Shown: piece by piece, positions 1 to 64,000 of the stretch
Position numbering within the stretch: position 1 is the stretch's first letter
Layout of the letters: each line of letters starts with the position of its first letter
From: Streptomyces sp. WZ-12
GTDB taxonomy: Bacteria > Actinomycetota > Actinomycetes > Streptomycetales > Streptomycetaceae
Direction of reading: 5' to 3'
DNA length: 64,000 bases
Assembly: GCF_028898845.1 (NCBI RefSeq)
Contig: NZ_CP118574.1
Span: 4,375,001 to 4,439,000 of the forward strand
Program-made: the position numbers and the translations under genes
Notes under the pieces: model-generated
What the model was told of the DNA's origin: nothing
Seen by the model: the letters and a program-made list of their open reading frames with translations, nothing else
The model's database searches: none

Positions 1-50
1 GGGCGGCGGCCTCCTCCGCTGGCGCGGGCGGCTGCTGACCGCCGGCGCCC

Positions 51-899
51 TCACGCGTCCCGTTCGCCCCGCTCGTCTCGCGCGCCCCGCAGCAGCGGAA
101 GGCTCCGTCGGGTCCGCTCGTCGCCGGGCATGCACACGAACAGCTTGACGCCGGGCGCATCGAGGGCCGCCAACTTCACGTAGTCGAAGGTGAGGTCGCC
201 GGCCCGGGGGTGGTGGAAGGTGCGGCGGCTGCTGTCGAGGTCCGCCAGGTGGTGGGCTCCCCACCACCCGTCGAACTCCGCGCTGCGCGCGGCGAGTTCC
301 CTGGTGAGCCGTGCCACGCGCGGATCACCGAACCGCTCGCCGGCATCGGCCCGGAACTGCGCGACCAGGTCCCGCGCCTGCCCCTCCCAGTCGGCCAGCA
401 GCGTCCGCATCGCCGGATCGGTGAAGACCAGCCAGAGCAGGTTGCGTTCGTCGGGGGCGAGTTGGCCCGGGTCGCCGATCAGGCCGGCCTCGGCGCGGTT
501 CCAGGCGACCAGGTCCCAGTTGGCGTCGAGCAGATAGGCCGGGTGCGGGTCCAGGGCGTCCACCAGGCGTTGCAGGGCGGGCCCCGGGCCGGCTCCGGGT
601 GGCTGCTCCGGGGGGAGTTCGCCGGCCAGCGCGTACAGATGGCGCCGCTCGACCGAGCTGAGCATCAGGGCGCGCGCCAGGCTGGCGAGGACCTGACGGC
701 TGACGCCGATGTCCCTCGCCTGCTCCAGCCAGGTGTACCACGTGACGCTGACGCCGGAGAGTTGGGCGACCTCCTCCCGGCGCAGCCCGGGGGTGCGGCG
801 GCGCGGTCCGGCCAGGATGCCCGCCTCGCGCGGGGTGATCCGCTCCCGGCGCGCCCGCAGGAACTCCGCGAGGGCGCGCCGCCGTTCCTGGTCGGACAT
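51..899 (-). CDS. XRE-family regulator with MmyB-like ligand domain
   Basis: This 282-residue protein is a cytoplasmic DNA-binding regulator. The N-terminal third carries a helix-turn-helix of the MmyB group, with the hallmark RTPGLRREEVAQLSGVS followed by TWLEQ at about residues 35-60. The rest matches the MmyB-like ligand-binding domain (for example LLDANWDLVAWN near residue 123 and FHHPRAGDLTFDYVKL near 229). It is divergent to the MFS pump starting at 1088. In this family such a divergent pair usually means the regulator controls the transporter. The ligand cannot be predicted. A second paralogue of the same class lies at 6386-7267. Confidence 0.88.
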   Translation of the reverse strand: MSDQERRRALAEFLRARRERITPREAGILAGPRRRTPGLRREEVAQLSGVSVTWYTWLEQARDIGVSRQVLASLARALMLSSVERRHLYALAGELPPEQPPGAGPGPALQRLVDALDPHPAYLLDANWDLVAWNRAEAGLIGDPGQLAPDERNLLWLVFTDPAMRTLLADWEGQARDLVAQFRADAGERFGDPRVARLTRELAARSAEFDGWWGAHHLADLDSSRRTFHHPRAGDLTFDYVKLAALDAPGVKLFVCMPGDERTRRSLPLLRGARDERGERDA

Positions 900-1001
900 G
901 GGCTCCTCGGCCCTCCTCGGGGTTCGTGTGGGCGGACGTCAGGACCGGGTCCGCACGCGGCCCGTGTGGGACGGGCGGTGCGGGGAAGAGAGCGCCGGCA
1001 G

Positions 1002-1030
1002 GACGGTGGTGGGAACGACGGTGGTGGGAA
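1002..1030. repeat. Tandem 14-bp direct repeat between divergent regulator and pump
   Basis: GACGGTGGTGGGAA occurs twice with a 15-bp period (1002-1015 and 1017-1030). It lies in the 188-bp gap between the MmyB-type regulator and the MFS gene, about 60 bp upstream of the pump start. A regulator-binding or promoter role is inferred from position only. Confidence 0.4.
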
Positions 1031-1087
1031 AAACACCAGCATAAGCGCTCTCTGTACGGCCGTTGGGGGCTGCGCGAGCGTGGCCGC

Positions 1088-2557
1088 ATGGCTCAGACAT
1101 CACCTCCGGCCGGGGCCGCGCGCACCGCCCCGGACCCGCGTCCCGACCACCTCGCGCCCGCGCCTCGCGGCGCCCTCCCGCTCGTGCTCACCGGCGCCTT
1201 CATGGCCGTCCTCGACACCTTCATCGTGCTGGTCGCGGCGCCCGCCATCCAGGCGGACCTGCACGCGTCCGACGCCGACGTCCAGTTGATCCTCGCCGGC
1301 TACCAACTCACTTACGCTGTCGCCCTGATCACCGGCGCCCGGCTCGGCGACCGGTTCGGCCGCAAGCGGCTGTTCCAGACCGGGATGGCGCTGTTCACCG
1401 TCGCGTCGGTGGGCTGCGCGCTGGCGCCCGGGGCGGGGTTCCTGATCGCCGCCCGGCTGGTCCAGGGGCTGTCCGCGGCCGCGATGTTCCCGCAGGTCTT
1501 CGCGCTGCTCCAGGTGCTGGTGCCGGCCGAGCGGCGGGCCCGGGCGTTCGGGGCGCTGGGCGCGGTGATCGGCCTGGCCGGCGCCGTCGGGCAGGTGCTC
1601 GGCGGCGTGCTGGTCTCCGCCGACCTCCTCGGCTCCTCCTGGCGGCCGGTCTTCTGGGTCAATGTGCCGGTCGGGGTGGTGACGGTGGCGCTCACCGCGC
1701 GCTACGTGCCGGAGTCGCGCGCGCCCCGTGCCCGCCGGCTCGACCTGCCGGGCGCCGGAGTGCTCACGGTGGCGCTGGGGCTGCTGGTCGTCCCGTTGGT
1801 CGAGGGGCGGCCGGCCGGCTGGCCCCTGTGGACGTGGCTCAGCCTGGCCGCCAGTGCCCTGGCGTTCGCGGCGTTCGTACGGGTGGAGCGGCGGGTGGCG
1901 GCGTCCGGCGGGGAGCCGCTGGTGCGGCTGCGGCTGTTCCGGGAGCGGCCCTTCGCGGTCGGCATGCTCCTGGTGCTGCTCACCTACGCCGGCATCAACT
2001 CCTTCTTCCTGGTCTTCTCGCTGACCCTCCAGGACGGGCTGGGGCAGGACGCGCTCGGCGCCGGCCTGTACTACACGCCGTTCGCGGTGGTCTTCTTCGC
2101 CGCCAGCCTGCTCGCCGGCCGGCTGGCCCACCTGGGGCGACGGGTCCTCCAGGCCGGCGCGCTGCTCGTCGTCCTCGGCTTCGGCTCGACCGTCGCACTG
2201 GCCACGGCCGCCGGGCCCGGCCTGAGCGCGGGGCAGTTGGTCGCGCCGCTGGCCCTGGTCGGCGCGGGCAACGGCCTGTTGGTGACGCCGCTGCTCGGCG
2301 CGGTCCTCACCGGCGTCCGCCCCGAGGAGACCGGGCTGGCCTCGGGCGTCCTCTCCACCGGCCAGCAGATCGGCGGCGCGGTCGGGGTGGCCGTCCTCGG
2401 CGTCCTCTTCTACGGCGCCCTCGGCCCCGCCGCACACCAGGACGTCGCCGCCTACGGCCACGCGCTGACCTGCGCCCTGACCGCCAACGCCGCCCTCGCC
2501 GCGCTGGTCGCCCTCCTCCTGCCGCTGCTCCCCGACCCGGCGACCCGGCGCGGCTAG
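1088..2557 (+). CDS. DHA2-family MFS drug/proton antiporter
   Basis: This is an inner-membrane proton-coupled exporter of 489 residues, the usual length of a 14-helix DHA2 transporter. Visible motifs are the D-T-F-I-V segment of helix 1 (LTGAFMAVLDTFIVLVAAPA), the loop 2-3 motif GARLGDRFGRKRLF, and the helix 5 antiporter motif region around AVIGLAGAVGQVLGGVL. The open frame extends upstream to 926, but I chose ATG 1088 because the MFS homology begins just after it. It is divergent to the MmyB-type regulator at 51-899, its likely controller. The substrate is unknown. Confidence 0.88.
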   Translation: MAQTSPPAGAARTAPDPRPDHLAPAPRGALPLVLTGAFMAVLDTFIVLVAAPAIQADLHASDADVQLILAGYQLTYAVALITGARLGDRFGRKRLFQTGMALFTVASVGCALAPGAGFLIAARLVQGLSAAAMFPQVFALLQVLVPAERRARAFGALGAVIGLAGAVGQVLGGVLVSADLLGSSWRPVFWVNVPVGVVTVALTARYVPESRAPRARRLDLPGAGVLTVALGLLVVPLVEGRPAGWPLWTWLSLAASALAFAAFVRVERRVAASGGEPLVRLRLFRERPFAVGMLLVLLTYAGINSFFLVFSLTLQDGLGQDALGAGLYYTPFAVVFFAASLLAGRLAHLGRRVLQAGALLVVLGFGSTVALATAAGPGLSAGQLVAPLALVGAGNGLLVTPLLGAVLTGVRPEETGLASGVLSTGQQIGGAVGVAVLGVLFYGALGPAAHQDVAAYGHALTCALTANAALAALVALLLPLLPDPATRRG

Positions 2558-2678
2558 GGCGCCGCGGGAACCGCGCTCCCACCCGCACCCCAACTCGCCG
2601 CCCTCCCGCCATAGGCCGCCGCCCCCCGGAGCGCTATGGTCAGATTCCAGAGAACGTAACGGGGGAGGGCAGCGATCG

Positions 2679-2930
2679 ATGGCCCGGGATGAAGCCGTGG
2701 TCGGCTGTACCGGAGTGCTGCTGATCGGCACGCGCGGGGCTGCCGGACCCGGTGAGGTTCTGGTAAGGATCCGGGGTGGCTCCGAGACGTTCCTCGCCTG
2801 GTCCCCCGAGCCCCTGCCAGTGGGGGCGACCGTGCTCGTGATCGAGTCCCGTGGCAACCGCCAGGTCAACGTCATCGAGTGGGCTGATCCGTTGGACGCG
2901 TCGGCCGGCGACGCCGGCGACGCTGGTTGA
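2679..2930 (+). CDS. NfeD-like OB-fold protein
   Basis: This small protein of 83 residues has the core of the soluble NfeD C-terminal beta-barrel: a GCTGVLLIGTRGAAGPGEVLV stretch, then an SPEPLPVGATVLVIES strand pair. It lacks the membrane part of full NfeD proteins. The start ATG follows a clear ribosome binding site (GGGGGAGGG). The stop is only 11 bp before the SPFH/flotillin gene. NfeD proteins are typical genetic partners of flotillin-like SPFH proteins in bacterial membrane microdomains, so the pair most likely works together. Confidence 0.75.
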   Translation: MARDEAVVGCTGVLLIGTRGAAGPGEVLVRIRGGSETFLAWSPEPLPVGATVLVIESRGNRQVNVIEWADPLDASAGDAGDAG

Positions 2931-2941
2931 GGAGACGAGTG

Positions 2942-4096
2942 ATGTTCGGTTACCGCGTTCCTTCCCCCGATCAAGCCATGTTGATCTCCGGTGGCAGGCG
3001 GGGACAGGGCGGGGCGCCCTTCCGGGTGGTGACCGGCCACGGCAAGTTCGTGCTGCCGGTGTTCCGCAAGGTCCGGTTCCTGACGCTGGCGATGTGCGAG
3101 TCCGAGGTGGCCGAGAAGTGCGTGACGCGGCAGGGCATCGCCCTGACGGTGCGCGCCGTGATCGCGTTCAAGGTCGGCAACGACACCGAGAGCATCGTCA
3201 ACGCCGGCCAGCGCTTCCTGTCCGACCAGGAGCAGATGTCGATCCTGACCGGCCGGATCTTCGCCGGTCACCTGCGGTCCATCATCGGCTCGATGACGGT
3301 CGAGGAGATCGTCACCGAGCGGCAGAAGCTGGCCACCGAGGTCCTGGAGACCTCCAAGACCGAGATGGCCAAGATCGGCCTGATCGTGGACTCGTTGCAG
3401 ATCCAGTCGATCGACGACGGCGACACCGGCTACATCGAGGCGATGTCCGCGCCGCACAAGGCGGCCATCCAGCGCCAGGCGCAGATCGCCCAGGCGCAGG
3501 CCACCCAGGCGTCCGTCGAGGCGCAGCAGGAGGCGGCGCGCAATCAGGCCGAGTACTCCCGGCAGACCGCGGTGGTCCAGGCCGAGTACTCCGCCGAGGT
3601 GGACCGCGCGCAGGCCCGCGCCTCCCAGGCCGGCCCGCTCGCCCAGGCCCACGCCCAGCAGGAGGTGCTGGCCGCGCAGACCGAACTGGCCGAGCGCCGG
3701 GCCCAGTTGCGCCAGCAGGAGCTGGTCGCCGAGGTGGTCAAGCCGGCCGAGGCGGAGGCCGAGCGGATCAAGTTGCTGGCCACGGCCGAGGCGGAGCGGA
3801 TGAAGATCCAGGCCGAGGCCGCCGCCTCGCACGACCGGGTGGCGCTGGACCGGATGCTGATCGACCAGCTCCCGCAGATCGTCAAGGAGGCGTCCGCGGG
3901 CCTGGCCAACGCCAACGTCAACGTCCTCAACGGCACCGACGGCCTCGGCGAGATCGCCGCCGGCCTGGTCGGCCAGGGCCTGACCATCCTCGACTCGGTC
4001 CGCCGCAACCTCGGCACCGCGGGCGCGTCCGACAACGCCGCGGCGAACGGCGGCGGGAACGGCTCCGCGCACGGCGGCCGCGTCGAGATCGAATAG
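2942..4096 (+). CDS. Flotillin-like SPFH/Band 7 protein
   Basis: The 384-residue product is a membrane-associated scaffold of the SPFH family. The N-terminal half is the SPFH domain (from MFGYRVPSPDQAMLISGG onwards, including LTVRAVIAFKVGND and ILTGRIFAGHLRSIIGSMTVEEI). The C-terminal half is a long Ala/Glu/Gln-rich coiled coil typical of flotillins (AQIAQAQATQASVEAQQEAA and later AEAERIKLLATAEAERMK). I chose ATG 2942 over the upstream in-frame TTG 2927, because GAGGAG precedes it and it leaves an 11-bp gap to the NfeD-like gene. Transcription is probably joint with that gene. A role in membrane organisation is inferred from the family. Confidence 0.85.
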   Translation: MFGYRVPSPDQAMLISGGRRGQGGAPFRVVTGHGKFVLPVFRKVRFLTLAMCESEVAEKCVTRQGIALTVRAVIAFKVGNDTESIVNAGQRFLSDQEQMSILTGRIFAGHLRSIIGSMTVEEIVTERQKLATEVLETSKTEMAKIGLIVDSLQIQSIDDGDTGYIEAMSAPHKAAIQRQAQIAQAQATQASVEAQQEAARNQAEYSRQTAVVQAEYSAEVDRAQARASQAGPLAQAHAQQEVLAAQTELAERRAQLRQQELVAEVVKPAEAEAERIKLLATAEAERMKIQAEAAASHDRVALDRMLIDQLPQIVKEASAGLANANVNVLNGTDGLGEIAAGLVGQGLTILDSVRRNLGTAGASDNAAANGGGNGSAHGGRVEIE

Positions 4097-4162
4097 CGCC
4101 ACCGGCACCACCGTGCCACCACTCCCGGGGGCGGGCCGCCGTGGCGCCCGCCCCCGGCAGCC

Positions 4163-4750
4163 TCACGTCCCCCGCGGCCGCGGCTCCTCCGCGTGCTTGT
4201 CGCGGACGTAGGCCACCAGCCGCTCCAACACCGCCTTCGTGGTGCCGAGATCGGCGTCGTCGAAGTCGCTGAGCGCCTGACGCAATCCGGCCAACCGGGC
4301 CGCCTGGAAGCTCTCCAGGACGGCCTTGCCGTGCGGTGTGATCGCCACCCGGCGGGCCCGCCGGTCCTGCTCGTCCGTGGTGCGCTCGACCAGGTCCTGC
4401 GCCTCCAACTCACCGATCTGCCGGGTGACGTGCGGGGGCTCGACCATCAACTGCGCCGCCAGGTCGCCGACCCGGCTGACGCCCCCGCTGTCCGCCAGCG
4501 CCATCAGCAGGTAGAGGCCGGACCGACCGGCCGAGATGCCCGCCTCGCTCGCGAACCGCTCGTGCGCCCGCGAGCGGGTGAGCAGATAGGACAGCGTGGC
4601 CAGCACCTTCTGCAGGGCGGCGGTGGAGTCCTGGGCGGGTGCGGGGTCCGACATGGGGGAACTGTAGCCGCCCCCGGTCCCCGGATCCGCCGCGGTCCGT
4701 ACCAGGGTCCGCCCACCCCCGCCCGTACGGTTCGAGCCAACTTCGGTCAT
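4163..4750 (-). CDS. MarR-family transcriptional regulator
   Basis: This winged-helix regulator is a MarR-type dimer. It shows the recognition region (GVSRVGDLAAQLMVEPPHVTRQI) and the wing with DEQDRRARRVAITPHGKAVLE. The start at 4750 gives 195 residues and has a good ribosome binding site (GGAAGGA). An internal ATG at 4654 would give a 163-residue protein of more ordinary MarR length but has a poor site, so the start is uncertain. It is divergent to the P450 gene at 4852, with two overlapping palindromes in the gap. It probably represses both itself and the P450-ferredoxin operon. Confidence 0.85.
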   Translation of the reverse strand: MTEVGSNRTGGGGRTLVRTAADPGTGGGYSSPMSDPAPAQDSTAALQKVLATLSYLLTRSRAHERFASEAGISAGRSGLYLLMALADSGGVSRVGDLAAQLMVEPPHVTRQIGELEAQDLVERTTDEQDRRARRVAITPHGKAVLESFQAARLAGLRQALSDFDDADLGTTKAVLERLVAYVRDKHAEEPRPRGT

Positions 4751-4800
4751 GCCGCGATCCGTCCTTCCCTCTCCCGCCGTGCCCGGGTTAACGTGGTCAC

Positions 4801-4824
4801 AACTTAGTTACCTAAGTTAGGTAA
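4801..4824. promoter_or_regulatory. Nested operator dyads of the MarR-P450 promoter region
   Basis: Two overlapping inverted repeats are visible. TTACCTAA-G-TTAGGTAA (4808-4824) is a perfect 8+8 palindrome. AACTTAG-TTAC-CTAAGTT (4801-4818) is a perfect 7+7 dyad. They are the only AT-rich stretch between the divergent MarR and P450 genes and end 27 bp before the P450 start. This is the expected form of a MarR-family operator. Confidence 0.7.
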
Positions 4825-4851
4825 TTAAATCCACGCGGAAGGACCGGCCGC

Positions 4852-6063
4852 ATGACGACCGCAGAACGCACCGCTCCCCCCGACACCCTCACCGTCCCCG
4901 CCAGCCGCGCCCCGGGCTGCCCGTTCGACCCCGCCCCCGCCGTCGCCGACGCGGCCCGCACCGAGCCGATCACCCGGGCGACCCTCTGGGACGGCACCCC
5001 CTGCTGGCTGGTGACGGGCCATCAGGACGTCCGCACGGTGCTCGGCGACCCGCGCTTCAGCGCCGACGGCCTGCGCCCCGGCTTCCCCTTCCTCACCGCC
5101 GGCGCCCGCGAAGTCATCGGCCAGAAGCCGACGTTCATCCGCATGGACGACCCGGGCCACGCCAAGCTGCGCCGGATGCTCACCGCCGAGTTCATGGTCA
5201 AGAAGGTCGAGGCGATGCGCCCCGAGGTGCAGCACCTCGCCGACGACCTGCTGGACAGGATGACCGCCGGGCGCAACTCCGCCGACCTGGTACGGGAGTT
5301 CGCGCTGCCGCTGCCGTCCCTGGTGATCTGCCTGCTGCTCGGCGTCCCCTACGAGGACCACGAGTTCTTCCAGGAGCGCAGCGGCATCCTGCTCGCCCTG
5401 CGCTCCACACCCGCCGAAGCCAAGGCCGCCCTCGACGAGTTGGTGGAGTACCTGACCCGGCTCGCGCAGGCCAAGCGGGAGCGGCCGGACGACGGCATCA
5501 TCAGCCGGCTGGTCGCCCGCGGCGAGCTCTCCGACGGCGAGATCGCCTCCATGGGGCGGCTGTTGCTGGTCGCCGGGCACGAGACCACCGCCAACATGAC
5601 CTCGCTGGGCACCCTGGCCCTGCTCCGCAACCCCGACCAACTCGCCCGACTGCGCGCCGAACCCGCGCTCATCAAGGGGGCCGTCGAGGAGCTGCTGCGC
5701 TATCTGACGATCGTGCACAACGGCGTCCCCCGGGTCGCCACCGAGGACGTCGTCCTGGGCGGGAGCACCATCCGCGCCGGCGAGGGCGTGCTGTGCATGA
5801 TCAACTCCGCCAACCGGGACGCGACGGTCTTCCCCGAGGCCGACGCCCTCGACGTGGCCCGGGACGCCCGCCGGCACGTCGCCTTCGGCTTCGGCGTCCA
5901 CCAGTGCCTGGGCCAGCCGCTGGCCCGGGTGGAGCTGCAGATCGCCCTGACGACGCTGCTGCGCCGGCTGCCGGACCTGCGCCTGGCCATCCCGTACGAG
6001 GAGGTCCCGTTCCGCGGCGACATGCAGATCTACGGGGTCCACTCGCTGCCGGTCGCCTGGTAG
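4852..6063 (+). CDS. Cytochrome P450, CYP105-like
   Basis: This soluble class I P450 monooxygenase has 403 residues. Signatures include the I-helix oxygen-binding motif AGHETT near residue 241, the K-helix ExxR in EELLRYLT, and the heme loop FGFGVHQCLG with the thiolate ligand Cys352. The heme loop and following PLARVELQ resemble CYP105 enzymes of Streptomyces, which hydroxylate xenobiotics and secondary metabolites. ATG 4852 follows GGAAGGA. The ferredoxin gene begins 56 bp downstream and is the natural electron donor. The MarR operator lies immediately upstream. The substrate is unknown. Confidence 0.92.
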   Translation: MTTAERTAPPDTLTVPASRAPGCPFDPAPAVADAARTEPITRATLWDGTPCWLVTGHQDVRTVLGDPRFSADGLRPGFPFLTAGAREVIGQKPTFIRMDDPGHAKLRRMLTAEFMVKKVEAMRPEVQHLADDLLDRMTAGRNSADLVREFALPLPSLVICLLLGVPYEDHEFFQERSGILLALRSTPAEAKAALDELVEYLTRLAQAKRERPDDGIISRLVARGELSDGEIASMGRLLLVAGHETTANMTSLGTLALLRNPDQLARLRAEPALIKGAVEELLRYLTIVHNGVPRVATEDVVLGGSTIRAGEGVLCMINSANRDATVFPEADALDVARDARRHVAFGFGVHQCLGQPLARVELQIALTTLLRRLPDLRLAIPYEEVPFRGDMQIYGVHSLPVAW

Positions 6064-6119
6064 TCGCGGCGCCCGCACCCCAACCACCTTCCACCACCCA
6101 CCACTTGGGAGCACCGACC

Positions 6120-6314
6120 ATGCGCATCCACGCCGACCAGGAGAAGTGCTGCGGCGCCGGCTCCTGCGTGCTCGCCGCCCCGGACGTCTTCGACCAGCGC
6201 GAGGAGGACGGCATCGTGGTCGTCCTCGACCCGGCGCCGCCGGCCGCGCTGCACGACGCGGTCCGCGAGGCGGCGGCCATCTGCCCGGCCGCCGCGATCA
6301 CGGTGACCGACTGA
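6120..6314 (+). CDS. 3Fe-4S ferredoxin partnering the P450
   Basis: The 64-residue protein is a small electron carrier of the type paired with actinomycete P450s. Cys10, Cys16 and Cys55 form the C-x5-C...C-P pattern of a [3Fe-4S] cluster; an extra Cys11 sits next to the first ligand. The sequence begins MRIHADQEKCCGAGSC and ends in the ICPAAAI segment. It directly follows the P450 gene and should deliver electrons to it. Reductases are probably encoded elsewhere, since none is seen nearby. Confidence 0.9.
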   Translation: MRIHADQEKCCGAGSCVLAAPDVFDQREEDGIVVVLDPAPPAALHDAVREAAAICPAAAITVTD

Positions 6315-6327
6315 CCGGCCACCGACC

Positions 6328-6381
6328 GACGGGCGCGCGCCCCGGCCCCGCACTTCCCGGCGGGACCGGGGCGCGCCCGTC
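6328..6381. terminator. Bidirectional terminator hairpin
   Basis: GACGGGCGCG...CCCCGG on the left pairs with CCGGGGCGCGCCCGTC on the right, with a two-base bulge and a roughly 20-base loop. It lies between the convergent ferredoxin and MmyB-type regulator genes and could serve both. Confidence 0.6.
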
Positions 6382-6385
6382 CGCC

Positions 6386-7267
6386 CTACGCCAGTCCCGC
6401 GGCCAGCGCGCGCAGCGCTTCCTCGGACCGCGAGCCGGCGGCCGCGTGGTGGGTGACCAGCAGTTGCTCCGGGTCGGCCGCCACGCTCAGCGTCTCGTAG
6501 GTCAGGGTCAGCGGGCCCACCACCGGGTGGTTGAGCTGCTTCACGCCGAACCCCTTGTCCTGTACGTCGTGCCGGGCCCACAGTCGGCGGAACTCCCCAC
6601 TCACCCCGCTCAGTTCGGCGACCAGCCCGGCCAGCGCGGGGTCGTCCGGCGCCCGCCCCAGCTCGCGCCGGAGCAGCCCGACCACCACCTCCGCCTTGCC
6701 CTCCCAGTTCACGTACAGCGCGCGGGTCGCCGGGTCCAGGAAGACCTGCCGGGCGAGGTTGCGCCGCTCGCGGGGCATCGCGGGGAAGTCCCCGAACAGG
6801 GCGCTGCCGAGCCGGTTCCAGCCGATGACGTCCAGGCCCCGGCCCACCACGAACGCGGGGACCAGCTCCAGCGCGTCCAGTACCTGCCGGCAGGCCGGCC
6901 CGACCCGCTGCGGGCGGGCGGCGGCACGCACCCGCCGGGAGGCCGGGCGGGCGAGGTGCCGCAGGTGGTCGCGCTCGGTCGGGGTGAGCCGCAGCGCGGT
7001 GCCGATCGCGTCCAGCACCGCGTCCGAGACGCCCGCGCCCCGGCCCTGTTCCAGCCGGATGTAATACGCCACGCTGACCCCGGCGAGCTGCGCCAGCTCC
7101 TCGCGGCGCAGCCCGGGCACCCGCCGCCGCCCGTGCTCCGGCAGCCCGACGTCCGCGGGCCGCAGCCGGGCCCGCCGCGAGCGCAGGAACGCGCTCAGCT
7201 CGGTGCGCCGGTCGACCACCGCGGGGCCCGGCTGGGTGGTTCCGTCAGTAGTAGGCACGGGGTTCAT
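6386..7267 (-). CDS. XRE-family regulator with MmyB-like ligand domain
   Basis: This 293-residue regulator is a paralogue of the protein at 51-899. It carries the same helix-turn-helix hallmark (RRVPGLRREELAQLAGVS, then RLEQGRG) followed by the MmyB-like domain with WNRLGSALFGDFPAMPRERRNLARQ. The frame is open further upstream, but I chose the ATG at 7267, which sits just before the conserved region and leaves a 52-bp promoter gap to the divergent alcohol dehydrogenase. The arrangement suggests control of that dehydrogenase. The effector is unknown. Confidence 0.88.
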   Translation of the reverse strand: MNPVPTTDGTTQPGPAVVDRRTELSAFLRSRRARLRPADVGLPEHGRRRVPGLRREELAQLAGVSVAYYIRLEQGRGAGVSDAVLDAIGTALRLTPTERDHLRHLARPASRRVRAAARPQRVGPACRQVLDALELVPAFVVGRGLDVIGWNRLGSALFGDFPAMPRERRNLARQVFLDPATRALYVNWEGKAEVVVGLLRRELGRAPDDPALAGLVAELSGVSGEFRRLWARHDVQDKGFGVKQLNHPVVGPLTLTYETLSVAADPEQLLVTHHAAAGSRSEEALRALAAGLA

Positions 7268-7319
7268 ATGTTCAAGGGTGCACTGGTTACGGCCCAGGTG
7301 ACACCGCATGCTCGGTGGC

Positions 7320-8375
7320 ATGACCCACACCTCTGTCGCCGCGTACGCCGCCCCCGCACCGAAGGCCCCGCTGGAGCGGATCACCATCCCGCGCCGCGAG
7401 CTGGGTGCCCACGACGTCCTGATCGACATCAAGTTCGCCGGCATCTGCCACTCCGACATCCACACCGTCCGCGCCGAGTGGGGCGACGACGGCAACTTCC
7501 CGATCGTGCCCGGCCACGAGATAGCCGGCGTGGTCTCCGCGATCGGCTCCGAGGTCACCCGCTACGCCGTGGGCGACCGGGTCGGCGTCGGCTGCTTCGT
7601 CGACTCCTGTCGCACCTGTGACAACTGCCGCGCCGGTCTGGAGCAGTACTGCACCGGCGAGCTCGGCACCGTCAACACCTACAACGACACCGACCGCAAC
7701 GGCGAGCCCACCTACGGTGGTTACGCCACCCACGTCGTCGTCGACGAGAACTACGTGCTGCGCATCCCCGACGCGCTCCCGCTGGATGCCGCCGCCCCGC
7801 TGCTCTGCGCCGGCATCACCCTCTACTCCCCGCTCGCCCACTGGGGCGCCGGCCCCGGCAAGAAGGTCGCCGTCGTCGGCCTGGGCGGCCTGGGGCACAT
7901 GGGCGTCAAGATCGCGCACGCGATGGGCGCCGAGGTCACCGTCCTGAGCCAGTCGCTCCGCAAGAAGGACGACGGCATGCGGTTCGGCGCCGACCACTAC
8001 CACGCGACCAGCGACCCGGCCACGTTCGAGGCGCTGGCCGGCACCTTCGACCTGATCGTCAACACCGTCTCGGCCAACCTGGACCTCAACGCCTACCTCG
8101 GCCTGCTGCGCACCGACGGCACCCTGGTCCAGCTCGGTGTCCCCGAACAGCCGCTGCCCATCGTCCCGTTCGCGCTGATCGGCGGCCGCCGGTCGTTCGC
8201 CGGCTCGCTGATCGGCGGCATCGCGGAGACCCAGGAGATGCTCGACTTCTGCGCCGAGCACGGCCTGACCGCGGACATCGAGGTGATCGCGGCGGACCGG
8301 ATCAACGAGGCGTACGAGCGGGTGCTCGCCAGCGACGTGCGCTACCGCTTCGTCATCGACACCGCCACCATCTGA
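7320..8375 (+). CDS. Zinc-dependent NAD(P) alcohol dehydrogenase
   Basis: This medium-chain dehydrogenase has 351 residues and belongs to the cinnamyl-alcohol/AdhA-like group. It shows catalytic zinc ligands in GICHSDIH and PGHEIAG, the structural zinc cysteines in [15 protein letters not shown], and the nucleotide-binding [13 protein letters not shown]. It reversibly oxidises alcohols or reduces aldehydes in the cytoplasm. I preferred ATG 7320 over 7308, since family proteins begin near this point. It is divergent to the MmyB-type regulator, and a strong hairpin at 8420-8476 follows it. Confidence 0.9.
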
Positions 8376-8419
8376 CCCACGCACCGTCCGGGCCGGCGCC
8401 CCCACCGCCGCGCCCTGTG

Positions 8420-8476
8420 CACGGCAAGCGCCCGGGGCCGCCCCCACTGGCTGCCCCGGGCGTTGTGCGTGCCGTG
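8420..8476 (+). terminator. Two-tier terminator hairpin
   Basis: Outer arms CACGGC (8420-8425) and GCCGTG (8471-8476) enclose a 10-bp inner stem, CGCCCGGGGC with GCCCCGGGCG (8429-8438 and 8453-8462). It follows the alcohol dehydrogenase and insulates the zinc-responsive pair. Confidence 0.6.
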
Positions 8477-8502
8477 ACCCCAGGCACGGCGCCCACTCTA
8501 CT

Positions 8503-8523
8503 TGGAAACGGTACCCATTTCCA
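8503..8523. promoter_or_regulatory. Candidate Zur operator
   Basis: An inverted repeat TGGAAA-N9-TTTCCA stands 53 bp upstream of the rpmF paralogue. Zinc-free L32 paralogues and COG0523 GTPases are classic Zur-regulon members in actinomycetes, and their operators are AT-leaning palindromes with TGA/TTCA-type arms. The site is similar in form but not an exact match to the consensus as I remember it, so the assignment is inference. Confidence 0.45.
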
Positions 8524-8575
8524 TATAGCCTCCCCTCGATCGTTCACCCGTCCCGATCCCCGGAGGCCCACCACC

Positions 8576-8746
8576 ATGGCCGTACCCAAGCGCAAGCTCT
8601 CCCGCAGCAACACCCGCCACCGCCGCGCCCAATGGAAGGCCAGCACGCCCCAGTTGGTGCCGGTCACCATCGACGGCGTCGTGTACCAGGTGCCGCAGCG
8701 CCTGGCGAAGGCGTACCAGCGCGGCCTGCTCGACCCGAAGGGCTGA
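8576..8746 (+). CDS. rpmF: 50S ribosomal protein L32, zinc-independent paralogue
   Basis: This 56-residue ribosomal protein has the conserved start [17 protein letters not shown]. The zinc-ribbon cysteines found in the metal-binding form of L32 are absent: the protein contains no cysteine. Such C-minus paralogues replace the zinc form during zinc starvation and release ribosomal zinc. It lies 6 bp upstream of a CobW-type GTPase and downstream of a palindrome, which supports a zinc-limitation role. Confidence 0.9.
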
Positions 8747-8752
8747 CCGGAC

Positions 8753-10000
8753 ATGACGCACTCCCGGCTGCCCGTCACCGTGCTCTCCGGCTTCCTCGGC
8801 GCGGGCAAGACCACCCTCCTCAACCACGTCCTGGGCAACCGGGAGGGCCTGCGGGTCGCGGTCATCGTCAACGACATGAGCGAGGTCAACATCGACGCCG
8901 CGCTGGTCCGCGGCGGCGACGCGGCGCTCTCCCGCACCGAGGAGCGGCTGGTCGAGATGACCAACGGGTGCATCTGCTGCACCCTCCGCGACGACCTGCT
9001 GGAGGAGGTCGACCGCCTGGCCCGCGCCGGCCGCTTCGACTACCTGCTGATCGAGTCCAGCGGCATCTCCGAACCGATGCCGGTCGCCGCGACCTTCGCC
9101 TTCCCCCGCGACGACGGCGCCACCCTCGGCGACCTGGCGCGCCTGGACACCATGGTCACGGTCGTCGACGCGGCCAACTTCCTGCCCGAACTCGCCGGCG
9201 GCGACGCCCTGGTGGAGCGCGGCCTGGACCAGTACGAGGACGACGAGCGCACCGTCAGCGACCTGTTGATGGACCAGATCGAGTTCGCCGACATCCTCGT
9301 CCTGAACAAGACCGACCTGGTCGACGCGGACGCCGCCCAGCGCCTGGCGGCCGCCCTCACCCGCCTCAACCCGGCCGCCCGGATCGTCCCCGCGCAGCGC
9401 GGCCGGGTGCCGCTCGCCGAGGTCCTGGGCACCGGCCGCTTCGACCTGGAGCGCGCCCAACAGGCGCCCGGCTGGGTCCGGGAGCTCAACGGCGACCACG
9501 TCCCCGAGACCGAGGAGTACGGCATCTCCAGCACGGTCTTCCGGGCCGACCGCCCCTTCCACCCGGGCCGCCTCTGGCGGTTCGTCACCGAACGGATGGA
9601 CAGCGGCGACTACGGCACGGTGCTGCGCTCCAAGGGCTTCTTCCGCCTCGCCACCCGGCCCGGCGTCACCGGCCTGTGGTCGCAGGCGGGCACGGTCGCC
9701 CGCTTCGAACCGTCCGGCGTGGACGGGGAGGGAGCCGGGGCCCAGGACGTGCCCGGCGACCGGACCGAGCCGCCCGGTCCGACCGGCCAGGAGCTCGTCT
9801 TCATCGGCACCGACCTGCGCCCGGAGCCGTTGCACGCCGCCCTGACCGCCTGCCTCCTCACCCCCGACGAGCCGGCGCCCACCGCGGCCGACGACCCGTT
9901 CCCGGCCTGGGCGGTGCACGGCACGGACGACGCCTGCGCACACGAGCACCCACCGGTGGAGGCGGGCCGAGCGGCCCGACTCGACGCCGCGGGCCGGTAG
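8753..10000 (+). CDS. CobW/COG0523 G3E GTPase, putative zinc metallochaperone
   Basis: The 415-residue protein is a G3E-family P-loop GTPase. It has the Walker A motif GFLGAGKTT (13-21), the metal-binding C-x-C-C motif at residues 73-76 (CICC), and the nucleotide-specificity NKTD around residue 184. A CobW_C domain follows, with a His-containing tail (ACAHEHP). COG0523 proteins of this kind (ZigA, ZNG1) deliver zinc to client enzymes during starvation. It is co-directional with the cysteine-free L32 gene 6 bp upstream, and both may share the operator at 8503. Another metal, such as cobalt, cannot be excluded. Confidence 0.85.
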
Positions 10001-10022
10001 TCGCCCGGGCCGCGGGCCAGGG

Positions 10023-10069
10023 CGCCCCGCCCCGGGCCGACTTCGGCCGCCGTTGCCCGGGGCGGGGCG
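10023..10069 (+). terminator. Long GC-rich terminator hairpin
   Basis: A perfect 15-bp stem (CGCCCCGCCCCGGGC, 10023-10037, with its complement at 10055-10069) and a 17-base loop sit 22 bp after the CobW stop. It closes the zinc-responsive unit. Confidence 0.7.
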
Positions 10070-10199
10070 GGTACGCGTAGGCTCCGGCCGCGGCCCGAAA
10101 GTTTTTCCGCGCACGCGGCAACCCCCGCCCCGGCCGCACGTCGTCTCGGGTGAGGGCGCCCTCCGGGCGCCGCCCGTAGACGAACTGGAGCAGCCGACC

Positions 10200-10667
10200 G
10201 TGAACCCCACCCGTACCGCTCGCCCCGCCCGCCTGCGCCGTTCGGCCGGCGCCGGCCTGCTCGCCGCCGTGGCGCTGGCCGCGGTCTCGATGACCGGCAC
10301 CGCCCACGCCGCCGAGTCCTCCGCGCCGGCGCACAGCAGCAGCCCCTCCCCCCAGCCCACCCAGCCGCCGCAGCAGACCGCCACCCCGAGCCCCGTCCCG
10401 ACGCTGCCCCCGAAGCAGAGCGCCACCCCCGAGCCCACCCAGCCGCCGCAGCAGAGCGCCACCCCCTCCCCCGTCGGCCCGGGCCACCAGCCCACCCCCG
10501 TCCCCAGCCGCCCCGGCGCCGCGCCCGCGCCCGCCAAGGGCGACGACCACAAGCAGCTCGCCAAGACCGGTGCCTCCACCCCCGCCCTCGCCCTCGGCGG
10601 CGGCGCGGCCGCCCTGATCGCCGCCGGCGGCGGCGCCCTCTACGCGGTCCGCCGCAACCGCGCCTGA
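10200..10667 (+). CDS. Secreted Pro-rich protein with LAKTG sortase signal
   Basis: The 155-residue protein starts at GTG 10200 behind CTGGAGCAG. It has a signal peptide (Arg-rich start, AAVALAAVSMTGTAHA), then a Pro/Ser/Thr/Gln-rich stalk in which the PTQPPQQ block occurs twice. It ends in LAKTG, a hydrophobic helix and a basic tail (RRNRA). LAxTG is the recognition sequence of class E sortases of Streptomyces, so the mature protein is probably anchored to peptidoglycan. No sortase gene is nearby. The function beyond a surface stalk is unknown. Confidence 0.75.
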   Translation: MNPTRTARPARLRRSAGAGLLAAVALAAVSMTGTAHAAESSAPAHSSSPSPQPTQPPQQTATPSPVPTLPPKQSATPEPTQPPQQSATPSPVGPGHQPTPVPSRPGAAPAPAKGDDHKQLAKTGASTPALALGGGAAALIAAGGGALYAVRRNRA

Positions 10668-10692
10668 CCGCCCGGGCACGCCCGAGGGAACG

Positions 10693-11364
10693 ATGGCCCA
10701 CTTCGCACCGCACCCGGCCCCGGCACGGTTCGCCCTGCCGGGGCTCCGGCCCGCCGCCTGGCGCCGCCTGCTGCGCGCCACCCGTCGCGAGTCCCCGCCC
10801 CGGCAGGCGCCGGCCGTCCACCAACTGCCGCGCGCCGCGCACCAGATGTGGTCCGAGGCGCCGCCCGCGGAACCGCCCCGCCCCACCATCACGGAGCTCT
10901 ACCACGCCCACCGGCTGAACATGGTCCGGCTGGCCGTCCTCCTCGTCGACGACCGCGCCACCGCCGAGGACGTCGTCCAGGACGCGTTCGCCGCCCTCTA
11001 CAAGCGGCACGGCGAGCGGCTCGGCGAGGTCGACAACGCCCTGGCCTACCTGCGGACCGCGGTCATCAACGCGGCCCGCTCGGTGCTGCGCCGCCGCCGC
11101 ACCGCCCGCGACTACACCCCGCCGCACGAGGCCGCCGAGCCCTCCGCCGAGGAGCGGGTGGTCCTCGGCGAGGAGCACCGCGAGGTGCTCGCCGCGCTCG
11201 GCGGGCTCACCCGGCGCCGCCGCGAGGTGCTGGTCCTGCGCTACTGGGGCGACCTCACCGAGGCGGAGATCGCCGCGACCCTGGGCGTCAGCCGCGGCAC
11301 GGTGAAGTCCCTGGCCAGCCGCGCCCTGGACGCCCTGGAGAAGATCCTGGAGGAACGGTCTTGA
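10693..11364 (+). CDS. SigE-family ECF RNA polymerase sigma factor
   Basis: This 223-residue sigma factor has region 2 in the central part (TITELYHAHRLNMVRLAVLL, then RATAEDVVQDAFAAL) and region 4 at the C-terminus (LTRRRREVLVLRYWGDL, GVSRGTVKSLASRALDAL). Actinobacterial SigE-family sigma factors of this kind are often encoded with a small membrane protein downstream. Here a TTG-starting frame overlaps its stop codon by 4 bp. The first 60 residues are basic and not conserved, so translation may start later. The regulon is unknown. Confidence 0.85.
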   Translation: MAHFAPHPAPARFALPGLRPAAWRRLLRATRRESPPRQAPAVHQLPRAAHQMWSEAPPAEPPRPTITELYHAHRLNMVRLAVLLVDDRATAEDVVQDAFAALYKRHGERLGEVDNALAYLRTAVINAARSVLRRRRTARDYTPPHEAAEPSAEERVVLGEEHREVLAALGGLTRRRREVLVLRYWGDLTEAEIAATLGVSRGTVKSLASRALDALEKILEERS

Positions 11365-11811
11365 CCACCCACGACACCGCCCCCGGGGACACGGCCGCGG
11401 AACGGCCCGTCGAGGACCGGTTGCGCCGCGCCCTCACCGCCCGCGCCGACGCCGTCGGCGTCCACGACCTCCGCCCGGCGGCACCCCCGGGCCCGCACCT
11501 ACGACGCAACCTCCTCCCCGCGCTCCCCACCTGGCTCCGCCCGCGCCGCCTCGCCCTGCCGTTGGCCGCCGCGGCGACCGCCGCCGTGCTCGCCGTCGCC
11601 GCGCATCTGGCCACCACCACCCCGAGCCCGTCGCCGACTCCCCCCGACCCGTCTCCGGACCCCGTCCGCACCACCCCGCGCCCGCCCACCGACCACCCTC
11701 CCGCGGCACCAAACCCAGCAGCCGGACACCCGCCATGCCACCCCGACCGCCGTCCCGACCACGTCCAGCCCGCCCCCGCCCACCCCGAAGGCGACACCCA
11801 CCGTTCGCTGA
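11361..11811 (+). CDS. Putative membrane partner of the sigma factor, possibly frameshifted
   Basis: A TTG start at 11361 overlaps the sigma-factor stop, the usual coupling for an anti-sigma-like gene. The product has an acidic cytoplasmic start (VEDRLRRALTARADAVGVHD), one transmembrane helix (about residues 68-89) and a Pro/Ser/Thr tail. In this frame no stop occurs until 12572, inside the next gene. One base shift near 11700 gives a natural Thr/Pro tail ending in PTPKATPTVR with a stop at 11809. I therefore give that end, and suspect either a frameshift or a sequencing error. Confidence 0.35.
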
Positions 11812-11856
11812 GTCCCCCTTGCCCACCCCGGGCCCCCTTCCCCGAGAATCGTGCCC

Positions 11857-12477
11857 ATGCTCACCCGGCCCGTCCCGCCGCGCCCGTCCCCGGTCCCCGC
11901 CGCCCACCGCGGCCGCGCCCTCGTCGTCGCGCTGGCCCTGGCCGCCGCCCTCCCGCTCGCCGGCTGTCAGGACGGCACCGGCTACCGCGCCGAGGCCACC
12001 ACCCGCACCGCCGCGCCCGCCCCCGCCGCCCGGGACGCCTGCACGCCCGACATGCTGCGCTTCCACGCCGGCGCCGCGCCGCACCGGGCCCGCCACATGC
12101 TGCTGACGGTCACCAACATCTCCGCCCGCACCTGCACCTTCGCCGCCCAGCCCTACCCCCTGCTGCACTTCGGCGACCGCCACCCGGGCCCGCTCCCCCC
12201 GCTCCCGCGCACCAGGCCGCCCGCCCCGGTCGCGCTGCCGCCCGACGGCACCGCCTACGCCGCGGTGATCACCGCGGGCCCGCCCGGCGGCCCGGGCGGC
12301 GGCCGGAGCGCCCCAGGGAGCACGGCCGAAAAGGTGTCCCAATTCGGGGTCGCGTTGGCCTCCCGCACCACCCCCGCCCAGGTCGGCGTGGACGGGCCCG
12401 CCCCACTGCACGTGGATCCGACCACCGCAGCGGTCACTTACTGGCAGCCGGGCCGGGCAGATGCCGACAAGTGGTGA
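11857..12477 (+). CDS. DUF4232-type secreted lipoprotein
   Basis: This 206-residue exported protein has a lipobox LAGC at about residues 34-37 after a hydrophobic signal. A DUF4232-like beta-sandwich follows, with a cysteine-containing start (ACTPDMLRF) and LLTVTNISARTCTF. ATG 11857 was preferred over GTG 11851 because GAGA lies 9 bases upstream. DUF4232 lipoproteins are common in Streptomyces and their function is unknown. It follows the sigma-factor unit and may be one of its targets. Confidence 0.75.
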   Translation: MLTRPVPPRPSPVPAAHRGRALVVALALAAALPLAGCQDGTGYRAEATTRTAAPAPAARDACTPDMLRFHAGAAPHRARHMLLTVTNISARTCTFAAQPYPLLHFGDRHPGPLPPLPRTRPPAPVALPPDGTAYAAVITAGPPGGPGGGRSAPGSTAEKVSQFGVALASRTTPAQVGVDGPAPLHVDPTTAAVTYWQPGRADADKW

Positions 12478-12633
12478 TCCGGCCCCACCGCGGCCCCCTG
12501 CGACCCGATAGCCCGTTCGTGCCGTATCGGCCAGCTCATCACCCGCCAATGATCCGAGTTTGCCGCGATTGATCGCCTTTGCTCCCCTGCTTCCTGGCTG
12601 CGCCCGGTGCCCCCAGCCCGGTAGGCTTTCCGT

Positions 12634-12930
12634 GTGATCTTCAAGCGCATCGGAAATGGGCGACCGTACCCCGACCACGGCCGGGAGAGCACCCGCCAGT
12701 GGGCGGACGTCGCCCCGCGCCCGGTACGCCTCGACCAGTTGGTGACCACCAAGCAGCAGCTCGACCTCGAAACGCTGCTCGCCGAGGACTCCACCTTCTA
12801 CGGCGACCTCTTCGCCCACGTCGTGAAGTGGGAGGGCGACCTCTACCTGGAGGACGGTCTGCACCGGGCGGTCCGCGCCGCCCTGCAGCAGCGCCAGGTG
12901 CTGCACGCCCGCGTCCTCGAACTCGGCTGA
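12634..12930 (+). CDS. Conserved VapB-like antitoxin-family protein
   Basis: This 98-residue protein starts with GTG. It is a conserved streptomycete protein beginning MIFKRIGNGRPYPDHG, and close relatives are, to my memory, annotated as VapB-family antitoxins. No PIN-domain toxin gene is adjacent, so a toxin-antitoxin role is doubtful here. A conserved housekeeping role is equally possible. It is followed by the LytR_C protein gene. Confidence 0.65.
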   Translation: MIFKRIGNGRPYPDHGRESTRQWADVAPRPVRLDQLVTTKQQLDLETLLAEDSTFYGDLFAHVVKWEGDLYLEDGLHRAVRAALQQRQVLHARVLELG

Positions 12931-13000
12931 CCGGCGCCACCACCGCCGCTCTGGCCGGAATTGGCCCACTCGGGTTCCGCGCAGACAACGCACAGATCAT

Positions 13001-14335
13001 CTAGTAGGCACGGCACGCGCCCGGCACTACGCTGCGGCCATGAGCATGCTGACGCCTCCAGGCATGGGCGGTAAGTACCGCATCACGGGCGGCAGGTATC
13101 CACGGATGCGCCGCCCCCGCCACCGTCGCCGCATCGTTCTCGGCATCATGGCCGGCGCCTGCGCCCTCGGGCTGATCGGCTGGGGAACCCTGCAGCTCAT
13201 CGACGTCTTCGGCGGACCGGGCAGCACCGCCCAGGCCGCGCAGGGCAAGAGACCATGCACGCACGTCGGCCCGACGGCCCACAGCACCACCGCACCGACC
13301 GCCGCGAAGCCGCCCGCCCCGGCGACCCTGACCGTCAACGTCTACAACGCCACCCCGCGCCCCGGCCTCGCCAAGCGCACCGCCGACGAACTCCACAAGC
13401 GCGGCTTCCAGATCGGCAAGGTGGGCAACGCCCCAGCCGACTACGACAAGAAGGTGCCCGGCGCCGGCATACTGCTCGGCTCCAAGGCCGCCGCCAGCGG
13501 ACCGCTGAAGGTGCTGGCCACCCAACTCGCCGGCGCGCAGCTCAAGACCGACGGCCGCACGGGCGCCGACCTCGACCTGGTCATCGGCGACGCCTTCAAG
13601 GACCTGGCCACCCCGCAGCAGGCCGCCAAGGCCCAGGCCCAACTGGCCGGCCCGACCCGGCAACCGGCCGTCGCCAGGTGCTGACCCTCCCCCGGCAGCC
13701 CCGCACGACGTGCCGTACATCCGGTCACCGGCGTCGCCCAGGCCCGGCACGATGTACCGGTCCGCGTTCAGGTGGTCGTCGACGGCGGCGGTGACCACCG
13801 TCACCGGCGTCCCGGCCAGCTCGCGCTCCATGACCTCGACGCCCTCGGGCGCGGCCAGCAGGCAGATCGCGGTGACGTCGTCCGCCCCGCGCTTGATCAG
13901 TTCCCTGATCGCCGCGACCAGGGTGCCGCCGGTGGCCAACATCGGGTCGACGACGTACACCTGGCGCCCCGACAGGTCGTCGGGCATCCGCGTCGCGTAG
14001 GTGTGGGCCTCGTAGGTCTCCTCGTTGCGGACCATGCCCATGAAGCCGACCTCGGCGGTGGGCAGCAGCCGGACCATGCCGTCCAGCATGCCCAGCCCGG
14101 CCCGCAGGATCGGCACGACCAGGGGGCGCGGGTGGGAGAGCCGCACGCCGGTGGTCGCCGTGACCGGCGTCTCGATGTCGACCTGCTCGGTGCGCACATC
14201 ACGGGTGGCCTCGTAGGCGAGCAGGGTGACCAGCTCGTCGGCGAGCCGCCGGAAAGTCGGGGAGTCGGTGCGCTTGTCGCGCAGAGTGGTGAGTTTGTGC
14301 GCCACCAGCGGGTGGTCGACGACGTGGATCCGCAT
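13001..14335 (-). CDS. upp: Uracil phosphoribosyltransferase with no stop at the usual end
   Basis: UPRT makes UMP from uracil and PRPP in pyrimidine salvage. The first 209 residues are a complete enzyme: [15 protein letters not shown] at the start, the PRPP loop [11 protein letters not shown], and the uracil-binding end [16 protein letters not shown]. Family proteins stop at or within a few residues of that point (about position 13709). Here the frame continues for another 235 codons to 13001, antisense to the whole LytR_C gene, and no other frame stops right after the domain either. The true 3' end is uncertain; the domain itself is certain. Confidence 0.8.
13040..13684 (+). CDS. LytR C-terminal domain membrane protein
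   Basis: The 214-residue protein is a bitopic membrane protein. It has a basic cytoplasmic head (MRRPRHRRR), one transmembrane helix near residues 34-56, and an extracytoplasmic LytR_C domain ([27 protein letters not shown]). Such domains accompany cell-wall LytR-CpsA-Psr proteins, but no catalytic LCP domain is present here. It is convergent with upp, whose open frame runs back through this gene on the opposite strand. Confidence 0.8.
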
Positions 14336-14552
14336 GACATCGACAGTAACCGAGCCACGGGAGCCCGGCGCCCGCCGTGCACCGCTCACACTCCGGCACG
14401 TGAGCGACATCTCTCACAACGTCCGCACGACGCCGTGTCGAAGACGGCGCGCGGACGCGTTGTTTCTGCCACGATTCCGAAAGGGGCGGGGAGTAGCGGC
14501 GTGCAGCGCCGCCCCGCCCGGCCCGGCACGCCTCTGACCAGGGAGAGTCACG

Positions 14553-15080
14553 GTGTACTTCGCCGCACTGCTCGCGCGCACCGAAGACGGGTGGGAAGCG
14601 AGCGATACAGAGCTCGACGATGTGGAAACGCTGACCGATCTGGCCGACCTGGCCCGAGAGGCAGCGGTCGAAGACGACACGGTGGTGGTCCTCATCGAGC
14701 AGGAGGACGCCTGGTTCGGCGTCATCCGGATCGATGGCGAGGACGACCCGAGGGTCTATGTGTCCAACGCCGCGGCGGCCGCCAGGAGCTCGTACGGCTC
14801 GATGCTGACCGACGAACTCCTCGGCCGCGACGCCGACGACGCGGACGACCTCGACCTGCTCGACCTGGACGGCACCGAGGACGGTGAACCGGATCCGGCG
14901 GAGGACTCCGAGGCTGCGGCCGAGGAGACCCCCGCGGTCGCCGCGGGACCGCTCGGCGACGCCAAGCTCCTGGAGGACATCGGCGTCGGCGAACGGGAGC
15001 TGCGCACCCTCGAAGGCGACGCCCTCAGCGAGATCGCCGACGCCCTGGGCTGCTCCGAACTCCTGGAGGCCGTCCGCTGA
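14553..15080 (+). CDS. tRNA adenosine deaminase-associated protein
   Basis: This acidic protein has 175 residues and a GTG start. It begins MYFAALLARTEDGWEASD and contains an Asp/Glu-rich linker (about residues 88-125) and a C-terminal helical module (AKLLEDIGVGERELRTLEGD). It belongs to the actinobacterial family named for its constant position directly upstream of tadA, as here (94-bp gap). The biochemical role is not established; a helper of the deaminase is the usual assumption. Confidence 0.85.
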   Translation: MYFAALLARTEDGWEASDTELDDVETLTDLADLAREAAVEDDTVVVLIEQEDAWFGVIRIDGEDDPRVYVSNAAAAARSSYGSMLTDELLGRDADDADDLDLLDLDGTEDGEPDPAEDSEAAAEETPAVAAGPLGDAKLLEDIGVGERELRTLEGDALSEIADALGCSELLEAVR

Positions 15081-15174
15081 TTCCCCGGCCACCGCCGGGG
15101 AGTACCGCCCCCGCCGGGCCCACGCTCCACCGGGCCCGGCACCACCCCACCCCACCGTCCCCGACACTGGGGAC

Positions 15175-15675
15175 ATGACCGTGCCGCCCTCCGCCACCCC
15201 ACCCGCCGCCACGCCCGACCCGCTGCGCGATCCCTGGACCGGGCCGATGCGCCGGGCGCTGGCGGAGGCCGCCCGCGCCCCCGGGACCGGCGACGTCCCG
15301 GTGGGCGCCGTCGTGCTGTCCGCCGACGGCACGGTCCTGGGCACCGGCCACAACGAGCGCGAGGCCACCGGCGACCCCACCGCGCACGCCGAGGTCCTCG
15401 CCCTGCGGGCCGCGGCCAAGGTCATCGGGGAGTGGCGGCTGACCGGCTGCACGCTCCTGGTCACCCTCGAACCGTGCACGATGTGCGCCGGCGCGATCGT
15501 CCTCTCCCGCGTCGACCGGGTCGTCTACGGCGCCCGCGATGCCAAGGCCGGCGCCGTCGGCTCCCTGTGGGACGTGGTCCGCGACCGCCGCCTCAACCAC
15601 CGCCCCGAGGTCATCGCCGGCGTCCTGGAGGACGACTGCGCCGCCCTCCTCACCGCCTTCTTCCGCGACCGCTGA
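15175..15675 (+). CDS. tadA: tRNA-specific adenosine deaminase
   Basis: TadA converts wobble adenosine 34 of tRNA-Arg(ACG) to inosine. The 166-residue protein shows the zinc deaminase signature: His71-Ala-Glu73 (TAHAEVLAL) and PCTMC with Cys101 and Cys104, plus the conserved GARDAKAGA. ATG 15175 gives a 20-residue N-terminal extension over typical TadA; an ATG at 15247 is an alternative start. It follows its associated protein and precedes tRNA-Ser. Confidence 0.92.
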   Translation: MTVPPSATPPAATPDPLRDPWTGPMRRALAEAARAPGTGDVPVGAVVLSADGTVLGTGHNEREATGDPTAHAEVLALRAAAKVIGEWRLTGCTLLVTLEPCTMCAGAIVLSRVDRVVYGARDAKAGAVGSLWDVVRDRRLNHRPEVIAGVLEDDCAALLTAFFRDR

Positions 15676-15763
15676 CCGCCGTCGGGCCCGTCGGTTCCGC
15701 GGCGGACCACCGACCCACGAGTCGATTTCGGCAGACGGGCCCCTTTGGGCTAAGCTCTCTCTC

Positions 15764-15851
15764 GGTAGCGTGTCCGAGCGGCCGAAGGAGCTCGCCTCGA
15801 AAGCGAGTGTGGCGCAAGTCACCGAGGGTTCAAATCCCTCCGCTACCGCCA
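15764..15851 (+). tRNA. tRNA-Ser (anticodon CGA)
   Basis: A complete type II tRNA is visible. The acceptor stem is GGTAGCG/CGCTACC, the anticodon loop CTCGAAA gives anticodon CGA, there is a long variable arm, the T-loop is GTTCAAATC, and the CCA end is encoded. It decodes UCG serine codons. Confidence 0.95.
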
Positions 15852-15854
15852 GAG

Positions 15855-15894
15855 ACACCCCCTTGATCCGCGGAAACGCAGGTCAAGGGGGTGT
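15855..15894 (+). terminator. Terminator of tRNA-Ser
   Basis: A perfect 12-bp stem (ACACCCCCTTGA at 15855-15866 with TCAAGGGGGTGT at 15883-15894) begins four bases after the tRNA CCA end. Confidence 0.8.
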
Positions 15895-16213
15895 TGTGCG
15901 TGTGGACGCGGTCCGCACGGCGACTGCGCCTCCTCCCCATCTCCCTTGAAAGCCAAGGAAGTTGGCGCCGCATACGGAGGGATCGCCCTACCGCGCACCT
16001 GAGCGGACGCGGCCGCCGGTGGCGGCAGGCTCCGATGACACCTGCGGTACGGCCCGAACCGGCCGTCCTGCGAGGCCGATCGAGGATTGCCGCCACAGAC
16101 TCCCCGGTCTTGTGGCTCTGCGACCCGATGCGCGGCAACTCCCGCGTCACCGACGACGGCAGGAGGTTGTCCCGGCTATGGGCGTGTTCCGCCCGCCTCC
16201 TACACAGCGCGGG
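15895..16213. other. Gap without a recognisable gene
   Basis: The 319-bp stretch between the tRNA-Ser terminator and the Uma2 gene shows no convincing coding frame, repeat of the tRNA end, or hairpin. It marks the transition from housekeeping to accessory genes. Confidence 0.5.
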
Positions 16214-16780
16214 TCAGAGGGCGCAGAGATCGATCTCCACGGTGAAGGGCGCCACGGCCTTGACCGTGCCGGTGAACACCTCACCATCGCGATAGGTCTT
16301 GGCAGCCGGGTCGAGCAGGTAGGTGTAGACGAGCGGAACGCCGGTGGGCGCCTGCTCGACCCTCCAGTAGAAAGGAATCCCGGCCCTGGCGTACTGGTCC
16401 ACCTTCACGACCCGGTCAGTGGTCTCGGATCCCGGCGAGACCACCTCGACGACGAGCAGCACGTGCTCCGGCCGGGTCGGTGTGAGGTCGATGGTGTCCG
16501 CACGGTAGACGACGACGTCGGGGCGACGGTTGGTGAGCGGTACGTCCTGCAGGCGGACGTCGAAGTCCGTGTCGGCGTTCCAGTCCGCCCCGGCAGCGGC
16601 GTCCAGGCCGTTCACCATCACCCGGGCGAGGCGATTGTGGCGCTTGGACGCGCTGGGGCTCACAACGACCATCCCGTCCACGATCTCGATGCCCGCGCAC
16701 TGCTCCTCCGACCAGGAGTCGTACTGCTCCGCGGTGATCTGCGTGTGCATCCACGCTGGCGCAACCATCTCGGCGGTCAC
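16214..16780 (-). CDS. Uma2-family (DUF820) nuclease-fold protein
   Basis: This 188-residue protein has a PD-(D/E)XK-like fold. The family pattern is visible: GIEIVDGMVVVSPS, RRPDVVVYRAD (catalytic Asp region) and VLLVVEVVSPGSE...KVDQYARAG with the Glu and Lys of the motif. The gene stands alone. Uma2 proteins are numerous in actinomycetes and their target is unknown; they are called putative restriction endonucleases. Its base composition is somewhat less GC-rich than the surrounding genes, which fits mobile acquisition. Confidence 0.85.
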   Translation of the reverse strand: MTAEMVAPAWMHTQITAEQYDSWSEEQCAGIEIVDGMVVVSPSASKRHNRLARVMVNGLDAAAGADWNADTDFDVRLQDVPLTNRRPDVVVYRADTIDLTPTRPEHVLLVVEVVSPGSETTDRVVKVDQYARAGIPFYWRVEQAPTGVPLVYTYLLDPAAKTYRDGEVFTGTVKAVAPFTVEIDLCAL

Positions 16781-17275
16781 CGCGTACCTCCCTGATCACG
16801 CTCGGCGGGCTGAGGTTGGTGGGCTCAGGTTACCCCTCTGCCTCCTCGTCGCGCGCTGTCGCCCAGGGCGGTCTATCCGGGCACGGCCGGACCGGGAGAA
16901 CACTGGCCACAGGGGCCCTGCGACCAAGCCGGAAGCTGGCGTTCACGCTGTCGGCGACAAGATCCGTCGTCGCCGCTCCCCTCAGGGGACTGACCACGAA
17001 AGTGACTCCCGTAGTCCACTACGGATGAGATCACTCCCTCCCACCCCCGGAAGCCCACCGGTCCTGCGATGGCAGCGGCGTTCACTGTGGGGAAAAGAAG
17101 CGGCTCCAACAGAGCCAAGCCTTGGGGCAACTCGGCGGAGGCGCGGTGCACTTGGGTGGCGGTGCCGGCATCGCCCTGGTGTGGCGGGGGAATCTCCGTC
17201 GGCGGAATCGGGTTGCCCGCCATGACGGCGAGGGCCATGGGGGCCGCAGCCGCCGTGGGGAGGGGACGGGAGTCG
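16781..17275. other. Gap without a recognisable gene
   Basis: This 495-bp stretch separates the Uma2 gene and the LysR gene. Short frames are present but lack ribosome binding sites and family features. It probably holds the promoters of both flanking genes, which point away from each other. Confidence 0.45.
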
Positions 17276-18172
17276 ATGAGTCTTCGTCAGTTCGAGTACG
17301 CGCTGGCCGTTGCCGAGGAGGGGTCGGTGACGGCGGCCGCGGAGCGGCTGCGCGTCGCTCAGCCGTCGGTGTCGCAGCAGATCCGCGGCCTGGAGCGGGA
17401 GCTCGGCGTGGAGCTGTTCGCCCGCACGCCGACCGGGCTGGTGCCCACCGCGGTCGGCCGCGCGTTCCTGCGGGACGCGGAGGCCGCGGTGAGCGCGGCG
17501 CGGCGGGCGAGGGCGACGGCGCGGGCCGGTGCCGAAGAGCTGGTGGGTGAGGTGGTGGTCGCGGTGCAGATGGGCTTCGGCACGCGGCAGTTGCCCGGCG
17601 CGCTGGGCGCGCTGCGCCGTCGCTTCCCGCGGCTGGAGGTCACCGTCTTCGAGGAGCCGAGCTCCGCCGAGTTGGAGCGGCTGTGCCGCCGGGGCGTGCT
17701 GGACCTCGCGCTGATGGCGGCGTGCAAGCGGAGCCCCGCCGACGCCCACCACCTCGGCGACGAGGAGTTCGTCGTGGTGCTGGGCGCCGGGCACCCGCAG
17801 CTCGCCGCGGACCGGGTCGCGCTGCGCGAGCTGGCCGGCGAGCCGTGGGTGCGGTTCGACCGCGACAGCGCGCTCGACGGCGTGCTGTTGGAGGTGTTGC
17901 GGGGCCACGAGCTGACCCCGACCACGGCCGCCCGGGTGTCCCAGACGGCGACGGCCGTGCGCTGGGCCGCCCACGGGCTGGGGGTGACGCTGGTCCCGGC
18001 CTCCGCGGTGCCGCACGGCTACGAGCACCTCGTGCGCCCGGTGTTCCCGGCCGTCTCCCAGCCCGTCATCGCCGTGCTCCGGCAGGCGGCGGGCCCGGCG
18101 GAGACGGCCCTGCTCGCACTCCTGCGTCAGGAGACCTGGGCCGAATCCGCGCTCTCCTCACCGGTGCGTTGA
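17276..18172 (+). CDS. LysR-family transcriptional regulator
   Basis: The 298-residue protein has a LysR N-terminal winged helix-turn-helix (MSLRQFEYALAVAEEGSVTAAAERL, then QPSVSQQIRGLERELGVELF) and a type 2 periplasmic-binding-fold effector domain. The open frame begins at 17069, but the conserved start is ATG 17276 behind GGGGAGGGGACGG. It is convergent with the SDR gene and stands about 2.3 kb from the first biosynthetic gene, so it may or may not belong to the cluster. Confidence 0.88.
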   Translation: MSLRQFEYALAVAEEGSVTAAAERLRVAQPSVSQQIRGLERELGVELFARTPTGLVPTAVGRAFLRDAEAAVSAARRARATARAGAEELVGEVVVAVQMGFGTRQLPGALGALRRRFPRLEVTVFEEPSSAELERLCRRGVLDLALMAACKRSPADAHHLGDEEFVVVLGAGHPQLAADRVALRELAGEPWVRFDRDSALDGVLLEVLRGHELTPTTAARVSQTATAVRWAAHGLGVTLVPASAVPHGYEHLVRPVFPAVSQPVIAVLRQAAGPAETALLALLRQETWAESALSSPVR

Positions 18173-18257
18173 GGGCGGGGCGGACGGGAGGTGGGCGGGG
18201 GCGTCGGCGTCGGCGAATTCCCCTGCCCGCAGCCGGTGTTGGGGGATGCGGGCGTCG

Positions 18258-19034
18258 TCAGCCCCGGGGGAATTCGCCGCCGTCCACGACGAGATTGCTC
18301 CCGGTCAGCCAGCCCGCGCGGTCGGACGCGAGGAACAGCACCGCGTGGGCGATGTCGTCGGGTTGGCCCTCGCGCCCCAACGGCGGGGTGTCGTGGGCGT
18401 TGGTCTGGCCCGGCGCCGCGTTCAGGCGCGCCCACTGCTCCCGCGTCGCCTCGCCGCCGGGGGTGGCGACCCGGCCGGGAGTCACGGTGTTGACCCGGAT
18501 TCCGAACGGGGCCAGTTCCATGGCCAGTCCCCGGCTGTAGTTCTCCAGCGCGGCCTTCGCCGTGGTGTAGTGCAGGAACTGTCCCATAGGGGTGCGGACC
18601 GCGGCCGAGGAGACGTGCACGATCAGCCCCGAACGCCGTTCCCGCATCCCCGGAGCCAGCAGCGAGTCCAGCCGCACCGACGCCAGGAAGTTCAGGTCCA
18701 GCGCGTCCTGCCACTCCTCGTCCGGGATGGCCGCGGCGCTCTCGTGCGGTTGCGCCCCTCCCGCGTTGTGGACCAGGACGTCCACCCCGCCGAGCACGTC
18801 CTGCGCGGCCGCGGCGAGCTCCTGTGCGCCGGCCCGCGTCCGCACGTCGGCCGCCACGAAGGCGGCCCCCTCCGGCGCCGTGCTCGTCGCCGACCGGGCG
18901 CTCGTGAGCACCTGGGCGCCCGCGTCCAGGAGTTGGCGGACGACGGCCGCGCCGATTCCACGGGTGCCGCCCGTGACCAGGGCCCGCTTTCCCGCGAGTT
19001 CCCGCGTTCCCGAGCCGTTCTCGTTTGTGGTCAT
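18258..19034 (-). CDS. Short-chain dehydrogenase/reductase
   Basis: This 258-residue classical SDR has the cofactor motif TGGTRGIG (21-28), the NAG motif (NNAG-type, VHNAGG), and the catalytic Ser142/143-Tyr156-Lys160. It uses NAD(P)H to interconvert an alcohol and a ketone, often during fatty acid or polyketide-like metabolism. It is divergent to the flavin reductase at 19537 across a 502-bp regulatory region, which makes it a candidate member of the biosynthetic cluster. Confidence 0.88.
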   Translation of the reverse strand: MTTNENGSGTRELAGKRALVTGGTRGIGAAVVRQLLDAGAQVLTSARSATSTAPEGAAFVAADVRTRAGAQELAAAAQDVLGGVDVLVHNAGGAQPHESAAAIPDEEWQDALDLNFLASVRLDSLLAPGMRERRSGLIVHVSSAAVRTPMGQFLHYTTAKAALENYSRGLAMELAPFGIRVNTVTPGRVATPGGEATREQWARLNAAPGQTNAHDTPPLGREGQPDDIAHAVLFLASDRAGWLTGSNLVVDGGEFPRG

Positions 19035-19201
19035 GGTGAGGTCACTGGTCCTTTCGATCGCATGAGCGCCTGCTCGACTCCATAAGGGGCGACGCGCACG
19101 GAGCCGGGCCTTCGGGGGAAGGGCGGTGCGCGCCTCATCGAGCCGTTTCACGGTAGGTCCGGGAAAGGACGCGGAGCAAAGACGAAATGTCAGCAGGGGG
19201 T

Positions 19202-19216
19202 ATAGGGGGTTCCTAT
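19202..19216. promoter_or_regulatory. Dyad in the cluster promoter region
   Basis: ATAGG-N5-CCTAT forms a perfect short dyad within a G-rich stretch. It resembles the general shape of sites bound by LuxR-type regulators (GGG...CCC half-sites), but the match is by eye only. The site lies in the 502-bp gap between the SDR and flavin reductase genes, which otherwise holds no gene. Confidence 0.35.
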
Positions 19217-19370
19217 GGCGCGACGGGAGCGGTGTTCGTGACGGGCGGCCAACTGGAGTTAGGTGGGGGCGAGTTGTGGACGTGACCGCCGGACGTTTGG
19301 GTCGCGCGCCGCATCCCGGTTGCCGATGCCGGGCGGCACCGTCCCGAAACGCTCCCACCACCCGTCTACC

Positions 19371-19409
19371 CAAGTGAGTAGTGGACTCCCTCACTTGAAC
19401 GAGTAGTGG
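19371..19409. promoter_or_regulatory. Operator candidate: inverted and direct repeats upstream of the cluster
   Basis: CAAGTGAG (19371-19378) and CTCACTTG (19390-19397) form a perfect 8-bp inverted repeat. GAGTAGTGG occurs twice, at 19376 and 19401, 25 bp apart. The block lies about 130 bp upstream of the first biosynthetic gene and is the strongest regulatory-looking motif there. Confidence 0.5.
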
Positions 19410-19536
19410 CTCGGAATTGTCCGCAACCGTACAGTCGAAACGCACCCAAGCAGCAGCGCCCGAACCGCCGGCAACGACCCGCAGGGTCCGCGTCGACGGC
19501 GGGCGACTATATGGCAAAGGGCGGTGTCGGCGAATT

Positions 19537-20088
19537 ATGGATGCATTACTGGCCAGCGGGCGAGATGACATTCCCGAATGCCAGGAGAGCGATTTTCGCG
19601 CCGCGGCAGGCAAGTTCGCCTCCGGCGTTACCGTGGTGACCACGCGGAATGGTTGCGAGGTGTACGGCAAGACAGTTTCCGCCTTCGGCTCGCTGTCCCT
19701 CGACCCGCTGATGGTGTCGGTGTCGATCGGCCGGCTGAGTCCGCTGGTCGCCGCGATCCTGAAGGCCGAGGTCTTCGCGGTCAGCGTGCTGCGTCATGAC
19801 CAACAGCAGGTGTCCCGGCACTTCTCCACCCGCGGCAACGGCCGCGCGCTCGGCGCGTTCCCCTCCGTGGGGACCGAGAAGGCGGTGACCGGCGCCCCGG
19901 TGATCTCCGGGTGCCTGAGCTACTTCGACTGCCGCCTGGAGAACGTGGTGGGCGGCGGTGACCACGCGATCATCATCGGGCGGGTGGCGGCCGCGGCGGG
20001 CGGCGACGGGAAGCCGCTGCTCTACTTCGACGGCGACTACCGCGAGATCCGGTCCACGGCCCCCGTAGCGGGCGTGCCGGCGCACTAA
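19537..20088 (+). CDS. Flavin reductase (HpaC/StyB-like)
   Basis: This 183-residue protein has the flavin reductase-like split beta-barrel: FRAAAGKFASGVTVVTT, then GKTVSAFGSLSLDPLMVSVSI, and YFDGDYREI at the end. Such enzymes reduce FMN or FAD with NAD(P)H and pass it by diffusion to a monooxygenase. The natural partner here is the StyA-like protein at 25159. The open frame extends to 19417, but homology begins after ATG 19537. The fourth codon is TTA (19546-19548), read only by the bldA tRNA in Streptomyces, so translation of the first cluster gene is probably development-dependent. Confidence 0.85.
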   Translation: MDALLASGRDDIPECQESDFRAAAGKFASGVTVVTTRNGCEVYGKTVSAFGSLSLDPLMVSVSIGRLSPLVAAILKAEVFAVSVLRHDQQQVSRHFSTRGNGRALGAFPSVGTEKAVTGAPVISGCLSYFDCRLENVVGGGDHAIIIGRVAAAAGGDGKPLLYFDGDYREIRSTAPVAGVPAH

Positions 20089-20132
20089 CTCCGGTACCAC
20101 ACGGACCAGTTGACGGGACAACGGATATCACC

Positions 20133-21641
20133 ATGCCCTCACCAGCGTTCTCCGCCCTCGACGAACACGCGCGCTCTCGGCCCGGCACCCCGGCCCTGCT
20201 GTACGGGGAGCGGACGGTGTCGTACCGGGAACTGACCGGCCTCGCCGACGGGTTCCGCGCGTGGCTGACCCACTACGGCCCGGCGCCAGGCACCCCCGTG
20301 TGCGTGCGGGCACACAAGTCGCCCGAGGTCGTCGCCCTGATCCTGGCCTGCCTGTTGGAGCGGCGGCCGGTCCTGCTGCCGTCGGCGGAGCTCGGCGCGC
20401 AGACGCTCCACGAACTCGTCGCCGCGGCCGGCATCCGTCACCTCCTCTCGCCCGGCGGGCCCGACGCCGACGTGACGGTGGAGACCGTCGAGGCGCATCC
20501 GGACGCGCCCGCCGTCCCGGAGGGGACGGGCCTGCTCCTGACCACCTCGGGCTCCACCGGCATGCCGAAGGTCGTGCCGCTGGCGACGGACCGGCTCGCG
20601 CCGTTCTTCGCCTGGGCGTCCGAGCACTTCGGGATCGGCCCCGGCACCCGTGTGCTGAACTACGCCCCGCTCAACTTCGACCTGTGCCTGCTCGACGTCT
20701 GGACCACGCTGGTGGCCGGCGGCTGCGTCGTCATGGTCGAGCGGGACCACGCCACCGACGGGCGCCACCTGCGCGCGCTGGTCGAACGGAGCGGGGCGGA
20801 GGTCGTGCAGGCGGTGCCCATGTTCTACCGGCTGCTGCACGACGCGGACCCGGGCGCGGGCCCGCTCGAAGGGCCCCGGCACGTCATCTTCACCGGCGAC
20901 GCCATGCCGGCGAAGCTGGCCGCCGCCCTGCCCCGGCTCTTCCCCAAGGCGGCGCTGCACAACGTCTACGGCTGCACCGAGACCAACGACAGCCTCGTCT
21001 TCGACGCCGCCCCCGGCCAACTGGAGCGCTGGGACGTCGCGGTGCCGCTCCCCCTGGGGCGCCCCCTGCCCGGGGTGCGCGCCCTGCTCATCGGGGAGGA
21101 CGGGCGGGAGCTCGAAGGCCCAGGGCGCGGCGAGTTGTTGGTGCACACGCCCTTCCAGACGGGTGGCTACCTCGACCCGGCGCTCGGGCGGGACCGCTTC
21201 GTCCGCAGAGCGGACGCCGACGGGCCGCGCACCTACTTCCGCAGCGGCGACGTCGTCGTCCGGGCGGCGGACGGGACGCTGTCGCTGGCCGGGCGGGCCG
21301 ACTTCCAGGTCAAGGTGCGCGGGGTGCGGATCAACGTCCAGGAGGTCGAGCAGGTCATCTCGGAACACCCGGACGTGGCCGAGGCGGTGGTCGTCGCCCT
21401 GCCCGACGAGGTGGCGGGCCACACGCTGCACGCGTTGGTACGGCGCGCCCCCGACACCGGCCTGCACAGTCTGGCGCTGCGTCAGCACTGCGCCACCAGG
21501 CTGCTCAGAACGTCCATCCCCGCCGACATCCGCATTGTCGACGAAGACCTACCCAAGGGCCTGACCGGAAAGGTCGATCGGGCCGCGGTCAAGAGCTTGA
21601 GGATGAAGGGACAAGGCCAAGAAAGTGGACAACGTACCTGA
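20133..21641 (+). CDS. Stand-alone amino acid adenylation enzyme
   Basis: This 502-residue AMP-binding enzyme activates a carboxylic acid as the adenylate and loads it on a carrier protein. Core motifs are present: TTSGSTGMPK (137-146), NFDLCLLD (A4), NVYGCTETND (A5), YFRSGDVV (A7), GRADFQVKVRGVRINVQEVE (A8) and PKGLTGKVDR with the catalytic Lys (A10). The A4 FD, with Asp at the amino-group-binding position, points to an alpha-amino acid. It overlaps the carrier protein gene by 17 bp. The set with a carrier and an acyl-CoA dehydrogenase resembles the prolyl-carrier systems (PltF/RedM), but the pocket read by eye does not clearly fit proline. Confidence 0.85.
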   Translation: MPSPAFSALDEHARSRPGTPALLYGERTVSYRELTGLADGFRAWLTHYGPAPGTPVCVRAHKSPEVVALILACLLERRPVLLPSAELGAQTLHELVAAAGIRHLLSPGGPDADVTVETVEAHPDAPAVPEGTGLLLTTSGSTGMPKVVPLATDRLAPFFAWASEHFGIGPGTRVLNYAPLNFDLCLLDVWTTLVAGGCVVMVERDHATDGRHLRALVERSGAEVVQAVPMFYRLLHDADPGAGPLEGPRHVIFTGDAMPAKLAAALPRLFPKAALHNVYGCTETNDSLVFDAAPGQLERWDVAVPLPLGRPLPGVRALLIGEDGRELEGPGRGELLVHTPFQTGGYLDPALGRDRFVRRADADGPRTYFRSGDVVVRAADGTLSLAGRADFQVKVRGVRINVQEVEQVISEHPDVAEAVVVALPDEVAGHTLHALVRRAPDTGLHSLALRQHCATRLLRTSIPADIRIVDEDLPKGLTGKVDRAAVKSLRMKGQGQESGQRT

Positions 21642-21888
21642 GATCAAGCGGTTTCTCATCAAGGAATTCCTGCCCGATGTGACCGCCGACCAACTCGACG
21701 CCGATCTTGATCTGTTGGAGACCGGGGTCATCGACAGCCTCCAGTTGGTCCGGGTCATCTCCTGGCTCACCGAACGGTTCGGCATCCCCATCGAGCAGGT
21801 GGAGCTCGCGCCGGACAACTTCCGCTCGGTGAACACCATGCAGAAGTTCATCGAGTCGGCGACGAGCGGTGCGGTCTCCGCTCACTGA
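21625..21888 (+). CDS. Stand-alone peptidyl/acyl carrier protein
   Basis: This 87-residue carrier protein has a GTG start. Its phosphopantetheine attachment site is Ser38 in GVIDSLQL, in the variant form typical of stand-alone carriers such as PltL or CloN5. Its start lies inside the end of the adenylation gene, so the two are translationally coupled and should form a loading pair. It would hold the activated amino acid during oxidation by the downstream acyl-CoA dehydrogenase homologue. Confidence 0.88.
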   Translation: MDNVPEIKRFLIKEFLPDVTADQLDADLDLLETGVIDSLQLVRVISWLTERFGIPIEQVELAPDNFRSVNTMQKFIESATSGAVSAH

Positions 21889-21957
21889 ACCAACTACCCA
21901 CGAATTCCCGGCGACTTCGCCATGGGGGTTCGGTCGGCCTAGAAAAGGAGTAATCCC

Positions 21958-22335
21958 ATGTTCGCCCGAGTGAAGTCCGACGTCCAGGTCGTCGATTGGG
22001 GCAATGGCCTCAGCCACCGCCTCGTGGTGAAGTCCGACGAAATGGGTTTCACGGTTGCCGACACCCTCGTCCGGGCCGGCACCAAGTCCCGCCTGCAGTA
22101 CCGCAATCACCTGGAAGCCTGCTACTGCGTCGGCGGCAGGGGCGAGGTGGCCAGCGCGGACGGCTCGACGACGGTCAGGCTGGAGCCCGGCGTGCTCTAC
22201 GCGCTCAACGAGCACGACGCCCACTTCCTCATAGCCGACCCCGACGAGGACCTCCACCTGATCAGCGTCTTCAACCCCCCGCTGAACGGCGACGAGGTCC
22301 ACAGCCTCGACGAGAGCGGCTTCTCCTGCTACTGA
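21958..22335 (+). CDS. Ectoine synthase-like cupin
   Basis: The 125-residue protein is a homologue of EctC, the iron cupin that closes the tetrahydropyrimidine ring of ectoine by water elimination. The metal ligands known from EctC (Glu, Tyr, His) are retained as Glu53, Tyr81 and His89, within NHLEACYCVGGRGEV and LYALNEHDAHFL. The end motif VFNPPLNGDEVH is also kept. A strong ribosome binding site (AAAAGGAGT) precedes ATG 21958. No ectA or ectB is nearby, so a cyclodehydration in the cluster product is more likely than ectoine synthesis. The exact substrate is unknown. Confidence 0.82.
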   Translation: MFARVKSDVQVVDWGNGLSHRLVVKSDEMGFTVADTLVRAGTKSRLQYRNHLEACYCVGGRGEVASADGSTTVRLEPGVLYALNEHDAHFLIADPDEDLHLISVFNPPLNGDEVHSLDESGFSCY

Positions 22336-22342
22336 CGGCCGT

Positions 22343-22381
22343 CCTCCCGGGGCGGACCGGCCCCCGGCCCGCCCCGGGAGG
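22343..22381 (+). terminator. Hairpin between cupin and dehydrogenase genes
   Basis: A 13-bp stem (CCTCCCGGGGCGG with CCGCCCCGGGAGG) lies just after the cupin stop. There is no T-run. It may attenuate transcription inside the cluster. Confidence 0.5.
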
Positions 22382-22439
22382 GGCTCGCGTCCCCTCCTGC
22401 ATACCCCCTCGTACGACGAGACCTTGGAAGTGGTGAGCT

Positions 22440-23579
22440 GTGATCCAGTGGACCGATGATCAGCGCGAACTGCGGGAGGCAGTGCTCCCGTTGGGTGCGC
22501 GGCTCAGCGAAGGCCACCTGGAGCGGGACGCCCGTGGCGAGTTCTCCCGTGAGCTGTGGAAGCTCGTCCAGGACTCCGACCTGCTGCGGTTGCCCACCGA
22601 CGAGAAGTGGGGCGGGCTCGGCCAGTCCCTGCTGACCACCCTGTACGTCCTGGAGGGCCTGGGCTACTCCTGCCGCGACGGCGGCCTGTCCTTCTCCGTC
22701 ACCACCCACATGGTCAGCACCGGCGTCCCCCTCCAGCGCTTCGGGTCCGACGCCCTCAAGCGGCGCTTCCTGCCCGCGGTGTGCGCGGGCGACGTCATCG
22801 GGGCGCATGCCATCTCCGAGCCGGAGGCCGGCTCGGACATGCTCAACATGCGCACCACCGGGCGGGTGGAGGACGGCCACCTCGTCCTGAACGGCAACAA
22901 GTCCTTCGTCTCGAACGGGGCGGTGGCCGACGTCTTCGTCGTCTACGTCTCCACCGGGGCGCAGGGCAGCCCCTTCGGGGTCACCGCCGTGCTGGTCGAG
23001 CGCGACACCCCCGGCCTGACCGTCGGCAAGCCGATGTCCAAGATGGGGTTGCGCACCTCGACGCTGACGGAGCTGTTCTTCGACGACTGCCGGGTCCCCC
23101 TGGAGAACGTCATCGGCCGGACCGGCTCGGGCTTCCTCGTCTTCGACCACGTGATGAAGTGGGAGGTGCTGTGCTCCTTCATCGTCAACGTGGGAGAGAT
23201 GCAGCACCGCCTTGAGCGGGTCCTCGAATACGCCAAGTCCCGCCAGCAGTTCGGCAAGAGCATCGGCTCCTTCCAGTCCGTGGCGAACCGCGTCGTCGAC
23301 ATGCGGATCACCGTCGAGACGGCCCGGCGCGCCCTGTACGAGGCGGCGCTGAAGGTGGCCGCGGGCGAGGACGCCACCGTCGACGTCGCCACCGCCAAAC
23401 TCCTGGCCTCGGAGGGCAATCTGTCCACGGCCATCGCGGCCGTGCAGACCTTCGGCGGTTACGGATACATGACCGAGTACGGCCTCGAACAGGACGTACG
23501 CAATGCGCTGGCCGGGACGATCTACTCGGGCACCAGCGACATCCAGCGCACCCGCATCGCAGCCATGATGGGCCTTTGA
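22440..23579 (+). CDS. Acyl-CoA dehydrogenase homologue, probably acting on carrier-bound substrate
   Basis: This FAD enzyme of 379 residues has the family signatures AISEPEAGSDM (124-134) and the C-terminal GYGYMTEYGLEQDVRNALAGT. The usual base of short/medium-chain enzymes, the Glu of YEGT, is Ser363 (IYSGTSDIQR). A Glu at 242 (VMKWEVLC) occupies the place of the alternative base used by isovaleryl-CoA dehydrogenase and by prolyl-carrier oxidases such as PigA. With the adenylation enzyme and carrier next to it, desaturation of a tethered amino acyl group is the best guess. GTG start behind GGAAGTGG. Confidence 0.85.
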   Translation: MIQWTDDQRELREAVLPLGARLSEGHLERDARGEFSRELWKLVQDSDLLRLPTDEKWGGLGQSLLTTLYVLEGLGYSCRDGGLSFSVTTHMVSTGVPLQRFGSDALKRRFLPAVCAGDVIGAHAISEPEAGSDMLNMRTTGRVEDGHLVLNGNKSFVSNGAVADVFVVYVSTGAQGSPFGVTAVLVERDTPGLTVGKPMSKMGLRTSTLTELFFDDCRVPLENVIGRTGSGFLVFDHVMKWEVLCSFIVNVGEMQHRLERVLEYAKSRQQFGKSIGSFQSVANRVVDMRITVETARRALYEAALKVAAGEDATVDVATAKLLASEGNLSTAIAAVQTFGGYGYMTEYGLEQDVRNALAGTIYSGTSDIQRTRIAAMMGL

Positions 23580-23595
23580 GAGGGGACACGCCGCC

Positions 23596-24285
23596 ATGAG
23601 CCATGAGGAGAACCTGGCGGAACTCCGTCGCCCCACGGAGTTCCTCGACCACGAGACCGACGCCGTACGGGAGTTCGTCGCCAAGGCCGTCGGCGACGCC
23701 GACACCGAGACCGAGCGGGCGGTGCGCCTCTACTACGCGGTGCGCGACGGCCTGAACTACGAGGTCTACGGCACCAAGCTCTCCCGCGAGGCGCTGCGCG
23801 CCAGCTCCATCGCCCGCGCCGGAGTGGGCTTCTGCGTCCACAAGTCCATCCTGTACGCCGCCGCCGTGCGCGCCGTCGGCATCCCCAGCCGTCTGGTGTA
23901 CGCCGATGTCCGCAACCACCTGGCCTCGGAGCGGCTGAAGAAGATGGTCGGCGGGGAGGTCTTCCACCACGGTCTGGTCTCCGTCCACCTCGGCGGCCGG
24001 TGGCTGCGGGTGACCCCGGTCTTCAACAAGCTGCTGTGCCGCCTGTACGGCATGGCACCGCTGGAGTTCGACGGCACGTCGGACAGCCTCTACCACCCGT
24101 ACGACGGACGCGACGGCGCCCGGATGGAATTCCTGAAGGACTACGGCGCTTACGCAGACGTCCCCTTCGACCTGCTGCTGGAGCGGATGCGCGCCAAGCA
24201 TCCCGGCATGTTCACCGACCACGAAGTGGTCGCGGGCAGCGGGTCGTTGGCCGACGAGGCACCAGCCCGAGCGTCAACCGTCTGA
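23596..24285 (+). CDS. Transglutaminase-like cysteine acyltransferase/hydrolase
   Basis: The 229-residue protein has a transglutaminase-like papain fold. GVGFCVHKSIL carries the nucleophile Cys80 and FHHGLVSVHLGGRW carries His125. The third triad position, normally Asp in a W-x-x-x-D motif, reads WLRVTPVFN, so the acid is missing or displaced. Family members can transfer or hydrolyse thioester- or amide-bound acyl groups. A role in releasing the product from the carrier, or in amide formation, is inferred. It lies 16 bp after the dehydrogenase and 19 bp before the SMR genes. Confidence 0.72.
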   Translation: MSHEENLAELRRPTEFLDHETDAVREFVAKAVGDADTETERAVRLYYAVRDGLNYEVYGTKLSREALRASSIARAGVGFCVHKSILYAAAVRAVGIPSRLVYADVRNHLASERLKKMVGGEVFHHGLVSVHLGGRWLRVTPVFNKLLCRLYGMAPLEFDGTSDSLYHPYDGRDGARMEFLKDYGAYADVPFDLLLERMRAKHPGMFTDHEVVAGSGSLADEAPARASTV

Positions 24286-24304
24286 GAGGAACACCTTCAC
24301 CACC

Positions 24305-24625
24305 ATGGCCTGGTTCTACTTAGCCCTCGCCGTCGTCTTCGAGATCATCTTCGCGCTCGGCGCGAGCGCCTCCCAGGGCTTCACCAAGCTCAAGGAGTCG
24401 CTGATCACCGTGGTCGGCGTCGTCGGCGGCATCTACTTCATCAGCCTGGCACTCAAGACCCTGGACGTGGGGGTCGGCTATCCGATCTGGACCGGCATCG
24501 GAGCGGTCGGCACGGTGGTCTTCGGAGCGCTGATCTTCAAGGAGAAGATCACCCCGGCCAAGGTGGTCTGCTTCCTCGCCATCATCGGCGGCGTCGTCGG
24601 CCTCAAGACCCTGTCGGGGGTGTGA
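24305..24625 (+). CDS. SMR-family transporter subunit 1
   Basis: This four-helix small multidrug resistance protein has 106 residues. It shows the essential membrane Glu in VVFEIIFALG (helix 1) and GVGYPIWTGIGAVGTV in helix 3. SMR proteins exchange protons for small cationic molecules. The sixth codon is TTA (24320-24322). The gene runs directly into a second SMR gene, a layout typical of heterodimeric pairs. It most likely exports the cluster product or protects the producer from it. Confidence 0.9.
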   Translation: MAWFYLALAVVFEIIFALGASASQGFTKLKESLITVVGVVGGIYFISLALKTLDVGVGYPIWTGIGAVGTVVFGALIFKEKITPAKVVCFLAIIGGVVGLKTLSGV

Positions 24626-24627
24626 CG

Positions 24628-25062
24628 ATGAGCGCTCCCCAGCAGCCGGCCCCCAAGAAGCAGAGCGCCGCGGCCGCCTGGACGCTGCTCCTGATCGCCG
24701 CGGCGATCGAGGTGGTCTTCGCCCTCAGCTCCGGCGCCAACGGCGGCTTCACCAAGCTGGTCCCGTCGATCATCACCATCGTCGCGGGCGGCGGCGGTGT
24801 CTACCTCCTCAGCCTCGCCCTGAAGTCCATCGACGTCGGCATCGGCTACACGGTCTGGACCGGCATCGGTGCCGTCGGCTCCGTCCTCCTCGCGGCGGTG
24901 CTGTACGGCGAGCAGATCACGCTCGGCAAGGTGATCTGCTTCCTCGCGATCATCGGTGGCGTGATCGGCCTCCACCTCACCTCCGAGGAGCCCAAGGACG
25001 AACCCGTCCTCGACGGCTCCTCCGAGCCGGAGGCCGAGCCCGCCTCCCACCCCTCCGCCTGA
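24628..25062 (+). CDS. SMR-family transporter subunit 2
   Basis: This SMR protein has 144 residues, longer than usual owing to a Lys/Gln-rich head and an acidic tail (EEPKDEPVLDGSSEPE). It keeps the helix 1 Glu in IAAAIEVVFALS and GIGYTVWTGIGAVGSV. ATG 24628 starts 2 bp after the first SMR stop. With that gene it should form a heterodimeric antiporter. A clear terminator follows, closing this transcription unit. Confidence 0.9.
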   Translation: MSAPQQPAPKKQSAAAAWTLLLIAAAIEVVFALSSGANGGFTKLVPSIITIVAGGGGVYLLSLALKSIDVGIGYTVWTGIGAVGSVLLAAVLYGEQITLGKVICFLAIIGGVIGLHLTSEEPKDEPVLDGSSEPEAEPASHPSA

Positions 25063-25069
25063 GGCGGCC

Positions 25070-25116
25070 GGCCCGCCCCCTCGTGCCGGGGGCGGGCCCC
25101 ACTCTCCCCCTTTTTT
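25070..25116 (+). terminator. Intrinsic terminator after the SMR pair
   Basis: An 11-bp GC stem (GGCCCGCCCCC/GGGGGCGGGCC, 25070-25098) with a 7-base loop is followed by a T6 run at 25111-25116. It separates the first cluster operon from the StyA-like gene. Confidence 0.75.
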
Positions 25117-25158
25117 CGCCTCTCCCCTTTTCCGTACGTCTCGCAGAAGGAGCATGCC

Positions 25159-26400
25159 ATGAGGTCGATCGCCATCGTCGGCGCCGGACAGGCGGGTGTC
25201 CAACTCGCGCTCGGTCTGCGCCAACAGGGCTACGACGTCACGCTGGTGTCGAACCGCACGCCGCAGCAGGTGCTCGACGGTCGGGTCATGTCGACCCAGA
25301 TCATGTTCGGCGACTCGATGGCGATCGAGCGCGACCTCGGCCTGGACCGCTGGCAGGACGAGGCCCCCACCATCGAGGGGCTCTCGTTCACCATCGCCCT
25401 CGACGCGGCGAAGCACATCGACTTCGAGGCGCGGCTGGCCGCACCCGCCCAGTCCGTGGACCAGCGGGTCAAGATCGCCGCCTGGCTGCGGGAGTTCGAG
25501 GCGGCCGGCGGCGCGCTGCGGATCGCCGAGGCGGGCGTTGCGGACCTGGAGTCGCTCGCCGCCTCGCACGACCTCGTCGTCGTCGCGGCGGGCAAGGGCG
25601 AGCTCGGCAAGCTCTTCGAGCGGGACGCCAAGCGCTCGGCCTTCGACGGCCCGCAGCGCGTCGCCGCCGTCTCCTACGTGCACGGCCTGCGGCCCCGCGA
25701 CACCTTCGTCTCCTGCGGCGCCAACCTGATGCCCGGCCTCGGCGAGTACTTCATCGTTCCCGCGCTCACCAAGAGCGGCCCCTGCGACTGCATCTTCCTC
25801 AACGCGGTGCCCGGCGGGCCGCTCGACGCCTTCGGGAACGTCTCGTCCCCCGAGGAACACCTCGCGCTCACCAAGGAGTTGCTCGACAAACACCTGCCCT
25901 GGGAGGGCGAGCGGGCCGCCGAGGCGCGCCTCACCGACGCGGGCGGCGTCCTCGCCGGGCGCATCCCGCCGACCGTCCGCAGGCCGGTGGCCACCCTGCC
26001 CTCGGGCCGGTCCGTGCTCGGCCTGGCCGACGTCGTCGTCCTCAACGACCCGGTGACCGGGCAGGGTTCCAACAACGCGGCGAAGAGCGCCGACGTCTAC
26101 CTGCGGGAGATCCTCGCCCGCGGCGCCGACCGCTTCGACGCGGACTGGATGAACGCGACGTTCGAGAAGTTCTGGGAGTACGCCCGGCACGTGGTCCGCT
26201 GGACCAACGGGCTGCTGCCGCCCGCCCCCGACCACGTCGTGGCCCTCTTCGACGCCGCCCAGCACGCGCCCTCGCTCGCCTCCGCCATCGCCGAGGGCTT
26301 CAACCGGCCACCGTCCCTGGACCCGTGGTGGTACGACGCGGACGCCGCCCAGCGCGAGATCGCCGCGCACCGCAACGCCCCGGCCGGGACCGGCCGATGA
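25159..26400 (+). CDS. StyA-like FAD-dependent monooxygenase
   Basis: The 413-residue protein belongs to the two-component styrene/indole monooxygenase oxygenases. It starts with the FAD-binding motif SIAIVGAGQAGVQLALGL. It continues with family-like segments such as VMSTQIMFGD, NLMPGLGEYFIVPALT and NDPVTGQGSNNAAKS near the C-terminal FAD site. These enzymes epoxidise alkenes or oxygenate heteroaromatics using reduced FAD from a separate reductase. The gene at 19537 encodes a suitable reductase. ATG follows AGAAGGAG. Its end overlaps the UbiD-like gene (ATGA). Confidence 0.87.
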   Translation: MRSIAIVGAGQAGVQLALGLRQQGYDVTLVSNRTPQQVLDGRVMSTQIMFGDSMAIERDLGLDRWQDEAPTIEGLSFTIALDAAKHIDFEARLAAPAQSVDQRVKIAAWLREFEAAGGALRIAEAGVADLESLAASHDLVVVAAGKGELGKLFERDAKRSAFDGPQRVAAVSYVHGLRPRDTFVSCGANLMPGLGEYFIVPALTKSGPCDCIFLNAVPGGPLDAFGNVSSPEEHLALTKELLDKHLPWEGERAAEARLTDAGGVLAGRIPPTVRRPVATLPSGRSVLGLADVVVLNDPVTGQGSNNAAKSADVYLREILARGADRFDADWMNATFEKFWEYARHVVRWTNGLLPPAPDHVVALFDAAQHAPSLASAIAEGFNRPPSLDPWWYDADAAQREIAAHRNAPAGTGR

Positions 26401-27827
26401 CGGACGAACTGCCCGGCCTCTCGCTGCGCGCCGCGCTGCGGGAGGCCCGCGGGCACGAGCCCGGGGCCTACCACGAGCACGACGAGCCGCACGACCCCAC
26501 GACCATCGGGGCGCACTACGCCGCCCACTACGCGGGGGCGCCCGCCACCCCCTCCGGCCGGAGCGAGGACATCGCCGTCTACACCCGCGTCGCGGGCGGT
26601 TCGGTCCCGGTCGCGGTCGGCGCGTACGGGGACGCCGAGCGGCTGCGCCGCTGGCTGCCGGGGCTGCCCCGGCGCGCCAACGCCGGCACCGCCGCCGCGC
26701 TGACCGAGGCGTTCCGGCCCCCCGTGCACCTCGACTCCTCGCCCTTCGCGCACCGCACGACCGGCGACCGGGTGGGCCTCGGCGCGCTGCCGGCCCTGCA
26801 CACCACGCCCCGCGACGCCGGTCCGTACCTCACCACCGGCCTGCTCCACGCGCACGATCCGGCCACCGGGCGGACCGCAACCGCCGTGCACCGCATGCTC
26901 ATTCGGGACGAGCGGCACGTGGTCATCTGGATGCTGCCGAGCCGGCGGCTGCGGGCCATGCACCAGGACGCGCGGGAACGCGGCGAGCGGCTGCCGGTGA
27001 CGATCAACATCGGCGCGCCCCCGGCGGCCATGCTCGCCTCCGCCGTCGGCTCCGCCTTCCTCCCGCCCGGCACGGACAAGGTGCAGCTCGCCGGCGCACT
27101 GGCCGGGGCGCCGCTGGTCCTCGCGCCCGCGGTCACCCAGCCGGTCTCCGCCTTCGCGGCCTCGGAGATCGTCCTGGAGGGCTATCTGGACGACACCACG
27201 GCCGATGAGGCGCTGCCCGGGCGGGAGTTGGCGGGCTCGCTGCCCGAGGTGCTCGGCAACGACGGCCGGGGCGCCGCCGACCTGCCCGTCATCACGGTCA
27301 CCGCCGTCACGACCCGTGAGGACCCCGTCTTCCAGGCCGTGATCGGCCCCGGTCGCGAGCAGTCGCTGATCCTCGGGCTGGCCGGCGAACTGGCCGTGGC
27401 CCTGTCGGGCGTCGGCGGCGCGCTGCTCCTCGACGCGCACTACGCGCCCGCGGGCGGCGGGATGTTCCTGCTGGTGGTGCAGGTCCGCAAGGACTCCGCG
27501 GCCGTCGACGGGCAACTGCCCGGCCTGGCCAAGGAGATCTTCGAGCGCCATCCGTTCGTCAAGCTGCTGGTCTTCGTCGACGAGGACGTCGATCCGTCCT
27601 CGCCCGAGGACCTGCTGTGGGCGCTGACCACCCGTGCCAACCTCTCCGTCGACGCGGCCCACGTGGAGGGCTTCGCGCGCATCGGGCTCGACCCCTCGCA
27701 GACCGTCGCCTGGGACGGCGCGCGCGGCCGGTCCGCGGGGGGACACCGCAGCTACGTCGACGCCACCGCCCCGTACGCGATGCGGGGCGCGGTGCGGCGC
27801 AGCTTCCTCGATCCGCTGGAGGGCTGA
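26397..27827 (+). CDS. UbiD-family prenyl-FMN decarboxylase, divergent
   Basis: This 476-residue protein is of the UbiD type, which uses prenylated FMN to (de)carboxylate alpha,beta-unsaturated or aromatic acids. Visible features are the N-terminal LPGLSLRAALREARG, GLLHAHDPATGRTATAVHRMLI, INIGAPPAAMLAS, and ASEIVLEGYLDD. The EGPFGE motif, which carries two catalytic glutamates in fungal Fdc1, is not visible; the equivalent stretch reads ALPGRELAGSLPEV. The enzyme may have altered chemistry. It is ATGA-coupled to the StyA-like gene and TGATG-coupled to the UbiX-like gene. Confidence 0.85.
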   Translation: MTDELPGLSLRAALREARGHEPGAYHEHDEPHDPTTIGAHYAAHYAGAPATPSGRSEDIAVYTRVAGGSVPVAVGAYGDAERLRRWLPGLPRRANAGTAAALTEAFRPPVHLDSSPFAHRTTGDRVGLGALPALHTTPRDAGPYLTTGLLHAHDPATGRTATAVHRMLIRDERHVVIWMLPSRRLRAMHQDARERGERLPVTINIGAPPAAMLASAVGSAFLPPGTDKVQLAGALAGAPLVLAPAVTQPVSAFAASEIVLEGYLDDTTADEALPGRELAGSLPEVLGNDGRGAADLPVITVTAVTTREDPVFQAVIGPGREQSLILGLAGELAVALSGVGGALLLDAHYAPAGGGMFLLVVQVRKDSAAVDGQLPGLAKEIFERHPFVKLLVFVDEDVDPSSPEDLLWALTTRANLSVDAAHVEGFARIGLDPSQTVAWDGARGRSAGGHRSYVDATAPYAMRGAVRRSFLDPLEG

Positions 27828-28459
27828 TGCCGATGGAGGGCCACGGGCGGGACCTGCGACTGGTCGTCGGCATCACCGGGGCGACCGGCTCCCTCATCGG
27901 CATCCGGCTGCTGCAGACGCTGCGGGCGCTGGGGGTGGAGACCCATCTCGTACTGAGCAAGTGGGGCCGCGCCACGGTGGAGTTGGAGACCGACTGGACG
28001 GCGGCGGAGGTGATGGCCCTGGCCAGCCGCGCCTACGGGCCGGGCGACCAGGCGGCGGCGATCTCCAGCGGCTCGTACCGCACCGACGGCATGATCATCG
28101 CGCCGTGCAGCATGAAGACGCTGGCGGCGGTGCGCGCCGGGTTCGGCGACGGCCTGGTGCACCGCGCCGCGGACGTGACGCTCAAGGAGCGGCGTCGGCT
28201 GGTTCTGGTCCCCCGCGAACTCCCGCTTTCCGAAATTCATCTGGAGAACATGCTGGCCCTGACGAGGATGGGTACGGTGATCGCACCTCCGATGCCGGCC
28301 TTCTACAACCGGCCCGAGAGCGTCGAGGACATCGTCGCGCACGTCGTCGCACGGGTCCTGGACCAGTTCGACCTCCAGGCGCCCGACGCGAGGCGCTGGA
28401 CCGGCCCGGACCGGCGTACCCGGGGCCGTCGTGAGGAGGACACCCTGCTCCACCGCTGA
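27827..28459 (+). CDS. UbiX-like flavin prenyltransferase
   Basis: UbiX enzymes attach a dimethylallyl group to FMN and so make the prenyl-FMN cofactor of UbiD. The 210-residue protein shows the flavin-binding start VVGITGATGSLIGIRLL, the conserved PCSMKTLAAVRAG, VLVPRELPLSEIHLENML and APPMPAFYNRP. It directly overlaps the UbiD-like gene, so the two form a working pair. ATG 27833 is an alternative start. The C-terminal 25 residues are charged and not typical of the family. Confidence 0.9.
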   Translation: MPMEGHGRDLRLVVGITGATGSLIGIRLLQTLRALGVETHLVLSKWGRATVELETDWTAAEVMALASRAYGPGDQAAAISSGSYRTDGMIIAPCSMKTLAAVRAGFGDGLVHRAADVTLKERRRLVLVPRELPLSEIHLENMLALTRMGTVIAPPMPAFYNRPESVEDIVAHVVARVLDQFDLQAPDARRWTGPDRRTRGRREEDTLLHR

Positions 28460-28512
28460 CATCCCGTCCCGACTCGAACCAGCCCCGCACACTCCAGGAG
28501 AACCACCCCGAT

Positions 28513-29634
28513 ATGCCCTCCACACACCCCGCGTTGACGCCCGCGCAGCTCGGCCCGTTCAAGCTCGCCAACCGGGTGGCCGTCGCCCCGATGTCCCGGG
28601 TCAGCACCGCGGGAGACGGTGTCCCCACCGCCGAGATGGCCCGGTACTACGCGCGCTTCGCCCAGGGCGGCTTCGCGTTGGTCATCACCGAAGGCGTCTA
28701 CCTCGACCACGCCTACAGCCAGTCCTACCCCGACCAGCCCGCACTGGTCACCGACGAGCAGGTCGCCGGCTGGCGGCGGGTGGTGGACGCGGTGCACGCC
28801 GAAGGCGGCCTGCTCGTCGCGCAGTTGATGCACGGCGGCGCGCTGTCGCAGCACAACCACCACCGCGAGGGCACCCTCGCGCCGTCCGAAGTACCGCCGC
28901 TCGGCGCGAAGATGGCCGCGTACGGCGGGTCGGGGGCCTGGGCGCTGCCGCGCGCCGCCACCGACGCGGACCTCGCCGAGGCGGTTGAGGGCTTCGCGCG
29001 GGCCGCCGTCCGGGCCAAGGAGGCGGGCTTCGACGGCGTCGAACTGCACGGCGCCAACGGCTACTTGATCGACCAGTTCCTCACCACGTACACCAACACC
29101 CGCACCGACGGCTACGGCGGTGACGTGGCCGGACGCAGCCGTTTCATGGTGGAGGCGCTGCGGGCGGTGCGGGCGGCCGTCGGCGCCGAGTACCTGATGG
29201 GCATACGGCTGTCCCAGACGAAGGTGAACGACCTGGAGTACCGCTGGCCCGGCGGCGCCACGGAGGCCGAGCAGATCTTCCGGGCCGCGGCCGGGGCCGG
29301 GGCGGACTTCCTCCACCTGGCCAGCGAGGGCCGCGACTGGCAGCAGACCGCCACGCTCGACACCGGCGTCACCGCCACGGCCCTGGCCCGCGAGGTCACC
29401 GGCCGCCCGGTGATCGCCAACGGCGGCATGCACGACGTGGAGCAGGCCCGGGCGGTCCTCGACGAGGGGCACGCCGATCTGCTCGCGCTCGGCCGCGGGG
29501 CCCTGGGCGACCGGGACTGGCCGCAGCGCGTCGCGGACGGGCGGGCGCCGAGCGCCTTCGCCTCCGAACTACTGCGGCCCGACGTCACGTTGGGCGCCGA
29601 GCGCGCCTACCGTGACCGCATCGACGTGCACTGA
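28513..29634 (+). CDS. Old yellow enzyme-family ene-reductase
   Basis: This FMN-dependent TIM-barrel reductase of 373 residues reduces activated C=C bonds with NAD(P)H. Typical segments are GPFKLANRVAVAPMSR, VAQLMHGGALS, GVELHGANGYLIDQFL followed by NTRTDGYGG, and the phosphate-binding ANGGMH and LALGRGALGD. ATG 28513 follows CAGGAGAA. It ends the co-directional cluster and is convergent with the LuxR-type regulator, 12 bp away. Confidence 0.9.
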   Translation: MPSTHPALTPAQLGPFKLANRVAVAPMSRVSTAGDGVPTAEMARYYARFAQGGFALVITEGVYLDHAYSQSYPDQPALVTDEQVAGWRRVVDAVHAEGGLLVAQLMHGGALSQHNHHREGTLAPSEVPPLGAKMAAYGGSGAWALPRAATDADLAEAVEGFARAAVRAKEAGFDGVELHGANGYLIDQFLTTYTNTRTDGYGGDVAGRSRFMVEALRAVRAAVGAEYLMGIRLSQTKVNDLEYRWPGGATEAEQIFRAAAGAGADFLHLASEGRDWQQTATLDTGVTATALAREVTGRPVIANGGMHDVEQARAVLDEGHADLLALGRGALGDRDWPQRVADGRAPSAFASELLRPDVTLGAERAYRDRIDVH

Positions 29635-29646
29635 TATCGCGCCGGA

Positions 29647-30918
29647 TCAGGTCTGCCGCTCGCCTTCCGGGACCTCGTCCGCGCGTCCGGTCCGCTGCTG
29701 GACCGCCCTGATCAGCTCGACCCGCGAATTGACCCCGAACACCCGGAAGATCTTCCTGAGGTGGTAGTTGACGGTGTGCGGGGAGAGCCGGAGCTGACGG
29801 GCGATCCGTTGGTTGGTCAGTCCCTCGCAGACCAGCCTGATGATGCTGCTCTGCTTCTCGGTGAAGCCCCCGACGAAGGTCTCCGGGTCGATCTCGAAGC
29901 CCGGGGGGTCCGGTGCGCCCCGGTCGTCGGCCGGCGGCGGACCGGGCGGGTCGGCGGGGTGCCAGAGGGGGTGCTGCGCGGCGGCCTGCCGTTGCAGCGC
30001 CGCCTGCACGGTGGGCGGCATCCAGTCCGAGATCAGCCGCCAGAGCAGTTCGTCGCAGAACACCAGCTTGTCGCCCTGGTGCACCAGCACGCCGGCCGAG
30101 ACCAACTCGTCCAGGACCGGCAGGAGTTCCAGCGGCGGACGCTGCATCATGTCGGCCACCTGCCCGAAGGAGACCTCGCGGCCGAGCGTGGCCGCCACCC
30201 GCACCATCTGCCGGAACGCGTCGGAGTAGCCGAGCAGCGAGCGGTGCACGCGCTGCGTCAGCCGCCGGGGGATGCGGTCCTCGACGAGTTCGGCCCGGTG
30301 TCCGACGACGGCGATGCTGCGCTCCTCGCGCATCCCCTCCACCAGCTCGTGCAGGCGCCGCGGATGCCCGCCGGCCCTGAGCAGCACCCGCGTCAACTCC
30401 GGGCTGGGGCCGGCCCCCAGGACGTCGGTGCAGACCGCCAACGAGGCCGGGGCGTCCAGTGGGCCGAGGGCGATGCGCCGGTTGACGGCGACGGGGCTGG
30501 AGATGAAGTTGTCGAGCGGGGGCGCCCCGGCGCGCGTCCGGCGGGCCAGGATCCAGGCCGTGGGCGTGCCGTAGTGGCTGTTGGCGTTCTCCGACACCAG
30601 CGCGTTGACGGCCTCGTCCCCCAGGTGGTGGGCGTTGTCGAAGGCCATGACCGCGGGCCTGCCGGCCATGGACACCTGCCGGGCCCGTGAGAGGCGCGCC
30701 GCGCGCCGCTTGTCGAGGGTGGTCAGGGCGACGGACAGGCCCAGACCGCTGGCGACCCTCAGGGACTCCCGCAGCAGCCGGGTCTTGCCCATCCCGATCG
30801 GGCCCTCAAGGGTGATCAGTGCGGTGCCGCCGTCACGACAGAATTCGAGGATTTTGGTAAGGCACGCCATTTCCTCCACGCGTCCGCGCAGAGGTGTGTC
30901 TGACGCGTCTAAGTGCAC
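29647..30918 (-). CDS. LAL/LuxR-type ATPase regulator with TTA codon
   Basis: The 423-residue product is an ATP-binding transcriptional regulator. A P-loop GPIGMGKTRLLRE follows the start, with a Walker B-like AVMAFDNAHH, and the C-terminal LuxR helix-turn-helix is EKQSSIIRLVCEGLTNQRIARQLRLSPHTVNYHLRKIF. It is about half the length of classical LAL regulators. GTG 30918 has a strong ribosome binding site (GGGGGAGGGA); the frame is open further upstream. Codon 3 is TTA (30910-30912), implying bldA control. It is the likely pathway-specific activator of the cluster. Confidence 0.88.
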   Translation of the reverse strand: MHLDASDTPLRGRVEEMACLTKILEFCRDGGTALITLEGPIGMGKTRLLRESLRVASGLGLSVALTTLDKRRAARLSRARQVSMAGRPAVMAFDNAHHLGDEAVNALVSENANSHYGTPTAWILARRTRAGAPPLDNFISSPVAVNRRIALGPLDAPASLAVCTDVLGAGPSPELTRVLLRAGGHPRRLHELVEGMREERSIAVVGHRAELVEDRIPRRLTQRVHRSLLGYSDAFRQMVRVAATLGREVSFGQVADMMQRPPLELLPVLDELVSAGVLVHQGDKLVFCDELLWRLISDWMPPTVQAALQRQAAAQHPLWHPADPPGPPPADDRGAPDPPGFEIDPETFVGGFTEKQSSIIRLVCEGLTNQRIARQLRLSPHTVNYHLRKIFRVFGVNSRVELIRAVQQRTGRADEVPEGERQT

Positions 30919-31773
30919 GCGGTCCCTCCCCCAATAGCTGGGCCGCTCCCGGTTGCGGACGCGCCGCGGATACCGGCAAGAGCCGACCCTCCTCACTGAC
31001 AACCGTGAAGAGCCTATGCAGGTGGAAACCCTCACAGCAACGAACTCCAGCTCAGAGTGGCTGTGTTCACCCGCCCGTATAACTCCGGCAACCCGTGGCC
31101 GACGCCCCCGGACGCGCACCGCGCCCCGCCCGCCGGCCGCCCGTCCGGGGCCGCCCCCGCCCCAGCGCCAACCGCCCTTCCGCGCCCCCCGATTGCGTTC
31201 GCGCCGGGTCGAGGATCGATGCCCTCACCCGCCGGCCGCGGCCCGGAATCGGCCGCCCCACGGGCCGTACGAGCGCCCTCCGCATCGGCCGACAATCCCC
31301 GGTGGAACCGCCCGAGAAGCGCCGCCGACTCTGCCGCGCCACCGCCCCGGGGCGCGCGACCTGCGGCTCTCCCCTCTCGCGCCAACCGCCGTCGCGCGGC
31401 GCCCGCGCGCGTCCGCCGCCCCACGCGCCGCCCGTACGGCCGGCCGCCGCCGGCTCAAGGCCGGGACGCCCGGCGCCAGTTGCCCGTCGCCGCCCCGCCC
31501 GCCGGGCCCCGGCGACGGCTAGCCGGAAAATCCCCCCTGTCAAGACCCCCCGGGTCGAGGGTTGATCAAAAATGGCCGAGTCTGATGGCCTGGGCCCACC
31601 CGCGGGAGCGCGAGAAACCCGAGCGCAGAGGCGGAAGCCAAGGCTCTCCCACGCACTCCAGCATCGCATCCCCACACTCAAACTTTGCTCCAGCAATGAG
31701 CAATGGGGTTCGCCTGGGCGCAGGGAGTACTGCCGCTCCGCAACGAACCGGAACGCGGGGCGGAGACGAAAAC
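30919..31773. other. Unexplained 855-bp gap
   Basis: No supported gene is visible between the LuxR-type regulator and the next terminator. The first 150 bp should contain the regulator promoter. From about 31060 to 31560 the + strand is strikingly C-rich, and open frames on both strands give Arg/Pro/Ala-rich translations with no family resemblance. A decayed gene or a structured untranslated region is possible. Confidence 0.4.
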
Positions 31774-31812
31774 GGGGGCGGCCGGGGCCCGTTGTGGGCT
31801 CCGGCCGCCCCC
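31774..31812 (-). terminator. Intrinsic terminator on the minus strand
   Basis: A 17-bp stem (31774-31790 with 31796-31812, one G-T pair) and a 5-base loop are followed on the minus strand by GTTTTCG. It lies 24 bp after the stop of the membrane protein gene at 31837. Confidence 0.75.
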
Positions 31813-31836
31813 GCGGTGCGCGGTGGGCGCGGGGCG

Positions 31837-32331
31837 TCAGCCGCGGCGGCGGAACGCCTTCCGGATGAAGTGCACGATCATCCAGATCACCAGGATCACG
31901 ATGACGATGATCACCACGATGATCACGATCAGGAAGATGCCCAGCTTCTTGAAGAAGCCCATCTTCTTCTTCGGCTTGCCCTGGGAGGTGGACGACGCCT
32001 GGCTGGTGACGTGGTGGTAGCTGCTGCCGTGCGAGGCGTGCGTGGTGTGCCGCCACTTCATGGGCGCCGCCTCGGCGGCCGCGGCGACGCGTACGCCGGC
32101 GTCGGCGGCCGGGTGGGCGGCGGGCGCGGCCTGCCCGGCGCTCACGACGGCCGGGTGGGCCGCGGTGGCGTCGGCGAGGCCGGCGGCGGCAGCCGGGCCG
32201 GCCGCGGCGGCCAACAGGCCGAACAGCAGCGCCAGGACGGCCGCCGGGCGGCGGCGGACCGCGGTTCGGCGGGCGGATATGCGCGTCGAACCGGACGGGC
32301 GGCGCGCGGAGTTGATGAGCTTCGGTCGCAT
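31837..32331 (-). CDS. Small membrane protein of unknown function
   Basis: This hypothetical protein has 164 residues. An Arg-rich start leads to a signal-like helix (PAAVLALLFGLLAAAAGPAAAAG). Then come an Ala-rich linker, a His/Ser-rich segment, and a very hydrophobic Ile/Val helix (KKLGIFLIVIIVVIIVIVILVIWMIV) ending in basic residues. I recognise no family. ATG 32331 is chosen since the signal-like region starts soon after. It is 28 bp downstream of the DUF2127 gene and probably shares its transcript. Confidence 0.6.
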   Translation of the reverse strand: MRPKLINSARRPSGSTRISARRTAVRRRPAAVLALLFGLLAAAAGPAAAAGLADATAAHPAVVSAGQAAPAAHPAADAGVRVAAAAEAAPMKWRHTTHASHGSSYHHVTSQASSTSQGKPKKKMGFFKKLGIFLIVIIVVIIVIVILVIWMIVHFIRKAFRRRG

Positions 32332-32359
32332 GGGTGACTTTCCCCCTCGTACGGTGCGT

Positions 32360-33139
32360 TCAGCCATTATGGGCCGGTGCGGGCATCCCGGCGGACGTCT
32401 CGACCTCCAGCAAGGAGGCGCTCTGCCGCTCCTCGTCGAAGGCCGCGCGGCCGCCCCGCAGCCCGAACAGCCGCTTGGCGAACGCGATGTAGAGCACCGC
32501 GAGGATATTGATGACCAGGGCCGCGACCTTGAGCCAACTGACCTTTTCGGTCAGTTCGTAGATCTCCAGCGGCAGGAACGCCGCGGTCGCCACCACGGTC
32601 AGGTACTCCGCCCAGCGCTTGGCCACCCACAGGCCGCCGGCCTCGACGATCTCGATCAGGGCGTACGCCAGGAGGGCCGCGGCGACCAGCACCAGGGTGG
32701 AGTGGTGGTAGCCGAAGGTCTTCCGGATGGTGTCGACGACCGGCGAGTGGTCGAGGTCGTAGTGGAAGTGGACCGCCACCGGGCGGATCGCGTCGAGGTT
32801 CTTGTCGAAGAACTGACGGACCGCGTCCTGGCTGTTGCTGAACTGCCAGACGGCGATGGCCGCCAGCACGATGAACACCCCGCGCACCGCCCGTTCGACG
32901 GCCAGGAAGCGCAGGATGAACAGGTCGCGCAGCACCTTGCCGCGCGGGACCAACGGGGCGTCGGCGGCCGGCCCGGTGGCGGCCGGCTCGCCGAGCACGA
33001 AGTCGCCGCAGCGCAGACAGCGCCAGGCGGTGCCCAGTGCGGTGGCGGCGTGCAGTTTCGCCTGGAGGTGCTCCTCGTGCGGGAGATAGGTGGTGTGACC
33101 GCGCCGGGCGCAGGTGCGCCGGTTCCAGTCGATGCTCAT
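32360..33139 (-). CDS. DUF2127 membrane protein
   Basis: The 259-residue protein combines a short zinc-ribbon-like head (CARRGHTTYLPHEEHL, then WRCLRCGDFV) with a DUF2127 membrane domain of four predicted helices. These include RAVRGVFIVLAAIAVWQF, LVLVAAALLAYALIEIVEAGGLW and YLTVVATAAFLPLEIYEL. The family is widespread and has no known function. The frame is open to 33607, but homology starts at ATG 33139. Confidence 0.8.
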   Translation of the reverse strand: MSIDWNRRTCARRGHTTYLPHEEHLQAKLHAATALGTAWRCLRCGDFVLGEPAATGPAADAPLVPRGKVLRDLFILRFLAVERAVRGVFIVLAAIAVWQFSNSQDAVRQFFDKNLDAIRPVAVHFHYDLDHSPVVDTIRKTFGYHHSTLVLVAAALLAYALIEIVEAGGLWVAKRWAEYLTVVATAAFLPLEIYELTEKVSWLKVAALVINILAVLYIAFAKRLFGLRGGRAAFDEERQSASLLEVETSAGMPAPAHNG

Positions 33140-33770
33140 CGTCGTAAGCCCCGAGTTCCTCTCGTCGTCCCGCGCGGGCCCGCACCGCGGCGGTCGACCG
33201 CCGCGGTCCACCCCGCGCTCCGTGCCGCGTGATTGTCGCGTACATGCGCAACCTACGGCGTACGGGGATGCTTTACGGGGAGAGGGACGACGAGAGAGGC
33301 CCGGAGGTTGCCGGCGGGACCGACCGGCGGGCGCACACGGCGCGCGGAAGGGGCGCGGTGGAAGCGCGGGCGGGGTGGGACGGGGGAGGCGAGCCAGGGG
33401 GACGGATCGCCTCCCCCGATGAGAACCGGGCCCCGTGGCCGGTGCCGTGCGCGTCAGGGGGCGCACGATCCGGACCCCGCAGTGGGACCTGGTCCCGGGG
33501 CCCGCGGATTCCTGCCAGATCCGCGTGACCTCGTGCCCCCATCGTGCCGCGCCCCGGCCGCCCCAACAGGCGGGCGAAGGGCCCTCCTTGGGGGGCCTTT
33601 GGTCCATAAGACCCGCGTGAAGGCCGGGGCCGGGCGGCCCGTTGCGCCTCGCCGGCTCGAACGCCTGTGGTTACACTCGCCCGACGCACCGGGAGCGGGG
33701 GCGGCCGCCGAGGCCGGCGTCCCGGAGGCGCCACAGGGGCGCCGGGATTGCCGTAGGGGAGACGGAAGAG
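33140..33770. other. Gap without a recognisable gene
   Basis: This 631-bp region lies between the divergent DUF2127 and small membrane protein genes. Several short frames exist on both strands, but none has family features or a good ribosome binding site. It presumably holds two divergent promoters. Confidence 0.45.
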
Positions 33771-33935
33771 ATGGCGACAGCGAAGAAAGTCGCGATGTAC
33801 GTGGTCATCATCTTCGTGCTCTGGACCATCATCGCCACCCCTAAAAAGGCCGCGGGGCTCGTCCAGATAGGGTTCGAGGGCATCTCGACCGCCGCCCACA
33901 GCGTCGGCGAGTTCATGACCCAGCTGGTCAGCTAG
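33771..33935 (+). CDS. Small single-helix membrane protein
   Basis: This 54-residue protein starts at ATG 33771 behind GGGGAGACGGAAGAG. It has a short basic start (MATAKKVAMY), one transmembrane helix (VVIIFVLWTIIATP) and an amphipathic tail. I recognise no named family, but the clean start signal and typical codon choice support expression. It lies 55 bp upstream of the Dabb-family gene and may be co-transcribed with it. Confidence 0.6.
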   Translation: MATAKKVAMYVVIIFVLWTIIATPKKAAGLVQIGFEGISTAAHSVGEFMTQLVS

Positions 33936-33990
33936 GTCCCAGTCGGCCCGCCGGACCGGCTGCGCACCGTCCCGCCGCACGGAGGCCGTC

Positions 33991-34284
33991 GTGATCCGCC
34001 ACCTGGTCCTGTTCAAGCTCAACGAGGGCGTCACGCGCGACGACGAGCGGGTCCTGGCCGGCGCACGCGCCTTCGCCGAGCTGGGCAAGGAGATCCCGGA
34101 GCTGACGTTCTGGGAGTGCGGCTGGAACATCTCCGACCGCCCGATCGCCCACGACTTCGCGGTCAACTCGGCCGTCGCCAACGCCGACGACCTCAAGCGC
34201 TACCTGGAGCACCCGGCCCACCAGGCGGCCGCCGCCCAGTGGCGCGAATTCGCCACCTGGGTGATCGCCGACTACGCGTTCTAA
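33991..34284 (+). CDS. Dabb-family (stress-responsive alpha/beta barrel) protein
   Basis: This 97-residue protein has a GTG start and the Dabb hallmark MIRHLVLFKLNEGV at the N-terminus, with DDLKRYLEHPAHQAAA near the end. Dabb proteins form dimeric alpha/beta barrels. Some are stress-induced, and others are cyclases or decarboxylases of aromatic polyketides. Position beside two SigB/F/G-type sigma factor genes makes a stress role more likely here. Confidence 0.85.
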   Translation: MIRHLVLFKLNEGVTRDDERVLAGARAFAELGKEIPELTFWECGWNISDRPIAHDFAVNSAVANADDLKRYLEHPAHQAAAAQWREFATWVIADYAF

Positions 34285-34525
34285 ACCGCGCCCGCGGCGG
34301 CCCTCCAGCGCCGCCCGCACCCCGGCCCCCCGCCCCGCGGCGGGGGGCTCTGCCATGCCCCCGGACCCCCCTCCACACCCCGCCCCGCACGACCCCCGTA
34401 CGCCGCCAACTCTCTCTTCAACACGGCGTTATGGGGTGCTTGCACACAGTGCACATGTCTTGTGATGCTATGACCGCTTTTGCCGGATACATGCGATACG
34501 CGATACATGCAGTGATACCTGCACC

Positions 34526-35347
34526 GTGAAGGGTGGCGTGACCGTGACGGCCCGTACTGCGCCCAAGGCTCCGGCCCGCGAGAGCCGTAGCGCGGACACC
34601 CGGGCGCTGACGCAGGTGCTCTTCGCCGAGTTGGTGGGCCTGGAACCCGGCACCCCCGAACACTCCCGCGTCCGCGCCGCGCTGATCGAGGCCAACCTCC
34701 CCCTGGTCCGCTACGCCGCGGCCCGCTTCCGCAGCCGCAACGAGCCCATGGAGGACGTGATCCAGGTCGGCACCATCGGCCTGATCAACGCCATCGACCG
34801 CTTCGACCCGGACCGCGGCGTGCAGTTCCCCACCTTCGCGATGCCCACCGTCGTCGGCGAGATCAAGCGGTACTTCCGCGACAACGTCCGCACCGTGCAC
34901 GTCCCGCGCCGCCTCCACGAGCTGTGGGTGCAGGTCAACGGCGCCACCGAGGACCTCACGGTGCTGCACGGCCGCACCCCCAGCACCGCGGAGATCGCCG
35001 AACGCCTCAGGATCGGCGAGGACGAGGTGCTGGCCTGCCTGGAGGCCGGCCGCTCGTACCACGCCACGTCCCTGGAGGCCGCCCAGGAGGGCGACGGACT
35101 GCCCGGCCTGCTGGACCGCCTCGGCTACGAGGACCCCGAACTCGCCGGCGTGGAACACCGGGACCTCGTCCGGCACCTCCTCGTCCAACTCCCCGAGCGC
35201 GAGCAGCGCATCCTCCTGCTCCGTTACTACAGCAATCTGACGCAGTCACAGATCAGCGCGGAGCTCGGGGTTTCGCAGATGCACGTGTCCCGGCTACTGT
35301 CGCGGAGCTTCGCCCGACTGCGATCCGCAAACAGGATCGACGCCTAA
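34526..35347 (+). CDS. SigB/F/G-family sigma factor A
   Basis: The 273-residue group 3 sigma factor contains region 2 ([30 protein letters not shown]), region 3 ([28 protein letters not shown]) and region 4 ([35 protein letters not shown]). These sigma factors control general stress response and sporulation in Streptomyces. The start is the first GTG (34526); in-frame GTGs at codons 5 and 7 are alternatives. A close paralogue lies 190 bp downstream. The pair recalls the adjacent sigN and sigF of S. coelicolor, but I cannot confirm orthology. Confidence 0.9.
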
Positions 35348-35537
35348 CCGGCACGGGCGACCCGTTCCTGCACGGATATGTCGACAAGACGCTACAGCGT
35401 GTTGCCGACATGTGACATTCTGCAGGAACCGCGTTTGCCGTGGTGCTGCCTCCGGTATTCAGGTGGAGGTACGACTCCTCGGTCCACCCTGGGCCGGGGG
35501 CGCCGCAGCGACCCGTCCGCGACCTCAAGGGGGTGGC

Positions 35538-36377
35538 ATGTCCGTAGAACTGGGCAGCTCAAAGGTGCTTCCCGCGATTCCCGCGCCAGCACCGCACGTG
35601 CATGACGACGTCGACGCCATCAACACCCGCTCGCTCTCCCGGTCCCTGTTCCTGCGGCTCGCCACGCTCGACAAGGACTCCACGGAGCGCGCGTACGTGC
35701 GCGACACACTCATCGAACTCAACCTCCCGCTCGTGCGCTACGCCGCGGCCCGCTTCCGCAGCCGCAACGAGCCCATGGAGGACATCGTCCAGGTCGGCAC
35801 CATCGGCCTGATCAAGGCCATCGACCGTTTCGACTGCGAACGCGGGGTGGAATTCCCGACGTTCGCGATGCCCACCGTGGTCGGCGAGATCAAGCGCTTC
35901 TTCCGCGACACCTCCTGGTCCGTCCGCGTCCCGCGCCGCCTCCAGGAGCTCCGCCTGGCCCTCACCAAGGCCAGCGACGAGCTCTCCCAGAAGCTGGACC
36001 GGTCGCCGACGGTGCCCGAACTCGCCCTGTGCCTGGGGGTGTCGGAGGAGGACGTCGTCGACGGCCTGGCGGTCGGCAACGCCTACACCGCCTCCTCGCT
36101 CGACTCCCCCTCCCCCGAGGACGACGGCGGCGAGGGCTCCCTCGCGGACCGCCTCGGCTACGAGGACAGCGCGCTGGAGGGCGTCGAGTACCGCGAGTCC
36201 CTCAAGCCGCTGCTGGCCAAACTCCCGCCCAGGGAACGCCAGATCATCATGCTGCGGTTCTTCGCCAACATGACGCAGTCCCAGATCGGCGAGGAGGTCG
36301 GCATCTCCCAGATGCACGTCTCCCGGCTGCTCACCCGCACGCTGTCACAGCTTCGCGAGGGACTCATCTCGGACTGA
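35538..36377 (+). CDS. SigB/F/G-family sigma factor B
   Basis: This 279-residue protein is a paralogue of the gene just upstream. The two share nearly identical region 2 and region 3 blocks ([31 protein letters not shown]) and the recognition helix SQMHVSRLL. They differ in the N-terminal 40 residues and in the linker (DSPSPEDDGGEGSLADRLGYED). ATG 35538 follows AAGGGGGTGG. Activity in this family is usually set by anti-sigma factors, none of which is encoded next to it. Confidence 0.9.
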   Translation: MSVELGSSKVLPAIPAPAPHVHDDVDAINTRSLSRSLFLRLATLDKDSTERAYVRDTLIELNLPLVRYAAARFRSRNEPMEDIVQVGTIGLIKAIDRFDCERGVEFPTFAMPTVVGEIKRFFRDTSWSVRVPRRLQELRLALTKASDELSQKLDRSPTVPELALCLGVSEEDVVDGLAVGNAYTASSLDSPSPEDDGGEGSLADRLGYEDSALEGVEYRESLKPLLAKLPPRERQIIMLRFFANMTQSQIGEEVGISQMHVSRLLTRTLSQLREGLISD

Positions 36378-36595
36378 GGAACGGTCCGCCGAGGGGCAGC
36401 CGGCGACAGCCGCTCCGGGTCGCTCGGCGGACAGCAAGGGGAGACCGCACCGCGCAACGACGCCGGTCCGGCTCCGCACGACCGGCCGCGCACCGTGACC
36501 CCAGACACCTTCTCGCGCGCCAACCCGTGCTCACGCCTTCCCACTTGACGCTGCGTCAGGAACACTGACCCCCAGCCCTCGCTGGGAGGTACCCC

Positions 36596-37336
36596 ATGAC
36601 GCGACGGACCACGACTGTTGCCTCCGCCTCGGCGGCCGTGTGCTGCCTGGGCGTCCTCCTCACCGGCTGCGGCAGCGCGGCTGGCTCCGGCTACGCCGCG
36701 ATAGGCGCGGCCGGCCCCTCGGACGGCGTCGCACCGACGCGCCCCTCGGCCCCACCGGGTCGGGTCCAACTCACCCCCCTGGACGGCGACCGCGGCGGCG
36801 CCGCACACCCCCGCCCGTCTACCGGCCCGGGTGGCGACACCCCCTCCCTGGGCGCGACGCACAGCGCCCCACCGCCGAGCCCGGCCGACCCACCGGCCTC
36901 CCCGCCCGCGAGCCCCATCCCGGGCCAGGGCTCCAACTCGGCTCCCCCACCAGCCAGTTCACCCGGCGCTCCGTCCCGCTCCCCGTCCCCCACGTCGCCC
37001 TCCCCCACCCTCCCGGCCGGCCCGGACGCCCCCGCCGGCCTGGTGGTGGGCAAGCCCGTGCTCGCCGACACCGACGTCCGCTGGTGCCAACGGATCACCA
37101 TCGACTTCCTCAACACCGGCCCCACGCCGATCACCTCCGGCACCGTCACCTTCGGCAGCCACGTCATCGGCCCCCTCGGCATCGACTGGGCAACCCTCCG
37201 CTCCACCCGCCGCCTCCCCCTCCCGCTCGCCCCCGGCCACCCGGCGACCGGCACCTGGCGGCTGTGCGTGGACGCCTGGCGCGTCCCCCTGGGCATGCAC
37301 CTGAACACCAGGGACGTGACGTTCACGTGGAAGTAA
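36596..37336 (+). CDS. Pro/Ser-rich lipoprotein of unknown function
   Basis: The 246-residue protein has a lipoprotein signal with lipobox LLTGC (Cys at about residue 25) and a long Pro/Ser/Gly-rich spacer (about residues 40-145). It ends in a compact domain of about 95 residues (GLVVGKPVLADTDVRWCQRI up to RDVTFTWK) with two cysteines that could form a disulfide. The start has a clear GGGAGG site. The C-terminal domain looks like a small beta-sandwich, but I do not recognise its family. Confidence 0.65.
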   Translation: MTRRTTTVASASAAVCCLGVLLTGCGSAAGSGYAAIGAAGPSDGVAPTRPSAPPGRVQLTPLDGDRGGAAHPRPSTGPGGDTPSLGATHSAPPPSPADPPASPPASPIPGQGSNSAPPPASSPGAPSRSPSPTSPSPTLPAGPDAPAGLVVGKPVLADTDVRWCQRITIDFLNTGPTPITSGTVTFGSHVIGPLGIDWATLRSTRRLPLPLAPGHPATGTWRLCVDAWRVPLGMHLNTRDVTFTWK

Positions 37337-37562
37337 CGAGGTGCTAGTTGGCGCCAACTACGGCTAGCTAGCGTCGCCTTCCGGTCAATCGCCAACGACA
37401 TCAATCGGCGCACCAACGCCCCCTGTACCCTCCCCGGCGGAATCCCACCCGAATGGCGATGAGTCCGGCCGCGCGCGGCGGTCGATACAGAGGACGGCCC
37501 GTTTCGAGCCGCCAACCGACCGCAGCCGTCCGGCCGTCCGGACCCGTCATCAGGAGTGCGTC

Positions 37563-38033
37563 ATGCCGCAGATCACGCCCAGCCTCTGGTTCGACACCCA
37601 GGGGCTGGAGGCCGCCGAGTTCTACTGCTCGGTGTTTCCGAACTCGGAGGTCAGGAACGTCACGCGTTACACGGAGGCCGGGCCGCGGGCGGCCGGCACC
37701 GTGTTGACGGTGGAATTCGTGCTGGACGGGCGGGAGTTCACCGCGATCAACGGGGGACCGCAGTTCGTCTTCGACGAGGCGGTCTCGTTCGCCGTCGGCT
37801 GTGCCGACCAGAAGGAGATCGACTACTACTGGGGCCGGCTCTCCGAGGGCGGCGAGGAGGGACCCTGCGGCTGGCTCAAGGACAGGTACGGGCTGTCCTG
37901 GCAGATCACGCCGGAGGGGATGGCCGACCTCCTCAACGACTCCGACCGGGACCGCGCGACGCGCGTGATGCAGGCCGTGTTGGGGATGCGGAAGTTGGAC
38001 ATCGCGGCGATGGAGGCGGCAGCGGAGGGGTGA
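37563..38033 (+). CDS. VOC-superfamily (PhnB/3-dmu-9_3-mt-like) protein
   Basis: This 156-residue protein belongs to the VOC superfamily. It starts MPQITPSLWFDTQGLEAAEFYCSVFP, and later has GREFTAINGGPQF and LKDRYGLSWQITP. This is the pattern of the 3-demethylubiquinone-methyltransferase-like group. Despite the old name, these are not methyltransferases, and the function is unknown. It is a single gene with ATG behind CAGGAG. Confidence 0.88.
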   Translation: MPQITPSLWFDTQGLEAAEFYCSVFPNSEVRNVTRYTEAGPRAAGTVLTVEFVLDGREFTAINGGPQFVFDEAVSFAVGCADQKEIDYYWGRLSEGGEEGPCGWLKDRYGLSWQITPEGMADLLNDSDRDRATRVMQAVLGMRKLDIAAMEAAAEG

Positions 38034-38163
38034 GCCCCGGAGCGCGAGAGGGCCCGCCGTCGGGGGAGGGCGAGGCCGGTGCGGCGTCGGACTCGACGGC
38101 GGGGGTGGCTCGTTGGGCAGAGGGGCGTCGAGCGGTGACCGACGCCCCGGCCCTAGCGGCCCG

Positions 38164-38385
38164 TCAGCCCAGTGCCAGCCAGGCCGCGACGGCCACCACC
38201 ACGAGGGCGACGACCACGCCGACGATCAGGCCGACGCGCGGGCCGGCGGCCGCCTGCTGGGGCGCGGGGGCGCGGCGGGCGCCCGGCTGCGGGGTGCCGC
38301 CCTCGTTGACGAAGGCTTGGAACATCTGCGTGCTGCCCGCCGGGTCGAAGTTGCCGTCGGCAGGGTGCTGCGGGTTGGTCGCCAT
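38164..38385 (-). CDS. Small C-terminally anchored membrane protein
   Basis: The 73-residue protein has a hydrophilic head (MATNPQHPADGNFDPAGSTQ, then QPGARRAPAPQQAAAGPR) and a single C-terminal helix (VGLIVGVVVALVVVAVAAWLALG). The topology is that of a tail-anchored protein. I recognise no named family. It is convergent with the VOC gene. Confidence 0.55.
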   Translation of the reverse strand: MATNPQHPADGNFDPAGSTQMFQAFVNEGGTPQPGARRAPAPQQAAAGPRVGLIVGVVVALVVVAVAAWLALG

Positions 38386-38728
38386 GGGGAAGGACCCTAG
38401 CGAACCCCGGCCCGGGGAGCACCCCTGGGGCGCGTATCCTGCGCGCGCGTGCGCGGGCGGTGAGAAGAGGAACGGTGGCCGCGCTCACGGAGCGCCAAGT
38501 CGCCGATCACGGGGCGGAGTTGCGGCGCTTACGGAACGTACGAGTGGGGTGTACGGGGCGTGAGGGTAGGGGTGGGCGCCGGGGGGCAGGGTGGCGCAAA
38601 GGGTGCAGGAGCGGTGACGGATGGTCGCCTACCGCATTGACCAGCACCTTTACGCCGCAAGGCGATTTTATTGACTCACAGGTGGCTCAGACTTTGCGTT
38701 TCCTATGCCCCGACGGGCGCGAAATCGT

Positions 38729-38771
38729 TTGCCTTCAGCAACCAACTTTGCCTATGGTTGCCCCAAGCAAC
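38729..38771. promoter_or_regulatory. Repeated MarR-type operator
   Basis: TTGC-N5-GCAA occurs twice (38729-38741 and 38758-38770), 29 bp apart. The inner halves also pair as GCAACC/GGTTGC. The block lies about 50 bp upstream of the MarR gene in the AT-richer part of a 434-bp gap (38386-38819) that has no other gene, and is the likely autoregulatory operator. Confidence 0.55.
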
Positions 38772-38819
38772 AAAACACCGCGAAGGTTGCGCAGGTGAAG
38801 AAGAGGCGTGGAGGAGCCG

Positions 38820-39302
38820 GTGGCCGCTCACAGTCAGTACGAAGAGCTGGCCCGGCAACTCAGCGCCGTCGGGGCCGTCAAGCGGGAAATGGGGCGGATC
38901 CTGCCCCAGGACTGCCCGCCGGCGTCGGCCGGGGTGCTCACGCTCCTCGACCGGCACGGCGAGATGCGGATGAGCCAGTTGGCCGAGCTGCTCGCGATCG
39001 ACATGTCGGTGACCAGCCGGCACGTCGCGCACGTCGCTGAGCGCGGCTGGATCGAGCGGAAGCCCGATCCGGCGGACAAGCGGTCACGGCTGCTGCGACT
39101 GACCCCGAAGGGCAGGGAGCTCCTGGCGGAGCTCTCCGAGCGCTACACGCAGACGCTCGCCCGGTATTTGGACGACTGGACCGACACCGACGTCGGGCAC
39201 CTCATCGAGCTGCTCACCAGGCTCCGCACGAGCTTCGGCGACTGCCGCACCCGGGCACATCACGAACCCCCCTCCACCACCCGCGCCCCCGCAGCCGGAT
39301 GA
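38820..39302 (+). CDS. MarR-family regulator of the downstream pump
   Basis: This 160-residue winged-helix regulator contains MRMSQLAELLAIDMSVTSRHVAHVAERGWI (recognition helix) and DPADKRSRLLRLTPKGRELL (wing). GTG 38820 is favoured over GTG 38808 because GAGGAG lies 3 bases upstream. It is 29 bp from the MFS gene and co-directional, so it most likely represses an operon of itself and the pump until the pump substrate binds. Confidence 0.87.
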   Translation: MAAHSQYEELARQLSAVGAVKREMGRILPQDCPPASAGVLTLLDRHGEMRMSQLAELLAIDMSVTSRHVAHVAERGWIERKPDPADKRSRLLRLTPKGRELLAELSERYTQTLARYLDDWTDTDVGHLIELLTRLRTSFGDCRTRAHHEPPSTTRAPAAG

Positions 39303-39331
39303 GAAGCGAAGTAAAGGAAGTAAGGAACCAC

Positions 39332-41944
39332 ATGGCTACGACCTCACCAGCCGGTGTGCGGGGCGGGCATGCCAAGCATGGGGGCGGCCACGGCGCTTCC
39401 CATGACGGCCCTATGACGCACCGTCAGATAATGGAGGCGCTGTCCGGGCTGCTGCTCGGCATGTTCGTCGCCATCCTGTCGTCGACGATCGTCTCCAACG
39501 CGCTGCCGCACATCATCCACGACCTGGGCGGCGGGCAGAGCGCCTACACCTGGGTCGTCACCGCCTCGCTGCTGGCCATGACGGCGACCACGCCGCTGTG
39601 GGGCAAGCTCTCCGACCTGTTCAGCAAGAAGGCGCTCGTCCAGATCGCGCTGATCATCTACGTCGGCGGCTCGGTGGTCGCCGGGCTGTCGCAGAACACC
39701 GGGATGCTGATCGCCTGCCGTGTGGTGCAGGGCATCGGCGTGGGTGGCCTGTCCGCGCTGGCGCAGATCGTGATGGCCGCGATGATCTCCCCGCGGGAGC
39801 GCGGGCGTTACAGCGGTTACCTGGGTGCGACCTTCGCCGTCGCGACCGTCGGCGGACCGCTGCTCGGCGGCGTCATCACGGACACGAGCTGGCTCGGCTG
39901 GCGCTGGTGCTTCTACGTCGGCGTGCCGTTCGCGGTGATCGCGCTGATCGTGCTCCAGAAGACGCTGAAGCTGCCGGTGGTCAAGCGCAAGGGCGTCAAG
40001 GTCGACTGGGCCGGCTCGTTCTTCATCGCCGCCGCGGTCACCCTGCTGCTGGTGTGGGTCACGCTGGCCGGCAAGAACTACGACTGGATCTCCTGGCAGA
40101 CCTTCGCGATGATCGGCGGCGCGCTCGTGCTCGCCCTGGTCTTCGTGTTCGTGGAGACCAAGGTCGAACAGCCGCTGATCCCGCTGCGGTTGTTCCGGAA
40201 CAAGACGATCACGCTGGCCGCCCTCGCCTCGCTGTTCGTCGGCGTCTCGATGTACAGCGGCACGGTCTTCTTCTCGCAGTACTTCCAGTTGGCGCACGGC
40301 AAGACCCCGACGATGTCCGGCGTCATGACCATCCCGATGGTGATGGGCCTGTTCCTGTCGTCGATGGTCTCCGGCCAGATCATCACCCGCACCGGGCGCT
40401 GGAAGATCTTCCTCGTCAGCGGTGGCGTGCTGCTCACCGCCGGTCTCGGCCTGCTGGGCACGCTGCGCGCGGACACCCCGTACTGGCACTCGGCGATCTA
40501 CATGGCGCTGATGGGCCTGGGCGTCGGCATGATGATGCAGAACCTGGTCCTGGCGACCCAGAACCAGGTCGCGCCCCAAGACATCGGATCCGCCAGCTCG
40601 TTGGTGACGTTCTTCCGTACCCTCGGTGGTGCGGTGGGCGTCTCGGCGCTCGGCGCGGCGCTCGCCAACCGGGTCACGCACTACGTGACCGACGGTCTGA
40701 CGGCCCTCGGGCCCAAGGCCGCCGCGGCGGCGAGCCACGGTGGCGGCAGCAGCGAGGGCATTCCCGACCTGTCGACGCTGCCGGCCCCGATCCGGTCGAT
40801 CATGGAGGACGCGTACGGACACGGCGTCGGCGATGTCTTCCTCTACGCCGCCCCGTGCGCCCTCCTCGCCCTGATCCTCACCCTGTTCATCAAGGAGGTC
40901 GCCTTGCGCAGCAAGTCCGGTACGGAGCGCGCCCTCGCCGCTGACGGCGAAGGCGACACGGCCCAGTCCCCCGCGGCCGCCCAAGCGCCGGCCCCGTTCG
41001 CCTCGTCCGCCCAGGCGCCCGTCGCCCCGGTCGAGGAGCGCGAACCGGCCCTGGTCGGCGCCGCCCCGTCCATATCCGACGACGACGGACTGCACACCCC
41101 CTCGTGGGCGAAGTCCGCCCCGGCGGCCCAGCCCCTGGCGGCGTTCGCGTCCGCCGGCGGCGGTGACGCCCTCCCGGGCGGCCCCTCGATCCACGGCTTC
41201 GTCCGCAACGGCGACGGCCACCCGGTGCCCCGCTCCGCGGTCACGCTGATCTCGCTCAGCGGACGGCAGTTGGGCCGCTCGGTCGCCCAGGCCAACGGCT
41301 CGTACGCACTCCAGGCCCCCGGCGCCGGCTCCTACGTGCTGATCGCGGCGGCCGACGGCCACCAGCCGCAGGCGTCCACGGTCGTCGTCGGCGAGGCGCC
41401 GCACGGCTTCGACATCCTGCTCAGCGGCACCAGCGGACTGCTCGGCCAGGTGCGCAGCGCGGTCACCGGCGAGCCGGTGAGCGGCGCGATGGTCGTGGTC
41501 ACCGACGTCCGCGGCGAGGTGCTGGCCACCGGGCAGACCTCCCCCGAGGGCGACTTCTCCTTCGGTGAACTGGCCCCCGGCACCTACACGGTCGCGGTCA
41601 ACGCGGCCGCCTTCCGGCCCACCGCGCAGCCGGTCGAGGTCGGCGGCCAGGGCACCACCCGTACCGAGATCGAGCTGCTGTCCGGCGCCCGGGTGCAGGG
41701 CGTCGTGCGGGCCGGGGCCAACCGCGCCCCGCTGGCCGACGCCCGGGTCACCCTGGTCGACGCGGCGGGCAACGTGGTGGCCACCTCCACCACCGGCGAC
41801 GACGGCGCCTACGCCTTCACCGACCTGGACGCCGGCGACTACACGGTCATCGCGAGCGGCTACCCGCCGATCGCCGCCGGCCTGGTCGTCGACGCCAGCG
41901 GGGTGGACGGCTACGACGTCCAGCTCGCCCACCCCGGGGACTGA
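39332..41944 (+). CDS. DHA2-family MFS exporter fused to three carboxypeptidase-regulatory-like domains
   Basis: The 870-residue protein begins with a His-rich head (KHGGGHGASHDG), then a 14-helix DHA2 exporter (motif GKLSDLFSKKAL, antiporter segment GGPLLGGVITDTSWLGWRW) to about residue 535. A disordered Ala/Pro linker follows. Three beta-sandwich repeats fill about residues 620-870: HGFVRNGDGHPVPRSAVTLI, LGQVRSAVTGEPVSGAMVVV and VQGVVRAGANRAPLADARVTL. These resemble CarboxypepD_reg/transthyretin-like modules. Ordinary DHA2 pumps are about 500 residues. The MarR gene lies upstream, and the next gene has the same module fused to YceI. Confidence 0.88.
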   Translation: MATTSPAGVRGGHAKHGGGHGASHDGPMTHRQIMEALSGLLLGMFVAILSSTIVSNALPHIIHDLGGGQSAYTWVVTASLLAMTATTPLWGKLSDLFSKKALVQIALIIYVGGSVVAGLSQNTGMLIACRVVQGIGVGGLSALAQIVMAAMISPRERGRYSGYLGATFAVATVGGPLLGGVITDTSWLGWRWCFYVGVPFAVIALIVLQKTLKLPVVKRKGVKVDWAGSFFIAAAVTLLLVWVTLAGKNYDWISWQTFAMIGGALVLALVFVFVETKVEQPLIPLRLFRNKTITLAALASLFVGVSMYSGTVFFSQYFQLAHGKTPTMSGVMTIPMVMGLFLSSMVSGQIITRTGRWKIFLVSGGVLLTAGLGLLGTLRADTPYWHSAIYMALMGLGVGMMMQNLVLATQNQVAPQDIGSASSLVTFFRTLGGAVGVSALGAALANRVTHYVTDGLTALGPKAAAAASHGGGSSEGIPDLSTLPAPIRSIMEDAYGHGVGDVFLYAAPCALLALILTLFIKEVALRSKSGTERALAADGEGDTAQSPAAAQAPAPFASSAQAPVAPVEEREPALVGAAPSISDDDGLHTPSWAKSAPAAQPLAAFASAGGGDALPGGPSIHGFVRNGDGHPVPRSAVTLISLSGRQLGRSVAQANGSYALQAPGAGSYVLIAAADGHQPQASTVVVGEAPHGFDILLSGTSGLLGQVRSAVTGEPVSGAMVVVTDVRGEVLATGQTSPEGDFSFGELAPGTYTVAVNAAAFRPTAQPVEVGGQGTTRTEIELLSGARVQGVVRAGANRAPLADARVTLVDAAGNVVATSTTGDDGAYAFTDLDAGDYTVIASGYPPIAAGLVVDASGVDGYDVQLAHPGD

Positions 41945-41950
41945 TCCCCG

Positions 41951-42027
41951 GCCCGGGCCGCGCGAGAGCGGCGGCCCGGGCGGAAGACCCCGGACCGGGG
42001 CGCGCGTTGAGCGGAGACGCGCCCCGG
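41951..42027 (+). terminator. Tandem terminator hairpins
   Basis: An 11-bp stem (GCCCGGGCCGC at 41951-41961 with its complement at 41971-41981) is followed by a 10-bp stem (CCGGGGCGCG at 41995-42004 with 42018-42027). They occupy the start of a 337-bp gap that holds no gene and separate the pump from the YceI gene. Confidence 0.6.
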
Positions 42028-42281
42028 CCCGGACCCCAGGACTCCGGCGGCGGCGCTGCGCACAGGCAGGGGACGGCCTGCAGGCCGCCGCCGGGGTCCG
42101 ACCCCACCACCGACCGGCCGGGGAACGGCAGACACCGGGGCCGGACGCGGTGGCGCACCCGGGTCAACGGCCCGGCCCCCGGCGGCAGTCGGGGGAGCTC
42201 ACACGGACACAGGCACGGACAGGAACGGTACGGACCGCAACGCAGCGGCACGTACCGGCACTGAACGGGAGAGGCACCTAC

Positions 42282-43124
42282 ATGACTTCGACGGGCGCGG
42301 GAGCTGCGGGCGTACGGGCGCAGGTCCGCACGCGGGACGGCTGGGCGGTACAGCACGCCGTGCTGACCGTCACCGACATGACGGGCGCGCAGGTGCTGCG
42401 CGCGGGCGCCGACGCGGACGGTGCGGTGCGCAGCGCGGAGCCGCTGCCCGCCGGCCCCTACACGGTCATCGTGACCGCCGTCGGCTACGCACCGGTCGCC
42501 TCCAGCGCGATCGTCACGGCCAGCGGCCGGATGGACGTCGGCACCATCGTGCTGGCCCGCCAGGGCGGCGTGGAACTGCCGCCGCCCGGCCCCTGGACCA
42601 TCGACCCGATGCACTCCACGGTGGCCGCGGTCGCCCAGCACCTGGGGATCTCCAGCGTGCACGGCCGGTTCACCGAGTTCAGCGGCCGGATCGTGATCGC
42701 CGAGGACGTCGAGCAGTCCCGCGTGGAGGCGGTCATCAACGCCGCGTCGATCGACACCGGCAACGGCATGCGCGACGGCCACCTGCGCAACGACGACTTC
42801 CTCGACGTCGAGGTGTACCCGCAGATCAGCTACCGCAGCAACGGCCTGACGCCGGCCGGCCCGGACCGCTGGACGGTGCACGGCGAACTGTCGCTGCGCG
42901 GCGTGGTCCGCCCCGTCGACCTCGACCTGAGCTACCTCGGCACCGGCCCGGACCCGTGGGGCGGCGTCCGCGCGGCGTTCCGCGCCACCGCCGAACTGCA
43001 CCGCGAGGACTTCAAGATGAACTACAACCAGGTGGTGGCCGCCGGCATCGCGGCGATCGGCACCACCCTGAAGGTCGAACTGGACATCCAGGCCGTGCAG
43101 GGCGAGAGCCTGCCGATGGCCTGA
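42282..43124 (+). CDS. YceI-family protein with N-terminal carboxypeptidase-regulatory-like domain
   Basis: The 280-residue protein has an N-terminal beta-sandwich of about 90 residues (VRAQVRTRDGWAVQHAVLTVT, LPAGPYTVIVTAVGYAPVA) like those at the end of the neighbouring pump. A full YceI lipocalin-like barrel follows (GPWTIDPMHSTVAAVAQHLGIS to FKMNYNQVVAAGI). YceI proteins bind isoprenoid or fatty-acyl lipids. No signal peptide is seen, so it is probably cytoplasmic. The shared module suggests it works with the pump, perhaps presenting a lipophilic ligand. Confidence 0.85.
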   Translation: MTSTGAGAAGVRAQVRTRDGWAVQHAVLTVTDMTGAQVLRAGADADGAVRSAEPLPAGPYTVIVTAVGYAPVASSAIVTASGRMDVGTIVLARQGGVELPPPGPWTIDPMHSTVAAVAQHLGISSVHGRFTEFSGRIVIAEDVEQSRVEAVINAASIDTGNGMRDGHLRNDDFLDVEVYPQISYRSNGLTPAGPDRWTVHGELSLRGVVRPVDLDLSYLGTGPDPWGGVRAAFRATAELHREDFKMNYNQVVAAGIAAIGTTLKVELDIQAVQGESLPMA

Positions 43125-43225
43125 TCCGTTCGGTGGGTTGGGGTTCCGCTCGCCGCCCGAGAGCTGGTTCGGCGCCTTGACGGCCCCCTGCCCGACGCCT
43201 TGACGTGCACCCGTGCGCGTGACGC

Positions 43226-43273
43226 CCAAAGGGCGGCCCCAGCGGCAACCACGCTGCCGGGGCCGCCCTTTGG
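43226..43273. terminator. Bidirectional terminator
   Basis: A 15-bp perfect stem (CCAAAGGGCGGCCCC at 43226-43240 with its complement at 43259-43273) lies between the convergent YceI and TrmB genes. Confidence 0.75.
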
Positions 43274-43315
43274 TAGTGGCTGGAATGCGACGGGTGGCCC
43301 CCGGCCGGGGATCGG

Positions 43316-44143
43316 CTACGGCCGCAGCGCTTCGCGCGGCTCCGGGGCCGTCGCCGCGCCCTCCCACACCGCCAGGAACGCCAGTCGTAGACAGGCCGCG
43401 AGGGCGGGGTGCTCGATGACCAGGGCGGTGGTGGAGCCGGCGCCGGCGACCGGGTCGGGCATGTCGCAGAGCACCAACGCGGCGTCCGCGATGACGAGTT
43501 TGAGCGGCAGGTCGTCGGTGAAGCGGGCCTCCTCGCCGGCGGCGGCGAAACTGCGGACGTTGGCGAGCATGCCGGCGTCTTCCAGGGCGCCGGAGGTGTA
43601 GATGGCCCGGATGGTGCCGCCGGCGCGGTGCAGCCGGCGGGCCGCCTTGATGCCCTCGGCGTTCTCCGCCGGTGCGACGAAGGGCGGCTTGCAGAAGCTC
43701 AACAGCTCGCGGCGGGCCTGCCGTTGGATGTCGGCGAACCGCTCGGAGATCACCGCGGGATCGCGCAGCACCTCCACGTAGTCGAGCGGATCGGAGTGGC
43801 CGCGGCCGTCGGCCCACAGCGGCTGGAGGACGGCGGCCAGGGTGCCGGAGGCGCGCTCCAGCCGCTCCAGGGACTCGCGTTGCAGCACCATCAGCCGGGT
43901 GACGGCCAGCTCGGGCGCGACGGCCGAGTACGTCGCCACCCGGCCCGGGTGCGCGTTGGCCAACCGGCGGCGGACGAGGGCGTCCAGCACGTCGTACACC
44001 CGCTGGCGCGGCACGTCCGCCTCGCGGGCCACCTCGGCGGCGGTGAACGACTCGCGCTTGACCAGGGCGAGGTAGACCCGCGCCTCATACCGGGCCAGCC
44101 CCAGCGCGACGAGGTTGCCGACCGCGTCCTCTTCCCACTCCAT
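43316..44143 (-). CDS. TrmB-family transcriptional regulator
   Basis: This 275-residue regulator begins with a winged helix of the TrmB type (NLVALGLARYEARVYLALVKRESFTAAEVAREADVPRQRVYDVLDAL). A longer C-terminal sensor domain follows, in which PLKLVIADAALVLCDMP is the phospholipase-D-like pattern of the family. TrmB proteins often sense sugars in archaea; in Streptomyces the effector is mostly unknown. It is divergent to the sedolisin gene across a 426-bp gap. Confidence 0.82.
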   Translation of the reverse strand: MEWEEDAVGNLVALGLARYEARVYLALVKRESFTAAEVAREADVPRQRVYDVLDALVRRRLANAHPGRVATYSAVAPELAVTRLMVLQRESLERLERASGTLAAVLQPLWADGRGHSDPLDYVEVLRDPAVISERFADIQRQARRELLSFCKPPFVAPAENAEGIKAARRLHRAGGTIRAIYTSGALEDAGMLANVRSFAAAGEEARFTDDLPLKLVIADAALVLCDMPDPVAGAGSTTALVIEHPALAACLRLAFLAVWEGAATAPEPREALRP

Positions 44144-44259
44144 GGTCCACAAGGTAGCCGGCCCGGCGCGGTGACGGGCCGTTGTCCACAGGGGAGTTGA
44201 CACCGGACCAGGGGAAGGCTTTGCCGTAACCCGGTGTCCCTTTGACGGTGTGTTCACTA

Positions 44260-44273
44260 GCTTCCTAGGAAGC
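44260..44273. promoter_or_regulatory. Perfect palindrome in the TrmB-sedolisin gap
   Basis: GCTTCCTAGGAAGC is a perfect 14-bp palindrome. It follows a TTGACG hexamer (44232-44237) that could be a -35 element of the protease promoter. The surrounding gap (44144-44569) holds no convincing gene. A TrmB operator is inferred from position. Confidence 0.45.
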
Positions 44274-44569
44274 CACCACTGACCGGGGTGGCACCAACCG
44301 AGTGCACGTGCGCGACGCACCACCGGAGTTGCCCTCATGCCCCACGGGGGGCTGGACGCCCCGCCCGCACCATGACGACCCAGCACGGGATGTCATGTGC
44401 GCGACAGGACGTCCAGGTGCGCAACTCCCGGGCGGGCTCCCCCCACGGACCCGCCGCCGGCACCACCCGCACCACGGCACGACCGCACCACCGCACCGCA
44501 CCGGCACCCCCCACCCGGCTGTCGCACCACGTCGGCCGCCGGCCCCTCTCCCCCACGGAGGTCAATCCC

Positions 44570-45871
44570 TTGCCTTCCCTGCGACAGAGCACGGCGGACA
44601 ACGGCAGAGCGGACCGTTCCCGAGGACTGCTGCGCCGGGGCGCCCCGGCCCTGCTCTCGGCGGCCACCCTCGTCGTCGGCGGCCTGATCGCCGCCGTTCC
44701 GGCGGGCGCCGCACCGGCCCCGGCCGCCCCGCACGCGTCCCCCGCCGCGTCCGGTACCGCCGCCGTCCCCACCCACCGCCTCTGCGCCCAGCCGACCAAG
44801 CCCGGCGTCATGGCGTGCAACTCGGTGGCCCGTACGGACGTCAAGCAGAGCCTGTCCCTGGCCCCGCACGCGACCCCGTCCGGCTTCGGCCCCAGCGACC
44901 TGCAGAGCGCCTACAAGCTGCCCAAGACGGGCGGTTCGGGCCAGACGGTCGCGATCGTCGACGCCTACGACGACCCCAACGCCGAGAAGGACCTGGCGAC
45001 CTACCGCAAGCAGTACGGCCTGCCGGACTGCACCACCGCCAACGGCTGCTTCAAGAAGGTCGACCAGAGCGGCGGCACCAAGTACCCCAAGGCCGACGCG
45101 GGTTGGGCCGGCGAGATCTCGCTCGACGTCGACATGGTCAGCGCGGCCTGCCCCTCCTGCCACATCCTGCTGGTCGAGGCCAACAGCGCCAACATGCCCG
45201 ACCTGGGGGCCGCGGTGAACCGCGCGGTCACCATGGGCGCCAAGTACGTCTCCAACAGCTACGGCGGCGGCGAGGACTCCACGGACGCCGCCTCCGACAC
45301 CCAGTACTTCAAGCACCCGGGCGTGGCGATCACGGTCAGCTCCGGTGACAGCGGCTACGGCGTGGAGTACCCGGCGGCCTCGCAGTACGTCACCGCGGTC
45401 GGCGGCACCTCGCTGAAGAAGGACAGCAGCTCCCGCGGGTGGAGCGAGTCGGTGTGGGGCTCCAGCGCGGGCGGCAACGGCGCCGGCTCCGGCTGCTCCC
45501 AGTACGACGCCAAGCCGGCCTGGCAGAAGGACACCGGCTGCGCCAAGCGGACCGTCGCCGACGTCGCGTCGGTCGCCGACCCGGCCACCGGCCTCGCGGT
45601 CTACGACAGCTACCAGGCCACCGGCTGGAACGTCTACGGCGGCACCAGCGCGTCCTCCCCGTTCATCGCCGGCGTCTACGCCCTGGCGGGCGCCCCGGGT
45701 TCGGGCGACACCCCGGCCTCGTACCCCTACAGCCACGCCTCCGCACTGAACGACGTCACCAGCGGCGCCAACGGCACCTGCTCCCCGTCGTACCTCTGCA
45801 CGGCGGGCAAGGGCTACGACGGCCCGACCGGCCTCGGCACCCCGAACGGCACCGCGGCCTTCACCAAGTGA
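44570..45871 (+). CDS. Secreted S53 sedolisin-family protease
   Basis: This secreted serine-carboxyl protease of 433 residues starts at TTG 44570 behind CGGAGG. It has a signal peptide with a twin-Arg-like basic region (GLLRRGAPALLSAATLVVGG) and a short propeptide. The sedolisin catalytic residues are visible: Glu182 and Asp186 in AGEISLDVDMV, Asp260 in SSGD, and Ser360 in GGTSASSPF. Six or more cysteines may form disulfides. Sedolisins are acid-active endopeptidases. The propeptide is shorter than in fungal homologues. TrmB is divergent upstream. Confidence 0.88.
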   Translation: MPSLRQSTADNGRADRSRGLLRRGAPALLSAATLVVGGLIAAVPAGAAPAPAAPHASPAASGTAAVPTHRLCAQPTKPGVMACNSVARTDVKQSLSLAPHATPSGFGPSDLQSAYKLPKTGGSGQTVAIVDAYDDPNAEKDLATYRKQYGLPDCTTANGCFKKVDQSGGTKYPKADAGWAGEISLDVDMVSAACPSCHILLVEANSANMPDLGAAVNRAVTMGAKYVSNSYGGGEDSTDAASDTQYFKHPGVAITVSSGDSGYGVEYPAASQYVTAVGGTSLKKDSSSRGWSESVWGSSAGGNGAGSGCSQYDAKPAWQKDTGCAKRTVADVASVADPATGLAVYDSYQATGWNVYGGTSASSPFIAGVYALAGAPGSGDTPASYPYSHASALNDVTSGANGTCSPSYLCTAGKGYDGPTGLGTPNGTAAFTK

Positions 45872-45950
45872 CCCGTTCACCGGTGGTATGACCGCCCGTT
45901 CCGAAGCGGCCTCCGGGCCGCCCGGGACCGGGCGGGACCACCCACCGACC

Positions 45951-46033
45951 GTCGCAGCCCGGCGCCCGTCCAACGAACCGGGCTGCGACGCCCCACCTGT
46001 GACCCCGGACCGTCCCGAACGGTCCGGGGTCAC
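45951..46033 (+). terminator. Two consecutive terminator hairpins
   Basis: GTCGCAGCCCGG/CCGGGCTGCGAC (45951-45989) is followed by a perfect 15-bp stem, GTGACCCCGGACCGT with its complement (45999-46033), then GCTTTGCT. Both lie after the sedolisin gene. Confidence 0.75.
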
Positions 46034-46183
46034 GCTTTGCTGCGCGCAACGGACAAGACAGTCGGCCTAGTTGTCGAGTTACCCATCAGGGCACCGCACC
46101 GGGACCGCAGCCGATGCAGCACGACGAAGGGCACAACCCTCGTCTGAGATGCTGGACGCCACCAGGCGAGAGAGGCGGCGTTC

Positions 46184-46717
46184 ATGCAGTGGAAAACCCA
46201 TGGCGAACGGCAGATCTACACGAATCCCTGGGTGAACCTGTGCCTCGTGGACGTTCAGCAACCCGACGGACGCCGTTGGGAGCACCACGTTGTCAGGCTG
46301 CGACACCTGGCAGTGGCCGCCGTGCTCAATGACAGACGTGAGGTTCTGATGATGTGGCGGCACCGCTTCATCACGGATACCTGGGCATGGGAGTTGCCCA
46401 TGGGGCTCATAGAGGAAGGGGAGACCCCCGAGCAAGCGGCATCCCGCGAGGTTCTTGAGGAGACCGGATGGCGCCCGGAACCGATGAAGCCCCTCATCTA
46501 CGCGGAGCCGGCCAACGGGATCACGGATTCACAGCACCACGTCTTCCGTGCCGACAGGGCGACCTACGTGGGGCCACCCACCGAGAAGAACGAATCCGAC
46601 CGCATCGAATGGATCCCGCTCGCCGACGTCCGGGGCATGATCGACCGCCACGAGATCGTGAGCAGCGGCTCCCTTGTCGGGCTCCTATACCTCCTCATGG
46701 ACGAAGCGCTCCGATAA
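46184..46717 (+). CDS. Nudix hydrolase
   Basis: This 177-residue Nudix pyrophosphohydrolase has a complete Nudix box at residues 74-96 (GLIEEGE...REVLEETGW), with all metal-binding glutamates. The overall form, with a short beta-rich head and YAEPANGITDSQHHVF after the box, resembles ADP-ribose or nucleoside-diphosphate-sugar hydrolases. Codon use is visibly less GC-rich than in the flanking genes. It is convergent with, and one base from, the XRE-TPR regulator gene. Confidence 0.88.
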   Translation: MQWKTHGERQIYTNPWVNLCLVDVQQPDGRRWEHHVVRLRHLAVAAVLNDRREVLMMWRHRFITDTWAWELPMGLIEEGETPEQAASREVLEETGWRPEPMKPLIYAEPANGITDSQHHVFRADRATYVGPPTEKNESDRIEWIPLADVRGMIDRHEIVSSGSLVGLLYLLMDEALR

Positions 46718-46718
46718 G

Positions 46719-48044
46719 TCAGCTGGAGAGAACCTCCCTCAAGCGCGCCTCGAACGCCACCACCGCTGGCTTCTGCCGGTAGGCGGCCAACTGTCCGTGG
46801 AACTCCTTGAGATGGCCGGCCAGTCGCTCGGAGGCCACCGCAGATGTGCATTCGAGAGCCCCGGTGGCGGAGTGGCACGCCTGCTCCAACTTCCCCAGAT
46901 CCAGCTGCGTGCGGGCCAACCAGAAACCATGGAAGGCGCGGCCGCGCCGATTGGAGCTGCTCTCCCGACGCATGGCCTCTGCGATCAGGGGTTCGGCGGT
47001 CGAGGCTTCTCCGAGCCGACCGTGAGCAATCCCGGTGTCCACGAGGAGCTTGGCCTCATCGAAGTAGGTCACCCACGCCGGGTCGGGGTCACTCGTGCCA
47101 ATCCGTTCGAACTGCCGGTGCGCTTCGGAGATCGCCGCATGAGTGGCAGTTCGACTGCCGACCGTGGCATGCGCGAACGCTTCCCGCATCGACAGCATGG
47201 AGAGGACTCGCGGTGTCACACCGGACTTAGCCGTGCAAGCCGCGTCCTGTGCCGCATTGACCAGAGCTAACGCGTCCCCAGGCTTGTGTTGATAGGTCGC
47301 TTGCAAACTCATGCAAGCCAGAACGTTGGCCATGAACCGCCTGTCGTCGATTTCCTTGGCCAGTTCCAAAGACTGTGTGAAATAGGCACGCGCTTGGCTG
47401 TATTGGCGGGCATCGAAGTGCAGCCAACCGGTGAGGTGTGCGAGTTCGGCTGCAACTCCGTACATCTCATGTTTGGCGGACTTCGGCAGATTGCTCCGCA
47501 AGAGACCTTCCACATAACGCAGTTGGCCAATCACTGCCGGCCGCAGTGCCGCACCGCCGTGCTGATCGTCTCGCCGCCAGTAGTCCTCGATCGAGGATCG
47601 CAGGGCATGCAGAGTGGAACGACTCGGGGGCGCGCCCGAAGCCAAGGCGAGGATGCTGTCCACCTCGGGGCTCGGCAGAACTGCCGTACTGGCCCGCTCC
47701 AGTTCTGCCACCTGGGGCTCTGGCTCTCGCTCTGCCGCTTCGAGGGGTGTGGACGTCTCCCACGGGCGCCGGGCGAGCCCGACCATATGCCCGGGGATAC
47801 GCAGCCCGTCAGCAACCCGTTCGATCACGTCCATGTGCCGCAACCTGCGTTGGCCGGCAACCACTTCAGCCACACGGCTCGGCGTCAGATCACACAGGCG
47901 CGCGATCATCGATGGATAGACACCCGCGTACCTCTTCATCAGGCGGAAGACCCTGCTGAAGTCCCTTACCCGACAGGCGTTGATCATCTCCGGGTTGGTC
48001 AGCAGTCGGGCAGGAAGCTCGCGTGGACGGACCGGCTTCGGCAT
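46719..48044 (-). CDS. XRE-type regulator with TPR-like domain
   Basis: The 441-residue protein has an N-terminal helix-turn-helix (MIARLCDLTPSRVAEVVAGQRRLRHMDVIERVADGLRIPGHMVGL). A long helical region follows with TPR-like repeats, for example AAELAHLTGWLHFDARQYSQARAYFTQSLELA and STAEPLIAEAMRRE. The layout is that of streptomycete regulators that sense peptides or other ligands through TPRs. It is divergent to the operon starting at 48249, with a palindrome in the gap, and is the probable regulator of that operon. It shares the lower GC of the Nudix gene. Confidence 0.82.
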   Translation of the reverse strand: MPKPVRPRELPARLLTNPEMINACRVRDFSRVFRLMKRYAGVYPSMIARLCDLTPSRVAEVVAGQRRLRHMDVIERVADGLRIPGHMVGLARRPWETSTPLEAAEREPEPQVAELERASTAVLPSPEVDSILALASGAPPSRSTLHALRSSIEDYWRRDDQHGGAALRPAVIGQLRYVEGLLRSNLPKSAKHEMYGVAAELAHLTGWLHFDARQYSQARAYFTQSLELAKEIDDRRFMANVLACMSLQATYQHKPGDALALVNAAQDAACTAKSGVTPRVLSMLSMREAFAHATVGSRTATHAAISEAHRQFERIGTSDPDPAWVTYFDEAKLLVDTGIAHGRLGEASTAEPLIAEAMRRESSSNRRGRAFHGFWLARTQLDLGKLEQACHSATGALECTSAVASERLAGHLKEFHGQLAAYRQKPAVVAFEARLREVLSS

Positions 48045-48105
48045 CAGGCAGGCTCCGATCGATGAGGGCTACGCATTGTCGTCGATTCGCCACCAACCGT
48101 GATGG

Positions 48106-48120
48106 TACCCAAGTTGGGTA
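48106..48120. promoter_or_regulatory. Palindromic operator of the divergent XRE gene
   Basis: TACCCAA-G-TTGGGTA is a perfect 15-bp palindrome. It lies in the 204-bp gap between the XRE-TPR regulator and the peptide-methyltransferase operon, 62 bp from the regulator start. It is a plausible binding site for that regulator. Confidence 0.55.
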
Positions 48121-48248
48121 ATCAGCTGGGCCTTTGTCAGCGTCACCGCCGTCGCAATGCTTCTGTTCATCGCCGCCGGGCAAGCAGTCACGGTCGCTAC
48201 AGCCCTTGCGGCGCGAGGCTCGATCACGCCCTGACAAGGAGGCTCACG

Positions 48249-48890
48249 ATGCCCGAACCCAGCACCAGTTCACGTCCCTCGGCCGTTCTCTACATCTGCG
48301 TGGACCGCCGTCAGGACTCCTCCGGTCTCGCAGTGATGCGCGCAGTCTCCGAGGGGCACGGCTTCGCCGACCAACGCGACTTGCGGGTCGTCACGCAGAT
48401 CACCGACCCGTACGGCGAGCCGGTACCGCAGAAGCGGTCCGGCTGGTGTCAAGTCCGTGAACTGGCCGAGCGCGGGGAGATCTCCGTGGTCATCACCCGG
48501 TGGCCCAGTGCTCTGTCGCCGGACCATGAGCTGCGTTACCCGGAGCTGTATCACCTCGGTCGGCACGGTACACAGGTGCTGTTCTCCTGGGCACCGTTGG
48601 CCGCGACGGCCAACGGCGATGCGGCGCAGATGGGCGGCCGGCATCCACGAGCGACACAGCTCCACCGTGGTCCGGCGTACTACGAGAACCACACCAAGCA
48701 TCGCAACGGCAACGATCGCGGCGGAGATACCTGCGCCGAGTGCGCCCATCTTCGCTCCGAGTTGGCCGCCGCCGAAGAGGCCCGCGATCGGGCCCGGGCG
48801 GTGGACTGCCGGGTGCTGTTACGTCGGCACCCGCGCCACGATGACGTGCCCGTTCCGGCGCGGCTGTCCCGCGAGGAGCCGAAGTCGTGA
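48249..48890 (+). CDS. Resolvase-like N-terminal fold protein of unknown function
   Basis: The 213-residue protein starts at ATG 48249 behind a canonical AAGGAGG. Its first 120 residues recall the layout of a serine-recombinase N-terminal domain: LYICVDRRQDSS, then GHGFADQRDLRVVTQITDP, VPQKRSGWCQVRELAERGEISVVIT, and GRHGTQVLFSW. The catalytic serine and DNA-binding domain are not seen. The C-terminal part contains a CAEC pair, a coiled-coil stretch and charged residues. It is the first gene of a five-gene operon. I do not know its function. Confidence 0.6.
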   Translation: MPEPSTSSRPSAVLYICVDRRQDSSGLAVMRAVSEGHGFADQRDLRVVTQITDPYGEPVPQKRSGWCQVRELAERGEISVVITRWPSALSPDHELRYPELYHLGRHGTQVLFSWAPLAATANGDAAQMGGRHPRATQLHRGPAYYENHTKHRNGNDRGGDTCAECAHLRSELAAAEEARDRARAVDCRVLLRRHPRHDDVPVPARLSREEPKS

Positions 48891-49255
48891 TCGGCTTCGT
48901 TCGGCGCGTGCTGGCGCGGCTGTTGCCGGCGAGCGGGCGGCACCGGGCCGGGGCCGCCGTCGGCCCCGCCGCCAACGCCCCGGCCGCCCCGCGCCCGAGC
49001 CGCCTGCCGCGCCACAAGAGCCCGTACGCCGCGGAGTGCACGGCCGACGCGCCCCTCATCGACCCGCCCGACCCCGTACGCCCCTACGTGCTCGCCGCCC
49101 TGCACTGCCCGGCCGGCGGCGATCCGGCCAACAAGGCGCAGGCGGAAAGGCGTTGGGCGCTCTACCTGGCGGTGCGCGGGATCGACGTCGGGCCGACGCG
49201 GGTCCACGGCGTCGAGGTCGGCGCAGGGGCCGGCAGCGTCCCCGTGGCGGCGTGA
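48887..49255 (+). CDS. Hypothetical protein, second gene of the peptide operon
   Basis: This 122-residue protein has a GTG start that overlaps the stop of the preceding gene (GTGA). The basic, Ala/Pro-rich first half is low-complexity. The second half is more ordered (VLAALHCPAGGDPANKAQAERRWALYLAVRGIDVGP). I recognise no family. Coupled translation places it with the peptide-methyltransferase operon. Confidence 0.55.
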   Translation: MIGFVRRVLARLLPASGRHRAGAAVGPAANAPAAPRPSRLPRHKSPYAAECTADAPLIDPPDPVRPYVLAALHCPAGGDPANKAQAERRWALYLAVRGIDVGPTRVHGVEVGAGAGSVPVAA

Positions 49256-49256
49256 G

Positions 49257-49490
49257 ATGAGCGAGGAGGAAGCGGGCCGGGCACACCCGCCCCTCTGCGG
49301 CGCGACGCGGCCCGCGGGCAGCAACAACCCCAGGCCGTGCGCCCGCGCCGCGCACGAGGACGGGACGCACATCGACCGGCAAGGGGTGGCCTGGACGGGC
49401 GGGCGCACGGACCAACTCGACGATGTCACCGCGCCGTTCGGCTTCCACCACAATCTCCGCAGCAACCGGAAGAAGGGAACCGCATCATGA
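49257..49490 (+). CDS. Hypothetical small Cys/His protein
   Basis: The 77-residue protein begins one base after the previous stop. It contains a possible metal-binding pattern, with Cys in LCGATRPAG and PCARAAHEDGTHIDRQG giving C...C...H...H. The tail is basic (NLRSNRKKG). Its stop overlaps the start of the 40-residue peptide gene (ATGA). The family and function are unknown. Confidence 0.55.
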   Translation: MSEEEAGRAHPPLCGATRPAGSNNPRPCARAAHEDGTHIDRQGVAWTGGRTDQLDDVTAPFGFHHNLRSNRKKGTAS

Positions 49491-49609
49491 ACGCAACGCC
49501 CGGTATCGCCGGAGGCGACAAGCTCCCCGGGGAGCCCTACCCCGGCCTTCACCAGCCGCCCACACCGGACGGCGGCCCCGGCGTCCCCAACCCGCCCAAG
49601 GTCGGCTGA
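49487..49609 (+). CDS. Short Gly/Pro-rich peptide, candidate RiPP precursor
   Basis: This 40-residue peptide starts at ATG 49487 with a good ribosome binding site (GAAGAAGGGAA), overlapping the previous stop. It contains no Cys or Ser and only two Thr. It is rich in Pro and Gly, and has Asp residues in GGDKLPG and in TPDGGPG; Asp-Gly is the sequence most prone to aspartimide formation. The isoaspartyl-methyltransferase homologue begins 3 bp downstream. The pairing suggests the peptide is its substrate (an imiditide-like precursor). This is inference from context; the peptide itself matches no family I recognise. Confidence 0.6.
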   Translation: MNATPGIAGGDKLPGEPYPGLHQPPTPDGGPGVPNPPKVG

Positions 49610-49612
49610 CCG

Positions 49613-50797
49613 GTGAACAGGAACATCGAGCCGTACGGGGAGCGGACCGGGCATGTCGCGTTGAGGCGCGCGCTCGTCGCCGGCGGGGCGCTCGCGCCGG
49701 ACTGGGTGCCCGCATTCGACGCCGTGCCGCGGGCCGCCTTCCTGCCGGACCTGATGTGGCCGTTCGACATGGCGGCCGGGCGGAGCGTGGCGGTCTCCAA
49801 GGCACACGACCCGGACCTCTGGCACCGGTACGCGGACGCCGACGTGCCCCTCGTCACGCAGTGGGACGACGGCGAGCAGGTCGGTACCGAGCCGGGAGCG
49901 ACGCCCACCAGCTCCGCGTCCATGCCGTCCGTCGTCTTCCGGATGCTGCGGGATCTGGATCTCCGGCCGGGGCACCGGGTGTTGGAGATCGGCACCGCGA
50001 CCTGTTGGAACGCGGCGCTCATGGCACACCGGGCGGGGCCGGGGCTCGTCGTCACGATGGAGGTGGACGAAGCCCTGGCGCGGGCGGCCCGGGCCAGGGC
50101 CGAACGGCTCGGGGTCGCGGTCCGGGTCGTGCACGGGGACGGTTTCCGGGGGTGTCCGGAGGCTGCGCCGTACGACCGGCTGATCGCCACCTGTGGGGCC
50201 CGCGTCCTGCCGTTCTCCTGGGTGACGCAATGCCGACCCGGCGGCGTCATCGTCGCCCCTTGGGGCACGCGTTTCGGCAATGGTGACGCGGTGGCACGCC
50301 TCGTCGTCGGGCCGGCGGGCGAGGGCGCGTCCGGGCACTTCACGGGGCCGGTCGAGTTCATGAAGCTGCGGGGGCAGCGGAGCGCGTTTCCGGGGCACGC
50401 CGCGTATGTGACGGGGAGCGTGGCCGACGGGGACGAGACGTCCACGACCGTGCGGGAGGCGGAGTTCGTGGCGGAGGGGCGGTTCGATCCGCTGGCGTTC
50501 GCGCTGGGGCTCCGGGTTCCGGACTGCTGCCAGGTCGTGGCGGAGCGACGGGACGGCGCGCGGCCCGTGTGGTTCTACGGGCTGGCCGACCGCTCATGGG
50601 CCTGTGTCTGGTTCCGAGACGGTGGCGCGGCACGCGTGTGGCAGTCGGGGCCACGGCGGTTGTGGGACGAGGTGGAGTCGGCGTTCCGCTGGTGGGTGGG
50701 GCAACGGCGGCCCGGGCACGAGCGGTTCGGGCTCACGGTGACGGCGCGGGGGCAGTTCGCCTGGCTGGATGATCCCGGCCGGGCGTGGCCCGTGTGA
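49613..50797 (+). CDS. Protein-L-isoaspartate O-methyltransferase homologue, RiPP type
   Basis: The 394-residue SAM-dependent methyltransferase is PIMT-like, with motif I VLEIGTATCWNAALMAHRAG and later YDRLIATCGARVLPFSWVTQCRPGGVIVAPWGT. Repair PIMTs have about 210-230 residues. This one has a 150-residue C-terminal extension, as found in RiPP-modifying PIMTs (OlvSA, ATP-grasp-linked enzymes). It would methylate an Asp side chain of a peptide, leading to an aspartimide. The 40-residue peptide gene directly upstream is the obvious substrate. GTG start. Confidence 0.83.
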   Translation: MNRNIEPYGERTGHVALRRALVAGGALAPDWVPAFDAVPRAAFLPDLMWPFDMAAGRSVAVSKAHDPDLWHRYADADVPLVTQWDDGEQVGTEPGATPTSSASMPSVVFRMLRDLDLRPGHRVLEIGTATCWNAALMAHRAGPGLVVTMEVDEALARAARARAERLGVAVRVVHGDGFRGCPEAAPYDRLIATCGARVLPFSWVTQCRPGGVIVAPWGTRFGNGDAVARLVVGPAGEGASGHFTGPVEFMKLRGQRSAFPGHAAYVTGSVADGDETSTTVREAEFVAEGRFDPLAFALGLRVPDCCQVVAERRDGARPVWFYGLADRSWACVWFRDGGAARVWQSGPRRLWDEVESAFRWWVGQRRPGHERFGLTVTARGQFAWLDDPGRAWPV

Positions 50798-50895
50798 GGG
50801 GGCGGGGCGTTCCGGGCGTTGGCAACTCCCGGCCGCGCACCCGCGCCGGGCGCCCCGGCGCGGGTGGTCGTTGGCTCAGCCGTCCTGGGGCGTCG

Positions 50896-52296
50896 TCAGT
50901 GGCCCTGGGACGTCGTCTTGTACGGTGCCGCCGCCTGCTGTGCGGCATACAGGAGCGCGGGCTTCATCTTCGGCCAGAAGTAGCTGTCCTGGCAGGAGTA
51001 CTCCGGGGTGAAGCCGTCGCAGCCGCGCCCGTCGCTGTCGCCGATCTCGATGGTGAAGCTGGCCAGCCCCAGCTTGTCGTACGTCCAGTCGTCGGAGCCG
51101 CCGGAGGCGTCGTAGAGGATCTCGCCGGCCTGTCCGGACTTGTAGCCGGTGATCTTGCCGAGCTGTCCGCCGAGCGCGCGCAGGGCGGCGTCGTTGCCGG
51201 TGTGGATGGTGTGGTCGGACTCCCAGGGGAAGAGGACCATGCTCGCGTCGCTGTGGAGGCTGATCATCATGCCCTTGGCGGTGGCCGGCGCCGGGTCGGT
51301 GTCGCCGGTGCCGGTGCGCACGGCCGGGTACAGCTTGCGGAACAGGCCCTCCAGGGCGGTGTTCTCCGGCTCGGAGTCGGCGCCCGGGCCGAGGTAGATC
51401 TCGCTGCACGGCTCGGTGGAGGTGCCCTCGCCGCCCCAGTGGGTGCCCGCGTTGCGGTTGAGGTCCACGCCGATCTGGCCGTCCCCGCCGCACTCGCCCT
51501 GCGCGTCGTCGGCGTTCTTGCGCTGGAGGACGGGGTGGTCGCCGCCCTGGGCGACGATGTCCACGCCGTCCGGGTTGGTGATCGGGACGACCCACATCTC
51601 GGTGGAGTCCATCAGGGCGGTGATCTTGGGGTCCTTGCCGTAGTCCTTGGTCAGGGTGTCGATCCAGCGCCAGGACGTCTCACCGGTGGTCAGCTCGCGC
51701 GCGTGGATCTGACTCATCAGGAAGAACCGCGGCTTGGCGGACTTCGGGTCGAGCGCGCAGTCGCCCTCCTTCATCTTGGTGAGGCAGATGGCCTTCAGGT
51801 CGCGGCCGCCGCGCCCCTTCTCCTTGAGCCAGCTCTTGCCGTAGGTGACAACCTTGGCCATGTCCGGGTGCTGGGCGGCCACTTGGTCGAGGTGGGCGTA
51901 GTGCGCGTCGACGGTGTGGTAGCCGCCGTCGTAGGTGTCGTCCACGCCGCCCTGGGAACGGGTGGGGCGCGGCTCGTGGGCCGCCGGCTGTTGCGTCGTC
52001 TCGACGGCCGTGGGGGCGAAGCCGAGCCGGCGCAGCCCGTTGGCGGTGGCCGGATCGCCCATGACGAACAGGTCGTTGCCCTGGCGGCGCTCGATCAGGT
52101 CGAAACCGGCGGAGATCAACTTCCTCGCGTCGCCGCGGTCGTGGGTGGGAACGCGGTAGACGACCACGGTGCGCTCGCCGGACGCATGGGGGTGTCTCGG
52201 CGCGTGGGCGAGGGCGGACGGGGTGAGCGGGGAGAGGGCCGTGAGTGCCACGACCACCGCTGCCGCGGCCGTGGTCACCAGGGTTTTCCCGGGCAT
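50896..52296 (-). CDS. Secreted M14-family zinc carboxypeptidase
   Basis: This exported metallocarboxypeptidase of 466 residues has a signal peptide (residues 1-30, ending ALA), a propeptide-like region to about residue 115, and a catalytic M14 domain. The zinc ligands are His198 and Glu201 (QIHARE) and His348 (ISLHSD), and the catalytic Glu is Glu417 (FTIEIGD). Substrate-binding residues lie in the GVDLNRNAGTHW segment. It removes C-terminal amino acids from extracellular peptides. It stands alone, and a role in processing the neighbouring peptide is not excluded. Confidence 0.9.
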   Translation of the reverse strand: MPGKTLVTTAAAAVVVALTALSPLTPSALAHAPRHPHASGERTVVVYRVPTHDRGDARKLISAGFDLIERRQGNDLFVMGDPATANGLRRLGFAPTAVETTQQPAAHEPRPTRSQGGVDDTYDGGYHTVDAHYAHLDQVAAQHPDMAKVVTYGKSWLKEKGRGGRDLKAICLTKMKEGDCALDPKSAKPRFFLMSQIHARELTTGETSWRWIDTLTKDYGKDPKITALMDSTEMWVVPITNPDGVDIVAQGGDHPVLQRKNADDAQGECGGDGQIGVDLNRNAGTHWGGEGTSTEPCSEIYLGPGADSEPENTALEGLFRKLYPAVRTGTGDTDPAPATAKGMMISLHSDASMVLFPWESDHTIHTGNDAALRALGGQLGKITGYKSGQAGEILYDASGGSDDWTYDKLGLASFTIEIGDSDGRGCDGFTPEYSCQDSYFWPKMKPALLYAAQQAAAPYKTTSQGH

Positions 52297-52565
52297 GGCA
52301 TGGCCTTCCGTGGGGGGTGTGGGGCACCTGCCCGCGGGCGGGGGCGCGGCCTTGTGCGCCCCCGCCCGCGACGGCTCCCGGAGGCCGGACCGGTCGGCGC
52401 TCCGGGAGCATTGCGCGGTGCCGTCGATTCGATGGGCCGATGGATCCATGGACCGATGAGGCATCGTGCCATGGCCATGCCAGGTTGAATAGGGGGCGTT
52501 CCGGGCGATCGGAGGGGCGAAGTGTGCGTCGGTGGCGAGGAGTTGGGGTTTCGCGCCGCGCCTCG

Positions 52566-53354
52566 TCAGTGGCCCTCGGGCCGCCCCGCGGCCGTCTGCC
52601 GGCGCATCGCCTCGATGCCCGCGATCTGGAGGTCCAGGGCGAAGGCGAAGTCGCGGTCGAGCAACTCCACGGCGCTGACGTCGCCCGTGGCGTAGCCGGC
52701 GCGGGTGGAGAGCGCCCGCGCCTCGGCGAACTCGGGGCGGTCCGAGATCGCGTCGACGACCTGGGCGAAGTGCGCGTCCAGGTCGATGCCGGCGGCCCGG
52801 CAGCGGGCCTCGTGCAGGGACCGGATGGTCGCGAAGCCGTAGACGAACTGGAAGAGCGAGGCCAGCGCCCCGGAGGTGTGCTCCGGGCCCAGGCCGCTGC
52901 GGGCCATCACGCGCAGGGTGGCGTTGGAGAAGGCCGTGGCGTGCGGGCCGATGTTGAGGACCTCGCCGAGCAGCCGGGGCGCCCAGGCGTGGCGCAGCAG
53001 CACATCGCGGTAGGAGGTGGCCAGGAGCCGGAGTTGGCCGCGCCAGTCGGCGCCGTCCGACTCGTCGGGCAGCACCAGCTCGCCGGCGACCGCGTCCACG
53101 GCGAGTTCGAGCAGGTCGTCCTTGGTGTCGACGTACCAGTAGAGGGACATCGCGGTGACGCCGAGCTCGGCGGCGAGGCGGCGCATGGAGAACTTGGCCA
53201 GGCCCTCGTCGTCGAGCAGCCGGACGGTGGCTTCGACGATCCGGTCGAGGTCGAGCCCGGCCGGCTGCTCCGCCTTCCGCCGCAGCGGGGGGCGTTGGGT
53301 CAGCCAGACGCTGTGCGGCCGCTGCTTGACGCGCCCGTTCGTCGCTGCTGCCAT
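52566..53354 (-). CDS. TetR-family regulator
   Basis: This 262-residue regulator has an N-terminal TetR helix-turn-helix (LDLDRIVEATVRLLDDEGLAKFSMRRLAAELGVTAMSLYWYVDTKDDLL) and a C-terminal TetR_C-type ligand domain (YRDVLLRHAWAPRLLGEVLNIGP). It lies 92 bp downstream of the DHA2 pump gene on the same strand. It most likely represses that pump through the 12-bp dyad at 55029-55068. Confidence 0.88.
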   Translation of the reverse strand: MAAATNGRVKQRPHSVWLTQRPPLRRKAEQPAGLDLDRIVEATVRLLDDEGLAKFSMRRLAAELGVTAMSLYWYVDTKDDLLELAVDAVAGELVLPDESDGADWRGQLRLLATSYRDVLLRHAWAPRLLGEVLNIGPHATAFSNATLRVMARSGLGPEHTSGALASLFQFVYGFATIRSLHEARCRAAGIDLDAHFAQVVDAISDRPEFAEARALSTRAGYATGDVSAVELLDRDFAFALDLQIAGIEAMRRQTAAGRPEGH

Positions 53355-53446
53355 GGCGCCCCTCCTTGGGTGGTGCGGGTGGTGCGGGTCCTACGGGGCC
53401 CGGGCGGGGGCCGGTGCGGTGACCGGCTTCCCGCCCGGGACCGATG

Positions 53447-55021
53447 CTATTCCGCCGGCGCGGGCGCCGGGTTGGGGCCGGCGCCCTGCCCGACGGCTTC
53501 CTCCCGGCCGTCGGCCTCGGTCCCCGCGCGCTCGGCCCGGCGCAGCAGCACGGCGGCGACCAGCCCGCCGAGGAAGACCGCGGCCGCGCCGACGAGTTGA
53601 CTGGTGCCGATGCCGGCGGCGAAGGCGTCGTGCACGGCGGTGCGCTCCTCGGCCGTATGGGTCCGGGCCAGCGCCGCCGGCAGCGAGCCGGCGCCGGCGG
53701 CGACCACCGGGAGCAGCGCGGCGAAGCGGGAGTTGAGCACCGCGCCGAGCACCGCGACGCCCAGCCCCTGGCCGAACTCCATCAGGGTGCCGTTGACTCC
53801 GGCGCCGACGCCGGCCTTGGCGGGCGGGATCGCCGCCATGATGGCGTTGGCCATCGTCGGCATCGCGATGGACACCCCGACGCCCATGACGATCAGGCCG
53901 AACAGCATGCCGCCGTAACTGCGGCCGCCCAGCAGCGAGATCGCCGCCAGCCCGCCGGCCAGCAGGGACATCCCGGTGACGATCATCCCGGGGGTGCCGA
54001 AGCGCGGCATCAGCCGGGCGCCCAGGCCGGTGAAGTTGATCAGCACGACGGTGAGGGCGAGCGGCGCCATCCGCAGACCGGCGTCCAACGGGCCGAACCC
54101 GAGCACCAGTTGGATGTGCTGGGTGAGCAGGAACATCGAGCCGCCCATCCCGAAGGCCACCAGGATGCCGCCGGAGACCGCGCCGATGAAGGGGCGGTTG
54201 CTGAAGAAGTGCATGTCCAGCATGGGGTTCGGGTGGCGCAGCTCCCAGAGCGCGAACAGCCCCAGGCCGACCACACCGACGCCGACCGCGGCCAGCACCC
54301 GGCCGGACAGCCAGCCGTCCGACGGCCCGGAGATGATCGCGTAGACCACCCCGACCATGCCGATCATCGACAGCAACGCGCCGAGCACGTCCGGCCGTTC
54401 ACCGCCGCGGGTCTTGGACTCCGGGACCAGGGCGACGACGGCCACCACGGCTATCACCGCGACCGGGAGGTTGACCAGGAACAGCGAACCCCACCAGAAG
54501 TGGTCCAGCAGCGCGCCGCCGATCAGCGGCCCGGCGGCGAAGCCGAGGGAGTTCACCGAGCTCCAGATGCCGATGGCCTTGGGGCGGTCGGTGTCGTCGA
54601 AGACCTGCATCACCACGGCGAGGGTGGTGGTCACCAGCAGCGCGCCGCCGACGCCCATCGCGGCGCGGGCGGCGATCAGTTGGCCGGGGGCCTGGGCGAG
54701 GCTGGCGGCGAGCGAGGCGAGGCCGAACAGCACCAGGCCGACGACCAGCATCTTCTTGCGGCCGTAGCGGTCGGCGGAGTTGCCGGCGATCAGCAGCAGC
54801 CCGGAGAGCACCAGCGAATAGGCGTTGAGCATCCACTGGACGTCGGCGGTGCTCGCGCCCAGCCCTCCGGTGAGGGACGGGACGGCGACGTTCAGCACGG
54901 TGTTGTCGAGGACAACGGTGAGCTGGGCGACGCAGATGACGGCCAGGATCAGCCAGCGGGTGGCCGGCCGACCCGGTGGCTGGAGGGGGGTGGCGGTGGC
55001 GTCCGGGGCCACGGCGGACAT
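53447..55021 (-). CDS. DHA2-family MFS drug exporter
   Basis: This 14-helix proton antiporter has 524 residues. It carries helix 1 LAVICVAQLTVVLDNTVLNVAVPSL, the loop motif GNSADRYGRKKML, and the helix 5 antiporter motif in SLGFAAGPLIGGALLDHFWW. The start is at 55021, with the operator dyad just upstream. The TetR gene follows. The likely role is export of a toxic compound induced through TetR. Confidence 0.9.
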   Translation of the reverse strand: MSAVAPDATATPLQPPGRPATRWLILAVICVAQLTVVLDNTVLNVAVPSLTGGLGASTADVQWMLNAYSLVLSGLLLIAGNSADRYGRKKMLVVGLVLFGLASLAASLAQAPGQLIAARAAMGVGGALLVTTTLAVVMQVFDDTDRPKAIGIWSSVNSLGFAAGPLIGGALLDHFWWGSLFLVNLPVAVIAVVAVVALVPESKTRGGERPDVLGALLSMIGMVGVVYAIISGPSDGWLSGRVLAAVGVGVVGLGLFALWELRHPNPMLDMHFFSNRPFIGAVSGGILVAFGMGGSMFLLTQHIQLVLGFGPLDAGLRMAPLALTVVLINFTGLGARLMPRFGTPGMIVTGMSLLAGGLAAISLLGGRSYGGMLFGLIVMGVGVSIAMPTMANAIMAAIPPAKAGVGAGVNGTLMEFGQGLGVAVLGAVLNSRFAALLPVVAAGAGSLPAALARTHTAEERTAVHDAFAAGIGTSQLVGAAAVFLGGLVAAVLLRRAERAGTEADGREEAVGQGAGPNPAPAPAE

Positions 55022-55028
55022 ACGAGCT

Positions 55029-55068
55029 CCCTGTACGGTGCGAGGCGGGTGACTTACACCGTACAGGG
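55029..55068. promoter_or_regulatory. TetR-type operator upstream of the DHA2 pump
   Basis: CCCTGTACGGTG (55029-55040) and CACCGTACAGGG (55057-55068) form a perfect 12-bp inverted repeat with a 16-base spacer, 8 bp before the pump start. A related half-site CCGTACA recurs at about 55080. The position fits repression by the TetR protein encoded downstream. Confidence 0.65.
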
Positions 55069-55150
55069 ACTCTTATACGCCGTACATCTGGCGGGTGGGG
55101 AGGACGGGGCGGAGCGGACCCAAACCGCGGGTCCCGCCGCCCCGTTGGCG

Positions 55151-57421
55151 CTACGCCTTCTTCTGCGTCAGGTCGTAGAAGGTGGCACCGCCGGCGGTGA
55201 CCTTCTTGAAGGTCTTCTCCACCCAGGCACTGATCTGCGACGAGGGGCCCTTCTGCCCGAACCCGCCGGGCGCCCCCGGGCCGCCGGCCCGCTTGCCGTC
55301 GGCGCCGCCCGCGCCCTTCGCGCCGCCGAGGCCGTGGAAGCCCCGCTCGCTGACGATGAAGTAGTGGATCTTCCCCTCGGCCACGTACCGCTGGAACTGG
55401 GCGAGGGTCGGCGACGGGTCGCTCCCCATGAAGCCACCGACCGGCATCACCGGCTTCTGGGTGGCCAGTTGGTAGCTGGCGGCGCTCTGCGAGCCGATGG
55501 CGGCCGCGGCCCAGGTGTAGTGATCGGCGTCCTGCTCCACCAGGCGCTGGGCCGCCGCGCTCACCGTGGCCTCCTCGCCCATGCCGCCCTTGTGCGTCCC
55601 GCCGTGCCCGGCGCCGGCCATCCCGCCGGGGAAGCCACCCGGGAAGCCCTGCCCGCCGGCGGCACCCGCGCCGCCCTCGTGCCGGCCCGCGGCGCCGCCC
55701 GGCATCCCGCCCTTGGCGCCGCCCTGCCCGCGCATCCCTCCCAGGCCACCGGGGAAGCCCCCGGCGCCCTGGACCGCGGGGCCGGCGAGGACCATCCCGC
55801 CGCCCTTGGCGGTGTTGACGGTGTTCAGGGTGTACGCGAGGGGGCCGGCCAGCGCCGCCGCCAGCCCGAGGCCGGCCGCGACCGCGGTCACCGCGCCGGC
55901 CGGACGCCGCCGCTCCGGCGCGCCCTCCCGTACGCCGCCGGCCGCCAACAGGAGCCCCAGCGCCGCCAGGAGGCCGACCACCAGCACCACCCACTTCAGC
56001 CACGGCAGCCAGTGCGGCGACCGCGCCAGCAGGACGTACGACCAGACCGCCGTCGTCCCGACGACCGCCGCCAGCACGATCCGCGCCAGCCAGCCGCCGC
56101 GCCGCCACACCAGCACCGTCCCCATGCCGACCAACGCCGCGATGTACGGGGAGAGCGCGATGTTGTAGTACTGGTGGAAGATCCCGGACATGAAGCTGAA
56201 GATCGTGAAGGTCATCAGCAGCGCGCCGCCCCACACCAGGAACTCCGCCCGCTGGGCGGCCTGTTCGGCGGCCACCGCGCGCCGCGCCCGCCACAGCACG
56301 CACACCGCCACCACCAGCAGGATCAGCGCGGCCGGCAGCAGCCAGGAGATCTGGCCGCCCATGTCGGAGGAGAACAGCCGGGTGAGCCCGGTCTGGCCGT
56401 GACCGCCGAAGCCGCCCGACCCGTGGTGGCCACCGCCGCCGGCGGCACCGGCCCGCTCGTTCCCGGAGATCCGCCCCAGCCCGTTGTAGCCGAACGTCAG
56501 GTCCAGGAAGCTGTTCGTCTGCGAACTGCCCACATAGGGGCGCGCGGACGCCGGCAGCAGCTCGTCGATCGCCACCCACCAGCCGCCGGAGATCACCAGC
56601 ACCAGCCCGGCCAGCAGCAGTTGGCCCACCCGCTTGCGCAGCGCGACCGGCGCGCAGCACGCGTAGACCACGGCCACCGCCGGCAGGATCAGCCACGCCT
56701 GGAGGGTCTTGGTGAGAAAGCCCAGCCCGAAGCAGAGCCCGGCCAGCAGCAGCCACTTGGTCCGCCCCGCCTCCAGGGCGCGCAGCACGCAGGCGACCGC
56801 GCAGACCATCAGCAGGCACAGCAGCGCGTCGGGGTTGTTGTAGCGGAACATCAGCGCCGCGACCGGGGTGATCGCCAGCGCGCCGGCCGACAACAGGCCC
56901 GCCGCCGCCCCGAACCGCCGCCGCACCGTCGCGTACAGCACCCCGACCGCGGCGACGCCCATCAGCGCCTGCGGCACCAGCACCGCCCACGGGTTCAGCC
57001 CGAAGAGCCGCACCGAGAGCGCCATCGGCCACAGCGAGGCCGGCGGCTTGTCCACGGTGATGGAGTTCGCCGCGTCCGAGGAGCCGAAGAAGAACGCCTT
57101 CCAACTGACGCTGCCCGCCTGGACGGCGGCCGAGTAGAACTGGTTGGCGTACTTGGACGCCGACAGGTCCCACACGTACAGCACCGCGGTGACCGCCAGC
57201 AGCGCGAGCAGCGCCGGCCGGGCCCACCCCGGGTCCTCGGGCCTGCCCCGCACGATCCGCTGCACGAGGCCGCGCGGCGGGGTGCGGTCGGGGGCCTCGG
57301 GCGGGCCGGTGCGCGGCCCGCCCTCCGCCGCGGGTTCCGATACGGGGTCCGGCGCGTCGTGCGCGGCCGTCCTCGGGGCCATCGTTCTCTCCTGGTGCGT
57401 CGTGCGGGGGCGGGTGCTCAT
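55151..57421 (-). CDS. GT39/ArnT-like membrane glycosyltransferase
   Basis: The 756-residue membrane enzyme is of the PMT/ArnT type that uses a polyprenyl-phosphate sugar. The catalytic first loop carries FYSAAVQAGSVSWKAFFFGSSD and VDKPPASLW. About a dozen helices follow, with a soluble C-terminal domain containing a Gly-rich insert (about residues 540-640). Its ATG overlaps the stop of the GT2 gene (ATGA). An alternative ATG at 57382 has a stronger ribosome binding site. It should receive the sugar made lipid-linked by the GT2-GtrA protein, and probably glycosylates an envelope component. Confidence 0.87.
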   Translation of the reverse strand: MSTRPRTTHQERTMAPRTAAHDAPDPVSEPAAEGGPRTGPPEAPDRTPPRGLVQRIVRGRPEDPGWARPALLALLAVTAVLYVWDLSASKYANQFYSAAVQAGSVSWKAFFFGSSDAANSITVDKPPASLWPMALSVRLFGLNPWAVLVPQALMGVAAVGVLYATVRRRFGAAAGLLSAGALAITPVAALMFRYNNPDALLCLLMVCAVACVLRALEAGRTKWLLLAGLCFGLGFLTKTLQAWLILPAVAVVYACCAPVALRKRVGQLLLAGLVLVISGGWWVAIDELLPASARPYVGSSQTNSFLDLTFGYNGLGRISGNERAGAAGGGGHHGSGGFGGHGQTGLTRLFSSDMGGQISWLLPAALILLVVAVCVLWRARRAVAAEQAAQRAEFLVWGGALLMTFTIFSFMSGIFHQYYNIALSPYIAALVGMGTVLVWRRGGWLARIVLAAVVGTTAVWSYVLLARSPHWLPWLKWVVLVVGLLAALGLLLAAGGVREGAPERRRPAGAVTAVAAGLGLAAALAGPLAYTLNTVNTAKGGGMVLAGPAVQGAGGFPGGLGGMRGQGGAKGGMPGGAAGRHEGGAGAAGGQGFPGGFPGGMAGAGHGGTHKGGMGEEATVSAAAQRLVEQDADHYTWAAAAIGSQSAASYQLATQKPVMPVGGFMGSDPSPTLAQFQRYVAEGKIHYFIVSERGFHGLGGAKGAGGADGKRAGGPGAPGGFGQKGPSSQISAWVEKTFKKVTAGGATFYDLTQKKA

Positions 57422-58773
57422 CGAGCGCTCCTGCTGAGGTCGTTCCGGTCGTGCGCGGCGCCGGCCGGGCCGGCGGCCGGGTCCGGACCCGCGCCGTCGG
57501 TCGGGCGGGCCGCCGCCTCCCGCCGCTCCCGCTCCGGGAACACCCAGGCGCGGAAGAGCAGGAAGCGCAGCACCGTGGCCGCGAGGTTGGCGGCCACCAG
57601 CACCGTCAGTTCGCTGGTGTGCGAGGGGTGGCGGGTGGCGGCGCCCAGGGCCGCCAGCGACCCGCTGGTCAGCGCCAGCCCGATGGCGAAGACCACCAGG
57701 CCCTGCGCCTGGTGGCGGACCGCCCGCTCCCGGCCCCGCACCCCGAACGTCAGCCGCCGGTTGGCGGAGGTGTTGACCAGGGCGGAGACCAACAGGGCGG
57801 CGGCGTTGGCCAGTTGGGGGCCGACCCCGAGCCGGAAGAGGGAGTAGAGGCCGAGGTAGAGCAGGGTGCTCAGCGCCCCCACGACGGCGAACCCGAGGAC
57901 CTGCCGGGCCAGCCCGCGCGGCACCCCGGACAGCTCCCGGTCCCTGGGGTCGTCGCCGAACGGCCGGGCGAGCCGGTCCAGCGGCAGCGTCCCGGTCGCC
58001 AGCGCCCGCCCCACCCGCCAGACGCCCTTGAGGTCGTCGGTCGCGGTGCGGACCAGGTGGACGGTGCTGTCGGGGTCGTCCACCCAGTCCACCGGGACCT
58101 CGTGGATCCGCAGCCCGGCCCGCTCGGCCAACACCAGCATCTCGGTGTCGAAGAACCACCCGGTGTCCTCGACCATCGGCAGCAGCCGGGCCGCGACATC
58201 GCCCCGGATGGCCTTGAAGCCGCACTGCGCATCGGAGAACCGCGCCGCCAACGACCCGCGCAGGATGAGGTTGTAGGTGCGCGAGATGAACTCCCGCTTC
58301 GGGCCGCGCACCACCCGCGAGCTCCGGCTGAGCCGGGAGCCGATCGCCAGGTCCGAGTGCCCGGAGATCAACGGGGCGACCAGCGGCAGCAGCGCGTTGA
58401 GGTCGGTGGACAGATCGACGTCCATATAGGCGAGCACCGGCGCCCCGGAATGCGACCACACCGTGCGCAGCGCCCGGCCGCGGCCCTTCTGCTCCAGCCG
58501 CACGGCGGTGACGCGGTCCAACTCGTCGTCCAACCGGGCCGCGATCCGGGGCGTACGGTCGGTGCTCGCGTTGTCCGCGATGGTGATCCGGAACCCGTAC
58601 GGGAAGGTGCGGACGAGATGGTCGTGCAGCCGGCGCACACAGGGTTCGAGGTCGTTCTCCTCGTTGTAGACCGGGATCACGACATCGAGGACGGTCTCGA
58701 TCTGGCCCGGACGCAGATGCTCACGTGGCGGCAGGGAACCCAGCGGCGTCGGGGCCTGCGATGGCGTCGTCAT
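57418..58773 (-). CDS. GT2 glycosyltransferase fused to GtrA domain
   Basis: The 451-residue protein has an N-terminal DPM1-like GT2 domain: VLDVVIPVYNEENDLEPCV, NASTDRTP, the metal-binding DVDLSTDL, and QCGFKAIR. The C-terminal GtrA-like four-helix membrane domain starts with LARQVLGFAVVGALSTLLYLGLYSLF. It would make a polyprenyl-phosphate sugar and help move it across the membrane. Its start lies inside the end of the kinase gene, and its end overlaps the GT39 gene, so all are co-transcribed. Confidence 0.9.
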   Translation of the reverse strand: MTTPSQAPTPLGSLPPREHLRPGQIETVLDVVIPVYNEENDLEPCVRRLHDHLVRTFPYGFRITIADNASTDRTPRIAARLDDELDRVTAVRLEQKGRGRALRTVWSHSGAPVLAYMDVDLSTDLNALLPLVAPLISGHSDLAIGSRLSRSSRVVRGPKREFISRTYNLILRGSLAARFSDAQCGFKAIRGDVAARLLPMVEDTGWFFDTEMLVLAERAGLRIHEVPVDWVDDPDSTVHLVRTATDDLKGVWRVGRALATGTLPLDRLARPFGDDPRDRELSGVPRGLARQVLGFAVVGALSTLLYLGLYSLFRLGVGPQLANAAALLVSALVNTSANRRLTFGVRGRERAVRHQAQGLVVFAIGLALTSGSLAALGAATRHPSHTSELTVLVAANLAATVLRFLLFRAWVFPERERREAAARPTDGAGPDPAAGPAGAAHDRNDLSRSAR

Positions 58774-60430
58774 GGTCACCACGCTCGCCAACTGGCCTGT
58801 CACCGCCGTGTGGTGAGGCTGTGCGCCGGCTGTGAGACGGCGGCGGACCGGGCCGCGCACCGGTCGCCCGGGCACCGTCCCCGCCGCCCTGCACACCCCC
58901 GCTGACGCCCTCCCCGGCAGCCGGCAGCGTCACCGTGAACACCGTCCGGCCCGGCGCGCTCGCCACCTCGACCGTCCCGTCGTGCGCGGCCACCACCGCC
59001 TGCACGATGGCCAGGCCCAGCCCCGTGCTACCGCCGCCCTTACCGCCGCCCACGCTCCGCGAACGGGACGCGTCGCCCCGCGCGAACCGCTCGAAGACGT
59101 GCGGCAGCAGCGCGCCGGGGATTCCGGGGCCGTCGTCCTGGACCTCCAACTGGACGACGCCCCCGGCCCGTTGGGCGGCCCGGGCCCGCACCCGGGCCGT
59201 CACCGTCGTCCCCTCCGGCGTGTGCGTCCGGGCGTTGGCCAGCAGATTGACCAGGATCTGCTGGAGCCGGTCGGCGTCGCCGCGCACCAGCACGGGGGCG
59301 TCCGCCTCCGGCAGTTCGAGCCGCCAGCGGTGCTCGGGGCCGGCCGCCCGGGCATCACTCAACGCGTCCACCACCAGCGGCGCGAGGTCCACGGTGTCGT
59401 ACGACAGCGGGCGCCCGGAGTCGAGCCGGGCGAGCAGCAACAGGTCCTCCACCAGGCCGGTCATCCGCTCCGCCTCGGACTCGATCCGGCCCAGCGCGTG
59501 CCGGGTCTCCGGACCGGGCCGCTCCTGTCCGCGCCGGGTCAGCTCGGCATAGCCGCGTATCGACGCCAGCGGCGTCCGCAGCTCATGGCTGGCGTCGGCG
59601 ACGAACCGCCGCACCCGCGTCTCGCTCTCCTGCCGCGCCGAGAGCGCCGAACCGACGTGCCCCAGCATCCGGTTGAGCGCCGCGCCGACCTGCCCCACCT
59701 CCGTACGCGCGTCGGCCTCCGCCAACGGGACGCGCACGTGCAGCGCCACCTCGCCCTGGTGCAGCGGGAGTTCGGAGACCCGGGTCGCGGTCGCGGCGAC
59801 CCGCCGCAGCGGGCGCAGCGCGATCCCGACCATCGCCGAGCCCGCGATCCCGGCCGCCACCAGCCCGGAACCCGTCACACAGCACTCGATGAGCACCAAC
59901 CGCCCCACCGTGTCGTTCACTTCGTTGAGCGGCATCCCGAAGACCAGCGCGCCGTCGCCGGCGTACTGCACCCGGTACGAACCGAGACGCGGCAGGTGCT
60001 GGGTGTGCGGCTTGGCGTCCCGGGGCACCGAGGCCAGCGCCGCGAGCTGCTCCCCGCTCAGCGAGGTCAGCCGCTCCGACGGCGTCCGGCTCTGCGAACG
60101 GTTCACCCGCGCGCCGGCGCCCAACGTGCCGTCCGGCGCCACCCGCGAGCCCACCGACCCGAACGGCTGGCCGGGCATGGCCACGAACTCCAGCCCCTCG
60201 TTCCGCTGCGGATCGTGCGGCCGCGGCAGCTCCGCCCGGACGATGGCGTCGAAGAGCTGAGCGTCCAACTTCCCCTGGAGGTAGGAGTGCAGCGCAATCG
60301 CGGTGACCGTGCTGATCACCGCCCCCACGACGGCGATCAGTGCCACGGACGACACCACGAGCCGGGTGCGCAGCGTCCAGCGCCGCCGCCCCCGACGACC
60401 CGAGCGCCCCGCGGAACGGGACGAACCCAC
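58721..60430 (-). CDS. Sensor histidine kinase
   Basis: The 569-residue membrane kinase has an N-terminal helix (VVSSVALIAVVGAVISTVTAIAL), an extracellular sensor region, a second helix, HAMP, the phosphoacceptor box RRFVADASHELRTPLASIRGYAEL, and a HATPase domain (NLLANARTHTPEGT, DDGPGIP, GGSTGLGLAIV). The Pro/Arg-rich tail overlaps the GT2 start by 53 bp. It begins 5 bp after the response regulator stop and forms a two-component system with it, likely acting on the envelope glycosylation genes downstream. The stimulus is unknown. Confidence 0.92.
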   Translation of the reverse strand: MGSSRSAGRSGRRGRRRWTLRTRLVVSSVALIAVVGAVISTVTAIALHSYLQGKLDAQLFDAIVRAELPRPHDPQRNEGLEFVAMPGQPFGSVGSRVAPDGTLGAGARVNRSQSRTPSERLTSLSGEQLAALASVPRDAKPHTQHLPRLGSYRVQYAGDGALVFGMPLNEVNDTVGRLVLIECCVTGSGLVAAGIAGSAMVGIALRPLRRVAATATRVSELPLHQGEVALHVRVPLAEADARTEVGQVGAALNRMLGHVGSALSARQESETRVRRFVADASHELRTPLASIRGYAELTRRGQERPGPETRHALGRIESEAERMTGLVEDLLLLARLDSGRPLSYDTVDLAPLVVDALSDARAAGPEHRWRLELPEADAPVLVRGDADRLQQILVNLLANARTHTPEGTTVTARVRARAAQRAGGVVQLEVQDDGPGIPGALLPHVFERFARGDASRSRSVGGGKGGGSTGLGLAIVQAVVAAHDGTVEVASAPGRTVFTVTLPAAGEGVSGGVQGGGDGARATGARPGPPPSHSRRTASPHGGDRPVGERGDHDDAIAGPDAAGFPAAT

Positions 60431-60435
60431 GACCG

Positions 60436-61254
60436 CTACCCGGCCGGCTTGATCAGATAGCCCGCACCCCGCCGGGTGTGGATCATCGGCTCCCGACCGG
60501 CGTCGATCTTCCGCCGCAGATACGAGATATACAGTTCGACCACATTGGCCTGCCCCCCGAAGTCATAGCTCCACACCCGGTCCAGGATCTGCGTCTTGCT
60601 GAGCACCCGCCGCGGGTTCCGCATCAGATAGCGCAGCAACTCGAACTCGGTGGCGGTCAGATGGATGTCCTGGCCGTCCCGCCACACCTCGTGACTGTCC
60701 TCGTCCAGCATGAGGTCGCCCACGGTCAGCAGCGACTCGCTCCGCATCGCCGCCGCGCCCGCCCGACGCAGCAGCCCGCGCAGCCGTGCCACCACCTCTT
60801 CCAGGCTGAACGGCTTGGTGACGTAGTCGTCGCCGCCCGCCGTCAGCCCGGCGATCCGGTCCTCGACCGCGTCCTTGGCGGTCAGGAACAGCACCGGAAC
60901 GTCCGGTAGTTCGTTCCGCAGCCGGCCGAGGACGGTCAGCCCGTCCATGTCCGGCAGCATCACGTCCAGCACCACCGCGTCCGGCCGCCAACTCCTGGCG
61001 CACCGCAGCGCACCCGCGCCGTCGCCCTCCGCCTTGATGTCCCAACCCTCGTAACGCAGCGCCAGCGACAGCAGGTCCGCGAGCGAGGACTCGTCGTCCA
61101 CGACCAGCACCCGCACCGGGCTGCCGTCGGCCCGCAACAACTCCGGCTGCTTGCCGGGGGCCTGACCGGACGCCTTGCCGGGCGCCCCTCTGGAGGACGA
61201 ACCCGGGACCGGCGCACGGTACGAAGCTGAGGACGTCGACGAAGTCAGGGTCAT
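60436..61254 (-). CDS. OmpR-family response regulator
   Basis: This 272-residue regulator has a receiver domain (VRVLVVDDESSLADLL, phospho-acceptor Asp in VVLDVMLPDMDG, FLTAKD, YVTKPFS) and an OmpR winged helix (VWRDGQDIHLTATEFELLRYLM, VVELYISYLRRKID). The first 45 residues are a Ser/Gly-rich extension absent from most homologues, so an in-frame downstream start is possible. It is the first gene of the operon with the kinase and two glycosyltransferases. Confidence 0.92.
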   Translation of the reverse strand: MTLTSSTSSASYRAPVPGSSSRGAPGKASGQAPGKQPELLRADGSPVRVLVVDDESSLADLLSLALRYEGWDIKAEGDGAGALRCARSWRPDAVVLDVMLPDMDGLTVLGRLRNELPDVPVLFLTAKDAVEDRIAGLTAGGDDYVTKPFSLEEVVARLRGLLRRAGAAAMRSESLLTVGDLMLDEDSHEVWRDGQDIHLTATEFELLRYLMRNPRRVLSKTQILDRVWSYDFGGQANVVELYISYLRRKIDAGREPMIHTRRGAGYLIKPAG

Positions 61255-61671
61255 GACGGGAGCCTGACCAACCCCTCTGAAAGCTCCCTTGCCGGTTTCT
61301 GTGAATCTCCTGAGAATCTCCCCTTCCGTCGGTCAAGCCCCCGTAAGCCGTCGACCACGCCGCCGGGCTCCCCACGACGAGGGGCCCGCGGCCACGGCTT
61401 CTCACCCTCGCCCCGGACGCCCCGCAGGGCGCCCACCGGGCCGAGGAACCAGCCCGGACCGCCCCCCGCGCGGCCCGGACCGATCACCTGCACCCAGCCT
61501 CCCACCCCCCACTGACAATCGCCCTGACCTGCACTTTCACCGATGACCGAAGGGCTGCTCGCCTACCTCACCCGCCGACACCGACGGTGACACCGCCCCC
61601 AGGGACCCCCTCCCCTTCCTCTCCCCCTTCTTCGCTCCCGCCCGCTCCACCCCGTCCCGTACCGTCGCCCC
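61255..61671. other. Gap without a recognisable gene
   Basis: This 417-bp region lies between the divergent response regulator and FMN reductase genes. It presumably contains both promoters. I saw no strong dyad or coding frame. Confidence 0.45.
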
Positions 61672-62292
61672 ATGCCCCGACTCCTGGCCCTCTCCGGCAG
61701 CCTCCGCGCCCGCTCGTCCAACGGCGCCGTGCTGCGCTCCGCCCTGGACCTCTTCGACGGCCCCACCGCCACCGCGGACATCGGCGCGCTCCCGCACTTC
61801 AACCCCGACCTGGACGGCGAGGAGGCCACCCCGCCCGCCCCCGTCGCGGCCCTGCGCACCGCCGTGGCCGCCGCCGACGCGCTGCTCATCGTCAGCCCGG
61901 AGTACGCGCACGGCGTCCCCGGCGTCCTCAAGAACGCCCTCGACTGGCTGGTCAGCAGCGGCGAATGCGTCGACAAGCCGGTCGCCGTGATCACCGCCTC
62001 CCCGTTCCCCACCGGCGGCGACCACGCCAACGCCCAACTCCGGGAGATCCTGCGCATGATGACCGGCAATGTCATCGCCGACGCCTGCCGGGAGATCCCC
62101 GCCATCGGCCCGAAGGTCGATCCCGGCACCGAGCGCGTCACCGACGCCCCGACCCTCGCCGACCTCCGCACCGCCATGTCCCACCTGGCCACCGCGACCA
62201 CGTGGACGGCCAGGACCGCGCCAGCCGCCGCAGCCACGCCGACGGCCGAGGCCACCCCAACCGCCGCGCCGGACACCCCCGTTACCCCGTAG
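61672..62292 (+). CDS. NAD(P)H-dependent FMN reductase
   Basis: The 206-residue flavodoxin-fold protein has the FMN phosphate loop LALSGSLRARSSNGAVL and the family motif IVSPEYAHGVPGVLKNALDWL. It reduces FMN, quinones or other acceptors with NAD(P)H. The C-terminal 30 residues are an Ala/Pro/Thr-rich tail. It is a single gene, convergent with the DUF2797 gene. Confidence 0.9.
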   Translation: MPRLLALSGSLRARSSNGAVLRSALDLFDGPTATADIGALPHFNPDLDGEEATPPAPVAALRTAVAAADALLIVSPEYAHGVPGVLKNALDWLVSSGECVDKPVAVITASPFPTGGDHANAQLREILRMMTGNVIADACREIPAIGPKVDPGTERVTDAPTLADLRTAMSHLATATTWTARTAPAAAATPTAEATPTAAPDTPVTP

Positions 62293-62302
62293 CGGCCACC
62301 CC

Positions 62303-63247
62303 TCAAAACAACCCCTCCTGTTCCCCTCCCCGCCCCCTTCCGTGCTCCGCCGCCCATCGCACCGGCGCCGTCGTCACCGCTCCCCGGGCGGCGCCGAGCA
62401 CCCACCCCGAGAGCAGCCGCGCGTCCAACACGGCGACCCCGCCGCCCCCACCGGCCCCCGCCAACCGCAGATACACATCGGCCCCCACCCCGGCCACGAC
62501 CTCACCGACGACCTCCGCCCCGGCCGTCAGCCCGCCCACCTCCCCGACCTCGCCGGAAGCCGCTATCCGCGCCAGCCCGAACAGCTCCCCGTGGTCCACC
62601 GGCTCGCACCCCACCGGCTCCAACGTCTCCGGCCAACCCGCCAACCCCCGTGCCACGCCGTGCAGTTGCGCCAGCTCGGCGGCCCGCTCCGGCCACGGCG
62701 GCAGCGCCCCACGGGCCGCCCGCTTCGCCTCCTTCGCGAACCGGTCCGGGACCCCCAGCGCGCTCCCCAACAGCGCCTCCGCCCGCCGCGCCGCCATCAA
62801 CGGCCCGCGCCCCAACCAGGCGTACGCCACCGCCCCCTGCTCCACCAGCCGCGCCGCCCCGCGCTCTTCGGCCGTGATCCCCACCTTGACCAGCCCGGGA
62901 CCGAAGTACGCCAGATAGACGCCGTACGGGCGCGGATCATCGGCCATGGTGTCCGCCGCCACCGACCGCGACCGGTCCAACTGCGCACACCGCGGGCACT
63001 GGTCCTTGCCCCCCTCGCCCTCCAGCACCGCACCGTACGGACAGACGATCCACCGCCCGGCCCGCCGCACCCCCAGGCACCTCCGCTCCCCCACCGCCGC
63101 GAACGCCAGCGCCTTCCCCACCGGCAACGGGCTCACCCGCTCGGCATCCCGCTCCGCGCAGTACCAACCGAGCCGCTGGCCGAACCGCCCCACCGGCCCG
63201 GCCCCCGGCCCGCCGCCCGACCACCGCGGTCCCGTACATCGCCACAC
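62303..63247 (-). CDS. DUF2797 protein
   Basis: This 314-residue protein belongs to the DUF2797 family. Visible features are a zinc-ribbon-like cysteine set (WYCAERDAER, RRCLG, DQCPRC) and a core with PYGVYLAYFGPGLVKVGITAEER...EQGAVAYAWLGRGPLMAARRAE, which resembles a GIY-YIG-like nuclease fold. The frame is open to 63697, but I chose GTG 63247 because the conserved VWRCTGPRW starts there. The function of the family is unknown. Confidence 0.72.
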   Translation of the reverse strand: MWRCTGPRWSGGGPGAGPVGRFGQRLGWYCAERDAERVSPLPVGKALAFAAVGERRCLGVRRAGRWIVCPYGAVLEGEGGKDQCPRCAQLDRSRSVAADTMADDPRPYGVYLAYFGPGLVKVGITAEERGAARLVEQGAVAYAWLGRGPLMAARRAEALLGSALGVPDRFAKEAKRAARGALPPWPERAAELAQLHGVARGLAGWPETLEPVGCEPVDHGELFGLARIAASGEVGEVGGLTAGAEVVGEVVAGVGADVYLRLAGAGGGGGVAVLDARLLSGWVLGAARGAVTTAPVRWAAEHGRGRGGEQEGLF

Positions 63248-63303
63248 ACCGTCAGCGTACGACCGCCCACTGACAACGCCCCCGCGCGCCGACCACCGCC
63301 CGG

Positions 63304-64000
63304 CTACCCCACGGCCGCCCGCGCCCCCTCCGGCTCCTGCTCCCGCTCGCCCTCCCCCCGGAACGTGGCCCGATAGGCCCGCGGCGACACCCCCAGCGCC
63401 ACCTGGAAGTGCTGCCGCAGCGACGCCGCCGTCCCGAACCCGGCCTCCGCCGCGATCCGGTCCACCGTCAGCCCGGTCTCCTCCAGCAACTGCCGCGCCC
63501 GCTCGACCCGTTGCTGGGTCATCCACTGCACCGGCGACATCCCCACCTCCTCCCGGAACCGCCGGGTGAAGGTCCGCACGCTCATCGCCTCCCGCGCCGC
63601 CAACTCCCGCAGGCTCAGCGGCCGGTCCAGATGCTCCAGCGCCCAGGCCCGCGCCGCGCCCGTCGACGACACCCGCGGCTCCGACACCGGCCGCCACACG
63701 TACTGCGCCTGTCCGCCCTCCCGGTGTGGCGGCACCACCGTCCGCCGCGCCACGTCATTGGCCACCGCCGCCCCGTGATCGCACCGCACCATGTGCAGGC
63801 AGAGATCCACCCCCGAGGCCACCCCCGCCGCCGTCAACACGTCCCCCTCGTCCGTGTACAGGACGTCGGCGTCCAGCTCGATCTGCGGGAACAACCGCCG
63901 GAAGTCGTCCACCGACCGCCAGTGCGTGGTGGCCCGCCGCCCGTCCAGCAGCCCCGCCGCGGCCAGCACGAACGCCCCCGTGCAGATCGACGCGATCCGC
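63304..64000 (-). CDS. GlxA-like AraC-family regulator, truncated by the window end
   Basis: This 5'-truncated gene encodes a regulator with a DJ-1/PfpI-like (GATase1-like) N-terminal domain and a C-terminal AraC domain. Visible are RIASICTGAFVLAAAGLLDGRRATTHW at the window edge (read in two pieces), VDLCLHMVRCDHGAAVANDVARR, and two helix-turn-helices (LSLRELAAREAMSVRTFTRRF and LTVDRIAAEAGFGTAASLRQHF). Such regulators control catabolism of nitrogenous or other small compounds. The start lies outside the window. Confidence 0.88.
   Translation of the reverse strand, partial: RIASICTGAFVLAAAGLLDGRRATTHWRSVDDFRRLFPQIELDADVLYTDEGDVLTAAGVASGVDLCLHMVRCDHGAAVANDVARRTVVPPHREGGQAQYVWRPVSEPRVSSTGAARAWALEHLDRPLSLRELAAREAMSVRTFTRRFREEVGMSPVQWMTQQRVERARQLLEETGLTVDRIAAEAGFGTAASLRQHFQVALGVSPRAYRATFRGEGEREQEPEGARAAVG

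Follow-up and report, generated by a model that had tools for sequence, protein, structure and literature searches.

The conversion of proline to a carrier-bound pyrrole-2-carboxyl group is carried out by protein triads such as PigI/PigG/PigA, RedM/RedO/RedW, and those of the Plt type, and the code of proline adenylation enzymes starts with DLL. The true substrate of ectoine synthase (EctC) is an acyl-diaminobutyrate, and the showdomycin pathway reportedly includes 2-amino-1H-pyrrole-5-carboxylic acid as an intermediate. Further points of comparison are the UbiD/UbiX pairs, the StyA/StyB monooxygenase system, and the SugE/Gdx-type SMR exporters. Here, a cluster at positions 19537-30918 of a 64 kb stretch of DNA from Streptomyces sp. 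WZ-12 (the whole stretch is termed the window) is compared with these systems. Its gene content suggests, with a probability of roughly 0.55, that its product is a small cation of the amidine or aminopyrrole type, which is then exported.

Gene content and conserved extent

An earlier note, made from the letters of the window, had listed 12 genes and a convergent LuxR-type gene, and their presence, positions, and named families were all recovered with Pfam and NCBIfam (Table 1). Possible starts of the flavin reductase gene at 19537 and of the LuxR gene at 30918 match the limits of that interval. The tight spacing that it described also held, with overlaps of 17 nt between the A and CP genes and of 4 nt each between the two SMR genes and between the StyA and UbiD genes. 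The UbiX gene most likely starts with the ATG at 27827, since the triplet one codon earlier, at 27824, is CTG. An Rfam search for a riboswitch near the SMR genes gave no match within the cluster; the sole Rfam match in all 64 kb was to a tRNA (15764-15848).

Table 1. Genes of the cluster, with positions in the window and the basis of each assignment.
Gene product	Positions	Strand	Basis
Flavin reductase; probably pairs with the StyA-like enzyme	19537..20088	+	Pfam Flavin_Reduct; 75-78 % identity copies in L079-L081
Stand-alone adenylation (A) enzyme; proposed glutamine loader	20133..21641	+	Pfam AMP-binding; pocket DLLQITVDS
Carrier protein (CP)	21625..21888	+	Pfam PP-binding
EctC-like cupin; proposed amidine-forming cyclase	21958..22335	+	Pfam Ectoine_synth
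ACAD-type dehydrogenase; proposed ring aromatase on carrier	22440..23579	+	Pfam; nearest NCBIfam PigA, RedW
Transglutaminase-like (TG) protein; proposed thioester hydrolase	23596..24285	+	Pfam Transglut_core
SMR exporter subunit 1	24305..24625	+	Pfam; best NCBIfam model SugE, below cut-off
SMR exporter subunit 2	24622..25062	+	Pfam; best NCBIfam model SugE, below cut-off
StyA-like flavin monooxygenase	25159..26400	+	Pfam Smoa_sbd; 75-78 % identical in L079-L081
UbiD-family decarboxylase	26397..27827	+	Pfam UbiD + UbiD_C
UbiX-type flavin prenyltransferase	27827..28459	+	Pfam Flavoprotein; NCBIfam ubiX_pad above cut-off
Old yellow enzyme; outside conserved set	28513..29634	+	Pfam Oxidored_FMN
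LuxR-type regulator, convergent	29647..30918	-	Pfam GerE; 48-50 % identity in L079, L080

Synteny with two other Streptomyces takes in genes 1-11, from the flavin reductase to UbiX (19537-28459), as well as the LuxR gene; with a third it extends over the first nine genes, up to the point where the contig of that strain stops within StyA. Similarity to the first two loci at the DNA level spans 19576-28415 and the stretch from 29710 to ~30650, in pieces of ~65-77 %, and the remainder of the window has no DNA similarity to either of them. A chance neighbourhood was rejected because the gene order is conserved in these two strains while the flanks differ. The old yellow enzyme, which the earlier note had counted as a member of the cluster, falls outside the conserved set because neither complete relative has it; in both, UbiX is followed directly by the LuxR gene. 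A role for it as a core step (e.g., on a maleimide-like ring) was set aside, as none of 80 named loci held a match; it may be an extra of the WZ-12 genome that could still act in this strain.

The five-gene cassette and its contexts

All five genes A, CP, EctC-like cupin, ACAD, and TG lie together in the window. Of the 80 named loci, 69 contain A, cupin, and ACAD, a count that is biased toward cupin-containing cassettes because the loci were retrieved via the cupin. The 11 loci left out of the cassette counts (L112, L126, L127, L141, L142, L144, L145, L146, L147, L149, and L154) lack A or ACAD at the thresholds used. Among the 69, CP is present in 68, TG in 51, a PsuG-family protein in 14, and SMR genes are nearby in 15. 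Comparison of these neighbourhoods marks A-CP-EctC-ACAD-TG as a mobile cassette whose partner genes come in five or more different sets. The finishing-gene set of the cluster is rare, in contrast to the widely shared first five enzyme genes, and its flavin reductase, SMR pair, StyA, UbiD, UbiX, and LuxR co-occur in close relatives. The gene set had been described as unfamiliar, a view that no longer holds for the five cassette genes (69 of 80 loci with A, cupin, and ACAD) and stands for the remainder. The earlier note had also named joint travel of only some of the genes as evidence against its reading, and this applies by half: the cassette recurs in many contexts with its partner genes exchanged and the old yellow enzyme does not move with it, while the other genes are kept together in close relatives.

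Proposed pathway

The substrate, every chemical step, the order of the UbiD and StyA steps, and the product are proposed below from gene content, synteny, the pocket pattern common to the A enzymes, the conservation of cupin residues, and the link between a UbiD subgroup and the cassette. In the first step, the A enzyme would load an amino acid, most likely L-glutamine, onto the carrier. The pocket pattern D-[LV]-[LF]-Q-x-T-x-D-S occurs in 18 of 20 A enzymes examined, that of the window included (it is lost in two), and from this common code it follows that the cassette A enzymes probably share one substrate. The choice of L-glutamine is based on analogy with the showdomycin pathway, a side activity of EctC, and the polarity of the pocket. 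PsuG-bearing cassettes sit in what we take to be a showdomycin-type C-nucleoside context, and four such loci carry the pocket pattern.

A different substrate with a nitrogen-bearing side chain (arginine, N-acyl-diaminobutyrate, ornithine, or a beta-amino acid) would give another cyclic amidine and leave the later logic the same. The natural substrate of EctC speaks for this, and so does the structural comparison, in which the closest stand-alone matches of the A enzyme are beta-aminoacyl-ACP synthetases (166 bits), followed by prolyl ligases (149 bits). The same pocket in the four PsuG-family loci, where the presumed showdomycin-type route passes through the aminopyrrole acid, points back to glutamine, and such a substrate is considered unlikely, though by no means negligible. 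Proline itself could be loaded, oxidised to a pyrrole-2-carboxyl-carrier as in prodiginine and pyoluteorin formation, released, decarboxylated, and oxygenated, with the cupin as an accessory. The A code does open with DLL, as in proline enzymes, and the ACAD is nearest to prolyl dehydrogenases of the PigA, RedW, and AnaB type (the nearest solved structure is a prolyl-ACP dehydrogenase), scoring below the NCBIfam cut-offs for PigA (367 vs 500) and RedW (350 vs 650). The pocket beyond DLL, however, is polar (Q, T, D, S) and unlike the proline code, so that no proline pocket was found in the A enzyme by this comparison. Loading of proline would moreover leave without a task a cupin that is present in 69 of the 80 cupin-found loci (again a biased count) with invariant EctC-type residues, and we regard it as quite improbable.

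If glutamine is loaded, the EctC-like cupin would condense its alpha-amine with the side-chain amide, a dehydration that yields a cyclic amidine thioester. As a point against this role, the cupin passes the EctC models (138 vs a cut-off of 128 for NF009806, the NCBIfam ectoine synthase subfamily; 122 vs 27 for PF06339). Homologs at >=56 % identity occur in 41 of 392 Streptomyces genomes, with the next best at 46 %, and by these identities the cupin group is distinct from ectoine synthase. W14, T36, Y48, E53, Y81, H89, E113, and H115 are invariant, and the residues aligned with the ligands of EctC are kept throughout. An ectoine cluster was rejected because the cupin forms its own group, the genome encodes another EctC (39 % identity to the cluster cupin), and Pfam and NCBIfam detected neither EctA nor EctB among the genes of the cluster. 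By eye, an EctB-like reading frame adjoins the other EctC of the genome.

The ACAD would then remove two hydrogens to give a 5-aminopyrrole-2-carboxyl-carrier, from which hydrolysis of the thioester by the TG protein may release free 5-aminopyrrole-2-carboxylate. Matches of the TG protein to known folds are weak; its Cys80 and His125 are invariant, and Thr140 occupies the position where Asp is usual. Each of the 5 loci in the set of 69 that carry UbiD also has TG, as expected if a free acid must be released. The mutual exclusion of TG and AONS was dropped as statistical proof of a hydrolase because few independent pairs were left after correction for descent (3 on supported branches, 5 on all), and a raw Fisher p of 8.6e-7 gave way to a sign test p of 1.

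The carboxylate would next be removed by UbiD with prenyl-FMN supplied by UbiX. The UbiD domains and the UbiX flavin prenyltransferase mark a predicted decarboxylase pair. In UbiD-first searches, the UbiD subgroup (E <= 1e-80) was found in six genomes, each with an adjoining cassette, and four of the six carry tryptophan-pathway-like genes and no StyA. The S. pathocidini assembly lacks such a UbiD (best 32 %), perhaps because of a contig end. Structure comparison speaks less for an aminopyrrole acid: the nearest matches of UbiD are dihydroxybenzoate decarboxylases, and at 52 bits 7abn and 4ip2, taken to represent the pyrrole-2-carboxylate enzyme, are remote. StyA with the flavin reductase could then oxidise the electron-rich ring, perhaps toward a maleimide-imine. 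A reversed order, in which StyA and the flavin reductase oxidise the aminopyrrole acid first and UbiD acts on an oxidised or coupled product, maybe a pigment or dimer, is compatible with the gene order StyA-UbiD-UbiX, which leaves the reaction order free, and with the hydroxylated rings on which the nearest structures act. It is made very improbable by three named loci with tryptophan-like genes and UbiD that hold no StyA at >=60 % identity; because of this absence, the UbiD subgroup is independent of StyA there. StyA alone was rejected as a marker of the cluster because 370 of 392 Streptomyces genomes hold matches at E <= 1e-60, and WZ-12 itself encodes three additional ones (51-54 %).

With decarboxylation placed before oxidation, the cation would finally be exported by the SugE/Gdx-like SMR pair, under regulation by the LuxR-type protein. 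Both subunits belong to the SMR family by Pfam, and SugE is the best model for each, at 82.5 and 78.5 vs a cut-off of 126. The outline that had been suggested earlier, a small basic exported compound formed through cyclisation, desaturation, oxygenation, and decarboxylation, fits the gene content and is retained, minus the old yellow enzyme. A more specific version is put forward tentatively, at clearly less than even odds: the UbiD subgroup may be specialised on aminopyrrole carboxylates made from glutamine by the cassette, the window yielding a free, enzymatically oxidised 2-aminopyrrole (maleimide-imine-like) cation for export by its own Gdx-like SMR pair and other clusters passing the aminopyrrole through a tryptophan-pathway copy to a pyrrole-fused tryptophan analogue.

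Implications

If the proposed pathway is correct, one compact, portable cassette would turn a common amino acid into a reactive aminopyrrole to which at least five gene sets have become attached. The pocket code together with the EctC-like cupin could then serve as a search key for clusters of small alkaloids and C-nucleosides, which module-based cluster finders may overlook. The UbiD subgroup would gain a testable substrate class, and paired SugE-like SMR proteins a candidate natural cargo.

Comparison with described systems

Like StyA/StyB, the window encodes a protein with a StyA substrate-binding domain and a flavin reductase, but the former is below the StyA equivalog cut-off (218 vs 550). 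The SMR genes share their best NCBIfam model with SugE/Gdx-type exporters and differ in forming two distinct, adjoining subunits, both below its cut-off. An adjoining UbiD and UbiX also characterise VdcBC, BagM-BagN/FevK-FevL, and AroY; the UbiX of the window is above its family cut-off, whereas its UbiD, linked as it is to the cassette, does not reach the NCBIfam cut-offs for UbiD. With EctC, the cupin shares the fold family and aligned metal and substrate residues, yet it falls in its own sequence group. The proline-to-pyrrole triads likewise consist of a stand-alone A enzyme, a carrier, and an ACAD, and the window departs from them in its polar A pocket, in the EctC-like cupin within the unit, and in an ACAD that is nearest to PigA and RedW yet below both cut-offs. 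With the PsuG-bearing relatives, which are presumed showdomycin loci, the window shares the A-CP-cupin-ACAD-TG cassette and the A pocket; no PsuG-family C-glycosidase was detected among the cluster's genes with Pfam and NCBIfam, and in place of the PsuG of showdomycin the window has a flavin reductase, an SMR pair, StyA, UbiD, and UbiX.

Gene Content and Conservation of the Cluster

The host genome of the window comprises 9.5 Mb in two contigs. An earlier note, made from the sequence alone, had described a run of twelve genes followed by a LuxR-type gene, and this description was borne out when gene families were checked with Pfam and NCBIfam and intergenic spacing was computed by script. An Rfam comparison gave no match within the cluster. 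Five of the genes, encoding an adenylation enzyme (A), a carrier protein (CP), an EctC-like cupin, an acyl-CoA dehydrogenase homologue (ACAD), and a transglutaminase-like protein (TG), are here termed the cassette; StyA with flavin reductase, UbiD with UbiX, and the SMR pair are termed the finishing set.

Coordinates of the cluster and of features in related loci
Locus	Feature	Position	Strand
Window	Twelve genes, in order: flavin reductase, A, CP, EctC-like cupin, ACAD, TG, SMR, SMR, StyA-like monooxygenase, UbiD, UbiX, old yellow enzyme	19537-29634	plus
Window	LuxR-type gene, downstream of the twelve	29647-30918	minus
Window	Short-chain dehydrogenase and LysR-type regulator, upstream of the cluster	18258-19667 and 17069-18172	minus and plus
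Window	The only DNA similar to L079/L080	19576-28415 and 29710 to about 30650	
L115	Trp-like genes, cassette, UbiD, UbiX	6373-17411	
L138	Trp-like genes, cassette, UbiD, UbiX	6309-16781	
L172, L173, L174	Trp-like and UbiD set, then three adenylation-domain-like stretches	about 1.3-19 kb	
L072	A enzyme of Trp-type cluster	7032-8366	
L075	A enzyme of Trp-type cluster	11644-12978	

A cupin-profile scan of named genome contigs, from which the best 80 loci were kept, included two with a gene order identical to that of the window, L079 (Streptomyces sp. UNOB3_S3) and L080 (S. abikoensis JCM 4002). In both, flavin reductase, A, CP, cupin, ACAD, TG, two SMR genes, StyA, UbiD, UbiX, and LuxR follow one another, and the complete finishing set is found in these two loci and the window. 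A further relative, L081 (S. pathocidini), carries the first nine genes on a contig that stops inside StyA. A quick tree built from 70 ACAD rows places these four loci in one group (SH-aLRT 93), with L082 next. In genome G008, whose contig C217 is laid out like L081, the best UbiD match reached 32%; UbiD is either inside an assembly gap or missing. The upstream short-chain dehydrogenase and LysR-type regulator probably lie outside the cluster, because no DNA similarity to this stretch was found in L079 or L080.

Distribution and Partners of the Cassette

Cupins of at least 56% identity form a group present in 41 of 392 Streptomyces genomes (counted from the matches listed), below which the next best match is at 46% and the remainder are mostly near 40%. 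Cupin, A, and ACAD occur together in 69 of the best 80 named loci, and CP accompanies them in 68 and TG in 51 of these 69. Partners of these 69 cassettes include PsuG-family (14; Pfam Indigoidine_A, verified on three loci), TrpD-like (21), TrpB-like PLP enzyme (20), SMR (15, 3 of them window-type), AONS (9), and UbiD (5) genes, with StyA at 60% identity or higher near 3. Joint travel of the genes thus holds in part: flavin reductase to UbiX, and LuxR, are kept in L079 and L080, whereas cassette partners vary and old yellow enzyme is near none of the 69.

PsuG-bearing cassettes also occur beyond Streptomyces (L128, L114, L116, and L117, in Burkholderia stagnalis, Curtobacterium, and Nocardiopsis). 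In L083, L084, L089, L091, L094, L095, L105, L109, and L110, the cassette is accompanied by a TrpB-like PLP enzyme together with an ATP-grasp-like protein, a combination that may represent an aminopyrrole-alanine dipeptide route. The cassettes of L087, L090, L098, L104, L106, L120, L123, L130, L135, L140, and L148 have SMR genes beside them, as well as a protein distantly related to an arylmalonate-decarboxylase-like protein, and gave no StyA or UbiD matches. Cupins at 58-59% identity without a surrounding cassette were seen in L141, L142, L144, L145, L147, and L149 (Corynebacterium, Arthrobacter, and a Roseivivax MAG).

Association of UbiD With the Cassette

A tie between UbiD and the cassette cannot be judged from loci that were themselves retrieved by their cupin, so a search was begun from UbiD (E <= 1e-80) in overlapping genus, phylum, and family samples, each including the window's genome. 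Matches were obtained in 2 of 392, 1 of 396, and 5 of 394 genomes, respectively, amounting to six distinct genomes, and the cassette adjoins UbiD in all six. Three of these (G834, G930, and G941, all belonging to a single further genus in the family) are new, having been unseen before the UbiD-cassette rule was formed; G330 matches L155, and G905 is probably the strain of L080, seen earlier, and hence no extra case of the complete finishing set. StyA and SMR accompany UbiD and the cassette in the window and G905, and TrpD/TrpA/TrpF/TrpC-like genes do so in G330, G834, G930, and G941, none of which gave a StyA match. UbiD presence requires 3 changes on the ACAD tree. Because the cassette is the partner shared by both kinds of cluster, the UbiD substrate is likely the cassette product or a derivative made from it.

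In L115 and L138, TrpD-, TrpA-, TrpB-, TrpF-, and TrpC-like genes are interspersed with those of the cassette, resembling a copy of the tryptophan pathway with the cassette in the place of anthranilate synthase; such clusters could make a pyrrole-fused tryptophan analogue. In L172, L173, and L174, from three genomes that share another genus, the adenylation-like stretches that follow suggest use of the product by a putative peptide synthetase.

Substrate, Release, and Export

Motif positions were used to read nine residues of the A-enzyme pocket. The pattern D-[LV]-[LF]-Q-x-T-x-D-S is common to 18 of 20 cassette A enzymes, among them those of the window and of the PsuG-bearing L063, L064, L067, and L077; this sharing argues for use of one amino acid across cassette pathways. 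The two others, from L072 and L075, have lost the pattern, the A4-motif Asp included. EctC can cyclise glutamine, and in showdomycin biosynthesis a PsuG-family C-glycosidase reportedly acts on 2-amino-1H-pyrrole-5-carboxylic acid from NRPS-like enzymes. From these two precedents and the polar A pocket, we infer that the cassette substrate is glutamine. Against glutamine, beta-aminoacyl-ACP synthetases are the stand-alone structures closest to the A enzyme, with prolyl ligases second, and a proline route may operate, or a different amino acid may be loaded, instead. The cupin residues W14, T36, Y48, E53, Y81, H89, E113, and H115, invariant in 15 sequences, align onto EctC residues that serve as ligands of metal and substrate.

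TG Cys80 and His125 are kept in 14 of 14 aligned sequences, and Thr occupies the position where Asp is the family norm. The best structural match of the predicted TG model (mean pLDDT 82) is a putative cysteine protease (E 2e-6), followed by weaker matches to arylamine N-acetyltransferases and the amide synthase GdmF, all with query TM-scores of at most 0.49. TG and AONS are not found together among the 69 cassettes, AONS being present in 0 of 51 with TG versus 9 of 18 without it, although these counts do not establish an exclusion independent of descent. AONS would consume the thioester itself.

For both SMR proteins, SugE is the best NCBIfam model, with a score under the cut-off, and SMR presence requires 4 changes on the ACAD tree. 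A cationic, amidine-like product would fit the SMR pair.

Proposed Pathway and Comparison With Known Systems

The chemistry suggested by this gene content, synteny, and co-occurrence would begin with the loading of glutamine, followed by cyclisation, aromatisation, hydrolysis, decarboxylation, oxidation, and, lastly, export. The window cassette resembles a known kind, the showdomycin type.
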